Below are positions 1-44,507 of a stretch of 44,507 nucleotides of DNA, one piece after another (within the stretch, counting starts at the first letter, position 1; each line of letters begins with the position of its first letter). The stretch covers positions 1 to 44,507 of IMG/VR virus record IMGVR_UViG_3300006922_000047; one strand, 5' to 3'. The DNA is from a virus. Position numbers and translations under genes: made by a program. Below the pieces are notes generated by a model. It had not been told where the DNA came from. It ran no database searches and was given only the letters and a program-made list of their open reading frames with translations.

Positions 1-1356
1 GCCAGCTCCGCTGTCCCCCGTATTATTAGCGCCAACAAGTAGATTACCGCTCGTATCATTAACTTTAAGATAGTTAAGATAATTGAATCCTCTGTATCCA
101 GTGGTTGCAGTAAGTTCTTGATCCAGTTCAAAATCTTCTTTTGTATTTCCATCAGCAAAAGAAACTCTATTATTCTGTAGTTGTGTATTGTCAACGCCAA
201 CCGCAGAAATAGTTACATGTCCATTGGCATCAACATCAAAATCTTCTTGTGCGAAAGAAGCAAGTCCTTTCTGCTCTACTAATGCAGCACCGAGGTATCT
301 CCATCCACCAGCATCTGAAGCATCAGTATGGGTTGGAGCACCACCACCTGCAGCAATTCCTGTAATTGCTTGATATATTCTACTACTATCTTCAATAATA
401 TTATATCTAACATACGTTGTACCTGCTGCATATGCCGCATACTTACTACCCTCGGTAGCAGTAGCAATAGGTACATTTGTTGCACTTTGAAGACGACCGT
501 ACTTATCTACTGTAAATTTAATTGTGTTTACAGTTTCAGTACCAAGAAGTTCTCCATTTGCACCAACAGAATCTACAGATGTAAGACTTTCTGTATTATA
601 TAAACCCTGAGAAAATGATGATGTATCAGGAACAACTGTAGTAAGACCTAAGTCAATACTAGGATTACCATTAATACCATCACCGTTATCAACAGTGATA
701 CGTTGAGTAGATGCTGTTACAATATCTCTAACAGTAATATTGCCAGTAGATGTTCTAGAAATAAGACCAAAACCAGCAGCACCATCAGTAAGATTGGTGA
801 TTGCAGCAAGGTCTAAATCATATGGTTGAGCACCTGTTCCTGCAATGCTGGTATCTAAACCATAGTCTTGAATAGTAGTTGGAGTAGAAGCATTAGTAAT
901 TCTACCTTTAGAGTCAACTACTACTTTAGTATAAGTTCCTGTTGCCTCAGTATTTTCACTAGAATAATGAGGTAGAGTAGTAATACGCGAAAGTTCTGCA
1001 TTGATAGGAAGGTTTGCACCACCATCAAAGGTATTAGAACCAGTTAAGTCGCCCGTAAGTGAAACTTGTCTAGTGGAAGAAAGACGATCTGATGTTGAAG
1101 CATTACCAATAAGAGTTGCTGTTACTGTACCTGCAGCAAAATTACCATCAGCATCACGCTGAACCAACGTATTTGCCGTAGCAGAAACTGATTCAATAGG
1201 TCTTTCATACCTAAGTGAGTTCCATGCAGTAACACCATCACCGATTTTGATACGGCCTGTATCGAGTTCAATTCCTAATTCGCCTTGCGCCAGCGTAGGA
1301 TTTGAATTGCTCCACTGCGTAGCCGAGCCACGTCTTAACTGAATTCTATTTGCCAT
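1..1356 (-). CDS. Tail fibre / virion structural protein, N-terminal 452 residues (runs off window)
   Basis: This open frame runs without a stop from an ATG at 1356 to the window edge, so the C-terminus is missing. The protein opens with MANRIQLRRGSATQW and then a segment containing LAQGELGIELDTGRIKIGDG. This is the hallmark N-terminal virion-anchoring segment of many phage tail fibres (Mtd N-terminal-like). The rest is Ser/Thr/Gly/Asn-rich, low in Cys and predicted beta-rich, for example the stretch around VVVDSKGRITNAS, which resembles repeated fibre-shaft segments. It is likely a receptor-binding or accessory fibre attached to the baseplate or neck. It is separated from the upstream genes by a terminator (1403-1425) and has its own late promoter (1389-1396), so it is a separate late transcription unit. 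No strong Shine-Dalgarno is visible. The fibre class is confident; the receptor and exact attachment site cannot be told. Confidence 0.85.
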   Translation of the reverse strand, partial: MANRIQLRRGSATQWSNSNPTLAQGELGIELDTGRIKIGDGVTAWNSLRYERPIESVSATANTLVQRDADGNFAAGTVTATLIGNASTSDRLSSTRQVSLTGDLTGSNTFDGGANLPINAELSRITTLPHYSSENTEATGTYTKVVVDSKGRITNASTPTTIQDYGLDTSIAGTGAQPYDLDLAAITNLTDGAAGFGLISRTSTGNITVRDIVTASTQRITVDNGDGINGNPSIDLGLTTVVPDTSSFSQGLYNTESLTSVDSVGANGELLGTETVNTIKFTVDKYGRLQSATNVPIATATEGSKYAAYAAGTTYVRYNIIEDSSRIYQAITGIAAGGGAPTHTDASDAGGWRYLGAALVEQKGLASFAQEDFDVDANGHVTISAVGVDNTQLQNNRVSFADGNTKEDFELDQELTATTGYRGFNYLNYLKVNDTSGNLLVGANNTGDSGAG

Positions 1357-1388
1357 TCCCGAAAAGGTGAGAGATTACGCTTCTGAGT

Positions 1389-1396
1389 TATTTATA
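1389..1396 (-). promoter_or_regulatory. T4-type late promoter for the distal tail-fibre gene
   Basis: The minus strand reads TATAAATA, an exact match to the T4 late promoter -10 octamer recognised by the phage late sigma factor (gp55-type) with the gp45 sliding clamp. It lies 33 nt upstream of the fibre ATG and just downstream of a terminator, where a new late transcript would be expected to start. No -35 element is needed for this class. Confidence 0.75.
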
Positions 1397-1402
1397 TGCA
1401 AT

Positions 1403-1425
1403 AAAAAAGAGGACCGTAGTCCTCT
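1403..1425 (-). terminator. Rho-independent terminator with UACG tetraloop
   Basis: On the minus strand a 7-bp perfect stem (AGAGGAC / GTCCTCT) closes a TACG loop and is followed by a T run. C(UACG)G is one of the ultra-stable UNCG-type tetraloops common in T4-like terminators. It starts 6 nt after the stop of the 71-residue gene, so it ends the long baseplate/tail transcript before the independently promoted fibre gene. Confidence 0.9.
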
Positions 1426-1430
1426 AGTAA

Positions 1431-1646
1431 TTATTCTTCTGTTTCGTCTTCATCTGGAGGATTTGAAGCAGTCTCTTCCTGAGTATTATAATATTCAAGA
1501 GTTTCAATAGCACCTTGGAGTTTCAATGCTTGAACTTCGTTTTCCTTAATTTGTGATGCCATCTTCTGATTTTCATCAATCAGTTTTGAATATCGTTCTT
1601 TGAATTGCACAAGCATTTCATCTTGAGATACTTTTTCAATTGTCAT
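1431..1646 (-). CDS. Small acidic coiled-coil protein (71 aa)
   Basis: I do not recognise a named family. The sequence is strongly helical: from about residue 8 to 55 it has heptad-like hydrophobics (MLVQFKERYSKLIDENQKM and onward), then a disordered acidic tail rich in Glu/Asp (PPDEDETEE). It overlaps the end of the 80-residue gene by 11 nt and ends directly at the terminator, so it is the last gene of the long late operon. Small coiled-coil proteins in this position could be tail assembly chaperones or minor virion parts, but nothing in the sequence decides this. Coding status is supported by the overlap, the correct spacing to the terminator and the coherent coiled-coil composition. Confidence 0.75.
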   Translation of the reverse strand: MTIEKVSQDEMLVQFKERYSKLIDENQKMASQIKENEVQALKLQGAIETLEYYNTQEETASNPPDEDETEE

Positions 1647-1878
1647 AATGTGTTTCTCGATTTTGGACTAACGTTAGTAAGAGAGACTTGATCTCACTCA
1701 TATCAGATTTTAACTGATAAACATCATTTTGTAAAGCCTCTTTTTCTTCAGACTCTTTTTGTCTAGCTTGATACGCTGACATAAATTTATTATATTCGGC
1801 ACTATTGGAATTATCGAAACTCCCTCTCTGAGAGTCTCGATACCAATCATCATGCCCTTTTACAGGTAGTTGACTCAT
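1636..1878 (-). CDS. Small charged protein, helical C-terminus (80 aa)
   Basis: The function is not recognised. The N-terminal half is polar and Asn/Ser-rich (MSQLPVKGHDDWYRDSQRGS). The second half, about residues 36-72, is a charged helix with a coiled-coil pattern (KEALQNDVYQLKSDMSEIKS). The ATG overlaps the stop of the DUF4815-type giant as ATGA (4 nt), and its own 3' end overlaps the next small gene by 11 nt, so all three are probably translationally coupled. The pairing with the following coiled-coil protein suggests the two might act together, for example in tail-fibre or baseplate assembly; that is inference only. Confidence 0.75.
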   Translation of the reverse strand: MSQLPVKGHDDWYRDSQRGSFDNSNSAEYNKFMSAYQARQKESEEKEALQNDVYQLKSDMSEIKSLLLTLVQNRETHYDN

Positions 1879-4800
1879 ACAGCAAGAGCGATTCCACGAA
1901 GATCTTTAATGATTGGTGTATACGCTTGGTTAGAAGATATCAGAAGAATTTTAATCTGATATTGAGTATAATCCAATCCTGTTACCTCATATTCATAATC
2001 TCTGTAGACTTCTTCCTCCTCAGTTGAAGGAATTGTAGCTTCCGTTGTTGGGAAGTACTGGAATCCTAGATTTTCAATAGATTCTGTCGAACCTTTCGGC
2101 AACACTCTATATAGTGGTTTAATGAATGTGTTAGGAGGACGATACCCAGAGAACATCAACTTAATTGACGTTGATGGGTTTGTTAGTGATGCAATTTTAC
2201 TGATATAAACTGCATCATGTTCGTCACCTGTTGGGAGCAATGCTGAGTTAGAATTAGCAGGACTATTAATTCTGCTACTAACTAGAGTTGCTGACATTCG
2301 ATCTGTGTCAAAAACAGGAGAGAGATTAGGATTCTCACTTGCCATTGCCACATCCATTCTAAATGACTTAGCACCACCAAGTTCAGCATCTTCATTTGCC
2401 TTAGAACAAATAATTTGAGGAGCATCAAAATAATTATCATCTTCTAATAAGATGTCATTAAACAATCCATCATTGACAAAGGAATTTTGAGTAGAAGTTT
2501 CGCCATCATTGATAGATGAACCACTTACCGTATTAACCCTCGCATTGATACTTGTATTAGGCATAATCAGTGTTTGTAATTGTGGAGCAAGAATTTCGTA
2601 TTGAATATTTTGCGTAGCAACTACATTGATACCACCAGCATTGATACCCCTACTACTAATAGAAGTAGTAGTAACATCGTAAGAATCTAAAGTTGGAGAT
2701 GAGATTCCAATGTGCGTTTTATTAATCTCTGTTAGAGGAATTCCGTCAAGGTTATAGCACTCAACGATAGATTCATCGGCATGTGCTGCAGCAGTGGTAG
2801 ATCCAACTCCTCTTTCATATACAGTAATGGTTTTACCATCACCACTAATTGCTGAGTAAGAAATAATTTCATTTTCAATTTTAATATATCCAGGATTGGA
2901 TGTTCCAACAGATCCGCCACTGATTCTTTGGTGGAATGCCAAAGCATCATTAACCGAGATTGTAGTATCCGAATTGGAAATTGAAGAAGTCAAATACGTC
3001 TCACTAACTTCAGATTCAACATTGATAATTTCGACGTTGTTATCAACATCGTGCATACCATGATTTCTGTGGCGAATTCTAACCTTTCTTTGACCTGTGG
3101 TATATGTTGGACTTGTGCTTACAAAGGCATCATTTACAGCAAGAGGAGAACCTGTTGTTGCATCACCCGAATATGTGATTGAATCTACAGTTGCCGTTAC
3201 GTTAGTATTTCCACCACTAATAGTTTCGGTACTAACAGTAAAGACTGTAGAGACATACTTAAGTGTTAACGTATTAGTTCCACTATCCCAAGAAATAACT
3301 TCTGCAGTAGGAGCAGTTGCTGAGTTACCAGTAATTGTTTCACCAACTTCAAAGTCACCAGATGCACCAGTGACGATCATTGTTGCTAATGTCTTAGATG
3401 AAACGATTCTATTGATGATAACACCACCAGTATCAGAACCTTGCTGCCAACTACCAGAAATATCATTGATAGTAACAATGTTACCACCAGCACTTTCGGT
3501 AAAGTTGATAATAGTACCCTCTGCCAAAGTCGTCTTCTGATAAATTCTAGCACCAATAGTATAGTTAATTGATGTTGAATTAGTAACCAGTTGCAATTCA
3601 GGTTGGAATGTTTGAACAGGATCAACGGGGAGTCTCAGTCTGCCAGCATTACCAATATTCAACTCAGCGTTATTTAAAACAATAGTGGACTGTGTTGTAG
3701 TGTCAAATGCTGCTTTATACAGAGAGAACTTAAGATCTTCATACTGGTCTGCTGTCCAAGTAGTTGCGTTTTGTGATTTGAACAGTACACCAGCATAAGG
3801 TTGCTCGGAGATTGTTCTATCACCAGAAATATCTAGTTCACCCATCCTAGAAATCCAAACCTGATACTCGTTAGAGTCTGAGAATAGAACAAAGCAATGT
3901 TCGATAGATTCTGGGATGTAAACAGGTGCTCTAAATACAAACTTGGTTGCGATTGCACCAGTTTCTGATGTTTGAATATCAACTGGTGTGATAGTAACAT
4001 CAGAGAAAGGAAGAATGGTTGTTGTTGGATAACCATTTTCCATTGTACGAATCTGCATAGAGATGGGAATATTTTCATCCTTAGCATTAAAGTAAACCTC
4101 AACGGATGTTACGAATACACCACCTTGCTCTTCAATAAGGAATGATTGTGCCAGGGGATCCCACCAACCAACTTGACGGCGGTTTGTACGAGTTGTACGA
4201 AGAGTTCTTCTTTGAGTTACTGTATCACGAACGATATCAGCATTACGAACAGCAAGAACGTTTTCTCTTAGTGTATTCAAAGTACCAGATGCTTCATACT
4301 CAACTTCTGCAGAAGAAGCAACTGTGCCAGCAAGTCTACTATCATTCTCATTAGTTGTGAAACGAAGAGTTCTAGCACCAGTTTGCCATCTAGGATTAGA
4401 ATCTACACTGGGATCTGGAATGAATAACGAACCTCTAAATTGTCCCAATCTATCTGAGATAATTCTTCTGTTAGCAACAACTGCCGTAGCACCAGACGCT
4501 CCCTGAAGAACTTCTCCAACTTGAACATTACCATAATATTCACCTTGAGCTTGTGCTGCTAAAGCAAGACTATCTACGTTAATAAAATTAGTTGTAGATG
4601 CATACGATGAAGGCATATCTGCATCATCGTATGGATTAAATACGTAATGATCATTAGGAGCAGAGACTCTGAATTGAATACCAGAAGTTAATCCAGTAAC
4701 AGTTTCACCAACAACAAATGGGGTAGCATTAGTTCTAGCATCAACTGAAGAATCTTTTACAACTTCAAGAATCTTAGGAACAATGTAATCATCGATATTT

Positions 4801-7800
4801 TTACCATCAAAGAATGCATAGAACGAAGTTCTTGGTTTCATTCTAGCGATATTTACATCGATATTCCTAGAACGAATGAAAGGAATCGATGTCTGTGCGA
4901 TGATACTATCACCCTGAGAAACATTATCAATTCTAGGTACAACTTGAGTTCTAATACCCTCTCTAGTTTGTCTTCTTGTTGTCGTAACTCTTGTAATTCT
5001 ATCAGTTGCTCTTCCTCTTCCCCAGTTAGAACGGCGTCTAGTGTTAACTGTCCTGGTTCTACGTCTTCTACGTCTCCAAGTTGTTCTCCAAGAACCCCAT
5101 TGAACAGGTGCAAACCCATCGTTGCCTGCTCCTTGTGCTCTGAGTGTAGATTCAAAGTTTCCTTCAACATTAGTAACTAAAGCAGGAACTCTAGTTGTAT
5201 CAATCCAATCATCTGAAGATGGTGTTAAATCAATACGACCAATATATGTGAAGACGTTGAATGGGTTGACATTCTCTACACGAGACGCATAGGGTTGATC
5301 AATAATCAACGACTCTGTATATGGTAAAGTAATGATTGGACCAGTTGTCTGCGTCCCAGAACTTAGATTCTCATTTACAACTAATGCAATATTAGTTGTG
5401 TAATGTGCAGGATGGCATGTCCCTTCAACAAAATCTAGAGAAGCACCAAAGTCTTCTAGATTCATTGCTGACATAGACTGATTTGTAAAGTCATCTACAA
5501 AGAATCCATTCTTAAGGCGATTATTACCATTAGCATCGGTGATGCTAAGATTCATTGTATCACTTTCCAACATGTTAAGTGAAGTATAATACTCAACTTG
5601 ATTCAATCTATTTTCAATTTTACCAATGTCTCGCATTGTATAACGTCTATTATCAGACTTTTCAATGGCAACATCTTTTTCTGGATCAAATCCATATGGT
5701 TGGTGACGAAGAACTGCAAGTAGCATTGCATTCTGGAGATCATCTGGTTCATTAGGAACTTCTGCAGATTTACCTTTGACTACTTGGAAATCACCATTCT
5801 CGTCAAGATATAATTTATCAACCCTAGCAAGATACCAATCATAATCGCAACGGAAATCGCTATTCAACTTAGGAATATCAAATACAGTTGCTGTAGGAGT
5901 GCCACTTACGTTAAACACTCTTGACTTGAAGTCAAACGTAGAACAGTTTACAAATGCTGGAGATGAAACAGTACCAGTACCATTAAATAAGTTTTTAATA
6001 CCAGGACGGAAATCCAAGTAATCTGCAAGATACTTATCTTCAAAATCTGGAATGTCTTCATATACAGTGTCTAAGTAAGACTGACCACCGAAATAATCTC
6101 CAGTAGCAGAGTGACTGTAATAATCTAAAACGAGTTTTAATTTTCTAATAGGAGTGGGAGTTCCTTTCTTACGGACGACTCTAGAACAATCGTACATAAA
6201 TCCAGTCTGTCCTGGTTGTAAGAAATATCTATCAGTAACTACTTTAGAACCTACAACTACAGAACCATCAGCATCGTTAATAATACCTGTAAGGATATCA
6301 CCGTTACTATCAAAACCAGTGATAGTTTCTCCTAAAACAAATTGACCACTAATGTATACAACAGAAAGTTGTAAAGAACCAGATGCAAATTCAACTACTT
6401 TTGCTCTAGCTTTAGAAGTTTTACCAGTAACAATTGAACCCACCTCAAAGAACTTAGGTTCTACTAAGGTTACTGATGGAATTACTGGATCGTTATCGTC
6501 CAAAGACTCATAAACAGCATGCAAATTAAATGCATCCTTAAGACCTAAAGATATTTCTTGGTCTTCAATTCTAGTACCGTAAATATTAAGATACGCAAGG
6601 TTATAATTTTGCTTATCTAAGTCTTGAATAGTTCTAATAACTTTCAAGACAAACATTTTCTGAGAAGATTTTGTCTTTCTCTGAGTAACATTTTTAGAAA
6701 TAGTAGCAGTAACTTTAATTGATGTGATACTAGTCAGATTATTAATCTGAATGGTAGTCCTATCAGAAGAAGTGAAGATAGTATATCCTAAATTTCCGCT
6801 ATTGGTAGTATCAATAGGAATTTGAGAACCTACTGGATACGAACTATTGGTTGATGCAAGAACCGTGAATGAATAATTTACCTCAGAGATCGCAGAGAAT
6901 TGTTCATTTTCTGGTAGAGTAATAGATACTGAGTTAGCAGAGACAGTTTGGGAATCAAAAGTTCTTCTAACTGTCATAGACTCGTCAGAAATTGATTTGA
7001 TATATCCCTTAGGCATTCTGGTCAGAAGATCTGAATTTTCTTCATTGCCAGAAAGTTGTGCTCTATAACGAACTAATGTATTGTAATCTCCAGGAGTAGG
7101 AAAGTTTGTAGAAGGAGGAGTGATGTTTACTCTTTGTGCAGAGTAGTCGAAGATATACTCTGGTCCAGTTCCAGTAAGATTGTTAGTAGAAACAAAATCA
7201 ACATCTACATATTCAGTTTTACTAAAGAAAATTCTATCACCAGGACGAAGATCTGCAGCAAAATTTGAATTGAGACCGACGATACTGGAATTTCCGATTG
7301 CAGTAATTTCTAGAGTCTGTCCATTGCCATGAATAGCAGAGACAGGGATTGTGCATCCATTACCATGCAGAGATGCAACATCAAAGGTCAGAGCAGCACC
7401 ACCGCCACCGCCAAGGTCAGCATCAGCAACAGTGAATGTGTCATCTACAACATAAGTCAAACCATCATCGGTGATAGTAACTGTTGCAGCACCTGCGCCA
7501 TCAACAACAATTGAGAATTCTGCTCCAGTACCAGCAGCAGAATCTGTGGTGTAATCAGAAGCACCGATTGTATATGTACCAGCAGTTCTTGAAGCATCTG
7601 CAGCACCAATGGTATCAATAGTAGCAATACCACTTGCATTAACGTTTGTGATCGTAATCACTTCGCCATTTACATATCCACTACCATCTGACAATGATGC
7701 AGAATTGACTGCTACTGTTTGAACAGCACCATTAGCATCCGCAGTAATATCAACAATAAGACCAGTACCAGAAGCAGAAGCAGTTGTTGCAAGTCCAGTA

Positions 7801-9812
7801 GTAGCAGTATATCCAGTTCCTGCAGTAGCGATAGTTCCTAAAGTATTAACGCCAGTGCCTCTAGAGTTTGCGACAGTAACAGAATTGCCAACGTTATATC
7901 CAGAACCTGCAGTATTAACGACTGCAGATGAAATCGTACCATTACTCGCAGTAATATCAACTGTCAACCCAGTACCGTCACCACCAGTGGTAGTAATATT
8001 AGTACCGCTAATATATCCTGTACCAGTAACATCTAAAGATGTGCCAGTTACATTACCGTCGAGATTTTGATATGTAAACGATAGACCTTGAAGTTGTAGT
8101 TCATCTTGTAAAACTACATCACCAGTAAACTCAATAGCATTTGTATTTTCGTCTCTAGTGAGGAATTGTCTTGCATCCGAATAAGCATAATCATATACTT
8201 TTTCAATGGTATCTAGATTAATACCATCAACTGTCACCATTTCACCAGATTCAAAATAACCTGAAACATGATATAGTTGAATGTGATCGTCTGCTGATTC
8301 AGCATCAACAACTAAACCACTTGCACCAGAAGATACTCCTTTTACGATAGAACCAGCAGAAATAGTTGCATTTGATGCTAATTCAATAACAGTGAATAAT
8401 TGGACATCAAAGATGTTTATCTTATACTCATCATCTGCAGTGCCATATGTACCATCAGGATTCTGATAGAACTCCATTGATGCCGCTCTGGCATAACCAA
8501 TAATATTACCCGCAGCAATACCAGGTGTTGCTGTAAATCTATCTCGAATCTCTAAAGTTTGGTATGCATTTCCCAGAGATGTTCCTGAGACGTTGGGGAA
8601 TCCATAGATATTATTGAGAATACTAAAGTTTCCTAATTCAAAGGGAACAATAGCATTTTGTGCTGCCTTAGTATCTCTTGGTTTTTCTAAATCGACATAT
8701 GTTGGGGAGAGTGTCTTAACACGATATCCTCTAACATATGCAGCGCCAGGACCAAGTTCAATTGAATACAAAGATTCTCTAGATGCATTGCCGCTACTAG
8801 TAATCTCATTAAGTTGATATACACCATTGTTAAAACCATCATCAAGATTTTCTCTTATGGTGATTTGGAAATCTCTAACTACGTAGTCACCAGACTCTTC
8901 GTAAGTTCTAGTTGCTAAAGATCTTTCTAGTTCACTATATGCACTTCTATCGACAAGATTTTCTACCCTATTACCATTGATACGAAGTAGTTCGATAAAG
9001 TCTTTATCTGCATCATCGTTGAGCAGTTTTTTGATTAACCTTGTACCAATTTTAAATCTATGCGAACCAGGAGCAGCATAGTTAGATGTTCCTGCAGCGT
9101 TATCATTGAGTGATACGTCATCCTCAGGAGTAACAATAGACTCAAGAATATCGAGACCAATCCTATATTGAGGAGAACTACCATATTGATCCAGAAGGAT
9201 ATACTGATATGGAACGTCTACAAAGAATCCTCTAATGAAATAAACACCAGTCTGAACATATGCAACAGAACCAGTTTGGATAGAGTTGGTAGGAAGAAGT
9301 TGTGCAAAAGGAGAACCAACTTCAATCAGCGAACTACCGAAGGTAATTTCTGCATTGGTAATTAACTGCTCATTATTTGTGAACGTAGTCTGTGCATTAC
9401 CCTCTCCACCAGACTCAATATATTTCACATATAATGTGATATAACCTTTCTCAGAATCACTTTCAGAGATACTATATAATACTTTTGCTTTAATACCAGA
9501 AGTAAGACCTTCAATAATCTTACCTGTCAATTGAGTTCTATACTGCTCAACACTTGCACCCAGGAAAGATTCCTGAAGCATGATAGCATCGACATTCAGG
9601 TCATAACCTACTTGACCTGGAATGACCATTGCACCATCTTTGAACAGGTGAGCGCCGACGCTCTTTACCTGATTCTGCAAGATGCTTTGCATCGTAGTAA
9701 GTTCTCTTGCCTGAATCGGAAATCCAGGACGGAACAAGACTCGATAAAAATTCTTATCCTTATCGAAGTCGTCGTAATAAGGGGAGACGTTAAGATTGGT
9801 ATTTTGTGCCAT
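1875..9812 (-). CDS. Giant DUF4815-type tail/baseplate structural protein (2645 aa)
   Basis: The N-terminus (YYDDFDKDKNFYRVLFRPG, then FPIQARELTTMQSILQNQ) is typical of the DUF4815 tail proteins of marine T4-like phages. Order by residue: DUF4815-type N-terminal half to about 550; a Gly-rich beta-repeat block at about 588-825; more DUF4815-type sequence (YYTSLNMLESD near 1410); an Arg-rich tract at 1575-1621 (19 Arg in 47 residues); a beta region with WWDPLAQSFLIEE near 1890, characteristic of this family; VGExxTG modules near 1100, 1660 and 2130; and a DTTISVNDALAF-type module near 2290. It starts as TAATG on the gp8 stop and ends as ATGA on the next gene. Its position after gp8 corresponds to the T4 gp9-gp12 region, so a baseplate-periphery or fibre-attachment role is likely. 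The family is confident, the exact role inferred. Confidence 0.85.
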   Translation of the reverse strand: MAQNTNLNVSPYYDDFDKDKNFYRVLFRPGFPIQARELTTMQSILQNQVKSVGAHLFKDGAMVIPGQVGYDLNVDAIMLQESFLGASVEQYRTQLTGKIIEGLTSGIKAKVLYSISESDSEKGYITLYVKYIESGGEGNAQTTFTNNEQLITNAEITFGSSLIEVGSPFAQLLPTNSIQTGSVAYVQTGVYFIRGFFVDVPYQYILLDQYGSSPQYRIGLDILESIVTPEDDVSLNDNAAGTSNYAAPGSHRFKIGTRLIKKLLNDDADKDFIELLRINGNRVENLVDRSAYSELERSLATRTYEESGDYVVRDFQITIRENLDDGFNNGVYQLNEITSSGNASRESLYSIELGPGAAYVRGYRVKTLSPTYVDLEKPRDTKAAQNAIVPFELGNFSILNNIYGFPNVSGTSLGNAYQTLEIRDRFTATPGIAAGNIIGYARAASMEFYQNPDGTYGTADDEYKINIFDVQLFTVIELASNATISAGSIVKGVSSGASGLVVDAESADDHIQLYHVSGYFESGEMVTVDGINLDTIEKVYDYAYSDARQFLTRDENTNAIEFTGDVVLQDELQLQGLSFTYQNLDGNVTGTSLDVTGTGYISGTNITTTGGDGTGLTVDITASNGTISSAVVNTAGSGYNVGNSVTVANSRGTGVNTLGTIATAGTGYTATTGLATTASASGTGLIVDITADANGAVQTVAVNSASLSDGSGYVNGEVITITNVNASGIATIDTIGAADASRTAGTYTIGASDYTTDSAAGTGAEFSIVVDGAGAATVTITDDGLTYVVDDTFTVADADLGGGGGAALTFDVASLHGNGCTIPVSAIHGNGQTLEITAIGNSSIVGLNSNFAADLRPGDRIFFSKTEYVDVDFVSTNNLTGTGPEYIFDYSAQRVNITPPSTNFPTPGDYNTLVRYRAQLSGNEENSDLLTRMPKGYIKSISDESMTVRRTFDSQTVSANSVSITLPENEQFSAISEVNYSFTVLASTNSSYPVGSQIPIDTTNSGNLGYTIFTSSDRTTIQINNLTSITSIKVTATISKNVTQRKTKSSQKMFVLKVIRTIQDLDKQNYNLAYLNIYGTRIEDQEISLGLKDAFNLHAVYESLDDNDPVIPSVTLVEPKFFEVGSIVTGKTSKARAKVVEFASGSLQLSVVYISGQFVLGETITGFDSNGDILTGIINDADGSVVVGSKVVTDRYFLQPGQTGFMYDCSRVVRKKGTPTPIRKLKLVLDYYSHSATGDYFGGQSYLDTVYEDIPDFEDKYLADYLDFRPGIKNLFNGTGTVSSPAFVNCSTFDFKSRVFNVSGTPTATVFDIPKLNSDFRCDYDWYLARVDKLYLDENGDFQVVKGKSAEVPNEPDDLQNAMLLAVLRHQPYGFDPEKDVAIEKSDNRRYTMRDIGKIENRLNQVEYYTSLNMLESDTMNLSITDANGNNRLKNGFFVDDFTNQSMSAMNLEDFGASLDFVEGTCHPAHYTTNIALVVNENLSSGTQTTGPIITLPYTESLIIDQPYASRVENVNPFNVFTYIGRIDLTPSSDDWIDTTRVPALVTNVEGNFESTLRAQGAGNDGFAPVQWGSWRTTWRRRRRRTRTVNTRRRSNWGRGRATDRITRVTTTRRQTREGIRTQVVPRIDNVSQGDSIIAQTSIPFIRSRNIDVNIARMKPRTSFYAFFDGKNIDDYIVPKILEVVKDSSVDARTNATPFVVGETVTGLTSGIQFRVSAPNDHYVFNPYDDADMPSSYASTTNFINVDSLALAAQAQGEYYGNVQVGEVLQGASGATAVVANRRIISDRLGQFRGSLFIPDPSVDSNPRWQTGARTLRFTTNENDSRLAGTVASSAEVEYEASGTLNTLRENVLAVRNADIVRDTVTQRRTLRTTRTNRRQVGWWDPLAQSFLIEEQGGVFVTSVEVYFNAKDENIPISMQIRTMENGYPTTTILPFSDVTITPVDIQTSETGAIATKFVFRAPVYIPESIEHCFVLFSDSNEYQVWISRMGELDISGDRTISEQPYAGVLFKSQNATTWTADQYEDLKFSLYKAAFDTTTQSTIVLNNAELNIGNAGRLRLPVDPVQTFQPELQLVTNSTSINYTIGARIYQKTTLAEGTIINFTESAGGNIVTINDISGSWQQGSDTGGVIINRIVSSKTLATMIVTGASGDFEVGETITGNSATAPTAEVISWDSGTNTLTLKYVSTVFTVSTETISGGNTNVTATVDSITYSGDATTGSPLAVNDAFVSTSPTYTTGQRKVRIRHRNHGMHDVDNNVEIINVESEVSETYLTSSISNSDTTISVNDALAFHQRISGGSVGTSNPGYIKIENEIISYSAISGDGKTITVYERGVGSTTAAAHADESIVECYNLDGIPLTEINKTHIGISSPTLDSYDVTTTSISSRGINAGGINVVATQNIQYEILAPQLQTLIMPNTSINARVNTVSGSSINDGETSTQNSFVNDGLFNDILLEDDNYFDAPQIICSKANEDAELGGAKSFRMDVAMASENPNLSPVFDTDRMSATLVSSRINSPANSNSALLPTGDEHDAVYISKIASLTNPSTSIKLMFSGYRPPNTFIKPLYRVLPKGSTESIENLGFQYFPTTEATIPSTEEEEVYRDYEYEVTGLDYTQYQIKILLISSNQAYTPIIKDLRGIALAV
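7340..8050 (-). repeat. Gly-rich GxGY beta-repeat block within the 2645-aa protein
   Basis: Residues about 588-825 contain at least five diverged copies of a 30-50-residue unit: a GTGY/GSGY motif, a beta strand, a GTGLxVDI stretch and a strand with A/N/G turns (TAGSGYNVGN, TAGTGYTATTG, SDGSGYVNGE). Composition changes sharply to Ala/Gly/Thr with almost no Lys, Trp or Cys. The block reads as an insertion into the DUF4815 scaffold, and the same unit occurs in four other structural genes of this window. Confidence 0.75.
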
Positions 9813-11344
9813 TAGAACTCGATTACGATTTTGATGTCTTCTACTTGGTCGTTTGCACGACTAATTGCTCGTCTATTATCTATATAAACAACGTTGCCGC
9901 TGTTTGACTTGATCTCAGGTTTTGCATAACCATTATTAAATTTCATGCCCAAGTCATACTCTGTCGCATTAATAGTTCTAGAGGATGTGTTTGGAACGGC
10001 AGGGAAGTTTGTATCTGGTGTACCTGCAGCACCAGAAGTAGCTCCACTAATAACATTGGAACCATCAAATTCATTTTGAGTACCAGTAACTTCTGGGAAG
10101 ATACCGTCAACATCATTTTGATAATATTTCAATACTTTTGTTGTTGGATTCCAAGAGATAACACGAGCACGAGCAGTGACGTTTGTACCACCAACAACTC
10201 TTGTTTGTGTAATAATTTCATCAGGAGAATAATTACCTTGAAATGTGGGGGAGAAAATAACTGCTTTACCAGCAGAAACTGTTAAATCTGCAATAAGTTC
10301 TTCCGTACCAAATTTTAAGGGATTGGTAATTAAACCAATACGACGATAATCGTTATCAATCGGGAAGTCTCCAGCACCTTCATCATATGAAAGTTTCGCA
10401 TTGATCATAACTCTAAAGGAACCTAGTTCAACAACAGAGTCAGAACCATGTCCACCAGGAGGAGGAATGATGACATCAACTTGAGCACCAGTTCCTGTAC
10501 CGATACCAGTAATCGCTTCAACGGTAATTTTACCGAAAGTATATCCTGTACCACCTGATGTTACAGTAGCAGAAATAATTTTACCACCATCAACAACGAT
10601 AGAAACTCTACCACCAGTACCATCACCATTGATAGCGACATTATCGTATGTACCGTTGTTATACCCTGAACCTGCAGAGTTGATAACTACAGTATCAATT
10701 TCACCAGCAACAGCATTAGTTTTTACTGCATCATTAGTAAATACTGGCATGTAGTCCCCAGAGAAGAACTTCAGAACCGAAGCAACGGGGATGGTGTACA
10801 TATATTTCCAACGATATCCATCACCAGTGGTGATAATAGCAGTAGAAGTGCCCGTAGGTTCAACTGTAGAGGGTTTTCCGTTAGGGTCAGATGGGGAAGT
10901 GCCATTATAAATGCACTTATATACTTGATATTGAGAATTTACAACATAAAAGTCAGAATCATACAGTTTAGTAGCACCAGAGGAAGCAGTTCTACTAGGA
11001 GAATAGTCATGACGATACATGTCATAGGTGAAACCTAATCCACCAGTAGTTTCTTCTGGAGCAACCCAGTCAATTCTACGTACAACTTGAATTGTATCTG
11101 AAGCAAGAACTCGCTTCAGAGAAATCATATCATCATATGATGCCGAAAATTGAGAGAAAGAATCTACCGCCTGAGGAGGTGAGTTTTCATTATCCCAAGA
11201 TTGTGGTCTGCCAATAAACAAATAGAGTCTGTCTCTATTTGCACCAGCGTCAGTATCACTTTGGTTGGCATCAGGACCCTCCAAAGATTTAATAAATTTT
11301 TTCGCAGAAAAAATTCTAAATTGATCAGTAAGTAAAGCTGCCAT
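9812..11344 (-). CDS. 8: Baseplate wedge subunit gp8-like (510 aa)
   Basis: This is the T4 gp8 homologue, a baseplate wedge protein that dimerises and bridges gp10, gp7 and gp6. Supporting sequence: an N-terminus with RLYLFIGRPQSWDNEN (compare T4 gp8's IFITFGRSEPW), PRRDW-like VRRIDW at about residue 90, YKCIYNG followed by EPTG, the signature TTGDGYRWKYMYTIP near 175, and a C-terminus VVYIDNRRAISRANDQVEDIKIVIEF-like end. T4 gp8 is 334 residues; the extra length is a Gly-rich GxGY insertion at about residues 210-285 plus a VGE-type module near 385. It has its own late promoter 32 nt upstream and couples to the next gene through TAATG. Identity is confident. Confidence 0.88.
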   Translation of the reverse strand: MAALLTDQFRIFSAKKFIKSLEGPDANQSDTDAGANRDRLYLFIGRPQSWDNENSPPQAVDSFSQFSASYDDMISLKRVLASDTIQVVRRIDWVAPEETTGGLGFTYDMYRHDYSPSRTASSGATKLYDSDFYVVNSQYQVYKCIYNGTSPSDPNGKPSTVEPTGTSTAIITTGDGYRWKYMYTIPVASVLKFFSGDYMPVFTNDAVKTNAVAGEIDTVVINSAGSGYNNGTYDNVAINGDGTGGRVSIVVDGGKIISATVTSGGTGYTFGKITVEAITGIGTGTGAQVDVIIPPPGGHGSDSVVELGSFRVMINAKLSYDEGAGDFPIDNDYRRIGLITNPLKFGTEELIADLTVSAGKAVIFSPTFQGNYSPDEIITQTRVVGGTNVTARARVISWNPTTKVLKYYQNDVDGIFPEVTGTQNEFDGSNVISGATSGAAGTPDTNFPAVPNTSSRTINATEYDLGMKFNNGYAKPEIKSNSGNVVYIDNRRAISRANDQVEDIKIVIEF

Positions 11345-11375
11345 TTCCTATGGATACAATGTTCCTCTACTTGTC

Positions 11376-11383
11376 TATTTATG
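11376..11383 (-). promoter_or_regulatory. T4-type late promoter (CATAAATA) for gp8
   Basis: The minus strand reads CATAAATA, matching the relaxed NATAAATA late consensus reported for T4-like cyanophages. It overlaps the stop codon of the 1546-residue gene and lies 32 nt before the gp8 ATG, almost the same spacing as the exact TATAAATA before the distal fibre gene. Confidence 0.55.
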
Positions 11384-14300
11384 AGGTTTGTACAACTGTC
11401 TGATATTCGATACTCTTAATACGATAAGAAGCACCTGCATTACCTACAATGTTTTCCCCACCTAAGATAGCATATGCTGCAGCACCTGCTCCTGTAGTGT
11501 CACCCGAATCATTTGTGAATGTAATTGTAGGATGTAATACATTAGTTTCGACATATTGATTATATCCATATCCACCATTAGTAATAGTTAATGATTGAAT
11601 TTGATCTCCTGCAGCAGTTAATACGGCAGTAACAGTTGCCTGAATATCTCCATCATCTTCAACTGTTACAGTGGGAACAGCAGAATAGTTAATTCCTGGT
11701 TCTTGAACAACTAAATCAATAATAGTTCCTCTAGAAGAGAACTCATTCAGGAATCCGTTAACACCTTTGTTAACATTACCTGTGTTGAATGGAGTGATAC
11801 TAGAAAGCACCAATACTCCTGCAGTGCTATCCCAAGAAACTACAGTTCCAGTTACACCAGAAACAGATCCTGTAACAACCTCATTAACACCGAAGTTTAC
11901 ACCGTTACCAACAGTTTTATCTACAGTAACTCTAACTTGAGCAACATGCTCAACTCCTTCAGATAATCCACCAGCTGTATCAATGGTAGCAAATTTTTGT
12001 TGTGGGAAAGGTGTTGCATCTAAAATACTATCTCCAACAGCAAATAATGTAGTGTTTGTTCCACCTTGAGTTTCTTCAATACCATATAAGGAATTGAAAA
12101 TACCACCATCAAGACTAATCTGACCAGCGTAATCAGTACCAGCATTAATCAAATCGGGAATGCCATCTCCCAAAAATACTCCAGCATTATCAGGATCTTC
12201 GTTTTCATCATCATCCTCAAATGTTCTATCCTGAATACTTGAGATGGGAACAGTTAAGGTTGTAATATTATCACCAATAGAAACAATTGTATTATGTGGA
12301 AGTTGAGATGCCGTTGACGAATCTGGCAATCCACCTCCAAACTGCACAATAGCATCTTCGGTAGCAGCAAAACCAGCATCAATAAATGCCAACTCATCAA
12401 TTTCAAAAGTTACTAGAAGTTCCTTAGTAGCAGGATTCCAATCATATACTTTTGCTAATTTATTACTAGAACTTTCAACTCTTCTAGTAATAACGTCACC
12501 AACATTAAAATTGTAACTAGAAACACCAGCAACATCTTGAGTAGAATCTAATATAACTCTTTGGTCATAATTAAAATTCGTTCCTCTAGTAAGACCTGTA
12601 AATTTACCTGGTGCTTTACCCGTATAAGTGACAATTTCATTATTAAGAATAAACTGTCCAGAACCAGGGAATGCATTTGTAGAATTAACGAAGATTTCAG
12701 TAGCATCAGGAGTAGTTGTTTTAGTTAACCCTGTCAGATATTGGAATTGAGAATTTAGAGATTGTCTAGACCTAGTTTTTCTCTTTAAATTAATTAATTT
12801 AGTAAAGATAATCCTAGGGGGATTTACATATCCTTGTCCAGAATCTGTAAGTTCAATAGAACTAATTTTTCCTTGATCTATATTTGCGATTGCTTTAGCT
12901 CCACCGCCACCACCACCATCAATTAAAATAGTTGGAGGTTCTTGATAGAAATCTCCATCATCAGTGATTGTAATTGAAGTGACCTTACCCAAAGTAGAAA
13001 TTTCGGCAGCACCTTGAGCACCTTGTCCACCACCACCTTCAAATACAAGAGTTGGTGGAGTAGCAAAACTTCTACCCTCATTTCTAATAGTAAGACCAGT
13101 GATAGTTTGAACTACAGGAGAAGCAGTTCCTCCAGTACCTTCTCCACCAAGAACTCTTGCTTCAGCAGTTCCAAAATAACCATCACCATTTTTCGTCATT
13201 CTAATATAATCGATCGAACCATCATCTTTCAATACAACTTCTCCTTCTGCACCAGAAGGGGAAACAGAAGCAAGTTCTGGAACAGGGTCTCCTTCAAATA
13301 ATGGAGCACCAAAAAATTGGGGTCCAATACAGTAAGGATATGTGGGCGTTCCATTAGAAGATTCGGTCAAGAAATATGCATATGTACCATTTGGATATTC
13401 TGGTGTAACTACATACAAACCATTAAATTGATCTAAATCACCCTCTGTCGAATCATAGATATAATCTTGAACTAACATACCCATGGCATATCCATCTTGA
13501 ACACTCCTCACACCATACTGAGCATTTGCATACGAATAAGTATAAAGAGTTTTAGGTACATCAGATGGAATTACAATCTGCAATTGTCGGCTAGATGAAG
13601 TAGTAAATCCAGTAACATACTGAGAATAAGTTACTTCAGTTCCATCTAAACTATATGTAATTTTTGGATGTTGATATAGATAACTTAGATTTCCAACATC
13701 TCCAACATTTTGTGTTGGATGCCAACCATCAGAATCATTAGATAACAGTAAAATATTTCCATCATTCGATGCATCATCTTGATTGAAAATATATGTGTTT
13801 CCTCGTTTTAAATTGAGGAAGTTTGGGATAGAACCATCATATAAAAATTTACCACTAGAAACAGTTACCGCATAAGTCGTAGATGATGGATTAACCACCT
13901 CTTCCCTGGCACCATCAATTTCTGCTCCTACTTTTAATCTGTAAGAATCTGCTGCTCTTTGGACAGCATTATTAGCACCAAAATATCCATAAGGACCGTA
14001 TATGGGATATCCATCAAAAGACATACCAAGAATTTTGGAGTGTCCATCTGGATGCCTAGAGAAATCATCGTCTCCAGAACCAACAGTAATATTTCTAATA
14101 CCCCAATGATCGAAACCAGAACCATTAGCATTGTTTTGATATAAGAATACCGTTTGGTTGTTATTTCTAGATGCAGGAGGGACTGCAACTGTTATAGTTT
14201 TAAGTGTATCGAATGATGAGTCGTTATAACTGGCAACCTGAACAGAACCATAAGAAGTATTGAATGCAAAATATATGCGAAGTTCTTCATTAACATCGGG

Positions 14301-16019
14301 GTTCTCTCCACCATTAGAATCATTACCTCGGATTACTTCAACATCAAAGGTAACAACATTTCGTAAATCTAGATCAAATCTTACCCATCGCTGTCCCGCA
14401 TTACCACCTAATCTAAAGTGCTGTCCAATATCAAATCCGCCAGTGGTTCCATTACCAGATCCTGAACTTTCAATACTAGAATTTTTGAGATTTAAATCAT
14501 AATCAACTCCATTAATGAAGTCTGATGGTGTGATAGTAACTCTTTCTTGGAAGAAATCTGTAATGTAATAATCATTATCTGGAACTTCAGTGTCTTCAAC
14601 ACTACTTAAACTAATATATCCTTCTTGTCCTTCATATCCAGACATATATCTGTGATACTTACAGTAAAAGTAGATATTATTGGTTTCATCTCCATTCATA
14701 ATGAAGATGCTACTAAATGCATTTTCGTAATCAGCAGCGACTGCTGCAGAAGCACCAGTGCTATTATACAATAAACTTCCACTATTCAACTCTCCATCAG
14801 GAGTAGTACTAAACTGAATAGGGTGTCCTATACCTTGCTGATTTGATGCGTCAGATTGATCAAAGATGATTACATAATTCTTTCTTACCTGAATATTTTC
14901 TGGTGCTAGGTAATATGTATCGGGAATAAAAGAACCAAATAATGCCGCATCAGGACCAAAATTAATATAGAAAACATTTAATGAACGTGGAACACTACTA
15001 ATAGTGAAAGAGAATCCATTAGAACCAAGAACGGCAGAACTTTCTTGAAATGTTCCTGTTACATCTCTCAAGTAAATTTGCGTTATTACATTTTGAGCAT
15101 TTCTTACAATCTTTACAATTTCTGCCTCACCATCACCACCAATCTCTACAATAGTTCTACCTACCTCTACAACACCAATAGTCTCATCTAAGTCTGATAT
15201 ATCTACTAAAAGATTTCCATACTCGACTTTCAACTTCCAAGTGAATACTTTATGGAGACCCCAGTCAAGAACACTATGGTTTAACTTGAAATGATTTATT
15301 AATTTTGAAGATTGATAGTAATATGTATTGCTGTCAATAACTGCATCATAAACATCAGACTGCTTTACATTAGACTCTAGTACAGTGTCTAATTCAAATC
15401 CTATAGGGGCATCACCAGCAGCTGCTCCCCACTCTGGTGTGTGTAAGAATACACCATTTGCCATAATACCAAGTGATTTATTCTTTTGGAATGTTCTATT
15501 CTGTCCAAAAGGAACCTGTTTACCACCTCTATAGATGAAAACTTGGTCAAAATTTCTATCTAATATTAGACCCGACCCATCTCTTTCTGTGAGAATGTCT
15601 GCTGGTTTTGGATCATTATCACTAACAATTCTAAGTCTATCTACTAAATTCCCCTCAGGATCAACTTCAAAAGTCCCTGAAGTAAGAGAGTTTGGATAGT
15701 TTTGCCAAATCCTATTAATATCAAAAGAATTGATAACACCCAGAGATTCTGATGTGGGAACAATCTGCAATCTTAAAGGATCATATCCACGTCCTCTTTC
15801 TAAGACTCTGATATGAATAATCTTACCAGAATCAGAATCAATAATTGGATATAATATTGCTTCTGCTTCGGGAATGCCACAACCCGTGATAGTCAATCTA
15901 GGGGGATCTGTAGGATCATATCCTATACCAGGATTGATTACTTCTACAGCACGAACACCGAATAAATTATCAAAGATAGGCTTAATTTGTGCGCCTGATC
16001 CAGGAACTGTTCTTGCCAT
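11379..16019 (-). CDS. YHYH/cupredoxin multidomain virion structural protein (1546 aa)
   Basis: A modular tail protein. Approximate order by residue: Gly-rich repeats 18-92; a beta region; cupredoxin-like domain 345-475 with H399, C453, H456 and M459 (GHP ... YCKYHRYM); a jelly-roll domain 515-650 (GTTGGFDIGQHF to FDHWGIRNI); YHYH domain 660-905 (MSFDGYPIYGPYGYFG ... LDQFNGLYVVTPEYPNG) with a second, ligand-less cupredoxin-like unit apparently nested at about 714-838; Gly-rich repeats near 970-1070; a DATEIFVNSTNAFPGSG module near 1105; an acidic DENEDPDN loop near 1275; a VGE-type module near 1390; and a final repeat. The ATG follows GAGG by 6 nt. No enzyme motif is visible. It is likely part of the adsorption apparatus. 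The family is recognisable from marine phage structural proteins; the function is unproven. Confidence 0.8.
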   Translation of the reverse strand: MARTVPGSGAQIKPIFDNLFGVRAVEVINPGIGYDPTDPPRLTITGCGIPEAEAILYPIIDSDSGKIIHIRVLERGRGYDPLRLQIVPTSESLGVINSFDINRIWQNYPNSLTSGTFEVDPEGNLVDRLRIVSDNDPKPADILTERDGSGLILDRNFDQVFIYRGGKQVPFGQNRTFQKNKSLGIMANGVFLHTPEWGAAAGDAPIGFELDTVLESNVKQSDVYDAVIDSNTYYYQSSKLINHFKLNHSVLDWGLHKVFTWKLKVEYGNLLVDISDLDETIGVVEVGRTIVEIGGDGEAEIVKIVRNAQNVITQIYLRDVTGTFQESSAVLGSNGFSFTISSVPRSLNVFYINFGPDAALFGSFIPDTYYLAPENIQVRKNYVIIFDQSDASNQQGIGHPIQFSTTPDGELNSGSLLYNSTGASAAVAADYENAFSSIFIMNGDETNNIYFYCKYHRYMSGYEGQEGYISLSSVEDTEVPDNDYYITDFFQERVTITPSDFINGVDYDLNLKNSSIESSGSGNGTTGGFDIGQHFRLGGNAGQRWVRFDLDLRNVVTFDVEVIRGNDSNGGENPDVNEELRIYFAFNTSYGSVQVASYNDSSFDTLKTITVAVPPASRNNNQTVFLYQNNANGSGFDHWGIRNITVGSGDDDFSRHPDGHSKILGMSFDGYPIYGPYGYFGANNAVQRAADSYRLKVGAEIDGAREEVVNPSSTTYAVTVSSGKFLYDGSIPNFLNLKRGNTYIFNQDDASNDGNILLLSNDSDGWHPTQNVGDVGNLSYLYQHPKITYSLDGTEVTYSQYVTGFTTSSSRQLQIVIPSDVPKTLYTYSYANAQYGVRSVQDGYAMGMLVQDYIYDSTEGDLDQFNGLYVVTPEYPNGTYAYFLTESSNGTPTYPYCIGPQFFGAPLFEGDPVPELASVSPSGAEGEVVLKDDGSIDYIRMTKNGDGYFGTAEARVLGGEGTGGTASPVVQTITGLTIRNEGRSFATPPTLVFEGGGGQGAQGAAEISTLGKVTSITITDDGDFYQEPPTILIDGGGGGGAKAIANIDQGKISSIELTDSGQGYVNPPRIIFTKLINLKRKTRSRQSLNSQFQYLTGLTKTTTPDATEIFVNSTNAFPGSGQFILNNEIVTYTGKAPGKFTGLTRGTNFNYDQRVILDSTQDVAGVSSYNFNVGDVITRRVESSSNKLAKVYDWNPATKELLVTFEIDELAFIDAGFAATEDAIVQFGGGLPDSSTASQLPHNTIVSIGDNITTLTVPISSIQDRTFEDDDENEDPDNAGVFLGDGIPDLINAGTDYAGQISLDGGIFNSLYGIEETQGGTNTTLFAVGDSILDATPFPQQKFATIDTAGGLSEGVEHVAQVRVTVDKTVGNGVNFGVNEVVTGSVSGVTGTVVSWDSTAGVLVLSSITPFNTGNVNKGVNGFLNEFSSRGTIIDLVVQEPGINYSAVPTVTVEDDGDIQATVTAVLTAAGDQIQSLTITNGGYGYNQYVETNVLHPTITFTNDSGDTTGAGAAAYAILGGENIVGNAGASYRIKSIEYQTVVQTS

Positions 16020-16027
16020 TTATACCC

Positions 16028-17254
16028 TCAGTTTACTACGATAATGGTGCCGTTCATAGCAGCGTGTACTGTACACTGATAATAAAGAGTATTGGGTGAA
16101 TCCATAGGAACAGTCCAATACAAAACTGTTTGACCATTACCTGATTGGCCAGTGGTATACGGGTTACCACTCAATCCAGTTGTAGATTGAATTCTAAATG
16201 GGTGACTAGCACCATTTGAAGTGTTATCAAAAGCATAGGTGAAACCCCTATAAACATAAATCGTGGGGTCATTTACAGTTACAGGGAAACCAGGACCACT
16301 AAACGTATAATCATTTGCACCACTAGAACCAATTTCCCACCAAGTAAGAGGACTTGCTGTTCTTACCCAAGATGTTCCATTGTAGAACAAATTGTCACCT
16401 TGAGTCAGTCCAGTAAAGTCGGTATCTGTCATACCCGACAATGTACTGGTAACAACACCAGAAAAATCAATAGTGAGTGTATCACCAGTGATTGCCGTCG
16501 TAATATTATTACCACCAGCAATTGTTACTGTATCTGCAGAACTATCTGCTGTTGTACTTCCAGTATCTGCTGCTATTGTTGAGAATAAATTAAGATTGGT
16601 TAGACCAGACTGGTCATCCTGAGGCAACCATTTACTGGAACTAGAACTCCATTTTAAAACTTGGTCATTGGTTGGGGCAGTAGTGGTCGTATCAACATCA
16701 TTAAGATCGTTAACACTAGAGTACTGCGTAAGAAGTGCTGCCTGAGTATCACCAACACCACCTGCAGTAATATTCATATTCACATAAGGATTATCATCAC
16801 CATCAACAGTGAAAAAATACCCAGGATATGCTGCTGAAGTAGGTGCATTGCCAATTGAAGTATATTCGTTTTTATACTTGATTGACGTAGGGAAGTCAAT
16901 GGTGCCATCAGAACCTTCAAAAGTAGTTACGGTTCCTCCAGCAGTAATAACTACATCTCCTGTTCCGTTAGGAGTAATTGGAATATTCCCATTGCCACTA
17001 GAAATAATTCCATGTATATCAACATCTAGAGATGTTGTGAGCACTGCAAAGTCGGCAGAAACAAAGCTGCTGCCATTATATTTTAATACATGACCACTAG
17101 CAGCATTTGCTGTGGTCAGTGCTAAGGCAGAACCGTTGCCGAGCGTAGAATAAATTTCATCAAAATTATCATTAATTTTATCACCACCAACACGGAGGGT
17201 ATCCCCCGTGCTGTCATTCGCTGCGCCACCTAATCCAAGAGTTTGTTTAGCCAT
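16028..17254 (-). CDS. Tail fibre with C-terminal plastocyanin-like (cupredoxin) domain (408 aa)
   Basis: The N-terminus (NDSTGDTLRVGGDKINDNFD, then EIYSTLG) is the common fibre-anchor motif 'NDGTGDTLRxAFxKxNxNFxELY'. The middle, about residues 60-300, is a Ser/Thr/Asn/Asp-rich fibre shaft. Residues about 310-408 form a cupredoxin-like domain: YVYRGFTYAFDN, then SHPFRIQ (H351), and finally LYYQCTVHAAMNGTI with C394, H397 and M400. The His ... Cys-x2-His-x2-Met-x-Gly pattern matches the ligands of blue-copper domains such as plastocyanin/azurin-like families. There is no signal peptide, so this is not a periplasmic electron carrier; it would be displayed on the virion. A GATAAATA late promoter lies 20 nt upstream. 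Structural role is confident; copper binding is inferred from the residues only. Confidence 0.82.
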   Translation of the reverse strand: MAKQTLGLGGAANDSTGDTLRVGGDKINDNFDEIYSTLGNGSALALTTANAASGHVLKYNGSSFVSADFAVLTTSLDVDIHGIISSGNGNIPITPNGTGDVVITAGGTVTTFEGSDGTIDFPTSIKYKNEYTSIGNAPTSAAYPGYFFTVDGDDNPYVNMNITAGGVGDTQAALLTQYSSVNDLNDVDTTTTAPTNDQVLKWSSSSSKWLPQDDQSGLTNLNLFSTIAADTGSTTADSSADTVTIAGGNNITTAITGDTLTIDFSGVVTSTLSGMTDTDFTGLTQGDNLFYNGTSWVRTASPLTWWEIGSSGANDYTFSGPGFPVTVNDPTIYVYRGFTYAFDNTSNGASHPFRIQSTTGLSGNPYTTGQSGNGQTVLYWTVPMDSPNTLYYQCTVHAAMNGTIIVVN

Positions 17255-17273
17255 TTCGTGCTAGTTTTTTAGT

Positions 17274-17281
17274 TATTTATC
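17274..17281 (-). promoter_or_regulatory. T4-type late promoter (GATAAATA) for the cupredoxin fibre gene
   Basis: The minus strand reads GATAAATA followed by ACT, the same three bases that follow the exact late promoter at 1389-1396. It overlaps the stop of the 6421-residue gene and is 20 nt upstream of the fibre ATG. Confidence 0.55.
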
Positions 17282-20200
17282 AGAGATAGTCAACTGTTTC
17301 TTCACCGTAGTCTGCAAGATTGGGGGCAGTCCAGTCATCAGGCACTTCGGTTTCGACCGCAATGGTAGAATTTTTATATCCTGATCCAGTATTATTAACC
17401 TCAACAGTGTTAATTCCAACAATCGCACGAATGTCAGCATTAAATCCACTGATAGAATCAACCCTAACAACAGGTCTACTTGTATAAGCAGAACCAGGTG
17501 AGGTTACGCTAACTTTTTGGATAAATCCACTAGTAAGAACTGCTGTCGCATCAGCATTTTGACCGAAGACAGAACCGAGATAATCAAACGTGATCAGAGA
17601 GTTAGAAGATTCAATAACAGCGACCTCACGGTCTTCTGTCTCACCCTGAATCTCTAAGAAGTCACCAGGTTCAACAGGAGGAACAACCTCAGCAGCGTCA
17701 ACGTCTGCTTCAGAACCAACATATGAGAATGCAGCGAAACTAGAACCAACTCTAGGAATCTCTGAGAAGATGATTCTCGAACCAACAATCTCAAAACCAA
17801 CACCTGGTTCTTGAATAACCCCATTGAGCGAGACAATGATATTATTCTCAGGTCTGATTGTTGTAGACTGAACGCCCTCAGTAAGAGTCAACGAATAGAA
17901 AACATCATCACGTTTCAGGTTAAATGATTGACGTAAAGAATCAAACTCGAAAGAAATATCATCCAACTGTCTCAATTTACCAACATAGAATCCAGTAAAT
18001 GTTGAACCTGGATCAGGTGCCTCTGCGAATTGAATCTTATCAGAGAATGCATTATATGCATTACCAGCACCAGGAGGTTGTAGGATACCGTTGACGAAGA
18101 TAAGCATGTGTCCTGCAGGATCGGGCAGGTATGCTGTACCATTATTGATAGAGAGGTCGAAGGTAGTTTGTATACCATCAAATCCTCTGAATGCTCTCTT
18201 CACGCGAGCGCGTGAGATAACTTTATCGAGTATGACAGATTTGTAATTCTGCTTTCCAATAACATAATCATTTACTCCCCAAGTTCCAATGACACTAGTA
18301 AGATAAAGTCTCTTATTAACGCCAACTGCAACGATATTCCCAATGAGTGCTGCTGCACTTCCTGTAGTAGTAATTGCAGTACTAATCGTGCCCGTGGCGA
18401 TAGTATTTGCACCACCACCTGCGGCACCAAAATCACCAACCGAATCAGTGATAACGAATGTTCCGTCAATAGGAGCAACATATAGATAATCGTTATCAGT
18501 ATCTTTACCAGTAATAATCGCTCTCTTACTTGTGTCTCTACCACCACCAGAATTCAGTTTATAAATGTAATGCCCGACTGTAAAGTCTGCTACACTTGTG
18601 GAGAAACTATAGCGAATATTTCCGCCCGAGATAATTTTATCACCGATCTTAACGTCGAGTCCTTCATATTGTTGAACATCAATATAAAGTTCAGTGCTGC
18701 TAGAGTAAACAACAGAGTTTTTATCAAATGTGCCATTTAAGGTAGAAGTATCAACCGTTAGTTTACCACCACGATTATCTAAAACTGCCGCTTCATTTTT
18801 ATAGAATGCTGTAGGTAAAGCAGACTGCTCGCTGGTGTACGCATAGAAAGGAATATCGTTCGCAAAATCACCTCTCAGTTTAATGATATGAAGTCTATTT
18901 TCAATTGCACTTAATGTTGCAATAGTGGTATTTGCAGCACCCTGAATAACATCATTGATAGTCCAAGTTCCGCCAGTAATTTCTACATCCAGATACTTGT
19001 AATTTTCATCTTCATGGAATCCATAGACAAGACCTGTAACATTAGAATCACCTTGTTTTACAATAGATTCACCCATCGTGTAAGGACCATCAGTGATGTC
19101 TCCATCAATACGGAATCTCTTATAAACTTTAGCAATTTGTGCTTCATTAAGAACGACAGATTCAAGTTCAGCATTTTGATCGCTAAATTGTCCATAGAAG
19201 TAATCTGATGTATTCAATCCACCACCAGCACCTGTAGGTACATAAGTAATGCCATATTCTCTGGTGGGGATAGTAATACCAGGATTGACTGTTACGTCCA
19301 CATAATATGTGGAATTGCCTAATTGGTTTCTATAGAACTGAACATTTTCTCTAACAATCGTAAGAATCTCATCAGTATTATATGCAGATCTCCAAGTAGT
19401 ATTATCGAATGCATAAGAACCATTTGGAGTTGGAGTAGCAAGAGCACCATCAAGAGCACTTTCGATATAGTCTTCTAGTAAGTCTAAAGCGAACAACTTG
19501 ACATTATACTCAGTATTGGAGAAGAATGATGTTCCACCAACAGCAGTATATGCATCAAATACACCCTTGTTAAGTTTAGCACCCCAGACATAAATGCCCG
19601 AAGTTCCATCGCCACTGAAAGTGGATTGATTATTTTCATTTTTAATTCTAATCCTAGTCCTCAGAGTACTAAATCCGAAGGAGAATCTTAGTGTTGCATA
19701 AATTCTATACCACCCATCACCAAAAGGAACAGTATTCATTTCATAAGAAATCAAACCACCCTGAGTTTGGAAAATAGATCCGAAAGAACCATCTGCCAGA
19801 TTGACATCAAAGAAGAGAGTTTGTTCTCCTGATAGTCCTTCATCCAAGGCAATTACAAATCTAACTCTACTGTATTCAGCAGATTTAACAAATACCGAAC
19901 TTGTAAATGTCTGGTCTTCTTCGTTACTAACTGAACCTGCATCAAAAGTATCTGTACCAGAATCAAAGGTAACATTACCCGAGTCCATAGTCGTAAACTG
20001 ATTAAGACTATAATCTCTAATCAATCCATGATTAGTTCCACTAACACTAGCAATAATTTTTTCTGCCGTTTGTGTTCCATCAGGAGCAAGAATATCGTTG
20101 ACCGCAAATGTAGAATCAACAGTAGTCCAATTAACTTCAAATGCTTCGGGATTAGTCCACAAATTAGTTACAGAGAACTCGGATGCAATGGGGGATTGAA

Positions 20201-23200
20201 TCAATCTAGCATCATTAAATGTAAGTACATTACCGACATTAGTGTAGTAATCAAAGACCGTTCCAACACCACTTGTAGGAATCGTAGAAGTAACTCCACT
20301 AGTTCCACCAGTTAATGTATCCGCATCAGCAAATACTGTTCCTGTAATAGGACCAATATAAACTGCATTACCAGTATCTTCAAGAACCTGAGCAGTTCCA
20401 CCACCACTAGATGTTAAGGTCTCACCATTGGTAAATCTAGAAGTATCTAGAACAACGTTAATGTTGGTGATTGTTGCAGGAGTGCTAGGATTGCCTCCAC
20501 TAAATGTTGCTGTGGGAGGAGATGCTGGATCATACCCACGCCCAGGGTTAGTGATAGTTACACTATTAACTTCACGAAGTGTTATGAACGATGCTGCAGC
20601 ATCCGTAGTAGATGCAGTTTCTTCTACTGCATTAGCAACAGAGATTGTGACAATACCTTCAAATTCTTTGTTATTGTCAATGACACCAAATCTCTTAATG
20701 CCATAATGATCGAAACTAACACTATCTTCATAGTAAGTCTGTTGTATTTTGAATGATACGTTAGACGCTTTTGCTGCAGCAGGAAGATTTGCTTCGACTG
20801 CAGTCCAAGTAGCAAAACTTGCAGCATTTGAAGCACTGATAAGGTCTTGAACATAAGTCCAAGCGCCAGCACCAACGCGATAGTAAAGTTCTAAATCTTC
20901 ATCATTAGTACCAGTTTCAGGAGCATCACCACCATTACTACCAGTACCAGCAATTACATATGCACGGAACTTATCATATCCTGTAGTATCTAAACCATCA
21001 GTAATAACAAATCTAGTACCAGATGCAGCACCAAATCTAACGTGTCTACCACCACCAGCAAAACCTCCTGTAGTTCCAGTGCCAGTACCAGCATCTTGTG
21101 CTTCAGTACCTGTTCCGACAGCGGTGAAATCATCTGAGTCCCAAACTCTACCATCATAAACCATGGATGTAACAGAATCGCTAGTGAGAATTGCTGTTAA
21201 ACCATCATTGGTTACATTAGTACCAGAAAGCGTTACATCGGGAGGCAATGTATATCCAGCACCACCGTCAGTGATAGTGATAGATGAAAGAGGACCAAAT
21301 GCTTCAAGAGTCGCAACTGCTGCTGCTGTGATGCCTGCAGAAGGTGCTGTAAACGCAATTGTTGGTAAGGATTGATATCCCGCACCTGCAGTGAATACAA
21401 GTTCACTGACGACACCTTCTCTAGAAAGAGAAATTCTTCTTGCTTCGGTAGTATTAGAAGCTGTGGTATCAGTAATAATAATATCATGGGAAAGATTGTC
21501 AACTAATCCATCAAGGAATGAATCATATTGCCATGCTCCCTGACCAAACTGATCTACAATTGTATTTGTAATTTCAGTCCTATAATAGTTTTTATTGAAC
21601 AGCATTTGCTGAGAAGCATATCTCCCAGGAATACCAGCAGGAGAAAGAATCCTTACTGCAATATCAATCAGTTCTCCCCATCTTGCCTTAACTGCTTCAA
21701 CATTGGTCATTGATTCAGAATCTCTGAATGCAGCAGAAGATGCATATTGACCACTATATTGGTCACCTGTTACTGTTGAACCAGTGTCATAAAGGAGGTT
21801 TTCAATTGCTTTAAGACCGACATTTCTAAGACTTTCGATAGCAAAGATAGTTGCAGAAAGTTGGTCTTCAATATGGTCTAACTGAAGATTTGCTTTGAAA
21901 TAAAGTTCAATTGCATCAATAGTGCTATTGGTTCCACCAGTTTGAAGATCTGAGATTGCACTAATAATAATTAGTTTCAAATCTCTCTGACACTTAGTTC
22001 TACCAGCAGTACCATTTGGATAATCAAATGCTCTATAGGTAACATTGTTTAAGACATAAGTGAACTCGTTATCAAGAAGACCTGTAGCCTCCTCTGCCAT
22101 AAAGTTCCTATTAAAGTGTAATCTATCGGCGGCAATTCCAAAATCTGCACCAGTAGGAGCGATAGTGTCATTAAGAAGAGTAACAAGGTTATCGATGGCA
22201 GTTTGAACATTAGCACACTGACCAGCGTCATTAGTAATACCCCAATCCCCAATAATAAGTTCATTAGTATTGTCAGTAGTCAAATCTCCATTGATTGCTT
22301 GCTTCGCATAGAAACCAAGTCTTTCATGTGCATATACAGATTGCCAAACTTGCAAACGAATATGCTGCAGAACATTATTATTTCCAATATAAAACTTGGA
22401 TGTAGTTGCAACTGTCTTATTGCCACCATTTTCAATATCAGTTGCGATATCATCAAGAATTAGACCCAAGTCCGCTTTACAACGCTCTGTACCAGCAGTG
22501 CTTGTACCATCAGCATTTCTAGGCATTGACTGAGTAAGATCAGGATACCTGGTGAGCATATCAAATGCTGCCTTATCGACAATAGCAGTTCTGTTTGAAC
22601 GAATTAAGTTTGCAGCATCACGGAATCTATACTGTCCACTAACACCAATTTTATTCGTGTAAAGAATATCATTTGGATTATCAGTGTAATTTGCTTGCAG
22701 TGTCTCTTCATAGAAACTATCAACTGTAGCACCACTGTATTCAATAGCAGGTGATACCTTAGTAATTGTTCCGAGATGGTCAACAGGACTTGCCAGGTCT
22801 GCATTTGTAAGCGTGTCAATCAGAATGTCGAGCAGATTATCTGCTGTCGATGCAACATCTGAACAATCTCCAGTAGTATAGTTTAGAAGTGATACTGAAT
22901 TAGTTGCAGCAGAAACAAATGTGTGAGTATATTGTTGGTCTGCAGGAGATGCCCCAACATTTATCGTAATAGTAGTAGCAGTAGTCGCAGAGACTTTAAG
23001 TACACTTTGATGTGCAGGATCATCACTTCTAGGATAAGCATGCTGAGTTACATCGTTATCAGAACTACACGTAAATACAATACCTCCAGTTGAAAGAGAT
23101 ATCTGACTACTAGTGGTCAAACTATGTGTTCCAATCGTCAACTCCATTTCACCAGTCGATGCACTGTAAGTTGCTGCAGTAGGAGTAAACTGAGCGTATA

Positions 23201-26200
23201 CTGTGTTGTTAGAATCAGTAAGTGTGGTATCGGTATACTGAGTTAATCCATGAGAACCAGATACTGTCCACAGAACATTATTGATGATGTATGGAATGAA
23301 ATCACCAAGTTTGTTGTATGCCCAGACTGTTTCGTCAATTTCAGTCTCAACGTGGTTGAGTGCGACTGCATTAACATCTGTCCTATCAACATAAAGTGCT
23401 GAAGCATCCCAGATATGGTTATTAGAACCATTACGAAGATCTTCTACAAGTGCTTCGATGATATCCTCAATATCATCTTCACAATTAACGTTACCACCAG
23501 GAATCGTTAGGGAAGGATACTGTTGAGTTAAGAGGTATACAACTTCTTTTGCAATAAATTTCTTATTATTGTCAAGAAGAGTTGCAGCATCATAATATCT
23601 GTGAGTATTACCAGTAAAACCAGCAACTACTGCACCACCATTTGCATTTGTTGTTGCATTGATCGCATCATTGTTAAACTCTTCACCCAATGTGAAGTCT
23701 TGAGAACCAGACCAATCATATGAGTATGTGTCACCGTTAGCACCATCAAAGTGAAGGAGTAGTTTGGTGTTAATATCACCTTGGAAAATTCCCGCACGAG
23801 GAGTAAATGGTGCAGTATAACGAGCAACGTTAGAGAATCTAAGTTCATCGATATATCCCTCATATGCATCAGCATTATTATAAGAAGAACCAATTACTAT
23901 TGGTTTTGCAGTATATGTATTGGCATCAGTTCCTGTACCTACGGACGCACCATCAATGAACAATTCCATGTCAGTACCGTCTCTAACAACAGCAACGTGT
24001 GCCCAAGTGTCAGCAACTAAAGTGATTGCACCAGAAGTTACTACATCTGTACCATTAACATTAAGTCTAACTTGACCTGCTTCAACATAAAGTCTGAGTG
24101 CAACTTCTGTACCAGTAGTTCTCATGTCAACAAGGTGAGCAGTTCCCGTCAGAGCGCCAGCAGCAGGGTGTACCCATGCTTCTAGAGTATAACTTGCAGT
24201 ACCAACTCCATAGTCGCTAGAAGAAGATTCACTAATATAATCTCCAGTACCATCTAAAGATAGTGATGTTGAACCAAACTTTGTCTGAGTGGTAGAAAGT
24301 GCTGCATTACCAGCAAAAGTCAAGTTATGAATATCAAGACCCGTGGAATTAATTCTACCAAGTTTTCCAAGATACAAAGTTTTTTGTGCTTGGTTATATC
24401 CAATAATTTCTGCTTTGGTATCTCTACTACGCAGGATTTGACCCAGAGAGAAGAAACCTTCACCGACTTCATTAGTAAGGGATAATTTACGAATTGAAAG
24501 ATCTTCATCAGAAACAAAATTACCACTTTCGTTACCATATTCAATTTTATAATTTCTAATAAACTCGTTGTCTTGTAAATCTCCAGTCTCATTATCATAA
24601 GGAAGTATGTAATGATTGATTAATTCATTTTCAGGGAATTTAGTATTAAAATCGGTGGCATTGTTATCAAATTCAACAACTGCAATTTGAGATTCTGAGA
24701 TATCATCCAAAACGATATTTGGATATGTCGTTGATTGAATTCTATCAAATAGCAGAGCAAAGAAGGAAGAACCTTCAGAAATTTCTACTTGTTCAACAAC
24801 TGCATTTGTTGCGGGGTCTACATACGGAGTAGTAGAAGTAATCCTAGCAACAACACGAGACTTAGCACCAATAATTACTTCATCTAGAAGGATATCATAA
24901 AGACCAGGTTTTGATTGATATGTACCAACCGTCTTACTCAAAGTAAGATCATTTGTAATTGTAATATCAGTTCCATAAAGTGGTGTACTCTGTTGAATGC
25001 CACCTGAAGAAGTACCAAGTTGACCTCTAACAACAACTAATGTTGTAGATTCAGAATTTTGAGTGATACCAGTAACTTTAATAATCTCACTACCAATCTG
25101 ATAGTTTTTATCAACAACAAATACTCCAGATGCAACTGGTGCAGGTGTGTTTATATCAGAATCTTGATCAATTAGTTCAAAGGAAGTTGTAGAAGGTCCT
25201 ACAGTATACCTCAGTTTTGCAATAGGAGTCTCTGAACCCTTTTCAAGGTTGATATCCTCAATAATTGCAGTATCACCACTAAGGTCGGTAACACTTTCAC
25301 CAAATTCAAATAATCCATTATTTGCAACTGTAACCGCAGTTTCAAATAGAGCAGAGAATCCTGTAGTATTACCAAGAACAAGTTCACTAGTACTAAATGC
25401 CGAACCTTCCGTGAAGAAACCTTCAATCAGTTCTTTTTGGACATTATTTGGATTTTCCTGACTACCAATATTTACAGTGGTTGCTGTGACTCTAGTGATA
25501 GTCAATTTAGCACCAGAACCAGTTCCTGTCAGAGTTTGTCCAACAGTAGGAACAATACCACTTGTACTTGCAAAGGTGTTCTCAATAATTGCAATAGGAC
25601 TAATTTGAACATTTACATACTTAACACTTGCAGGAGGCGCAGGAGGTTCAGAGAATACGATCGAATCGCTCTGAATTTCAAAAGCAACCTCAGGTGTTTG
25701 AACAACACCATTCATGATAACCATCAACTGATTTGCACTAGCGATTACGGACTCGCCGTTATTAACAGTGAGTGGGAATGCAGTTCTAACGCCATCAAAC
25801 AGAGTAGAAATATCATCAATCCTCTGTACAACTGAGGTTAGAATATTCTCTGAAGATGTCAGTCTCTTTTGACGGAAAAGAATTTCCGTATTGTTGAACT
25901 CACTGTAAATGGGTTCAACTAGAGTAAAGTTTTGAATATTGGGAACAATTGCTTCATTAGCAAGTTCAACAGACTTAGTTAACTCAAAATCAGTTTCTTT
26001 ATTGGGAATTGTAGTAAAGTCGCTAATTGAAAGTTCACCAAATACCTTAAAGGATGCAGGGTGTACATTTCTAACCAGAACATCTTTCCATTCACTAATA
26101 GAGACAGAAGACTTAACGGCATAAGAGAAGTCCTGATAATAGTAAGAGTCTTGAATCTTTTGAATGATTTCTGAAGGTTTGCCAACATCATCAACAAATT

Positions 26201-29200
26201 GTCCAGTGGTCTTAGTAATAGATCCAACTTCTAGGACACCTCTAGCAATCTTAAGTTTGGATATGACACCAGAAGACTTGGAGATGACACCAGTAATAGT
26301 TTCACCTATAGTAAATGTTCCTGTATAGTTAATCATTTTCAGGATTCTAGGTCCTACTTGCCAACCAGAGTTTGTAGAAACATAACCCTGTGCAGTAGCA
26401 TTTTCTAGAGTATCACCCTGATAAACCAATTCACCTTCTAGGAAGGTAGAAGTGATAACATTTGCTTCTGCTGCACCACCAAAAGATTCAGTAAGAACCG
26501 ATTGACGACCAGTACCAGCATTAACATAAGAGATTGCATCACCAAGTTCTGCGTTTGCAGAAGTAATAGCAAGTTTTAATTGATCATCCTCCAAAGAGTT
26601 TGCTGTTCCAGCAATTGCATAATAAGTATTGGACCCGTTAAGTCTACCAATAGCACCCGCTGCGAGAGGGAAATCAGATCCCTCACCAGTATCAGTGACA
26701 TTTAGCGTAACTTCAGAACCATTTTGAATACCATGAGGGAAAGCAAACTGTAGGAGACCCAAGTCAATGTTAATAACATAATTGAAAGATGACTTGAGAT
26801 TGACCTGAGGTTGTGAAGAATAACCTGACCCAGGATCTTTAACTTCGATGGCAAAGAGTCTGCCATTTTTAATTGTTGATACTGCAACAGCACCAGTACC
26901 ACCACCACCAGAAATAACAACAGTAGGCGCTTGAGTATATCCAGAACCAGGATCAGTAACAGTAATACTGTCAAGAATACTAGTAGCAGTCAACTGAGCG
27001 TTGATTGGGAAAGAAATTTCTGGTCGTAAGGTATAATCATGAGAATAGTCAAAACCGAAGTTATTATTCTTTAGATTTTTAATCTTACCAATTTCTTCAC
27101 CAAGAGTAAAGAGTGACGCACCAGATCCAGACGCAGGAATAACAACATTCAGTTCTGCACCAGAACCAGTAAGTCCCGACCCAAGGATGCCACTGATTGC
27201 TTCAATGTCAATATTAGCTACAGTATATCCTTTACCAGGACTAGTGACTACAACAGATTGAATTTGACCAGGGATCAATACACCTTCTTCATCTGTACCA
27301 TCGCCAACAGCAATTTGAACAATTCCACCTTCACCATCACCCGAAATAGGAACACCTCTGTAAATTCCTACAGCATATTCAGTTCCAGGTTCATTAATCT
27401 CAACTCTTTCAATTTTTCTATTAGATTCGATAGCAGAGACAATAGGTAATTTTGTATAGAATCCACCAGGATTAACAATACGAATATTTGAAATAGAACC
27501 GACTGCCTTTTTAGAACTAGTGCTGTAAGAGGCATTTGCGATAGTAGCAGCAGCTTCTGGTTGATTTGGAAGTATAAACTGGAATGTATTATCACCAGTA
27601 GTAATTGTGCCGCCAGAAGTAGAATCTACAGTAAACGTGCCAACATATGGTGAGAATGTAACATCCAGATAACTATCTGAAATGACAGGAGAATCCGCTC
27701 CAGGTCTAGAGGGATCGAAATAATATGAGATATTTGTAATTACATCCTCAGTAACTTTAAACTTAACTGTTGGTGTAGGAACACCTTGACCAGTAACTCC
27801 AGGAGTACCGATACGTTCAATGGAGTTGAATGAATATTCCAACTTATAGAGAGGATCCTTAGCAAAGGAAAGGTTTCCACCTAACATTGAAGAGTGTGCC
27901 AAATTGAACAAATATTGATGTCCATAGTACATCTTCAATGTAGGAGACTTCACTAATACAGTTACACTACTACCAGTTGTAGCAGGAGAACTAACTGCGT
28001 TTTGAGGTAACTTGTATGTAAATTCAATTGGACTAATGACTCTTTCTACAGGGAAAGAACCATCGTACTCATCGTAAACAGTACCAGAAACTTCCTCATC
28101 TGGATTACCATCAACAAAAATCTGCTCATTCGCTTTCAAATAATGGAGAGTGTCAGAGACACAATATACTGTATCGCTATTGTTAACAGTAGTTACTTGA
28201 AGAATCTTACTAAGATTAGAAACCAAAGTGATTTTTAAAACACCTGTAAGATTTGTAATTTGTACTGTAGAACTAGACGAATTGAAAGATACATCACTTG
28301 AAGTTAATGTGACAACAGAACCTACAACATAACTTGAGGATCCACTGACTTCCACAATCTTAATACTGTAATCATTATCAGCATAGGATTTAAACTTAGC
28401 ATATTCATGTAAATTATTTGTACCACCAATTTCTTCTGGGGCATCAAACGTTGCAAGATCAATATCAAATGTTCCAGGAGTAGTGTTTACAATATCGGAG
28501 AATGTTTGTGCAATCTCATTTACATCATTTGGAACTGGTCCAACGATATTATAAGTGCTTTGCTCATCAAACTGCTCTGTTGACAATTCATATACATTGA
28601 CATCATTAGTCCAAGAATTGTTATTAATAGCAACATATACTTTTTTATTGGGAATATCTACTCGTGTGATATAACCGCTATTGACAAAAGAAGCACCATT
28701 TTTAATGACCAATTTTGCTCCAACAGTAAAGTTGAAAGACTGGTTGATAGTGAGTTCTTGAACATTATCAATCTTAAGTAAATTAAATGTCTTAAAGTAA
28801 TAACGATTTCTGACATTCGCAGTTACTTTTAATTTTTGAGAACCAGGAGAAGGGACAGTTGCAGTTCTAGAACTCCAAACGTCTCTACTATAAGTAAGAT
28901 TTAACGTACCCTCAGACATTGTAGTGATGGCAGTGCTCAAGTCTAAAGTTTGGAAACCAACTTCTGCTAGAGCATAACCAACAGAGACTATAGTCAATGG
29001 AACACCAGTTACAGGAGTTACTGCAGTTCTAGTAAATCCATAGTTTGAATTTGTGTTTACGTTGAATGTACCTCTTCTAGTAGCATCGGAATTTTTATCA
29101 ACCTTCAACCCAAATGATTCATAATCGATATAATCGTATCTAGCATGTTGCTGTGTAAACCATGCAGTATCAACAAAAGTATGATCTAATGCAAGTGTAA

Positions 29201-32200
29201 CTGCGCCAGGAAGAGCCAAAGGATCTCCAAAATCGCTAGGTGCTGTTACAGTTACCGCTCTATTACGAATTCTTAAAGAGTCAATAAAGAATTGACCTTG
29301 ATTGTCTTCGATAAATCCACCTGCACTAGGGAATCCAGGAACATTACCAATATGAATGTCCTTAGAACCAAGAGCAGTATCTGAAATCGTAGCAGAAATT
29401 TGCTCAACTCCATTTACATATACTTTAAATGTATTTGTTTCTTTCCTAAGAGAAATTAGTTGCCATGTATTATCAGCAAACAATCCAGTGTTTGTACCTG
29501 TTGCAGCAGAAGCACCAGAGAATACTGTACTATTATTAGTAACAACCATCTCAATTCTACCATCATTGGCAGTTCCATCTGTATTGTAATACAACCAAAG
29601 ACCACCAGTAGCACTTTGAGCATCACCAATAGAAATAAGAGACTGCTTATCTGCAGCTAATGTCTCAGCATTACTCCCAGCAGCATCTTTATACAGAAGG
29701 AATTCGATGACAAAATCATCTTGCAAAGCATTACCCAAACTAGTTGCAGCAATCTTTGCAGCACTATTTTCAAATACAGTAGATGCACCTGTTTGGAATC
29801 CGAAAATCTTCAAATATCCATCAGTGTCACGTTCAATAGATCCACCTAAACCAAGTGTAGTTAAAGTATGGTGGGTTGTAGTGTCAGACAAATCACTATC
29901 AAAAGTGAAGATTGCTTCATTTCTATTCCAAGACGTTTGACCGAAGATGTATGGATCACCAGAGTTATCTACATCAATACTGTTTACAGTAATACCTTCG
30001 ACTGTATTTTCAGTAAAGTCATTAGTTGTATGATTTACAATTTTACCTTTATAATCAAGTTTTACTAAATCTACAGTCTTTTTGTCTGTAACATTATCTA
30101 CTCTTGTAAATGCGATATTTAACTCACTGAAAATATCAAGAACACACTTGGGTGCTAAATTGATATCTCTTCCAGGGGCAACATAACGATAATTCCAAAG
30201 TGAATTGCCAGATGTGTTATACTTACCAACCCAGAAACTATCTCTTGTAGTATCATCACTCTTCAACTGAAGAGTAGAGGTGACATATATGTCATCAAAC
30301 TCATCAATCGCAAAAGAAATATCTAAGAATGAATATGCATTGTTTGTAATCTCATTGATCCAAACCGTTGTTATTGCTGTGCTACTAATAGTTGCTTTAC
30401 CAATAGCAAAGTTTCTATCACCAGCATTTTGACTCGTAGAAGTTTCTAGGAGGAAATATAAATTACCAGCAGAATCTAAAAGAAGATCTTTGATTTCCTC
30501 ATTACCATTTGTAGATACAATTTTTCTCTTAACAGTAAACGTTCCAGAAGAATCCAAGACACCAACAAATGCATCATAAGGATAAGGTGAGTTGGTATTA
30601 GTAAAACCACCAATGATAACTCTATTATCAGATGTTCCAATAATTGAAGTAATATTGTCAGAACGACTTGCACCTGAAATTCCAGCATATGCCTTTTGGA
30701 ATTCTAATGTAGCACTCAACCCATCAGATGACTGATTATACTTAGCAACAATAATATCAGGATTATATGCTCCTAAGATACTACTGTTTGGCTTATTGAT
30801 ACCAGCAACCCAAATAGTATTACCTTCAACATAGATCTTTTGCAATTCTGCATAATTCAACCCACTAGTAAGTTCGAGAGTTTTTTCCCATTCTTTAACA
30901 CCACCAGCAGACAATTTAGCAATAAACGCTACAGTATTACCACTATCATCAGGAGTTGAACCGCAAATAAAGGTTTCTTTAGTTTCATTGACAAAAATAT
31001 CATTTACCTTAACATTTTCTTCATTAGCAAATTTTGCAATAAAGTAATCTGCCTTTTTAAATATTTGAGGATGAGAAAGAATTACTCTTGGATTTTCAGT
31101 GTATGAATTTCCAGAATTAATGATATTAACAGATTTAATAGATCCAATAGAATCTACAACTGCCTCTAGTTCTGCACTTTCTCCATCACCATCAATTACA
31201 ATAGTTGGAGGAATATCTTCATTATATCCACTACCAGTTTGGTCAATAGTAACTTCTTCAATACCTTTTAGTTGTCTTACCGTAAACTCTTTATTGGTAG
31301 TTTCAATATTTTCAGAATAATCAACAAAAATAGTATCGTTGACTTCTAAGGTATGAGGAACTTCTGTTGTAATTTGACCGTAATTCAATCCTTGACGATA
31401 TTGGTATCCAAAACTATTAATAGTTTCGCCCTTAATTCTAGAAACACGAGCAGAAGCACCAGAACCACCTGTTCCATCATTATTAAAGATGAGTTTATCA
31501 TCTACCTGATAACTTGTACCAGCATTTTCAACAACAAAGTCTGTAATAGATGCATTTTCAAATCTACTAATGGTTTCAACTTCAATATCAACTTTGGATT
31601 CAGTTTTTACCTTAGGGAAGTAATCAAAAATCTGAAGGGGAGGTTCTTCTAGAATTTCATCGGGATCATCAGTTTCGTCCTGACTGATGATGCCATCTCT
31701 ATTTTCATCTTCTACTTCAAAGCGAAGAATATCTCCATTCTCCAGAGACAGTGAATTGGTAGATGCATTAGGTGTTCTTTCAACATCAATATCAACATTT
31801 TGATATGGATCTCTATAACGGACAACACCTCTTGGGATATTTTGCTGAGTTGCATCTTCATCTAAGTTCCAAGAATCAACAACAGAGTTAAAGTCACTAC
31901 CAAGAACATAAGGGAATACAGCATTACCTGCTTCAGTATTATCAATAGTTACAAAATAACAATATCTACCATTAGGGAACTGAGGTGTCTTACAGAAACG
32001 CCCATTATATTGATCCAAATCACCAAGATTGAATACGTACTCATAGTCTTCAACATAAGTACCAGCACTATCTGTACTGAGAAGTGGTCCCTCTGTTCTT
32101 ACTGGGGTGGGATTAGTGATATCATCAAAAACTAAATCAGTTTTCAATCTGTATGAAGAAGAAATTTTAGTAATATTTGAAGATTGGTCTGTAGGGTCTG

Positions 32201-35200
32201 AGTAACCATATGGTCCATAAATTGGGTTTCCATCAAATGCCCAACCAATAATAGGAGAGTGCTCTAATTGAGTTTCCTGCTCAACGATAACATCATTAGT
32301 ATCTTTAATTAAATTATCACCAAGGATATATCTAAGTCTCTGAGGGTTAGATAGGTGAGCATATTCACCTCCATACTGAGTATTATATCCTTCAAAAACA
32401 GAACCTTGAGAATCATCAAAAGTAGCAGATTCTTGTAAGTTATATGTCCACTGGAATACATTTGCAGAGAAAATTGCATCCTGCCCCACAGAGGTCAGAT
32501 TAATAACAGTTGTACCTTGAGTATAGTTAATACCTCTATTATCAATTTGAATGCTAGTAACTTTACCAGCATTTTCGCCCTCAGTATCAATAACTGCCTG
32601 TGCTTTTGCACCGAAACCAATACCTTGAATCTGTACCTCAGGTGCAGTAGTATATCCAGATCCACCCGAAATAATTGCAATAGAAATAATTCTACCGTTG
32701 TTGACAATTGCCTGAGCAACAGCACCGACACCAGAACTTACAGTAACAGTTGGACTGGAGATATAGGAACTTCCTGCAGATGACAAATTAACAGACTTAA
32801 TAGGACCTCTAACAGATGCAGTACCAGTAGCACCAGTACCACCACCACCAACAATAGTAATTTCTGGTTGAGATGTATATCCAGTACCACCACTAGTAAT
32901 CAGAATATTAGATACACTACCTTTAGTGATAATAGCAGTTGCAGACGCTCCAGAACCGCCTCCACCAACAATAGAGACAAGAGGAGAGGAAGTATAACCA
33001 GATCCACCAGTATCAACACTAATGCTGCTTACAGAACCATTTACAACAACTTCTGCAGTAGCACCAGATCCCCCACCACCTGTAATAGCTGCACTTGGAG
33101 GTGATGCCGCATCATAATCCTGACCAGCATTAGAAATGGTTATGCTAGTGATAGGTCCGAAAGTTTTTGATAATGTTGACTTATAGGACCATACAGAAAC
33201 ACCGTTGACCCAAGTTCCAATAGGACCAGGACTAATTACATTTTTTGTAGAAATTGTAGATGGACTCTGTACAAATCTATTAAGTTTTCTTTGGTTGCCA
33301 GGAAGAAGTGCAGAACCTACAAATGGACCAACATTATAGTTGGGGATACCAGTAGATGCAACATACACATAGTTGTCGTTAAAGAACGAGTTCTGAATAT
33401 TTGTTGTGTAAGAAGAAATACTGTTATTGATTGGGGTATTTGTTGACTTACCTTTATTCAAGTTAACAGAAACAAGAATATTACCTTGTGGTGCAACAAG
33501 TGCAGTTTGAGGTAACTGATATTGGAATACCGTATCATTGTCTCTAGAAGTTACTTCAAACGTTCCGTTATAAATGATCGGATTAGCACCATAAATCGTA
33601 ACTTCGTCTCCAACCAAGAGACCGTGATTATTTGAACATGTTACTGTTGCAAATCTGTCAGCAACACCACCAAAAGTAATACCTGTAACTTCAATGAGTT
33701 TTTTAACGTTATATAACCAAGTAGTCAGTAATGGTTGCTCACCAGTACCACCAAGTTTAGCAACAGTTAGTTTATCACCTGGTAAGTAGTAAGAACCAGT
33801 GTCAGTAAGATTTGTTTGTTGTGCATCAACGATACCAACAATATTCATTACGACTTCTTGAGTAGTTCCTCTGTTTAATACAACTTTAAAGTTAGAAACT
33901 ACCTCTGTGGCAGAATCCCAAACATAGGGATTAAGACCAATACTACCAGGAGAAAGACGAGTACACTCAATAAACTGATTGAGAGATTTCTCTTTATAGC
34001 GAACAACTTCAGATCCACCAAGAATAAACTCACCGTTCCTTTCAGGCCAACCAATAGTAGAGTCAACAGTAATAATACTGTCATCTTCTCCAAGAGGTTC
34101 TGCTAGTCTAGTTTTATAAGGAACTACAAACGTTCCTTGAATGGTTTCTTCAGAAAGAACAAGTTCATAGATGGTAGTATTTGCAGTATTGATTGCAATA
34201 TAATTTTCTACAAGAGCACTTGCATCTTGAACATTAATATCAGCAATATCTGCAACTTGAGAAATTAATGCATCTTGAATATTCCTAGGATCACCACTTT
34301 CTAACGTTGCACGCAGAATTGTGTTAATAGACCAAGTTGCTGCCGATGGTTTAATAATTTGATCTTTAGGATAAGAAACATCAATAGTTTCACCATAAAG
34401 AAGTTTAAACAGATATTCTATACTAAAGGTTGTTCCTTTTGTCTGATAGAAAGATTTAATATTTTTGATTGCTGTACGAACATCAATCTTCTTGTAATCT
34501 AATTCAGGAACGTTTGGTAAGAACTGTTCAGTATACTTATCAAGAAGTCTTTTTACAAATACAGCATCTAAGCATGTTATAGCGTCACCAATATTATGAA
34601 CCGATGCAGCAGTATTATTACTAAAAATTGCATTGCCATCTTCGGTATAACCAATAATACCACTTGCTGCTCTGGCACAATTTAAAAACTGTGCTTTAGA
34701 GTATCCTCTACCAGGTTGTAAAATTTCAAATCCAGTAATTTCATTAACACCAATTTCAACTGATGCAGAAGCTTGAGGAGGACTTTGAATGATAACTTTA
34801 GGAGGTTCGGTCTGACTATATCCTGTACCAAATTCAGTGATATTAATATCAGTAATTCTACCATTAAACACAGAAGCTACCGCTTGTGCTCCACTACCAC
34901 CCAGATATGTACCTGTTGAAGGATCAGTTCTATCGTCAATAATATAAACTGAAGGGACATCATCATATCCAGCACCACCATCAAGAATTTCGATAGTGAT
35001 GACACGTCCATCGGAATCGACTACTGTCTCTAAAACTTGAGCGCCAGTAGGTTCAATAATTTTAATTCTAGGAGTATTAGTGTAACCTTGTCCAGCATTC
35101 AGAATATTTACTGAAGTAACTTCACCATTAGTAATCTCAGTCTGTAAACTTGCTTTAATTGGGTTACTACCAGTTGGTTCATCAATATAAATTTCAGGTG

Positions 35201-36545
35201 GTGTAGTGTAACCAGAACCCCCAGAAGATACTACGAGTTGTCCCGAAATAGAACCATTTACTATGGTAGGAGGTTCTACGACAGCACCACCAGGTTGTTG
35301 GAACGTAATTCTAGGAACCGCAGTATAACCGCTACCAGAATCTGTTAATGTCAATTCAGTTACTGTGCCACCAACAACAGTTGCAGCAAGTTTTGCTGAT
35401 GTAGAACCCTCTTGGGTAGGTGCCTCTACATTTACAATAGGAGGATTGGTGTCACTATAACCAACTCCACCAAAAATTAATTGGAGATTTTTAACTCCGT
35501 TGATAAGTGCCTTTGCAGCACCAGCATTGCCATCTTCACTATCAATACTGATGGCAGGAGGATAATCGAATCTATAAGAACTACCAGTTTCATCAATATT
35601 GATTGATGTGATTTCTCCTTGATTATTAATTCTGGCATGTGCAGCTGCACCAGAACCAAAGGATGGGATTGGAGCATCTACATAAAATAATGTAAGTTTT
35701 CTACCTTTTAGAGGAACAATGTCCCTGAAGATTAAAAGATCATTATCAAATACATAATTTACTTTAGGTGTTAGAAGAGTTCCATCATAGTATGCAATAA
35801 CGTATTCATCAAGTTCAGGAATAAACGTGTTTCCATTACGAGTGATTTGAAATTCAGTTTTACCATCTCCAAAACTAGCAGAGATGTCATTTAGAGCGAA
35901 AATATTATTTTCTACAAACCCACTAAAGTACTTGATACTGGTGAGATCAGCACTATCAGAAGTTAATACTTCTCTGGGTGCTTCTGTGAATACAATACTT
36001 GTTCCAGAAATATCGTAGTCAACACCAGGTACAAGATACTCTCCATATACTTGAACAAGTAGATGTTGTGGTGAGACGGGTGTTACTGGTCTATCTTCGC
36101 TTAAGAGAGCAAAACTACGTGTAGTCCCATCAAAGTTACGAAGGGGACTTTGTAATTCGATCTGCTTAATTTTTACCTGTTCGTATGATACACCAGGTCT
36201 AAAAGAAACGTTTGGTGAACCAGAAATACCCTCGTAAAAAATAACCTCATCATTAATTTTGATGGAGCCATTTTCAGGTAAAAACTTATCGATATTTTCA
36301 ACAGTAATTGTAGTATCACTACTATCAATGGATTCTACAAGAATAGTAGCACCGTCAAGAATATCAATATCGAGTTTATCAATATCAAGATATTCTAAAA
36401 AATTGTTTAGAATATTTTGCCCTAAACCCGTTTTTTCTTGAGATTTGTAGTAATACTGTATAAACTTTCCAAATAGTTCATATTCCGATGGAATAAAGTC
36501 TGGGAGTTGATTAGAAACTGCGTTGGAGACCTTATTGATATTCAT
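17280..36545 (-). CDS. Giant modular baseplate/tail protein (6421 aa), in the gp7 position
   Basis: An uninterrupted 19.3-kb gene encoding roughly 0.7 MDa. The N-terminus (LPDFIPSEYELFGKFIQYYY) is a conserved opening in marine phage wedge proteins. Approximate modules by residue: NGxxxxPGxDY-type modules 155-290; Gly-rich repeats 292-622; helical wedge-like region 630-760; Gly-rich repeats 1135-1342; YHYH 1425-1550; EF-hand loop 1613-1624; propeller-like region 1845-2205; LamG 2215-2430; degenerate cupredoxin-like unit 2860-2950; further Gly-rich repeats near 3090-3260; NGxxQxP module near 3600; LamG 4070-4255; repeated helical units 4320-5020; jelly-roll 5145-5290; CBM-like domain 5460-5670; two NGxxQxPG modules 6118-6282; and a final GxGY repeat. 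It follows gp6 by 4 nt. T4 gp7 (1032 residues) holds this slot, but homology to gp7 is not visible; equivalence is positional inference. Confidence 0.85.
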   Translation of the reverse strand: MNINKVSNAVSNQLPDFIPSEYELFGKFIQYYYKSQEKTGLGQNILNNFLEYLDIDKLDIDILDGATILVESIDSSDTTITVENIDKFLPENGSIKINDEVIFYEGISGSPNVSFRPGVSYEQVKIKQIELQSPLRNFDGTTRSFALLSEDRPVTPVSPQHLLVQVYGEYLVPGVDYDISGTSIVFTEAPREVLTSDSADLTSIKYFSGFVENNIFALNDISASFGDGKTEFQITRNGNTFIPELDEYVIAYYDGTLLTPKVNYVFDNDLLIFRDIVPLKGRKLTLFYVDAPIPSFGSGAAAHARINNQGEITSINIDETGSSYRFDYPPAISIDSEDGNAGAAKALINGVKNLQLIFGGVGYSDTNPPIVNVEAPTQEGSTSAKLAATVVGGTVTELTLTDSGSGYTAVPRITFQQPGGAVVEPPTIVNGSISGQLVVSSGGSGYTTPPEIYIDEPTGSNPIKASLQTEITNGEVTSVNILNAGQGYTNTPRIKIIEPTGAQVLETVVDSDGRVITIEILDGGAGYDDVPSVYIIDDRTDPSTGTYLGGSGAQAVASVFNGRITDINITEFGTGYSQTEPPKVIIQSPPQASASVEIGVNEITGFEILQPGRGYSKAQFLNCARAASGIIGYTEDGNAIFSNNTAASVHNIGDAITCLDAVFVKRLLDKYTEQFLPNVPELDYKKIDVRTAIKNIKSFYQTKGTTFSIEYLFKLLYGETIDVSYPKDQIIKPSAATWSINTILRATLESGDPRNIQDALISQVADIADINVQDASALVENYIAINTANTTIYELVLSEETIQGTFVVPYKTRLAEPLGEDDSIITVDSTIGWPERNGEFILGGSEVVRYKEKSLNQFIECTRLSPGSIGLNPYVWDSATEVVSNFKVVLNRGTTQEVVMNIVGIVDAQQTNLTDTGSYYLPGDKLTVAKLGGTGEQPLLTTWLYNVKKLIEVTGITFGGVADRFATVTCSNNHGLLVGDEVTIYGANPIIYNGTFEVTSRDNDTVFQYQLPQTALVAPQGNILVSVNLNKGKSTNTPINNSISSYTTNIQNSFFNDNYVYVASTGIPNYNVGPFVGSALLPGNQRKLNRFVQSPSTISTKNVISPGPIGTWVNGVSVWSYKSTLSKTFGPITSITISNAGQDYDAASPPSAAITGGGGSGATAEVVVNGSVSSISVDTGGSGYTSSPLVSIVGGGGSGASATAIITKGSVSNILITSGGTGYTSQPEITIVGGGGTGATGTASVRGPIKSVNLSSAGSSYISSPTVTVSSGVGAVAQAIVNNGRIISIAIISGGSGYTTAPEVQIQGIGFGAKAQAVIDTEGENAGKVTSIQIDNRGINYTQGTTVINLTSVGQDAIFSANVFQWTYNLQESATFDDSQGSVFEGYNTQYGGEYAHLSNPQRLRYILGDNLIKDTNDVIVEQETQLEHSPIIGWAFDGNPIYGPYGYSDPTDQSSNITKISSSYRLKTDLVFDDITNPTPVRTEGPLLSTDSAGTYVEDYEYVFNLGDLDQYNGRFCKTPQFPNGRYCYFVTIDNTEAGNAVFPYVLGSDFNSVVDSWNLDEDATQQNIPRGVVRYRDPYQNVDIDVERTPNASTNSLSLENGDILRFEVEDENRDGIISQDETDDPDEILEEPPLQIFDYFPKVKTESKVDIEVETISRFENASITDFVVENAGTSYQVDDKLIFNNDGTGGSGASARVSRIKGETINSFGYQYRQGLNYGQITTEVPHTLEVNDTIFVDYSENIETTNKEFTVRQLKGIEEVTIDQTGSGYNEDIPPTIVIDGDGESAELEAVVDSIGSIKSVNIINSGNSYTENPRVILSHPQIFKKADYFIAKFANEENVKVNDIFVNETKETFICGSTPDDSGNTVAFIAKLSAGGVKEWEKTLELTSGLNYAELQKIYVEGNTIWVAGINKPNSSILGAYNPDIIVAKYNQSSDGLSATLEFQKAYAGISGASRSDNITSIIGTSDNRVIIGGFTNTNSPYPYDAFVGVLDSSGTFTVKRKIVSTNGNEEIKDLLLDSAGNLYFLLETSTSQNAGDRNFAIGKATISSTAITTVWINEITNNAYSFLDISFAIDEFDDIYVTSTLQLKSDDTTRDSFWVGKYNTSGNSLWNYRYVAPGRDINLAPKCVLDIFSELNIAFTRVDNVTDKKTVDLVKLDYKGKIVNHTTNDFTENTVEGITVNSIDVDNSGDPYIFGQTSWNRNEAIFTFDSDLSDTTTHHTLTTLGLGGSIERDTDGYLKIFGFQTGASTVFENSAAKIAATSLGNALQDDFVIEFLLYKDAAGSNAETLAADKQSLISIGDAQSATGGLWLYYNTDGTANDGRIEMVVTNNSTVFSGASAATGTNTGLFADNTWQLISLRKETNTFKVYVNGVEQISATISDTALGSKDIHIGNVPGFPSAGGFIEDNQGQFFIDSLRIRNRAVTVTAPSDFGDPLALPGAVTLALDHTFVDTAWFTQQHARYDYIDYESFGLKVDKNSDATRRGTFNVNTNSNYGFTRTAVTPVTGVPLTIVSVGYALAEVGFQTLDLSTAITTMSEGTLNLTYSRDVWSSRTATVPSPGSQKLKVTANVRNRYYFKTFNLLKIDNVQELTINQSFNFTVGAKLVIKNGASFVNSGYITRVDIPNKKVYVAINNNSWTNDVNVYELSTEQFDEQSTYNIVGPVPNDVNEIAQTFSDIVNTTPGTFDIDLATFDAPEEIGGTNNLHEYAKFKSYADNDYSIKIVEVSGSSSYVVGSVVTLTSSDVSFNSSSSTVQITNLTGVLKITLVSNLSKILQVTTVNNSDTVYCVSDTLHYLKANEQIFVDGNPDEEVSGTVYDEYDGSFPVERVISPIEFTYKLPQNAVSSPATTGSSVTVLVKSPTLKMYYGHQYLFNLAHSSMLGGNLSFAKDPLYKLEYSFNSIERIGTPGVTGQGVPTPTVKFKVTEDVITNISYYFDPSRPGADSPVISDSYLDVTFSPYVGTFTVDSTSGGTITTGDNTFQFILPNQPEAAATIANASYSTSSKKAVGSISNIRIVNPGGFYTKLPIVSAIESNRKIERVEINEPGTEYAVGIYRGVPISGDGEGGIVQIAVGDGTDEEGVLIPGQIQSVVVTSPGKGYTVANIDIEAISGILGSGLTGSGAELNVVIPASGSGASLFTLGEEIGKIKNLKNNNFGFDYSHDYTLRPEISFPINAQLTATSILDSITVTDPGSGYTQAPTVVISGGGGTGAVAVSTIKNGRLFAIEVKDPGSGYSSQPQVNLKSSFNYVINIDLGLLQFAFPHGIQNGSEVTLNVTDTGEGSDFPLAAGAIGRLNGSNTYYAIAGTANSLEDDQLKLAITSANAELGDAISYVNAGTGRQSVLTESFGGAAEANVITSTFLEGELVYQGDTLENATAQGYVSTNSGWQVGPRILKMINYTGTFTIGETITGVISKSSGVISKLKIARGVLEVGSITKTTGQFVDDVGKPSEIIQKIQDSYYYQDFSYAVKSSVSISEWKDVLVRNVHPASFKVFGELSISDFTTIPNKETDFELTKSVELANEAIVPNIQNFTLVEPIYSEFNNTEILFRQKRLTSSENILTSVVQRIDDISTLFDGVRTAFPLTVNNGESVIASANQLMVIMNGVVQTPEVAFEIQSDSIVFSEPPAPPASVKYVNVQISPIAIIENTFASTSGIVPTVGQTLTGTGSGAKLTITRVTATTVNIGSQENPNNVQKELIEGFFTEGSAFSTSELVLGNTTGFSALFETAVTVANNGLFEFGESVTDLSGDTAIIEDINLEKGSETPIAKLRYTVGPSTTSFELIDQDSDINTPAPVASGVFVVDKNYQIGSEIIKVTGITQNSESTTLVVVRGQLGTSSGGIQQSTPLYGTDITITNDLTLSKTVGTYQSKPGLYDILLDEVIIGAKSRVVARITSTTPYVDPATNAVVEQVEISEGSSFFALLFDRIQSTTYPNIVLDDISESQIAVVEFDNNATDFNTKFPENELINHYILPYDNETGDLQDNEFIRNYKIEYGNESGNFVSDEDLSIRKLSLTNEVGEGFFSLGQILRSRDTKAEIIGYNQAQKTLYLGKLGRINSTGLDIHNLTFAGNAALSTTQTKFGSTSLSLDGTGDYISESSSSDYGVGTASYTLEAWVHPAAGALTGTAHLVDMRTTGTEVALRLYVEAGQVRLNVNGTDVVTSGAITLVADTWAHVAVVRDGTDMELFIDGASVGTGTDANTYTAKPIVIGSSYNNADAYEGYIDELRFSNVARYTAPFTPRAGIFQGDINTKLLLHFDGANGDTYSYDWSGSQDFTLGEEFNNDAINATTNANGGAVVAGFTGNTHRYYDAATLLDNNKKFIAKEVVYLLTQQYPSLTIPGGNVNCEDDIEDIIEALVEDLRNGSNNHIWDASALYVDRTDVNAVALNHVETEIDETVWAYNKLGDFIPYIINNVLWTVSGSHGLTQYTDTTLTDSNNTVYAQFTPTAATYSASTGEMELTIGTHSLTTSSQISLSTGGIVFTCSSDNDVTQHAYPRSDDPAHQSVLKVSATTATTITINVGASPADQQYTHTFVSAATNSVSLLNYTTGDCSDVASTADNLLDILIDTLTNADLASPVDHLGTITKVSPAIEYSGATVDSFYEETLQANYTDNPNDILYTNKIGVSGQYRFRDAANLIRSNRTAIVDKAAFDMLTRYPDLTQSMPRNADGTSTAGTERCKADLGLILDDIATDIENGGNKTVATTSKFYIGNNNVLQHIRLQVWQSVYAHERLGFYAKQAINGDLTTDNTNELIIGDWGITNDAGQCANVQTAIDNLVTLLNDTIAPTGADFGIAADRLHFNRNFMAEEATGLLDNEFTYVLNNVTYRAFDYPNGTAGRTKCQRDLKLIIISAISDLQTGGTNSTIDAIELYFKANLQLDHIEDQLSATIFAIESLRNVGLKAIENLLYDTGSTVTGDQYSGQYASSAAFRDSESMTNVEAVKARWGELIDIAVRILSPAGIPGRYASQQMLFNKNYYRTEITNTIVDQFGQGAWQYDSFLDGLVDNLSHDIIITDTTASNTTEARRISLSREGVVSELVFTAGAGYQSLPTIAFTAPSAGITAAAVATLEAFGPLSSITITDGGAGYTLPPDVTLSGTNVTNDGLTAILTSDSVTSMVYDGRVWDSDDFTAVGTGTEAQDAGTGTGTTGGFAGGGRHVRFGAASGTRFVITDGLDTTGYDKFRAYVIAGTGSNGGDAPETGTNDEDLELYYRVGAGAWTYVQDLISASNAASFATWTAVEANLPAAAKASNVSFKIQQTYYEDSVSFDHYGIKRFGVIDNNKEFEGIVTISVANAVEETASTTDAAASFITLREVNSVTITNPGRGYDPASPPTATFSGGNPSTPATITNINVVLDTSRFTNGETLTSSGGGTAQVLEDTGNAVYIGPITGTVFADADTLTGGTSGVTSTIPTSGVGTVFDYYTNVGNVLTFNDARLIQSPIASEFSVTNLWTNPEAFEVNWTTVDSTFAVNDILAPDGTQTAEKIIASVSGTNHGLIRDYSLNQFTTMDSGNVTFDSGTDTFDAGSVSNEEDQTFTSSVFVKSAEYSRVRFVIALDEGLSGEQTLFFDVNLADGSFGSIFQTQGGLISYEMNTVPFGDGWYRIYATLRFSFGFSTLRTRIRIKNENNQSTFSGDGTSGIYVWGAKLNKGVFDAYTAVGGTSFFSNTEYNVKLFALDLLEDYIESALDGALATPTPNGSYAFDNTTWRSAYNTDEILTIVRENVQFYRNQLGNSTYYVDVTVNPGITIPTREYGITYVPTGAGGGLNTSDYFYGQFSDQNAELESVVLNEAQIAKVYKRFRIDGDITDGPYTMGESIVKQGDSNVTGLVYGFHEDENYKYLDVEITGGTWTINDVIQGAANTTIATLSAIENRLHIIKLRGDFANDIPFYAYTSEQSALPTAFYKNEAAVLDNRGGKLTVDTSTLNGTFDKNSVVYSSSTELYIDVQQYEGLDVKIGDKIISGGNIRYSFSTSVADFTVGHYIYKLNSGGGRDTSKRAIITGKDTDNDYLYVAPIDGTFVITDSVGDFGAAGGGANTIATGTISTAITTTGSAAALIGNIVAVGVNKRLYLTSVIGTWGVNDYVIGKQNYKSVILDKVISRARVKRAFRGFDGIQTTFDLSINNGTAYLPDPAGHMLIFVNGILQPPGAGNAYNAFSDKIQFAEAPDPGSTFTGFYVGKLRQLDDISFEFDSLRQSFNLKRDDVFYSLTLTEGVQSTTIRPENNIIVSLNGVIQEPGVGFEIVGSRIIFSEIPRVGSSFAAFSYVGSEADVDAAEVVPPVEPGDFLEIQGETEDREVAVIESSNSLITFDYLGSVFGQNADATAVLTSGFIQKVSVTSPGSAYTSRPVVRVDSISGFNADIRAIVGINTVEVNNTGSGYKNSTIAVETEVPDDWTAPNLADYGEETVDYL
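21480..23600 (-). repeat. Diverged helical repeat units in the giant protein
   Basis: Units begin near residues 4320, 4647, 4807 and 4979. Three share a pattern: an opening like LLDNNKKFIAKE / LIRSNRTAIVDK / LHFNRNFMAEE, then a Cys-x2-Asp (CEDDIEDII, CKADLGLIL, CQRDLKLII), then D-L/I-x-NGG-like, a Tyr, and a helix ending VWAYNKLG / VYAHERLG / IFAIESLR. The fourth (MLFNKNYYRTEI) is shortened. They are the only clearly helical, Cys-containing blocks in an otherwise beta-rich protein. Confidence 0.65.
32520..33140 (-). repeat. Tandem Gly-rich GxGYTSxP repeats, block 2 of the giant protein
   Basis: Residues about 1135-1342 hold five to six near-regular units of about 33 residues: GSGYTSSPLVSIVGGGGSGA, then A-x-A-x-I-x-x-G-x-V-x-x-I-x-I-T, and back to GGTGYTSQP. 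The pitch and alternating pattern suit a beta-helix or beta-prism stalk. This is the best preserved copy of the module in the window. Confidence 0.85.
34680..35670 (-). repeat. Gly-rich GxGY repeats, block 1 of the giant protein
   Basis: Residues about 292-622 contain roughly nine diverged units with GSGYTAVPRI, GSGYTTPPEI, GQGYTNTPRI, GAGYDDVPSV, GTGYSQTEPP and GRGYSKAQ as anchor motifs, spaced about 30-45 residues apart. They are less regular than block 2, with charged substitutions, which suggests an older expansion. Confidence 0.85.
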
Positions 36546-36549
36546 CTAA

Positions 36550-38583
36550 CTACGTAAAACAGGAGGATGTATTAAGAGAACCAGAATTGTCAATCGTCGG
36601 AATGTCCAGAACAACTGGACTTACATTAAATGCACCTGGCGTCAAACTATTTAGTGGTATTGCCGATGGGAACTGTGTTCCAATCGGGGTTACTGAAATT
36701 TCTGGACTAATTATATTAATGATCGTACCAGGGGTTGTAGCAGGCAGAACTGCACTGTTTGATGGAATGACCTGCACAGGCAGTTGAAGACCAGTAGGAA
36801 GGTTGTCAGGGTTGACTACAGACCCCAATCCTGTAGAAGAATCGGTGATACTAATATCAGCATCATCGGCATTACTACCACCAGAACCAATAATATTGAC
36901 AGGTCCAAAACAAATATCACCTGTAGCGTAATTTACTGTCCCTGCAGAGTCATTTGTATAGACTTTTCTGTTTCCTGTATTGTAAAAGGTTCTCAGATTG
37001 CCATACCCATCATCTTCAAATTGTTGATCGACACCTGGTCTATCAGCAGTTCTAAAAGGTCCAGATAAAATTACTGGTTCCTTCTTACAATTGGTATCCC
37101 CATCATCAGATGATGGAGCACTATTATAGATTGGAGATCCTGTAGAAATGCAATATGTGTTTGTTTGATTTGTATTTGGTTTAATATATCTCAATAATGT
37201 TAATTGAGTTGATACATCAGTGATACAACTATTAGAAAGTTCAATAGCTCTTTCAAAAGATTGTGTACTAAAAGATGCGTTGAAGTTATTAATCTTCGAT
37301 TGACTACCCCAATCTAAAATAGACTTGGAAATATCAGATTTAATCTGAGAAGTATTGGAACCACAACCTGTATCGTAATTTACAAAGATTTTAGGGTTGA
37401 TGTAAATATTGTCAACGTCTTCAATTACTGGGTCAATAGACGCCATAGCATACTTTCTGAGTTGATTACTCAAACTTTTCTTTGTTTGATCATTCAAGTC
37501 AGAACCAGTTTTTGTCTTAACTACAATATAAACCTTTCCGTATACAGGAGGATTTAATGAGTCACCACCAAAAGCAACAACAGCATCGGCATTATCGTAA
37601 ATATTTTTAGTAATAACCTCATAATCTTGAGCAGTTACTGCTCTATATTGAGCAGAGTAATATCTTGGAGCATAATACTTAATAGATTCAACACTTTCAG
37701 CATTATCACCAAGAACAGATTTAGATTTTACAAGAATATCTACTACATTTGGAGAATATATTTGACCATTAGTATCTCTGATATTTCCAATAAATGAAAA
37801 TAATTGAATACCATTAGCATCTGGTCCATCTGTTACCATGTAACGTAGGGAAACAACCTCACCGTCCTTTACAGATCTGCCAATACTATCGTCTCCAAAT
37901 TTTACCTCATATCGCATATCATCAGTTTCTGAAAGAAAATATGCTCTTGTATTAGCATTCAAATCAGTGATGTTATCGACTCTAGAGTATAAGTCTGAAT
38001 TAGTAGATGTTTCGTTAGGTTTAACCCTGACAGTTAATGTTGAAACATCTGCATCTTGGGATTGAATGAGATATCGTTGATTTGCAAATGTATTAACGAT
38101 ATAATTAAACTCAATCAAACTACCTTCATAAACTTCCAAATTATCAAATACTGCTACACCAGTAGATGTATCAACTTCTGTAGTGATATCATCAATAACA
38201 TTCCAAATATAATTACCGCCAGTTGCTACAGGACCTTTTGGTAACGTTACTGAAGATGGGAAAAATCCATTGACATCAATTGTCTGAATTGTTAGTTTCA
38301 AACATGCCTTTGAACAAATAATAGATCTTGGTGTATAATTTAATAGTTTAGCAAGTTTTACAATATTATCTCTAACACTTGACGAAGGCAAAAATGCTTC
38401 ATTCAATGCCATGTTTGCATTGAATGCTGTGTAATAACTATTATATGCTAATGTATCAATAAGATATGATAATGCAGACCCCTCAAAGTCATAATCCGAG
38501 AATTCTGTTCTAGTTCTCAGATATGACTTAATAGAAGCTTTGATATCATCAAAGTCTAGTGCGGTTAAATTATTTGGTTGCAT
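36550..38583 (-). CDS. 6: Baseplate wedge subunit gp6 (677 aa)
   Basis: T4 gp6 homologue: the wedge protein that, as dimers, forms the continuous inner ring of the baseplate and is equivalent to TssF of type VI secretion. The N-terminal region YLRTRTEFSDYDFEGSALSY, with LIDTLAYNSYY following, matches T4 gp6 (EFLDYDFEGSRLNVLCDLLAYNTLY), and the length is close to T4's 660 residues. A mid-protein YYSAQYRAVTAQDYEVITKN segment (about residue 310) is typical of the gp6/J-like family. The last 120 or so residues are Ser/Gly/Pro-rich and probably flexible (IIGSGGSNADDADISI). The start is fused to the gp25 stop as TAATG, and the giant gene follows after 4 nt, giving a coupled gp25-gp6-giant block. 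Identity is confident. Confidence 0.93.
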   Translation of the reverse strand: MQPNNLTALDFDDIKASIKSYLRTRTEFSDYDFEGSALSYLIDTLAYNSYYTAFNANMALNEAFLPSSSVRDNIVKLAKLLNYTPRSIICSKACLKLTIQTIDVNGFFPSSVTLPKGPVATGGNYIWNVIDDITTEVDTSTGVAVFDNLEVYEGSLIEFNYIVNTFANQRYLIQSQDADVSTLTVRVKPNETSTNSDLYSRVDNITDLNANTRAYFLSETDDMRYEVKFGDDSIGRSVKDGEVVSLRYMVTDGPDANGIQLFSFIGNIRDTNGQIYSPNVVDILVKSKSVLGDNAESVESIKYYAPRYYSAQYRAVTAQDYEVITKNIYDNADAVVAFGGDSLNPPVYGKVYIVVKTKTGSDLNDQTKKSLSNQLRKYAMASIDPVIEDVDNIYINPKIFVNYDTGCGSNTSQIKSDISKSILDWGSQSKINNFNASFSTQSFERAIELSNSCITDVSTQLTLLRYIKPNTNQTNTYCISTGSPIYNSAPSSDDGDTNCKKEPVILSGPFRTADRPGVDQQFEDDGYGNLRTFYNTGNRKVYTNDSAGTVNYATGDICFGPVNIIGSGGSNADDADISITDSSTGLGSVVNPDNLPTGLQLPVQVIPSNSAVLPATTPGTIINIISPEISVTPIGTQFPSAIPLNSLTPGAFNVSPVVLDIPTIDNSGSLNTSSCFT

Positions 38584-39002
38584 TAGTCTGGTTTTTGTAA
38601 TACAAACGTGATCTCTTCGACAATAGGAACTCCAACAACCTTATATTCTATAGAAATAAGGAGATTATTGTTTTCAAGGATTGGAGTTACCTCCACACTT
38701 GTCAATTCAACACGAGGTTCATACTGTTTAATTGTATTTATTACCTCATCACGAATAGCATCAACGGTAAAAGGGTCCAAAGGCTCGAACAATAGTTCGT
38801 AAACCCTGGACCCAATTAAAGGTTGGAATGGTTTTTCCCCTGGTGTAGTCAAAATAAGATTTTTGACTGACTGCTTTATGCAATTCTCGTTGGTTACGGC
38901 AGAAACATCATCAGTAAATAAATTTCTGGAAAAAGAGATACCAATATCTTTGAAAGACTTGGATCTTTTTACATTCTTACCACCAATTGGTTTGAGAGCC
39001 AT
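38583..39002 (-). CDS. 25: Baseplate wedge / sheath initiator gp25 (139 aa)
   Basis: T4 gp25 homologue (T4: 132 residues), the inner baseplate protein that anchors the first ring of the contractile sheath and is homologous to TssE of type VI secretion. Sequence support: the DDVSAVTNENCIKQSVKNLI segment, then TTPGEKPFQPLIGSRVYELL, which is the family signature (T-x-x-GE-x-x-x-x-P-x-x-G-x-x-x). The C-terminal half has the expected beta-hairpin end (VVGVPIVEEITFVLQ). It is followed by gp6 through a one-base TAATG overlap. A weak late-promoter-like octamer lies 22 nt upstream. Identity is confident. Confidence 0.95.
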   Translation of the reverse strand: MALKPIGGKNVKRSKSFKDIGISFSRNLFTDDVSAVTNENCIKQSVKNLILTTPGEKPFQPLIGSRVYELLFEPLDPFTVDAIRDEVINTIKQYEPRVELTSVEVTPILENNNLLISIEYKVVGVPIVEEITFVLQKPD

Positions 39003-39023
39003 TCCATTTAAGCACTATCGTAC

Positions 39024-39031
39024 TATTTAGA
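39024..39031 (-). promoter_or_regulatory. Degenerate late promoter (TCTAAATA) upstream of gp25
   Basis: The minus strand reads TCTAAATA, one mismatch from TATAAATA, 22 nt before the gp25 ATG. That spacing resembles the better late promoters in this window. It could be chance in AT-rich DNA. Confidence 0.3.
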
Positions 39032-39178
39032 CTACTTTCCCTGACCTCTATAACGCTTCTTTGCTGCATTACGGGAAGATGAAGCATATTTAGTGTGTTT
39101 ACCTGTACCCTGACGAGTCTTTTTGGGAGATGACTCAATCATACTGTTGCCCGAGAGGGACTTCCTCATTTTTGCCAT
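39032..39178 (-). CDS. Small basic protein (48 aa) between PAAR and gp25
   Basis: An ATG-to-TAG frame filling most of the gap between the PAAR gene and gp25. It begins MAKMRKSLSGNSMIESSPKK and ends AAKKRYRGQGK. It is strongly basic (Lys/Arg in about a third of positions), Ser-rich, lacks hydrophobic core segments and is probably disordered in isolation. Proteins of this type recur next to gp25 in marine T4-like phages as unnamed conserved proteins; this is from memory of the family, not a search. It may bind nucleic acid or act as a small assembly factor, but no function can be assigned. A TATAAT-like box lies upstream (minus strand, near 39205) without a matching -35. Confidence 0.8.
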   Translation of the reverse strand: MAKMRKSLSGNSMIESSPKKTRQGTGKHTKYASSSRNAAKKRYRGQGK

Positions 39179-39214
39179 GGTTGCTTTATTGAGTGACTCC
39201 CATATTATAGCACA

Positions 39215-39790
39215 TCAAGAGACACCGCCGCCACTCATCTCAATAAAGACGTTAGGACTGCAACCAGTAACAACGGAGTTGCATGGAAATGCTGGTGATT
39301 TATCTCCCATTGGATCTCCAAACTTAGAAACACGTACTTTACCTATAAAAACTGTCTTGGCAGTTGCCAGAATCTTTCTAGCATGCCCCACAGGCGCTTC
39401 TCTACCACCTGTAATACCCAAAGTACACCAGTGGGCAGGATTTGGTGTAACTCCTGGTGGACACCCCTTAGGGATGCCTGTATATGAAACTGTGTGTACG
39501 TTGATTGTTGGATGTGGAATAAGAATATCCTGGTCCACCATAGGAACAATACCATTCACAACTACTCTTGCAGCTAATGCTTTACCGACACCTAAGGGTA
39601 ATTGAGGATGAGGAAGCCAAGCAGTGACCGCATCCATTTGTTGTACTGGTTTAGGAACAATCTTAGGGTCATAAGGTGGCATTTGGCATCCTGGTAGGAT
39701 TCCTCCTCCTAATCCAGGGTGATGAGAAGCACCTGCCCCTAAACCATGCCCTGAGCAAGTGCCCATAAAAAGTCCAATTCCCGATGCCAT
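39215..39790 (-). CDS. PAAR-motif baseplate spike-tip protein (191 aa, gp5.4-like)
   Basis: This is a PAAR-like protein that would cap the central spike and sharpen the puncturing tip, as T4 gp5.4 does and as PAAR proteins do on VgrG in type VI secretion. The C-terminal end GDKSPAFPCNSVVTGCSPNV, then FIEMSGGG, matches the PAAR core (V-x-T-GSPNVFI). The N-terminal part is rich in Gly, His and Cys (CSGHGLGAGASHHPGLGGG), consistent with metal coordination at a spike apex. T4 gp5.4 is only 97 residues, so this one has an added N-terminal domain, or two PAAR-like halves (the earlier half has VVVNGIVPMVDQDIL). It sits 3 nt after the 825-residue gene and upstream of gp25. Confidence 0.85.
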   Translation of the reverse strand: MASGIGLFMGTCSGHGLGAGASHHPGLGGGILPGCQMPPYDPKIVPKPVQQMDAVTAWLPHPQLPLGVGKALAARVVVNGIVPMVDQDILIPHPTINVHTVSYTGIPKGCPPGVTPNPAHWCTLGITGGREAPVGHARKILATAKTVFIGKVRVSKFGDPMGDKSPAFPCNSVVTGCSPNVFIEMSGGGVS

Positions 39791-39793
39791 ATT

Positions 39794-42271
39794 CTATGTC
39801 TGTAAAAGTGGATTGCCAAATGCTTTAGATGCAGATACAACAGTTGCTGCAGATCTTGTTAAATCATGTAGAAACAGAATGTCTCCTGATACTTTCCATG
39901 CTAAACATCCTGGACCATGAGGACCAGTTACTATACAACTTGTAGCTGTACTAGATGTAGCACCAGTTGTAGGATCTGTTGTTGATGTTGGCGGTACTAT
40001 TGGTGGTGCAGGTGGTGGACAAACAGTAGTATTAACACCAGGTGCAACTGGATTACAACTTAATGTAACACTAATTGTTGTTCGTTCTGATGGATCAGCA
40101 CGATACTGCTTCATAATATATTTAGTGAACTCTGTGCCATATGGTAAATCTCCAACTCTTCCCTGTACAGTCTCAACAAGAACTTCTTGAGTAACATTAT
40201 ACTCTGGAACTTGGTATTGAGTGATACCATCAATCAATGTTCCTATTCTTTCTTTACGATCTGCCTCTTCATTTCTAATACCACTGACTAAATCAGTGTG
40301 ATCTAACCTATCTAAATGCCGTAAATCCGTATCACGAATTAGAATGGGGTATAATGGAGCAGTTTTATCTTGACTAAACAGAGATTGCGGTAAAACATCT
40401 GCCTTTTTACGCCTTTGATCAAACTTAATATCAATATTTTCCTGTTTAGTTCTAAAACTAATCTCTTTAGGTATCGTATCCGCAGTTACGTTAAAATCAC
40501 CTCTGGCATTTGGGTCTTCTGGACCAGGATATGCGTCAAAATAACCAGAATACCGCTCTAATTTATCAGATTCATACGAATCATTGCTATATCGAGTCGT
40601 TACTTCCTTATATGTGTTAGCAATATACAATTTTGGCGGATCATTTGCGTCATAAAGCGTTCCACCATTGACAATTTTGATACTAGTTAGTTGACCACCG
40701 ATAAAATTACCCTCAACTACCGCAGGTTTACCATTTTCATTAGTAGGAGGTCCAATAGTAAGGATTGGATCTTGACCATTTAGGAAAGAACTCGTTAAAT
40801 TCTTGCCTGGATTGTCAATAGTAAACCCAGTAACCTTACCATTTGTTATAGTTGCGGTTGCATCAGGCAATCTAATGTTATTAAACACGTCTGGACTGTT
40901 TTTATCAAAACTTGCAGTCACATATTGAATAGATTTTTCCGTAAATTCGTATCTTCCAATTAAACATGCCCTATCTTTAATACCATATCCTGCTTTTGCA
41001 GTGATAACATGGTTTCTAGAAGACGTATATTGCGTATCTTTCGTAAAATCACTGCCATTACCATCTACATACGCGACATGATAAGGAAAATTATCAATAT
41101 CTGTATGATAAACACGGAGAATTGTATGACCATTGATGGTATCACTAGTTCTCATTACATCAAAACCATCTTGCCCTGTGGTAATTTGCACAGGACCAAT
41201 GCCAGTGATCTTTATATCGACAGTTAAAACAGTTTCAGTTAAGTCTGGATGTACATGTGTATAATTTAATGTATATACATCATCAACTTCATACCCCTGT
41301 CCAGGACTCATCAGTTCTAATACTGTCCATTTGGTGCCAGTAAACACTGCAGTAGTACCAGTTTCGTCAATGACAGGTTCAATTCTTACTTTTATCCTAA
41401 ATCCAGACTTAGTTTCACTATCAAATACATCATTATCAAATATTTCAAATGTATTGAAATTTTCGTCGCCCACTTGCCATGGATTTTGTGGTGAATTATA
41501 CTCAGCACCAATTCCTAATGTAGCATCATATACATTAGTATAAGCTGATCCACTAAAAGAAAAAGCAAATTCTGTTACACCATCAGATAATATTGATGAT
41601 AATGAATTATAAGAAAATACAATCTTATTACTCTCTGTACCAATACCAAATAAATCTGGAAATGGACAGTCAGGATCCTGAGTAAGGTCTTGACCACTAT
41701 AAGTGTACTTTAAATCAGTGGTTGCGGGGGAACATGTATGTGCTGTACATACTTTACATGTTGTTGTAGACGTTGATGTTGATGTAGTCGTTGAAGGAAC
41801 GTTCGGTGTACCCTGAGTCGTATTAGTACTTGTAGTCGTACAAGTTTCAAGATAATAAACAGGGTCTCCTGCAACTCCTCCTGAATTACCAGTATCATAA
41901 AGATATGCTATCCAAGTATCTGATGATTGCCAATCAAATGATAACTCAGTAGGATACCAATCATAAACAAAATCACCACCAAAGAATCCCCCAGCACATC
42001 CTGTATATCTTATTTTTCCACAATTGCCGCCCGTTGACGCATCAGCAGGTCCAGCAGGAGGACCCTCTACATACGGTACAAAAATAGAATCATGCATGAC
42101 TGCATCAGCAGTCCTATTCGGAATATTATAATTCCCTGTACGAAATTGTGTTACAGGATACTCAGTATATTCTACAGGAACACCTGCTGATGGTGCTACA
42201 GCTTGTGGTCTTCGGCGGGTGCAGTGATCAGATTCCTCACAAGCATTTCCTTGGTTCCTACACCCTGCCAT
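39794..42271 (-). CDS. Cys-rich virion structural protein near the baseplate hub (825 aa)
   Basis: I do not recognise a named T4 counterpart. The N-terminus is Cys-rich (C4, C11, C17: MAGCRNQGNACEESDHC), followed by GGNCGKIRYTGCAGG. Near residue 150-180 a Thr/Ser-rich linker is bracketed by Cys (STTTCKVCTAHTC). Residues about 465-550 hold Gly/Asn beta repeats like those of the giant proteins (ITNGKVTGFTIDNPG). Residues about 600-700 are charged and helical (PILIRDTDLRHLDRLDHTD). A Pro/Thr linker (CPPPAPPIVPPTSTT) precedes a compact C-terminus. A good Shine-Dalgarno (AGAGAGGA, 6 nt before ATG) lies inside the overlapping upstream gene (14-nt overlap). Its neighbours, PAAR and gp25, suggest a hub/spike-associated role; that is inference. 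Confidence 0.75.
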   Translation of the reverse strand: MAGCRNQGNACEESDHCTRRRPQAVAPSAGVPVEYTEYPVTQFRTGNYNIPNRTADAVMHDSIFVPYVEGPPAGPADASTGGNCGKIRYTGCAGGFFGGDFVYDWYPTELSFDWQSSDTWIAYLYDTGNSGGVAGDPVYYLETCTTTSTNTTQGTPNVPSTTTSTSTSTTTCKVCTAHTCSPATTDLKYTYSGQDLTQDPDCPFPDLFGIGTESNKIVFSYNSLSSILSDGVTEFAFSFSGSAYTNVYDATLGIGAEYNSPQNPWQVGDENFNTFEIFDNDVFDSETKSGFRIKVRIEPVIDETGTTAVFTGTKWTVLELMSPGQGYEVDDVYTLNYTHVHPDLTETVLTVDIKITGIGPVQITTGQDGFDVMRTSDTINGHTILRVYHTDIDNFPYHVAYVDGNGSDFTKDTQYTSSRNHVITAKAGYGIKDRACLIGRYEFTEKSIQYVTASFDKNSPDVFNNIRLPDATATITNGKVTGFTIDNPGKNLTSSFLNGQDPILTIGPPTNENGKPAVVEGNFIGGQLTSIKIVNGGTLYDANDPPKLYIANTYKEVTTRYSNDSYESDKLERYSGYFDAYPGPEDPNARGDFNVTADTIPKEISFRTKQENIDIKFDQRRKKADVLPQSLFSQDKTAPLYPILIRDTDLRHLDRLDHTDLVSGIRNEEADRKERIGTLIDGITQYQVPEYNVTQEVLVETVQGRVGDLPYGTEFTKYIMKQYRADPSERTTISVTLSCNPVAPGVNTTVCPPPAPPIVPPTSTTDPTTGATSSTATSCIVTGPHGPGCLAWKVSGDILFLHDLTRSAATVVSASKAFGNPLLQT

Positions 42272-42497
42272 TCTCTATCCTCTCTAATCGTTCGTAAATA
42301 ACATCCAAATTCTCACATAGTGTTAGATAATCCTCTGCATTCTTTGGTTTATAATATGTCTTGTCTGGTGTGGGAAGTTCTTGCATTGACTCCTCTATTG
42401 ATTGCATTCTCTTCCCAAGTTTGACAATAATCTCATTTAATATCTCATGAGCATCAGCATTGTCTTTAAATGCTTCAAAAATTTCTTCACTCGTCAT
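42258..42497 (-). CDS. Small acidic helical protein (79 aa)
   Basis: The function is not recognised. The sequence is predicted almost entirely helical, with a coiled-coil-like first half (EILNEIIVKLGKRMQSIEES) and a second helix (LCENLDVIYERLERIENG) joined by a short PTPDKTYYKPKN loop. It overlaps the AbrB-like gene upstream by 11 nt and the 825-residue structural gene downstream by 14 nt, and its last codons carry the Shine-Dalgarno of that structural gene. This makes coding status likely and suggests coupled synthesis, possibly as an assembly helper for the large protein. Confidence 0.75.
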   Translation of the reverse strand: MTSEEIFEAFKDNADAHEILNEIIVKLGKRMQSIEESMQELPTPDKTYYKPKNAEDYLTLCENLDVIYERLERIENGRV

Positions 42498-42657
42498 TAG
42501 ATTTTCTTAAAATAAATGCTGTACCATCATCAATGATATCATAGTCTAATAAAGTTCCTACATCCCATCCCAATTCTTCACATACTTCATATGGTATATT
42601 AAGGATTAGATCACCAAAATCATCCTCTTCAAGTCTTGTTGTGAATCTATGGGACAT
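42487..42657 (-). CDS. AbrB/SpoVT-like small protein (56 aa)
   Basis: The core GDLILNIPYEVCEELGWDVG, then TLLDYDIIDDGTAFILRK, fits the swapped-hairpin AbrB/MazE DNA-binding fold (IPxEVxxELGxxxGDxLxxxxxxDGxxIxRK). I chose the ATG at 42657 because the domain starts right after it (MSHRFTTRLEED) and it lies 5 nt after the upstream stop; an in-frame ATG at 42714 would add 19 residues overlapping the upstream gene. Members of this fold are transcription factors or antitoxins, but no toxin partner is adjacent, and similar short proteins in marine phages are uncharacterised. Acidic residues (EEDDFGD) in the first hairpin argue against a simple DNA-binding surface. Confidence 0.65.
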   Translation of the reverse strand: MSHRFTTRLEEDDFGDLILNIPYEVCEELGWDVGTLLDYDIIDDGTAFILRKSNDE

Positions 42658-42662
42658 AACTT

Positions 42663-42881
42663 CTATAAACGATTGATTACCTGAGGATTGTTTGACGGAT
42701 GTTCTGCTTTCCACTCAACCCATAGTGTATATAGATCATCACGAACTTGAGAAGCATATGCAGATGCATAATAGTCTGCACACTCGTACATCCTAGGGTC
42801 TAGGAATGCCTCTAATCGTATTAGTTGCTCCAATGCCCATACTCTCGTGTCCTGTCTCTCTATGCGGGTCTTAGCATCCAT
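42663..42881 (-). CDS. Small conserved-type protein (72 aa)
   Basis: The function is not recognised. It is helical and aromatic-rich: RIERQDTRVWALEQLIRLEA, then DPRMYECADYYASAYASQVRDDLYTLWVEWK, ending in a polar tail. No membrane segment or signal is visible. It is the first gene of the run leading into the baseplate operon, with GAG about 8 nt before the ATG. It sits immediately downstream of the intergenic region with a TATAAAAA box and repeat elements, so transcription may enter here. Confidence 0.7.
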   Translation of the reverse strand: MDAKTRIERQDTRVWALEQLIRLEAFLDPRMYECADYYASAYASQVRDDLYTLWVEWKAEHPSNNPQVINRL

Positions 42882-42909
42882 TTTTTATCTCAGAAAATTT
42901 TTTAGAACC

Positions 42910-42918
42910 TGTGGAAAA
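42910..42918 (-). promoter_or_regulatory. DnaA-box-like site TTTTCCACA (copy 1)
   Basis: The minus strand reads TTTTCCACA, the form of the DnaA box described at cyanobacterial origins and one mismatch from the E. coli consensus TTATCCACA. It is intergenic, preceded on the same strand by a symmetrical AAAACGTTTT. Two further exact copies lie at 43498-43529. Confidence 0.4.
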
Positions 42919-43024
42919 CGTTTTGGGTTTTTATATACTTATCGCTCTGGGGAACCTTTGTAGGTTAGGGTAGTGGCCTTTTTTATATTTAAGGGGGCCA
43001 ATATAACTGCCTATGTAACAACAA

Positions 43025-43051
43025 CTAAGTGCCGCTAAGTGTTACTTAGTG
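43025..43051. repeat. Three CTAAGTG-type repeats on a 10-bp pitch
   Basis: CTAAGTG at 43025-43031 and 43035-43041, and CTTAGTG at 43045-43051, start exactly 10 bp apart. The second and third also form an inverted repeat CTAAGT-3-ACTTAG. The array lies 10 nt past the stop of the 67-residue gene. Helically phased repeats of this kind suit an operator, but an inefficient hairpin terminator is also possible; there is no U tract. Confidence 0.5.
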
Positions 43052-43060
43052 TCCCACTAA

Positions 43061-43264
43061 TTATACCTCACTAGTGCCATATTTGTCAACACATTCCCAG
43101 TGCCATTGAATAGTTTTAATGTAATCGAAGCACGACATTCTCGGAGTCTCTGGGTATGCTTCTCCCCTGTTAATCCGAATGCCATCGATATATCTTTCAA
43201 GGTCGTAAATACTCTCGAAAGTACCTCTCAGCACTAGTGAGTTGTCATAGATTTGATACAGCAT
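43061..43264 (-). CDS. Small hypothetical protein (67 aa)
   Basis: The function is not recognised. The sequence opens MLYQIYDNSLVLRGTFESIY, continues DLERYIDGIRINRGEAYPET, and has an aromatic/charged end (YIKTIQWHWECVDKYG). The N-terminus looks like a compact alpha/beta unit in which F-x-S-I-x-D-L-E-x-Y-I starts a helix, seen in many small early phage proteins. It stands alone between two non-coding stretches, directly under a consensus sigma70 promoter whose start would give a leader of about 38 nt, so it is probably an early gene read by host RNA polymerase. Confidence 0.7.
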   Translation of the reverse strand: MLYQIYDNSLVLRGTFESIYDLERYIDGIRINRGEAYPETPRMSCFDYIKTIQWHWECVDKYGTSEV

Positions 43265-43487
43265 AAGTCTTAAAGATCTAAGAGGTTTGTATGAACCCTT
43301 ACAGTGTTATTATAGAGCATAAGTGAGAGTTTGTCAAGTGCCTCTGTGTGACACTGTGAGGGGAATGATTAGCAATGGTGATGAGAGTATCTCCGAGGTG
43401 ATTAGAGGGGGTTGACATCTGTTAGGAAGCGTGCTAAGAGTACAATTCTCCAAGACATTTAGAGAGGGATTAAACACACATAGTAGT
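43265..43487 (-). other. Non-coding leader/intergenic region
   Basis: About 220 nt with no convincing gene. The left part carries the sigma70 promoter; the rest, up to the stop of the 86-residue gene, shows no U-tract terminator. One Leu-rich frame crosses it but mostly overlaps the neighbouring gene and lacks support. Confidence 0.5.
43309..43337 (-). promoter_or_regulatory. Consensus sigma70 promoter (TTGACA-17-TATAAT)
   Basis: The minus strand has TTGACA at 43337-43332 and TATAAT at 43314-43309 separated by exactly 17 bp, a perfect match to the bacterial housekeeping consensus in both hexamers. It points at the 67-residue gene starting at 43264. In T4-like phages this type marks immediate-early transcription by unmodified host polymerase. 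Confidence 0.9.
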
Positions 43488-43748
43488 TTATTTAATGTTT
43501 TCCACAATCTCCGCATTATCTGTGGAAAAAGTATCATTAACCTGTGGAGAGGTTATATGTATATCTTTCCAGTAATTTGGGTAGACGCATAAGTTAACTT
43601 GACGAATCATTGATTTAGCATGTTCTGCTTCTAGTGCGGGTTTGTTATACTCTCTGATGGTGATAGTTATGTAATACTCAGAGATGAAGTTAATAACACC
43701 TTTATAATGTTTGTAAGTAACATGTTGTCCTTTAGAGAAGTTATACAT
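43488..43748 (-). CDS. Small conserved-type protein (86 aa)
   Basis: The N-terminus MYNFSKGQHVTYKHYKGVIN, then FISEYYITITIREY, looks like a small beta-barrel (SH3/KOW-like: an opening K-G-x-x-V-x-Y-x-x-x-x-G-x-I-x-F). Similar unnamed proteins are frequent in marine T4-like phages; this is recall, not a search. The middle (AEHAKSMIRQVNLCVYPNYW) also matches that type, and the C-terminal 15 residues are polar. Its ATG overlaps the oxygenase stop by 8 nt (ATGTATAA), so the two are co-translated. The last codons contain two TTTTCCACA boxes in inverted orientation. No function is assigned. Confidence 0.75.
   Translation of the reverse strand: MYNFSKGQHVTYKHYKGVINFISEYYITITIREYNKPALEAEHAKSMIRQVNLCVYPNYWKDIHITSPQVNDTFSTDNAEIVENIK
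43498..43529. repeat. Inverted pair of TTTTCCACA (DnaA-box-like) sites, copies 2 and 3
   Basis: TTTTCCACA at 43498-43506 (+) and TGTGGAAAA at 43521-43529 form a perfect 9-bp inverted repeat with a 14-nt centre. A degenerate third element TGTGGAGAG follows at 43543-43551. The pair lies in the last codons of the 86-residue gene. It could act as protein-binding sites, or form a hairpin near the 3' end of the message. Confidence 0.5.
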
Positions 43749-44385
43749 TAGTGGGGTGATCGTTAGGTACAGTGATTCTAATTGGTTCTGGTCCTAATTG
43801 TAAAGCATATTCATGTTTGTAATAGTTTATGACTATAACAGCACGACAATTTGTATTAGAGGTAGTTGAACCACTGTGTAGTAATCTATTATCGAACGTA
43901 ACTAATCTACCTTGGATAGCATCAACTTCTTGTATGGAATCATTAAATTTGAATGATGTTGAACCATCGCAAGTGTTTAGGAATAAGATAGAAGTAAATC
44001 CAGGGAATGCTTCATCTGTATGATACCCATGTTTAATTGTAAGTTCATTATAAGTGGTAAGATTTGCCTTTGCTCTGTATAGTACGTCTGGGTTAATGTT
44101 ATCAATTAGGGGTTGAATTAAGTGACCGTGATCACTACAAGTGTTGCCTTCTGAATAGAAGTTATGAGAGAAGTGTATATTTTGTAAGTGAGAACAATTA
44201 AGTTGTGATTCAGGGGCATTGGTATAAAGTATTTCAGAACAATACCAAGGGAAAGATGATAACGTATTAGGAGAAGGTGTCAACTGTTGAAATAAGTATT
44301 GACACCAATCTTTAGGCATGTAGTTATCTGCTACACGGATATTATAATCAATTGGTGTTTGTTGTGATGATAAGATCAATTGCAT
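43741..44385 (-). CDS. 2OG-Fe(II) oxygenase (214 aa)
   Basis: Fe(II)/2-oxoglutarate-dependent dioxygenase of the double-stranded beta-helix fold, prolyl-4-hydroxylase-like. The iron ligands are visible as H122-x-D124 (HGYHTDEAFPGF) and H170 (TFDNRLLHSG), with R181 (NCRAVIVINY) to hold 2-oxoglutarate. The strand SILFLNTCDGSTSFKF lies between them as expected. The enzyme would hydroxylate or oxidise a protein, nucleic acid or small molecule using O2; the substrate is unknown. Such oxygenases are frequent accessory genes in marine T4-like phages. I chose ATG at 44385; a TTG at 44394 would add three residues. The length is normal for a phage single-domain member, and the gene is co-translated with the 86-residue gene. 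Confidence 0.88.
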   Translation of the reverse strand: MQLILSSQQTPIDYNIRVADNYMPKDWCQYLFQQLTPSPNTLSSFPWYCSEILYTNAPESQLNCSHLQNIHFSHNFYSEGNTCSDHGHLIQPLIDNINPDVLYRAKANLTTYNELTIKHGYHTDEAFPGFTSILFLNTCDGSTSFKFNDSIQEVDAIQGRLVTFDNRLLHSGSTTSNTNCRAVIVINYYKHEYALQLGPEPIRITVPNDHPTNV

Positions 44386-44412
44386 TGATAACAATCAGTG
44401 TAGTGTATGAAT

Positions 44413-44420
44413 GATTTATA
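44413..44420 (-). promoter_or_regulatory. Possible late promoter (TATAAATC) upstream of the oxygenase
   Basis: The minus strand reads TATAAATC, one mismatch at the last position of the T4 late octamer, 28 nt upstream of the oxygenase ATG. The spacing agrees with the other late promoters here, but it overlaps the end of a small open frame and may be chance. Confidence 0.3.
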
Positions 44421-44493
44421 GGATGATAAGTAAGAGGACAATAGTATAGAAGCGGGCATAGATTGATGCCCACTCTTTCTTAGTTTTAATCAT
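44416..44493 (-). CDS. Possible 25-residue single-pass membrane peptide
   Basis: ATG-to-TAA frame encoding a basic, polar start (MIKTKKEWASIYARF) and an uninterrupted hydrophobic end (YTIVLLLIIL). This is the charge layout of a small inner-membrane peptide with its N-terminus in the cytoplasm. The frame stays open upstream to the window edge, so it could also be the C-terminus of a longer gene that starts outside. No clear Shine-Dalgarno is seen. It ends 31 nt before the oxygenase start. Too short to be certain. Confidence 0.4.
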   Translation of the reverse strand: MIKTKKEWASIYARFYTIVLLLIIL

Positions 44494-44507
44494 GCGAAGA
44501 CATAACC

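Follow-up and report, generated by a model that had tools for sequence, protein, structure and literature searches.

Results

A putative metal site in a cyanophage baseplate protein

A 1546-aa baseplate wedge protein of a T4-like marine cyanophage contains a region, here named D1, which on the evidence of profile comparisons and of matches to viral structure models is probably (we would put it at roughly 0.7) a divergent cupredoxin domain with a His-Cys-His-Met set forming a putative type 1-like mononuclear metal site, likeliest for copper, that has been kept by selection. The window, that is, the whole stretch of DNA analysed, is a 44.5-kb piece of such a phage. The features on which the analysis is based are the following:

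11379..16019, minus strand: 1546-aa baseplate wedge subunit, housing D1 and D2 (phrog_708 match and annotations of relatives)
14595..14987, minus strand: D1, ligand-complete cupredoxin-like domain, residues 345-475 (ligands, profiles, structure model)
14823..14825, minus strand: H399, putative first His ligand (invariant; codons CAT 95, CAC 32)
14661..14663, minus strand: C453, putative Cys ligand (invariant; codons TGT 100, TGC 27)
14652..14654, minus strand: H456, putative second His ligand (invariant; codons CAC 79, CAT 48)
14643..14645, minus strand: M459, putative axial Met ligand (invariant)
13482..13907, minus strand: D2, second cupredoxin-like domain of the 1546-aa protein, residues ~705-846, with N755, S829, N832 and Y835 at the ligand positions (profile hit, E 2e-6)
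16028..17254, minus strand: gp9, 408-aa baseplate wedge tail fibre connector, the neighbouring "fibre" (PF07880, E 3e-9; phrog_677)
16031..16360, minus strand: gp9 C-terminal cupredoxin domain, residues 299-408, with ligands H351, C394, H397 and M400 (profiles, structure model, invariance)

The assignment of the host protein to the T4-like baseplate wedge comes from a match to phrog_708 (baseplate wedge subunit) that covers residues 1-1545 with 2309 bits and from its position in a baseplate cluster with gp25, gp6, gp9 and gp8, the minus-strand order being phrog_719, gp25, gp6, a 6421-aa gp7-like protein, gp9, the 1546-aa protein, gp8 and a 2645-aa protein. Relatives of the 1546-aa protein are annotated as "baseplate wedge initiator" or gp7-like. 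The nearest named one is that of Synechococcus phage ACG-2014b (93% aa identity), with S-RIM50, S-RIM8 and ACG-2014g as further close relatives, and wherever a taxonomy was given the assignment was to Kyanoviridae. In S-CAM8 and P-SSM3 the homologous gene is split near its start, at about residues 139 and 186 (loci L138 and L141), either by a true break or by a sequencing error.

When the codons were located on the minus strand, H399, C453, H456 and M459 were found at exactly the numbers given in the first-pass annotation, whose coordinates for the domain are also right, as residues 345-475 correspond to 14595-14987. These residues follow the order of a type 1 copper site, His ... Cys-xn-His-xn-Met (or Gln). 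Two C-x2-H-x2-M motifs are present among the 13,529 aa of large window ORFs, one in the 1546-aa protein and one in gp9, whereas composition shuffles gave an expectation of 0.006.

D1 is related to cupredoxins mainly through its sister domains

The predicted structure clearly identifies the C-terminal domain of gp9 as a cupredoxin. Its model (pLDDT 95) matched only cupredoxins, all 50 matches listed by VIA being copper proteins, with copper nitrite reductase 2dv6 as the best (Z 11.0, rmsd 2.0 over 92 residues) followed by rusticyanin, small laccases and auracyanin; the Foldseek E-value was 5.8e-5. Its alignments to amicyanin, to halocyanin and to the type 1 domain of copper nitrite reductase run from end to end. 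With weak E-values, the sequence profile of the gp9 domain also finds amicyanin and the nitrite reductase, the two better-scoring rows in that search being repetitive TPR designs without a single significant stretch.

The direct evidence for D1 itself is modest. Its AlphaFold model is confident (pLDDT 89, pTM 0.83), and the matches it gave in the PDB were weak, with Ig domains among them: the highest-ranking cupredoxin was the copper protein 5fc9, the second-best VIA row (Z 4.1, rmsd 2.9 over 79 residues), with plastocyanin at Z 3.3, and Foldseek against the PDB returned weak Ig-like rows with no cupredoxin among the 50 matches listed. Searches of Pfam, NCBIfam and PDB sequences with D1 gave no copper-protein match. 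No curated copper-protein family model recognised D1 above its cut-off, and the gp9 domain reached halocyanin at E 0.0011, also below the cut-off; existing models of this kind do not cover the D1 and gp9 domains of cyanophages.

In contrast, the indirect evidence, through the gp9 domain and other ligand-bearing copies, is strong. In profile-profile comparisons D1 matched the gp9 domain at E 2e-4 and a profile of ligand-complete D2 and nested copies (see below) at E 2e-8, in both cases with the ligands in register. The D1 model also resembles viral models of ligand-bearing cyanophage tail proteins from S-TIM5, P-SSM2 and S-SCSM1 and the gp9 of S-RIM14. Thus, D1 is linked to accepted members of the family by the gp9 and D2/nested profiles and by the structural matches to S-RIM14 gp9 and S-TIM5. 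It had been claimed that D1 carries the same ligand pattern as the neighbouring gp9 with little other identity, and both halves of this description are borne out, all four ligands being in register at 25% identity over 73 profile columns.

It could be argued that the motif arose by coincidence and that D1 is no cupredoxin at all, as its best Foldseek rows in the PDB are weak Ig-like domains. Nevertheless, the excess of the motif over shuffled sequences, the profile homology with ligands in register and the matches to viral models make this scarcely credible.

The four ligands are invariant in D1 and gp9

The D1 loci were fetched by residues 1-340 of the 1546-aa protein only and the gp9 loci by residues 1-298 of gp9 only, so that neither set was chosen on its ligands; one further set of homologues was partly chosen on the motif. 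All four ligands were kept in about 126 distinct D1 segments with zero losses, and they were present in 128 of 128 gp9 domains. Therefore, frequent loss of single ligands among close homologues, named beforehand as the observation that would speak against metal binding, was looked for and not a single case was found in either domain. Raw counts of D1 rows with full His, Cys, His and Met were 98 in one alignment set and 129 in another; the figure of about 126 is quoted because some of the counted rows were ACG-2014d-type proteins in which BLAST had aligned D2 to D1, and the rows that seemed ligand-complete in both domains, being misplacements of this same type, were excluded from the counts. 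The codons of the D1 His and Cys ligands vary synonymously.

Among 51 representative D1 rows, the ligands are four of 29 invariant columns out of 141, with a chance probability of 0.0015. The expectation that they would be more conserved than their surroundings holds, though not for the ligands alone: they are among the most conserved sites of D1, and about 25 other columns are equally invariant. The latter observation is in line with an alternative in which the four residues are kept for structure without any metal, for instance as a buried packing and hydrogen-bond cluster, an explanation that the results on D2 and on the wider family, described below, render unlikely. The argument of the first-pass annotation that two independent proteins preserving the ligands suggest selection on metal binding is supported as to selection, with the qualification that the two domains are homologous copies rather than independent inventions.

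At the level of the whole protein, 103 ORFs of 1300-1800 aa matched the 1546-aa protein, and in 101 of them C-x2-H-x2-M was found exactly once. One exception (L163) was discarded as a homologue, as it turned out to be a YHYH protein of another kind that has no cupredoxin, and the other (L077) has an extra ligand-complete copy. This L077 cupredoxin sits at a place matching residues 548-647 of the 1546-aa protein, a region that in the window is Reelin-subrepeat-like (E 1e-4, below the cut-off) and is absent from several relatives.

D2 is a paralogous copy that has lost the ligands

A ligand-free second copy inside the same protein, D2, had been overlooked in the first-pass annotation. It lies just past a conserved segment, IYGP, in the YHYH region and matches the family profile at E 2e-6 in the window and down to 5e-13 in relatives. 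Cysteine is absent from D2 of the window and from 100 of the 121 distinct D2 sequences, and 46 residue combinations occupy the ligand positions across relatives. Among D1-containing homologues, D2 retains at most one of the four ligands and is never ligand-complete, although in every one of them it keeps its place and the family signature. Since D2 keeps this signature with none of the four residues, the fold of the family does not need them. This result argues against a purely structural role of the D1 ligands and, as those of D1 and gp9 are invariant while D2 has lost its own, selection seems to act on the metal site and not on the fold alone.

A different situation was found in the sister lineage, which is without D1 (ACG-2014d, S-SSM4, S-SSM2 and S-ShM2), in which D2 is ligand-complete. 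As D2 is complete where D1 is absent and degenerate where it is present, nearly every full-length protein has exactly one C-x2-H-x2-M. In a tree of the shared C-terminal region, the sampled D1-less proteins form one group with a support of 0.90 and, as there is one split on the tree, the exchange between D1 and D2 would be one historical event, not many.

The comparison also bears on the idea that D1 is an adhesion domain, like the ephrins with their copper-free cupredoxin fold, in which the ligands are an ancestral relic. The family does sit in fibre, spike and connector proteins, and copper-free copies do exist (D2 and a phrog_693 tail fibre protein), but a relic would be expected to decay as D2 did, whereas the D1 sequences are undecayed with synonymous change at the same codons, so we regard this idea as very improbable.

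Upstream of gp9, the D1-less phages have a separate ORF (L136:1844-3607, L140:996-2717 and L143:67-1839), about 590 aa long, in which the motif YHYH is literally present; the literal motif was not found in the 1546-aa protein of the window.

Site variation in the wider family

Profile scanning of 27 phage genomes revealed one to five copies of the domain in 25 of them, and no copy was found in T4 and P-SSP7. The copies occur in fibre, spike and connector proteins, including podovirus and tail-spike proteins. Ligand-free copies exist beyond D2, an example being the phrog_693 tail fibre protein of about 490 aa (L276:173-1618 and equivalents), which has a ligand-free cupredoxin-like copy in most of the T4-like cyanophages scanned.

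Eleven proteins of one clade have an extra copy nested inside D1 that reads H, C, H, Gln, and the D1 split by it retains its own four ligands. This nested copy, at about residues 430-570 of the homologue (L199, L201-L203, L206, L218, L220, L222, L223, L225 and L227), is thus a domain within its own paralogue. P-RSM6 holds a similar Gln copy, and one P-HM1 copy reads C-x2-H-x3-M. Both an axial Gln and altered loop lengths are familiar from type 1 copper proteins, stellacyanin and plastocyanin among them. By analogy, a change of Met to Gln or a longer loop with His, Cys and His kept would be variation of the kind seen in real metal sites, and the same trend appeared in 23 diverse copies, which had been picked by motif, where only the two His and the Cys were invariant and Met was present in more than 90%. 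Both observations speak against the four residues being kept for structure only.

Discussion

The results above suggest that these cyanophages probably carry a metal site, likely for copper, in their infection machinery. We infer that the virion binds a metal at this site and that the metal would be copper in preference to zinc or iron. In a competing explanation, which we consider rather unlikely, zinc or iron would act as a purely structural staple. In its favour, Zn or Fe could likewise be bound by Cys and His ligands, and D1 is synthesised in the cytoplasm, which contains little free copper. Ions of this kind are known from the baseplates and fibres of phages. In the long tail fibre of T4, iron is coordinated by HxH sites (as cited in PMC11705849). 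On the other hand, His-Cys-His-Met on a cupredoxin scaffold is the type 1 arrangement of copper, and the closest structures to the gp9 domain are type 1 copper proteins.

If copper is the metal, the D1 site would acquire it from seawater or from the host upon lysis, because the domain is made in the cytoplasm; copper would be taken up during or after virion release and would stiffen or switch that part of the baseplate. The bound metal could perhaps hold together the ligand loop of an exposed baseplate or fibre-connector domain and, more speculatively, might make this domain sensitive to copper or redox conditions at adsorption. It is doubtful that the proposal extends to its most general form, in which cyanophage virions would have type 1-like copper sites in both baseplate and fibre connector, copper would be an adsorption sensor or redox trigger, and evolution would regulate the number and place of ligand-complete domains, with one per wedge protein, either D1 or D2.

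The site was also considered, and rejected, as an explanation of light-dependent adsorption. S-PM2, reportedly known for this behaviour, has one degenerate match only, which speaks against it. The profile scan gave five matches in P-HM2, which is reported to adsorb hardly at all in the dark, and none in P-SSP7, which adsorbs equally (PMC7112961); two phages prove nothing in this respect.

Should copper occupy these sites, the apparatus for recognising and opening the host would include a metal cofactor in a group of viruses that is very common in the ocean. Phage infection would be tied to the copper and redox chemistry of seawater, beside the iron link already proposed, and cyanophage adsorption would have a testable cofactor. 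In a literature search that covered few of the subscription journals, no paper on cupredoxins or plastocyanin-like proteins in cyanophage tails or phage baseplates was found.

Compared with known systems, D1 has the ligand order and spacing of amicyanin (His, then Cys-x2-His-x2-Met). However, amicyanin, halocyanin and the nitrite reductase domain are small carriers of the cell envelope or enzyme domains, whereas D1 is internal to a 1546-aa virion baseplate protein, so that it does not qualify as a carrier of the amicyanin/halocyanin type, which is a separate, secreted or membrane-anchored small protein; D1 also has little sequence similarity and, on its own, weak structural similarity to these three. 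Another counterpart is the C-terminal domain of cyanophage gp9 (phrog_677), encoded by the adjacent gene, which belongs to the same family and has the same four ligands, although it is compact (110 aa), C-terminal and gives a clear cupredoxin model, while D1 is internal and, with its additional segments, longer. For iron, the occurrence of metal in phage fibres is already established: in the tail fibres of T4 and of marine phages, HxH sites (the Ferrojan or Trojan horse idea, PMC11705849) place iron in virion proteins of adsorption, as proposed here for the metal of D1, with the difference that the iron lies between HxH pairs of a trimeric fibre whereas D1 would have one intradomain His-Cys-His-Met site. 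Finally, D2 is comparable to the ephrins and other copper-free cupredoxin folds in being cupredoxin-like without ligands, and D1 differs from them in having all four without exception; the presence of ligand-complete and ligand-free copies in one protein constitutes a clean natural experiment on what a type 1 site adds to the fold.

Follow-up and report, generated by a model that had tools for sequence, protein, structure and literature searches.

The baseplate protein gp9 of an ocean T4-like cyanophage, which forms the socket of the tail fibre, almost certainly ends in a domain with the cupredoxin fold, as indicated jointly by structure prediction and sequence homology, and in the translation this domain contains all four ligand residues of a type-1 copper site. 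The best overall explanation, that this is a genuine type-1-copper-type and amicyanin-like cupredoxin standing where T4 gp9 has its C-terminal domain, is given about an even chance. The DNA is an IMG/VR virus record, and the window means the whole analysed stretch of 44,507 nucleotides. The following features of gp9 are considered:

16028-17254, minus strand: gp9, baseplate wedge and long-tail-fibre connector, 408 aa (PHROG 677, E 3e-191, residues 1-407)
16985-17248, minus strand: T4 gp9/gp10 N-terminal domain (baseplate attachment), gp9 residues 3-90 (Pfam PF07880, E 3e-9, above cut-off)
16031-16345, minus strand: predicted cupredoxin domain, gp9 residues 304-408, about 105 residues (amicyanin profile match, AlphaFold2 model, type-1 copper proteins on top in Foldseek)
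16202-16204, minus strand: codon of H351, the candidate first His ligand (SHPF)
16055-16075, minus strand: codons 394-400, ligand loop CTVHAAM (C394 at 16073-16075, H397 at 16064-16066, M400 at 16055-16057)

The original prediction placed a plastocyanin-like domain with a full copper-ligand set at 16031-16330, which corresponds to the final ~100 residues of gp9. When a profile of the domain built from 12 diverse relatives was compared with the PDB, amicyanin was the best match (E 8e-6), followed by nitrite reductase, auracyanin, plastocyanin, rusticyanin, pseudoazurin and multicopper oxidases, and the best 60 of 103 PDB chains (E up to 1) were, almost without exception, blue-copper, CuA or multicopper proteins. 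The structure prediction and fold comparison proposed at that time have now been carried out and favour the same fold: the AlphaFold2 model of the domain, made with 39 aligned sequences, is all-beta (pLDDT 95.5, pTM 0.87), and Foldseek against the PDB gave rusticyanin first (E 4e-5), then copper nitrite reductase, amicyanin, pseudoazurin and plastocyanin. All 50 Foldseek matches listed look cupredoxin-fold, with moderate TM-scores of 0.45-0.57 for the best of them. The first phmmer match, copper nitrite reductase 2vmj, was not counted as independent support because it is an engineered protein bearing the amicyanin loop CTPHPFM. A virus-encoded nitrite reductase was also considered as the source of the domain and rejected, as the published case concerns a full NirK gene encoded by a virus and is unrelated (PMC8115048).

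The four residues H351, C394, H397 and M400 are all found at these numbers in the translation, so the cupredoxin ligand pattern proposed earlier is borne out; their clustering in space is implied by homology and by the fold match. C394 is the sole cysteine of gp9, and H55 and H81 are the only histidines outside the ligand set. The ligand loop YYQCTVHAAMNG fits the amicyanin pattern Y-x-C-T-x-H-x-x-M-x-G and was aligned on the amicyanin loop in the PDB profile match. Its spacing, C-x2-H-x2-M, is that of amicyanin, whereas plastocyanin has C-x2-H-x4-M. Of the earlier description the cupredoxin with a complete ligand set is therefore kept, and the assignment to plastocyanin is replaced by an amicyanin-type loop. 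Plastocyanin membership is disfavoured by the family scores as well: the domain of the window has no match to Pfam Copper-bind or NCBIfam plastocyanin, which are matched by some relatives only and with weak scores. In many cupredoxins Asn stands right after the first His; in gp9 of the window Pro takes this place, which, like the moderate TM-scores, counts against the type-1 assignment. The resulting HPF is reminiscent of the type-1 His of laccases.

The 408-residue protein had been labelled a tail fibre. Since it is a gp9 by PHROG 677 and PF07880 and lies among T4-type baseplate neighbours, tail fibre has to be read as tail-fibre socket. The surrounding cluster comprises the gp25 and gp6 families, a giant 6421-aa ORF, the gp10-type wedge protein and gp8. 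Matches to gp9 were obtained in 330 phage records, mostly of Synechococcus and Prochlorococcus phages, and the best was ACG-2014b (95.6%). The giant gene, a single ORF (17280-36545, minus strand), takes the gp7/VrlC position; its product has numerous repeated segments rich in beta structure and contains a YHYH-like motif, HSPIIGWAFDGNPIYGPYGY. Judged by eye, the ORF at 39215-39790 (minus strand) resembles a PAAR-type spike tip and the one at 43741-44394 (minus strand) a 2OG-Fe(II) oxygenase.

In the PDB, the N-terminus of gp9 matches the N-termini of T4 gp10 and T4 gp9; the similarity to T4 gp9 is confined to the N-terminal ~60 residues, and no match to the T4 gp9 C-terminal domain was obtained in this comparison. 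It has been described for T4 that six gp9 trimers (18 copies) are the sockets, that the long tail fibres attach to the C-terminal domain of gp9, coaxially with it, and that baseplate triggering brings gp9 against the C-terminal domain of gp10 (PMC3004832). As the match to T4 gp9 is limited to the N-terminus and the C-terminal end appears to be a cupredoxin, it is simplest to read the latter as the domain that docks the fibre. It would then be the socket of the long tail fibre in place of the T4 gp9 C-terminal domain, and by analogy with T4 its position at the fibre joint is highly probable.

Conservation of the ligands was followed in three alignments of diverse sequences (12, 28 and 39 of them), in which some pairs are as little as 26-29% identical. 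Only 7 of the 101-105 columns never vary, and these include all four ligands; the chance that four preset columns are all invariant is about 8e-6, a value to be read with the relatedness of the sequences and their partly motif-based retrieval in mind. For the first set of phage loci, whose sequences are related and so do not count as independent events, the tally of domains that cover the Cys column is 167 with four ligands, 50 with none and 0 with one to three. The quartet behaves as a unit that is kept or lost as a whole. Many loci had originally been collected by motif patterns, and to counter this bias the four ligand columns were masked in an HMM; searched against IMG/VR, it gave 178 matches, 173 of which keep the motif, and the remaining five are gp10 domains. 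Some exceptions are informative: the baseplate wedge subunit of S-SKS1 has a loop longer by two residues (C-x4-H-x2-M) and keeps all the ligands, and in a tail fibre of S-B05 the residues H, C and H are replaced by F, A and V, those ligands being lost together. In 7 of 7 comparisons dN is also lower in the domain than in the remainder of gp9, with dS near saturation.

A second candidate site is located in gp10, next to gp9:

11379-16019, minus strand: gp10-type baseplate wedge protein, 1546 aa (PHROG 708, whole length)
14637-14918, minus strand: gp10 D1, second cupredoxin-like domain with complete H/C/H/M (residues 399, 453, 456 and 459; HMM 1e-27)
14079-14378, minus strand: Reelin-subrepeat/CBM-like jelly-roll, gp10 residues 548-647, between D1 and the YHYH domain
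13542-13901, minus strand: gp10 D2, cupredoxin-like, all four ligands lost, inserted in the YHYH domain (HMM 8e-33; ligand columns NSN-)
13353-13553, minus strand: C-terminal part of the gp10 YHYH domain, residues 823-889 (Pfam PF14240, E 2e-15)

The quartet of D1, a domain which was not a search target, is kept in 74 of 74 relatives and in 34 of 34 aligned gp10 segments, and profile-profile comparison with the gp9 domain gave a probability of 92.5. A direct PDB search with D1 alone gave no sequence match to cupredoxins, and the model of the gp10 segment (pLDDT 67) is too weak to confirm the domain, with Foldseek matches mainly to Reelin/CBM-like jelly rolls; the identification of D1 is thus drawn from profile homology with the gp9 domain. 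In three loci a further cupredoxin-like domain is nested inside D1; there Gln stands at the axial position instead of Met (CHYHTGQ), the arrangement of stellacyanin-type sites. The jelly-roll is present in the window phage and in only 4 of 33 aligned relatives, and is possibly a carbohydrate-binding insertion. The YHYH domain (13353-14079, minus strand) is split by the insertion of D2. Other authors predicted that YHYH domains are tail hydrolases that bind zinc (PMC7824862), and therefore the baseplate may possess two kinds of metal site, cupredoxin-type and YHYH.

D2 and the tail-fibre domain of S-B05 share the fold family and have no ligands, so that in some members the fold does without metal. 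They speak for a metal-free adhesion module, in which the fibre joint would have an Ig-like beta-sandwich with the four residues retained for packing. Packing would not, however, produce the all-or-none tally, nor would it preserve every ligand across the two-residue loop insertion of S-SKS1, and this explanation is considered improbable.

A metal-binding gp9 domain is accordingly preferred, and binding as such is regarded as likely. The lack of an export signal, claimed in the original prediction, agrees with a 19-residue Kyte-Doolittle scan, where no hydrophobic signal was seen at the N-terminus of gp9 (maximum mean 1.0, at residue 69); for this reason loading of the metal in the copper-poor cytoplasm is unlikely. 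In the cytoplasm, where gp9 would be synthesized, copper is scarce and zinc is available, and type-1 sites are able to bind Zn in vitro. These circumstances favour a different metal in the particle, such as Zn(II) acquired in the cytoplasm where gp9 folds, which would make the domain a structural, zinc-pinned beta-sandwich. Against it, the invariant ligand set is that of copper and includes the axial Met, a residue rarely needed at zinc sites, and cellular relatives, which are exported proteins, retain the copper ligand set; zinc is consequently considered rather unlikely. Among cellular proteins, the nearest relatives found are lipoproteins of Bacteroidota composed of a CHRD domain and a C-terminal cupredoxin with the quartet complete, ~34-40% identical to the gp9 domain, and exported lipoproteins with the same quartet support a copper-type site. 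Copper is on balance the somewhat more probable metal of the gp9 domain, and given the intact copper-binding residues, copper is probably present at the attachment point of the tail fibres in virions of the window phage and of hundreds of sequenced relatives.

It can be proposed that gp9 would be made in the host cytoplasm without export, presumably metal-free, and that copper would be picked up when the virion leaves the cell on lysis. The bound metal would pin the C-terminal ligand loop onto the barrel, and a rigid, competent fibre joint would result, with the gp10 D1 site acting in parallel. Such a structural or licensing role of the metal is put forward tentatively, as a possibility of less than even probability. 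In its boldest and decidedly speculative form, the proposal would give each virion of T4-like cyanophages a ring of up to 36 blue-copper sites (18 of gp9 and 18 of gp10, with the copy number of T4). These would stay empty until the particle has left the copper-poor cytoplasm, so that copper uptake would act as a licensing or redox switch of the fibre joint and the particles would be a copper ligand of the surface ocean.

A complete type-1 site in a fold used for electron transfer, together with the presence of two sites per wedge (gp9 and gp10 D1), could also be taken as a redox device that trades electrons with a partner on the host surface or in the periplasm, or senses redox, and thereby controls deployment or triggering of the fibre. 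No such partner is known, and in S-PM2, the phage of the published work on light-dependent adsorption, no intact copy of the domain was found; because of this the light-dependent phenotype gives the redox explanation no support and was set aside. A redox function is seen as distinctly improbable.

The gp9 cupredoxin domain was matched in 353 phage records, almost all of cyanophages, and the arrangement is general in T4-like cyanophages. The same domain is found outside gp9 in tail spikes, fibres, S8-peptidase-domain proteins and podovirus proteins encoded beside tail-fibre genes; one such protein of S-SCSM1, a phage with a mass-spectrometry virion proteome, is labelled "virion protein" in its record. 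This recurrence in many adsorption proteins of marine phages, with iron in tail fibres as a precedent (PMC11705849), could suggest a lure or receptor mimicry, in which a metal-uptake or cupredoxin-docking protein of the host recognises the copper-loaded domain, a copper version of the Ferrojan Horse. At the position of gp9 the domain would nevertheless be covered or near the base of the fibre and not at the receptor-binding tip, and the lure is considered very improbable.

Cyanophages are among the most abundant viruses of the ocean. If the reading is true, the conserved, ligand-complete copper site at the tail-fibre joint would be the first cupredoxin described in a virion, as far as found; it would provide a specific and testable handle on the control of fibre deployment and widen ideas on phages and metals from iron to copper. 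The domain also helps to annotate the many marine phage proteins sharing it that are now called "hypothetical", "tail fiber" or "immunoglobulin-like". Type-1 copper proteins and gp9 were each known already; in the literature searched, neither their combination nor its spread among cyanophages nor a second site in gp10 was met with, and no prior report of a cupredoxin on a virion, in a cyanophage or in a phage tail was present in that literature, which left most subscription papers outside.

Among the nearest known systems, amicyanin shares with the gp9 domain the cupredoxin fold, the loop pattern and the spacing of the ligands. Amicyanin is, however, a small exported electron carrier with HN at the first His, whereas the gp9 domain has HP, its copper site is predicted and it forms part of a virion baseplate protein without an export signal. 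Plastocyanin, including that of phage petE, belongs to the same superfamily with weak family-level scores and differs in the loop; the phage petE plastocyanins are stand-alone metabolic genes, separate from gp9 (PMC3037559). T4 gp9 has in common with gp9 of the window the N-terminal domain, the gene neighbourhood and the PHROG annotation "baseplate wedge tail fiber connector", but its C-terminal domain is unmatched and the predicted cupredoxin stands at that end instead. The Bacteroidota CHRD proteins have the quartet of the gp9 domain and, unlike gp9, are exported lipoproteins and not virion proteins. Finally, T4-type tail fibres have HxH sites holding iron (PMC11705849); there the metal is held by histidines within the fibres, with neither a cupredoxin fold nor a cysteine ligand, and yet, like the predicted gp9 site, these are metal sites in phage adsorption proteins.

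Follow-up and report, generated by a model that had tools for sequence, protein, structure and literature searches.

In bacteriophage T4, gp7 is a protein of 1,032 residues (Pfam families PF21428, PF21427, and PF21456) whose gene lies in a slot after that of gp6. In marine cyanophages, giant proteins encoded in this slot are a known kind and have already been detected in virions. S-SZBM1_208 (UNH61325.1, annotated as 'baseplate wedge initiator'), a protein of 6,619 residues and 724 kDa, was found in virions by 71 peptides that cover 13.5% of its length (PMC9146016), and ORF122 of S-CREM2 was found in virions with 91 unique peptides (PMC10665884). Other relatives are annotated 'gp7' (S-RIM8) or 'baseplate wedge initiator' (S-RIM50), and proteins of up to 7,694 residues have been reported from huge phages (PMC7162821). 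It has also been published that T4 gp7 is absent from cyano- and pelagimyophages, where VrlC replaces it (PMC7029224).

The sequence analysed here (the window) is a virus record of 44,507 bases. Positions 17280-36545 of the minus strand, on which all the features located below also lie, form a single unbroken ATG-initiated ORF of 6,421 codons, in agreement with an earlier note on this DNA. The encoded protein has a mass of 689.7 kDa, so that six copies would total 4.1 MDa, which bears out the figure of about 4 MDa in that note. The nearest named relatives of the window are isolates of Synechococcus phage ACG-2014b, of which 21 records match the giant gene; the best match is a single piece that spans all 19,266 bases at 97.1% nucleotide identity. 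Their gene order around the giant gene is identical to that of the window. The ACG-2014b product ABF04_gp087 (NC_027130, 'virion structural protein', 6,422 aa), which is one codon longer, has the same neighbours and the same 97.1% nucleotide identity over the full gene, and is essentially the same protein. When the gene is divided into blocks of 500 codons, dN/dS lies between 0.08 and 0.29 in every block against ACG-2014b and between 0.13 and 0.31 against S-RIM50. Since synonymous changes dominate in all blocks, the entire chain is maintained, and purifying selection, judged from these ratios, acts along the full length of the ORF. The possibility of a chimera of separate genes or an assembly error, raised earlier, is for practical purposes ruled out by the single-piece match and by the low ratios throughout. 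Two database records of relatives differ in this region. The 'complete' genome NC_047718 (ACG-2014b isolate Syn7803C61) lacks a stretch of about 17.7 kb that reaches from midway through the giant gp7 gene to within the VrlC gene and takes in gp9, the 1,546-aa wedge gene, and gp8; this is probably an assembly gap. In KJ019070 (ACG-2014d), two structural proteins are annotated over the C-terminal region, which suggests a split or frameshifted gene.

The genes around the giant ORF are those of a baseplate. The minus-strand order is a phrog_719 wedge gene (825 aa); PAAR; gp25 (38583-39002; phrog_261); gp6 (36550-38583; phrog_219, E 2e-230); the giant gene; a gp9-like connector of 408 aa (16028-17254; phrog_677, PF07880); a wedge protein of 1,546 aa (11379-16019; phrog_708); gp8, of 510 aa (9812-11344; phrog_438); and a VrlC homologue (DUF4815) of 2,645 aa (1875-9812; PF16075; BLASTP to P-HM1 VrlC, E 0). 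The giant gene thus comes directly after gp6, in the gp7 slot, and gp8 is three genes further. The 'gp6-x-gp8' arrangement proposed earlier is therefore correct at its gp6 side, but the gp9-like and 1,546-aa wedge genes intervene, so that the giant gene is not immediately between gp6 and gp8; the arrangement is literally true in P-HM1. The VrlC gene bears on the published replacement of gp7. Both here and in P-HM1, VrlC is encoded as its own gene alongside a slot protein with a gp7 core, and so the statement that gp7 is absent does not fit. VrlC was rejected as the gp7 substitute on these grounds, and a phage of the published type, with VrlC in place of gp7, is hardly credible at this locus.

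Homology with T4 gp7 is found in a core near the N terminus. Profiles of residues 1-880 match gp7-slot proteins of every size. Residues 1-110 (part A; 36216-36545) and 614-882 (part B; 33900-34706) are contiguous in P-HM1, S-PM2, S-CRM01, S-CREM2, and ACG-2014f, indicating that residues 111-613 (34707-36215), which include about eight G-x-G-Y repeats, are an insertion into a core of approximately 370 residues. Part B carries the motif KSFYQTKGT...LFKLLYGE and matches PF23786 (E 3e-5, below the cut-off). Searched against 12 T4 proteins and 500 shuffled sequences, the core profile finds T4 gp7 residues 732-758 as its best match (sequence E 2e-6), while the next best of the 511 other sequences has an E of 0.47, and none of 5,000 further shuffles attains the domain score of T4 gp7. 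Profile-profile comparison (hhalign) of the core with 20 T4-type gp7 sequences aligns T4 residues 727-822, which comprise the KGT motif and the start of domain V (92%, E 6e-7). In searches of the PDB, gp7 chains rank first with alignments A1 (E 0.039) and A2 (E 0.003), and gp7 was not recovered with the larger alignment A4. A bridge between the families is provided by gp92 of phiM7, an intermediate with matches to the T4 gp7 family (E 9e-7) as well as to PHROG_701 (E 7e-19), a family of 6,136 positions that covers the giant protein.

Part A probably corresponds to the helical domain of T4 gp7 (residues 643-689), which aligns in order with the core of the giant protein; the match, at T4 residues 648-681, is weak and not significant alone. 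In Pfam and PHROGs, residues 1-640 and domain VI of T4 gp7 have no counterpart in the giant protein, although divergence could hide them. AlphaFold models of residues 1-880 and of the 371-residue core of a relative have low confidence in the helices, and Foldseek with the first model returned nothing at E<=0.001. A structure search with the core model lists a 1,031-residue chain of 9f4a (the gp7 of this entry has 1,032 residues) in third place, at an E of 0.033 that is weak and not proof, and VIA-align lists chiefly small beta domains.

A second conserved block (the C-anchor), absent from the earlier note, is located at residues 3440-3507 (26025-26228) and has the pattern KSS..W...HPASFKVFG. 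It is present in 10 of 10 gp7-slot sequences and in 470 phage records, and in S-CREM2, S-CRM01, and phiM7 it lies close to the C-terminal end. PF23786 spans the KGT motif and then this block, the same order as in the giant protein. The weak counterpart of the block in T4 gp7 is KIKSNLPSSRWKSDVIRFVHPVGF at residues 865-890; this HP-x-GF match is marginal (i-E about 0.001-0.01) but collinear in 20 of 20 gp7 sequences, and in shuffle controls 1 of 500 sequences scored better in one run and 0 of 5,000 in another. T4 gp7 shares with the giant protein the slot after gp6, the KGT motif, and the start of domain V, and its helical and HP-GF motifs align weakly, in an unchanged order; it is without the giant insertions and the C-terminal extension.

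Given the profile matches of the core, the phiM7 bridge, and the collinear second block, the giant protein is, by sequence comparison, homologous to gp7 and is enlarged by long insertions and by a C-terminal extension of 2,914 residues. The single matches to T4 gp7 are short (27-96 columns), the similarity is limited to about 120 core residues plus the short block, and adhesin-like modules make up most of the length of the protein, features that would also suit a giant adhesin or tail fibre with no relation to gp7, placed in the slot by chance, with another protein in the wedge role. This is very unlikely, however, since the core is the best-conserved part in all the slot proteins, including those of 896-1,454 aa that contain little else, and it reaches the gp7 profiles via several routes. 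With a probability of roughly 87%, we read the giant protein as the gp7 wedge subunit of an ACG-2014b-type, T4-like marine cyanophage, an ancestral core with huge peripheral additions that bear modules. The same wedge assignment in the earlier note is supported by synteny, by the profile homology of the core, and by the published mass spectrometry of virions of same-slot relatives. Among the latter is S-SZBM1_208, which is 43% identical to the giant protein over residues 5-800 and shares with it the slot, both conserved blocks, and the phycobiliprotein-like modules described below; absence from virions is therefore not what is seen in relatives.

A length of 6,421 aa is typical for the family and not exceptional. 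The gp7-slot proteins form a smooth size series, with 896 residues in Melnitz-1, 1,006 in phiM7, 1,454 in S-CRM01, 1,937 in S-CREM2, 3,048 in S-PM2, 4,225 in ACG-2014f, 4,446 in P-HM1, and 6,066-8,359 in most further relatives. Past the second block, the extension measures 16-86 aa in S-CREM2, S-CRM01, and phiM7, 2,914 residues here (residues 3508-6421; 17283-26024), and at most 4,850 aa among relatives; the last value comes from a record of 44,489 bases with a frame of 8,359 aa in the gp7 slot. The N-terminal and C-terminal parts fall into separate PHROGs families, phrog_19630 (1,266 positions) and phrog_18802 (3,007 positions), which might indicate that the chain is cut after translation into a gp7 part and an extension that enter the virion as separate proteins. 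Such cleavage seems unlikely, since S-SZBM1_208 was reported as a single 724-kDa entry and most relatives retain one open frame.

Several kinds of modules are found in the insertions and the extension. The YHYH and LamG modules named in the earlier note were recovered by Pfam: a YHYH domain at residues 1338-1536 (31938-32534; PF14240, E 5e-34), and LamG-like domains at residues 2301-2433 (29247-29645; PF13385, E 2.5e-6) and 4098-4242 (23820-24254; PF13385, E 1.5e-21). YHYH proteins are predicted metal-dependent hydrolases (PMC7824862). Of the other modules named there, the EF-hand is visible by eye as an EF-hand-type loop, DENRDGIISQDE, at residues 1613-1624 (31674-31709), but has no Pfam match; the propeller-like stretch matches nothing in Pfam, and for the CBM-like stretch there is only a Reelin match below the Pfam cut-off. 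The G-x-G-Y repeats occupy residues 290-612, 1130-1345, and 3010-3255. The neighbouring 1,546-aa wedge protein has its own YHYH domain (PF14240, E 2e-15) as well as a weak match of the Reelin type that resembles the one in the giant gene, and the G-x-G-Y repeat type is also present in neighbouring baseplate proteins (9812-16019, 39794-42271, and 1875-9812). For PHROG families such as phrog_460 ('head closure'), this repeat alone accounts for the match.

The C-terminal extension also contains three helical modules of about 110 residues, defined by a repeat profile, that were missed by the earlier note and that resemble phycobiliproteins, the light-harvesting pigment proteins of the hosts. They are located at residues 4317-4430 (23256-23597), 4641-4760 (22266-22625), and 4819-4922 (21780-22091). 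The second exceeds the Pfam cut-off for PF00502 (Phycobilisome), and the other two were found by profile searches, which detect the second as well. The cut-off is exceeded in the giant protein (E 4e-7) and in three relatives. The repeat profile finds three modules here, two in P-HM1 gp7, and seven in S-SZBM1_208; S-PM2 and P-HM1 also have the helical module in further giant tail ORFs. Profiles built from phage modules alone were searched against 177,635 PDB sequences. With one profile, the best 60 of 147 matches are all phycobiliproteins (best E 1.5e-6); with a second, all 44 matches at E<=0.01 are phycobiliproteins (best E 1.4e-6). Reversed modules gave no PDB match at E<=10, and a single phage module searched with phmmer found no phycobiliprotein in the PDB. 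The idea that the PF00502 match arose by chance was overturned by the phycobiliproteins that the phage-module profiles list in the PDB.

The modules align with residues 39-160 of the phycocyanin alpha chain (PF00502); the matches to phycobiliproteins mostly start at residue 39, and the N-terminal helices (1-38) are unmatched in most. Unlike phycocyanin alpha, the phage modules are embedded in a giant virion protein, and in module 2 the F' region is about 15 residues shorter. Cys84 is the bilin-attachment residue of phycobiliproteins. Among 61 distinct phage modules, this position is kept in 54, Asp87 in 58, and Arg86 in 36. The Cys84 and Asp87 positions are conserved in all three modules of the giant protein, where Cys4355, Cys4689, and Cys4852, three of the 15 cysteines of the chain, occupy the Cys84 position.

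A scan of 14 control genomes with PF00502 gave a response in Synechococcus elongatus alone. Among 11 phages, the six that respond are all marine cyanophages, always in ORFs of 3,681-6,619 aa, and T4, phiM7, Melnitz-1, S-CRM01, and S-CREM2 have no match. A tblastn search with module 2 returned 344 phage records, all from cyanophages except for one unhosted marine virus. The resemblance might still reflect convergence on a helical hairpin instead of common descent: conservation within the module is best along a stretch of about 60 residues, the matches of individual modules to PF00502 are weak (7 of 24 at E<=0.1), and no cellular relative or intermediate was found in genome contigs. We consider this improbable in view of the phycobiliproteins found by both profiles and by no reversed module, the direct alignment of module 2 with phycocyanin alpha over the entire module, the common C-x-R-D, and the near confinement to cyanophages. 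In a limited literature search, no description of phycobiliprotein-like phage modules was found, and they are, as far as could be found, a new element.

If the modules are derived from phycobiliproteins, they could carry a bilin at the conserved cysteine in the virion, perhaps attached with the help of phage CpeT, and the chromophore could make adsorption light-dependent. We regard this as a rather doubtful proposal. CpeT (PF06206) was found in five of the six module-bearing phages but not in any of the five that lack modules; given the small counts and the relatedness of the phages, this co-occurrence is a lead and not a test. Light-dependent adsorption has been reported for several marine cyanomyoviruses (PMC2984593, PMC5082946), which makes the bilin-carrier option worth testing.

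By analogy with T4, the ancestral gp7 core, composed of the two N-terminal stretches and the block at 3440-3507, would pack against gp6 and gp25 and form the wedge together with them. The insertions and the extension would then display the LamG, YHYH, G-x-G-Y, and phycobiliprotein-like modules around the baseplate periphery, most likely for host recognition, with the added modules, among them the lectin-like LamG domains, contacting the host. This periphery might partly assume the roles of T4 gp10, gp11, gp12, and the long fibres. The helical modules may serve as spacers in the structure or as domains that bind the host; a role as bilin carriers is the least likely of these options.

A giant gp7 contradicts the published view of cyanomyophages without gp7, and the family shows how this wedge subunit expands from about 900 to more than 8,000 residues while its core stays fixed. 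The phycobiliprotein-like modules are a testable candidate for the target of phage-encoded bilin enzymes and CpeT, and for the reason that some cyanophages need light to adsorb; bilin binding, if real, would bear directly on light-dependent cyanophage adsorption.
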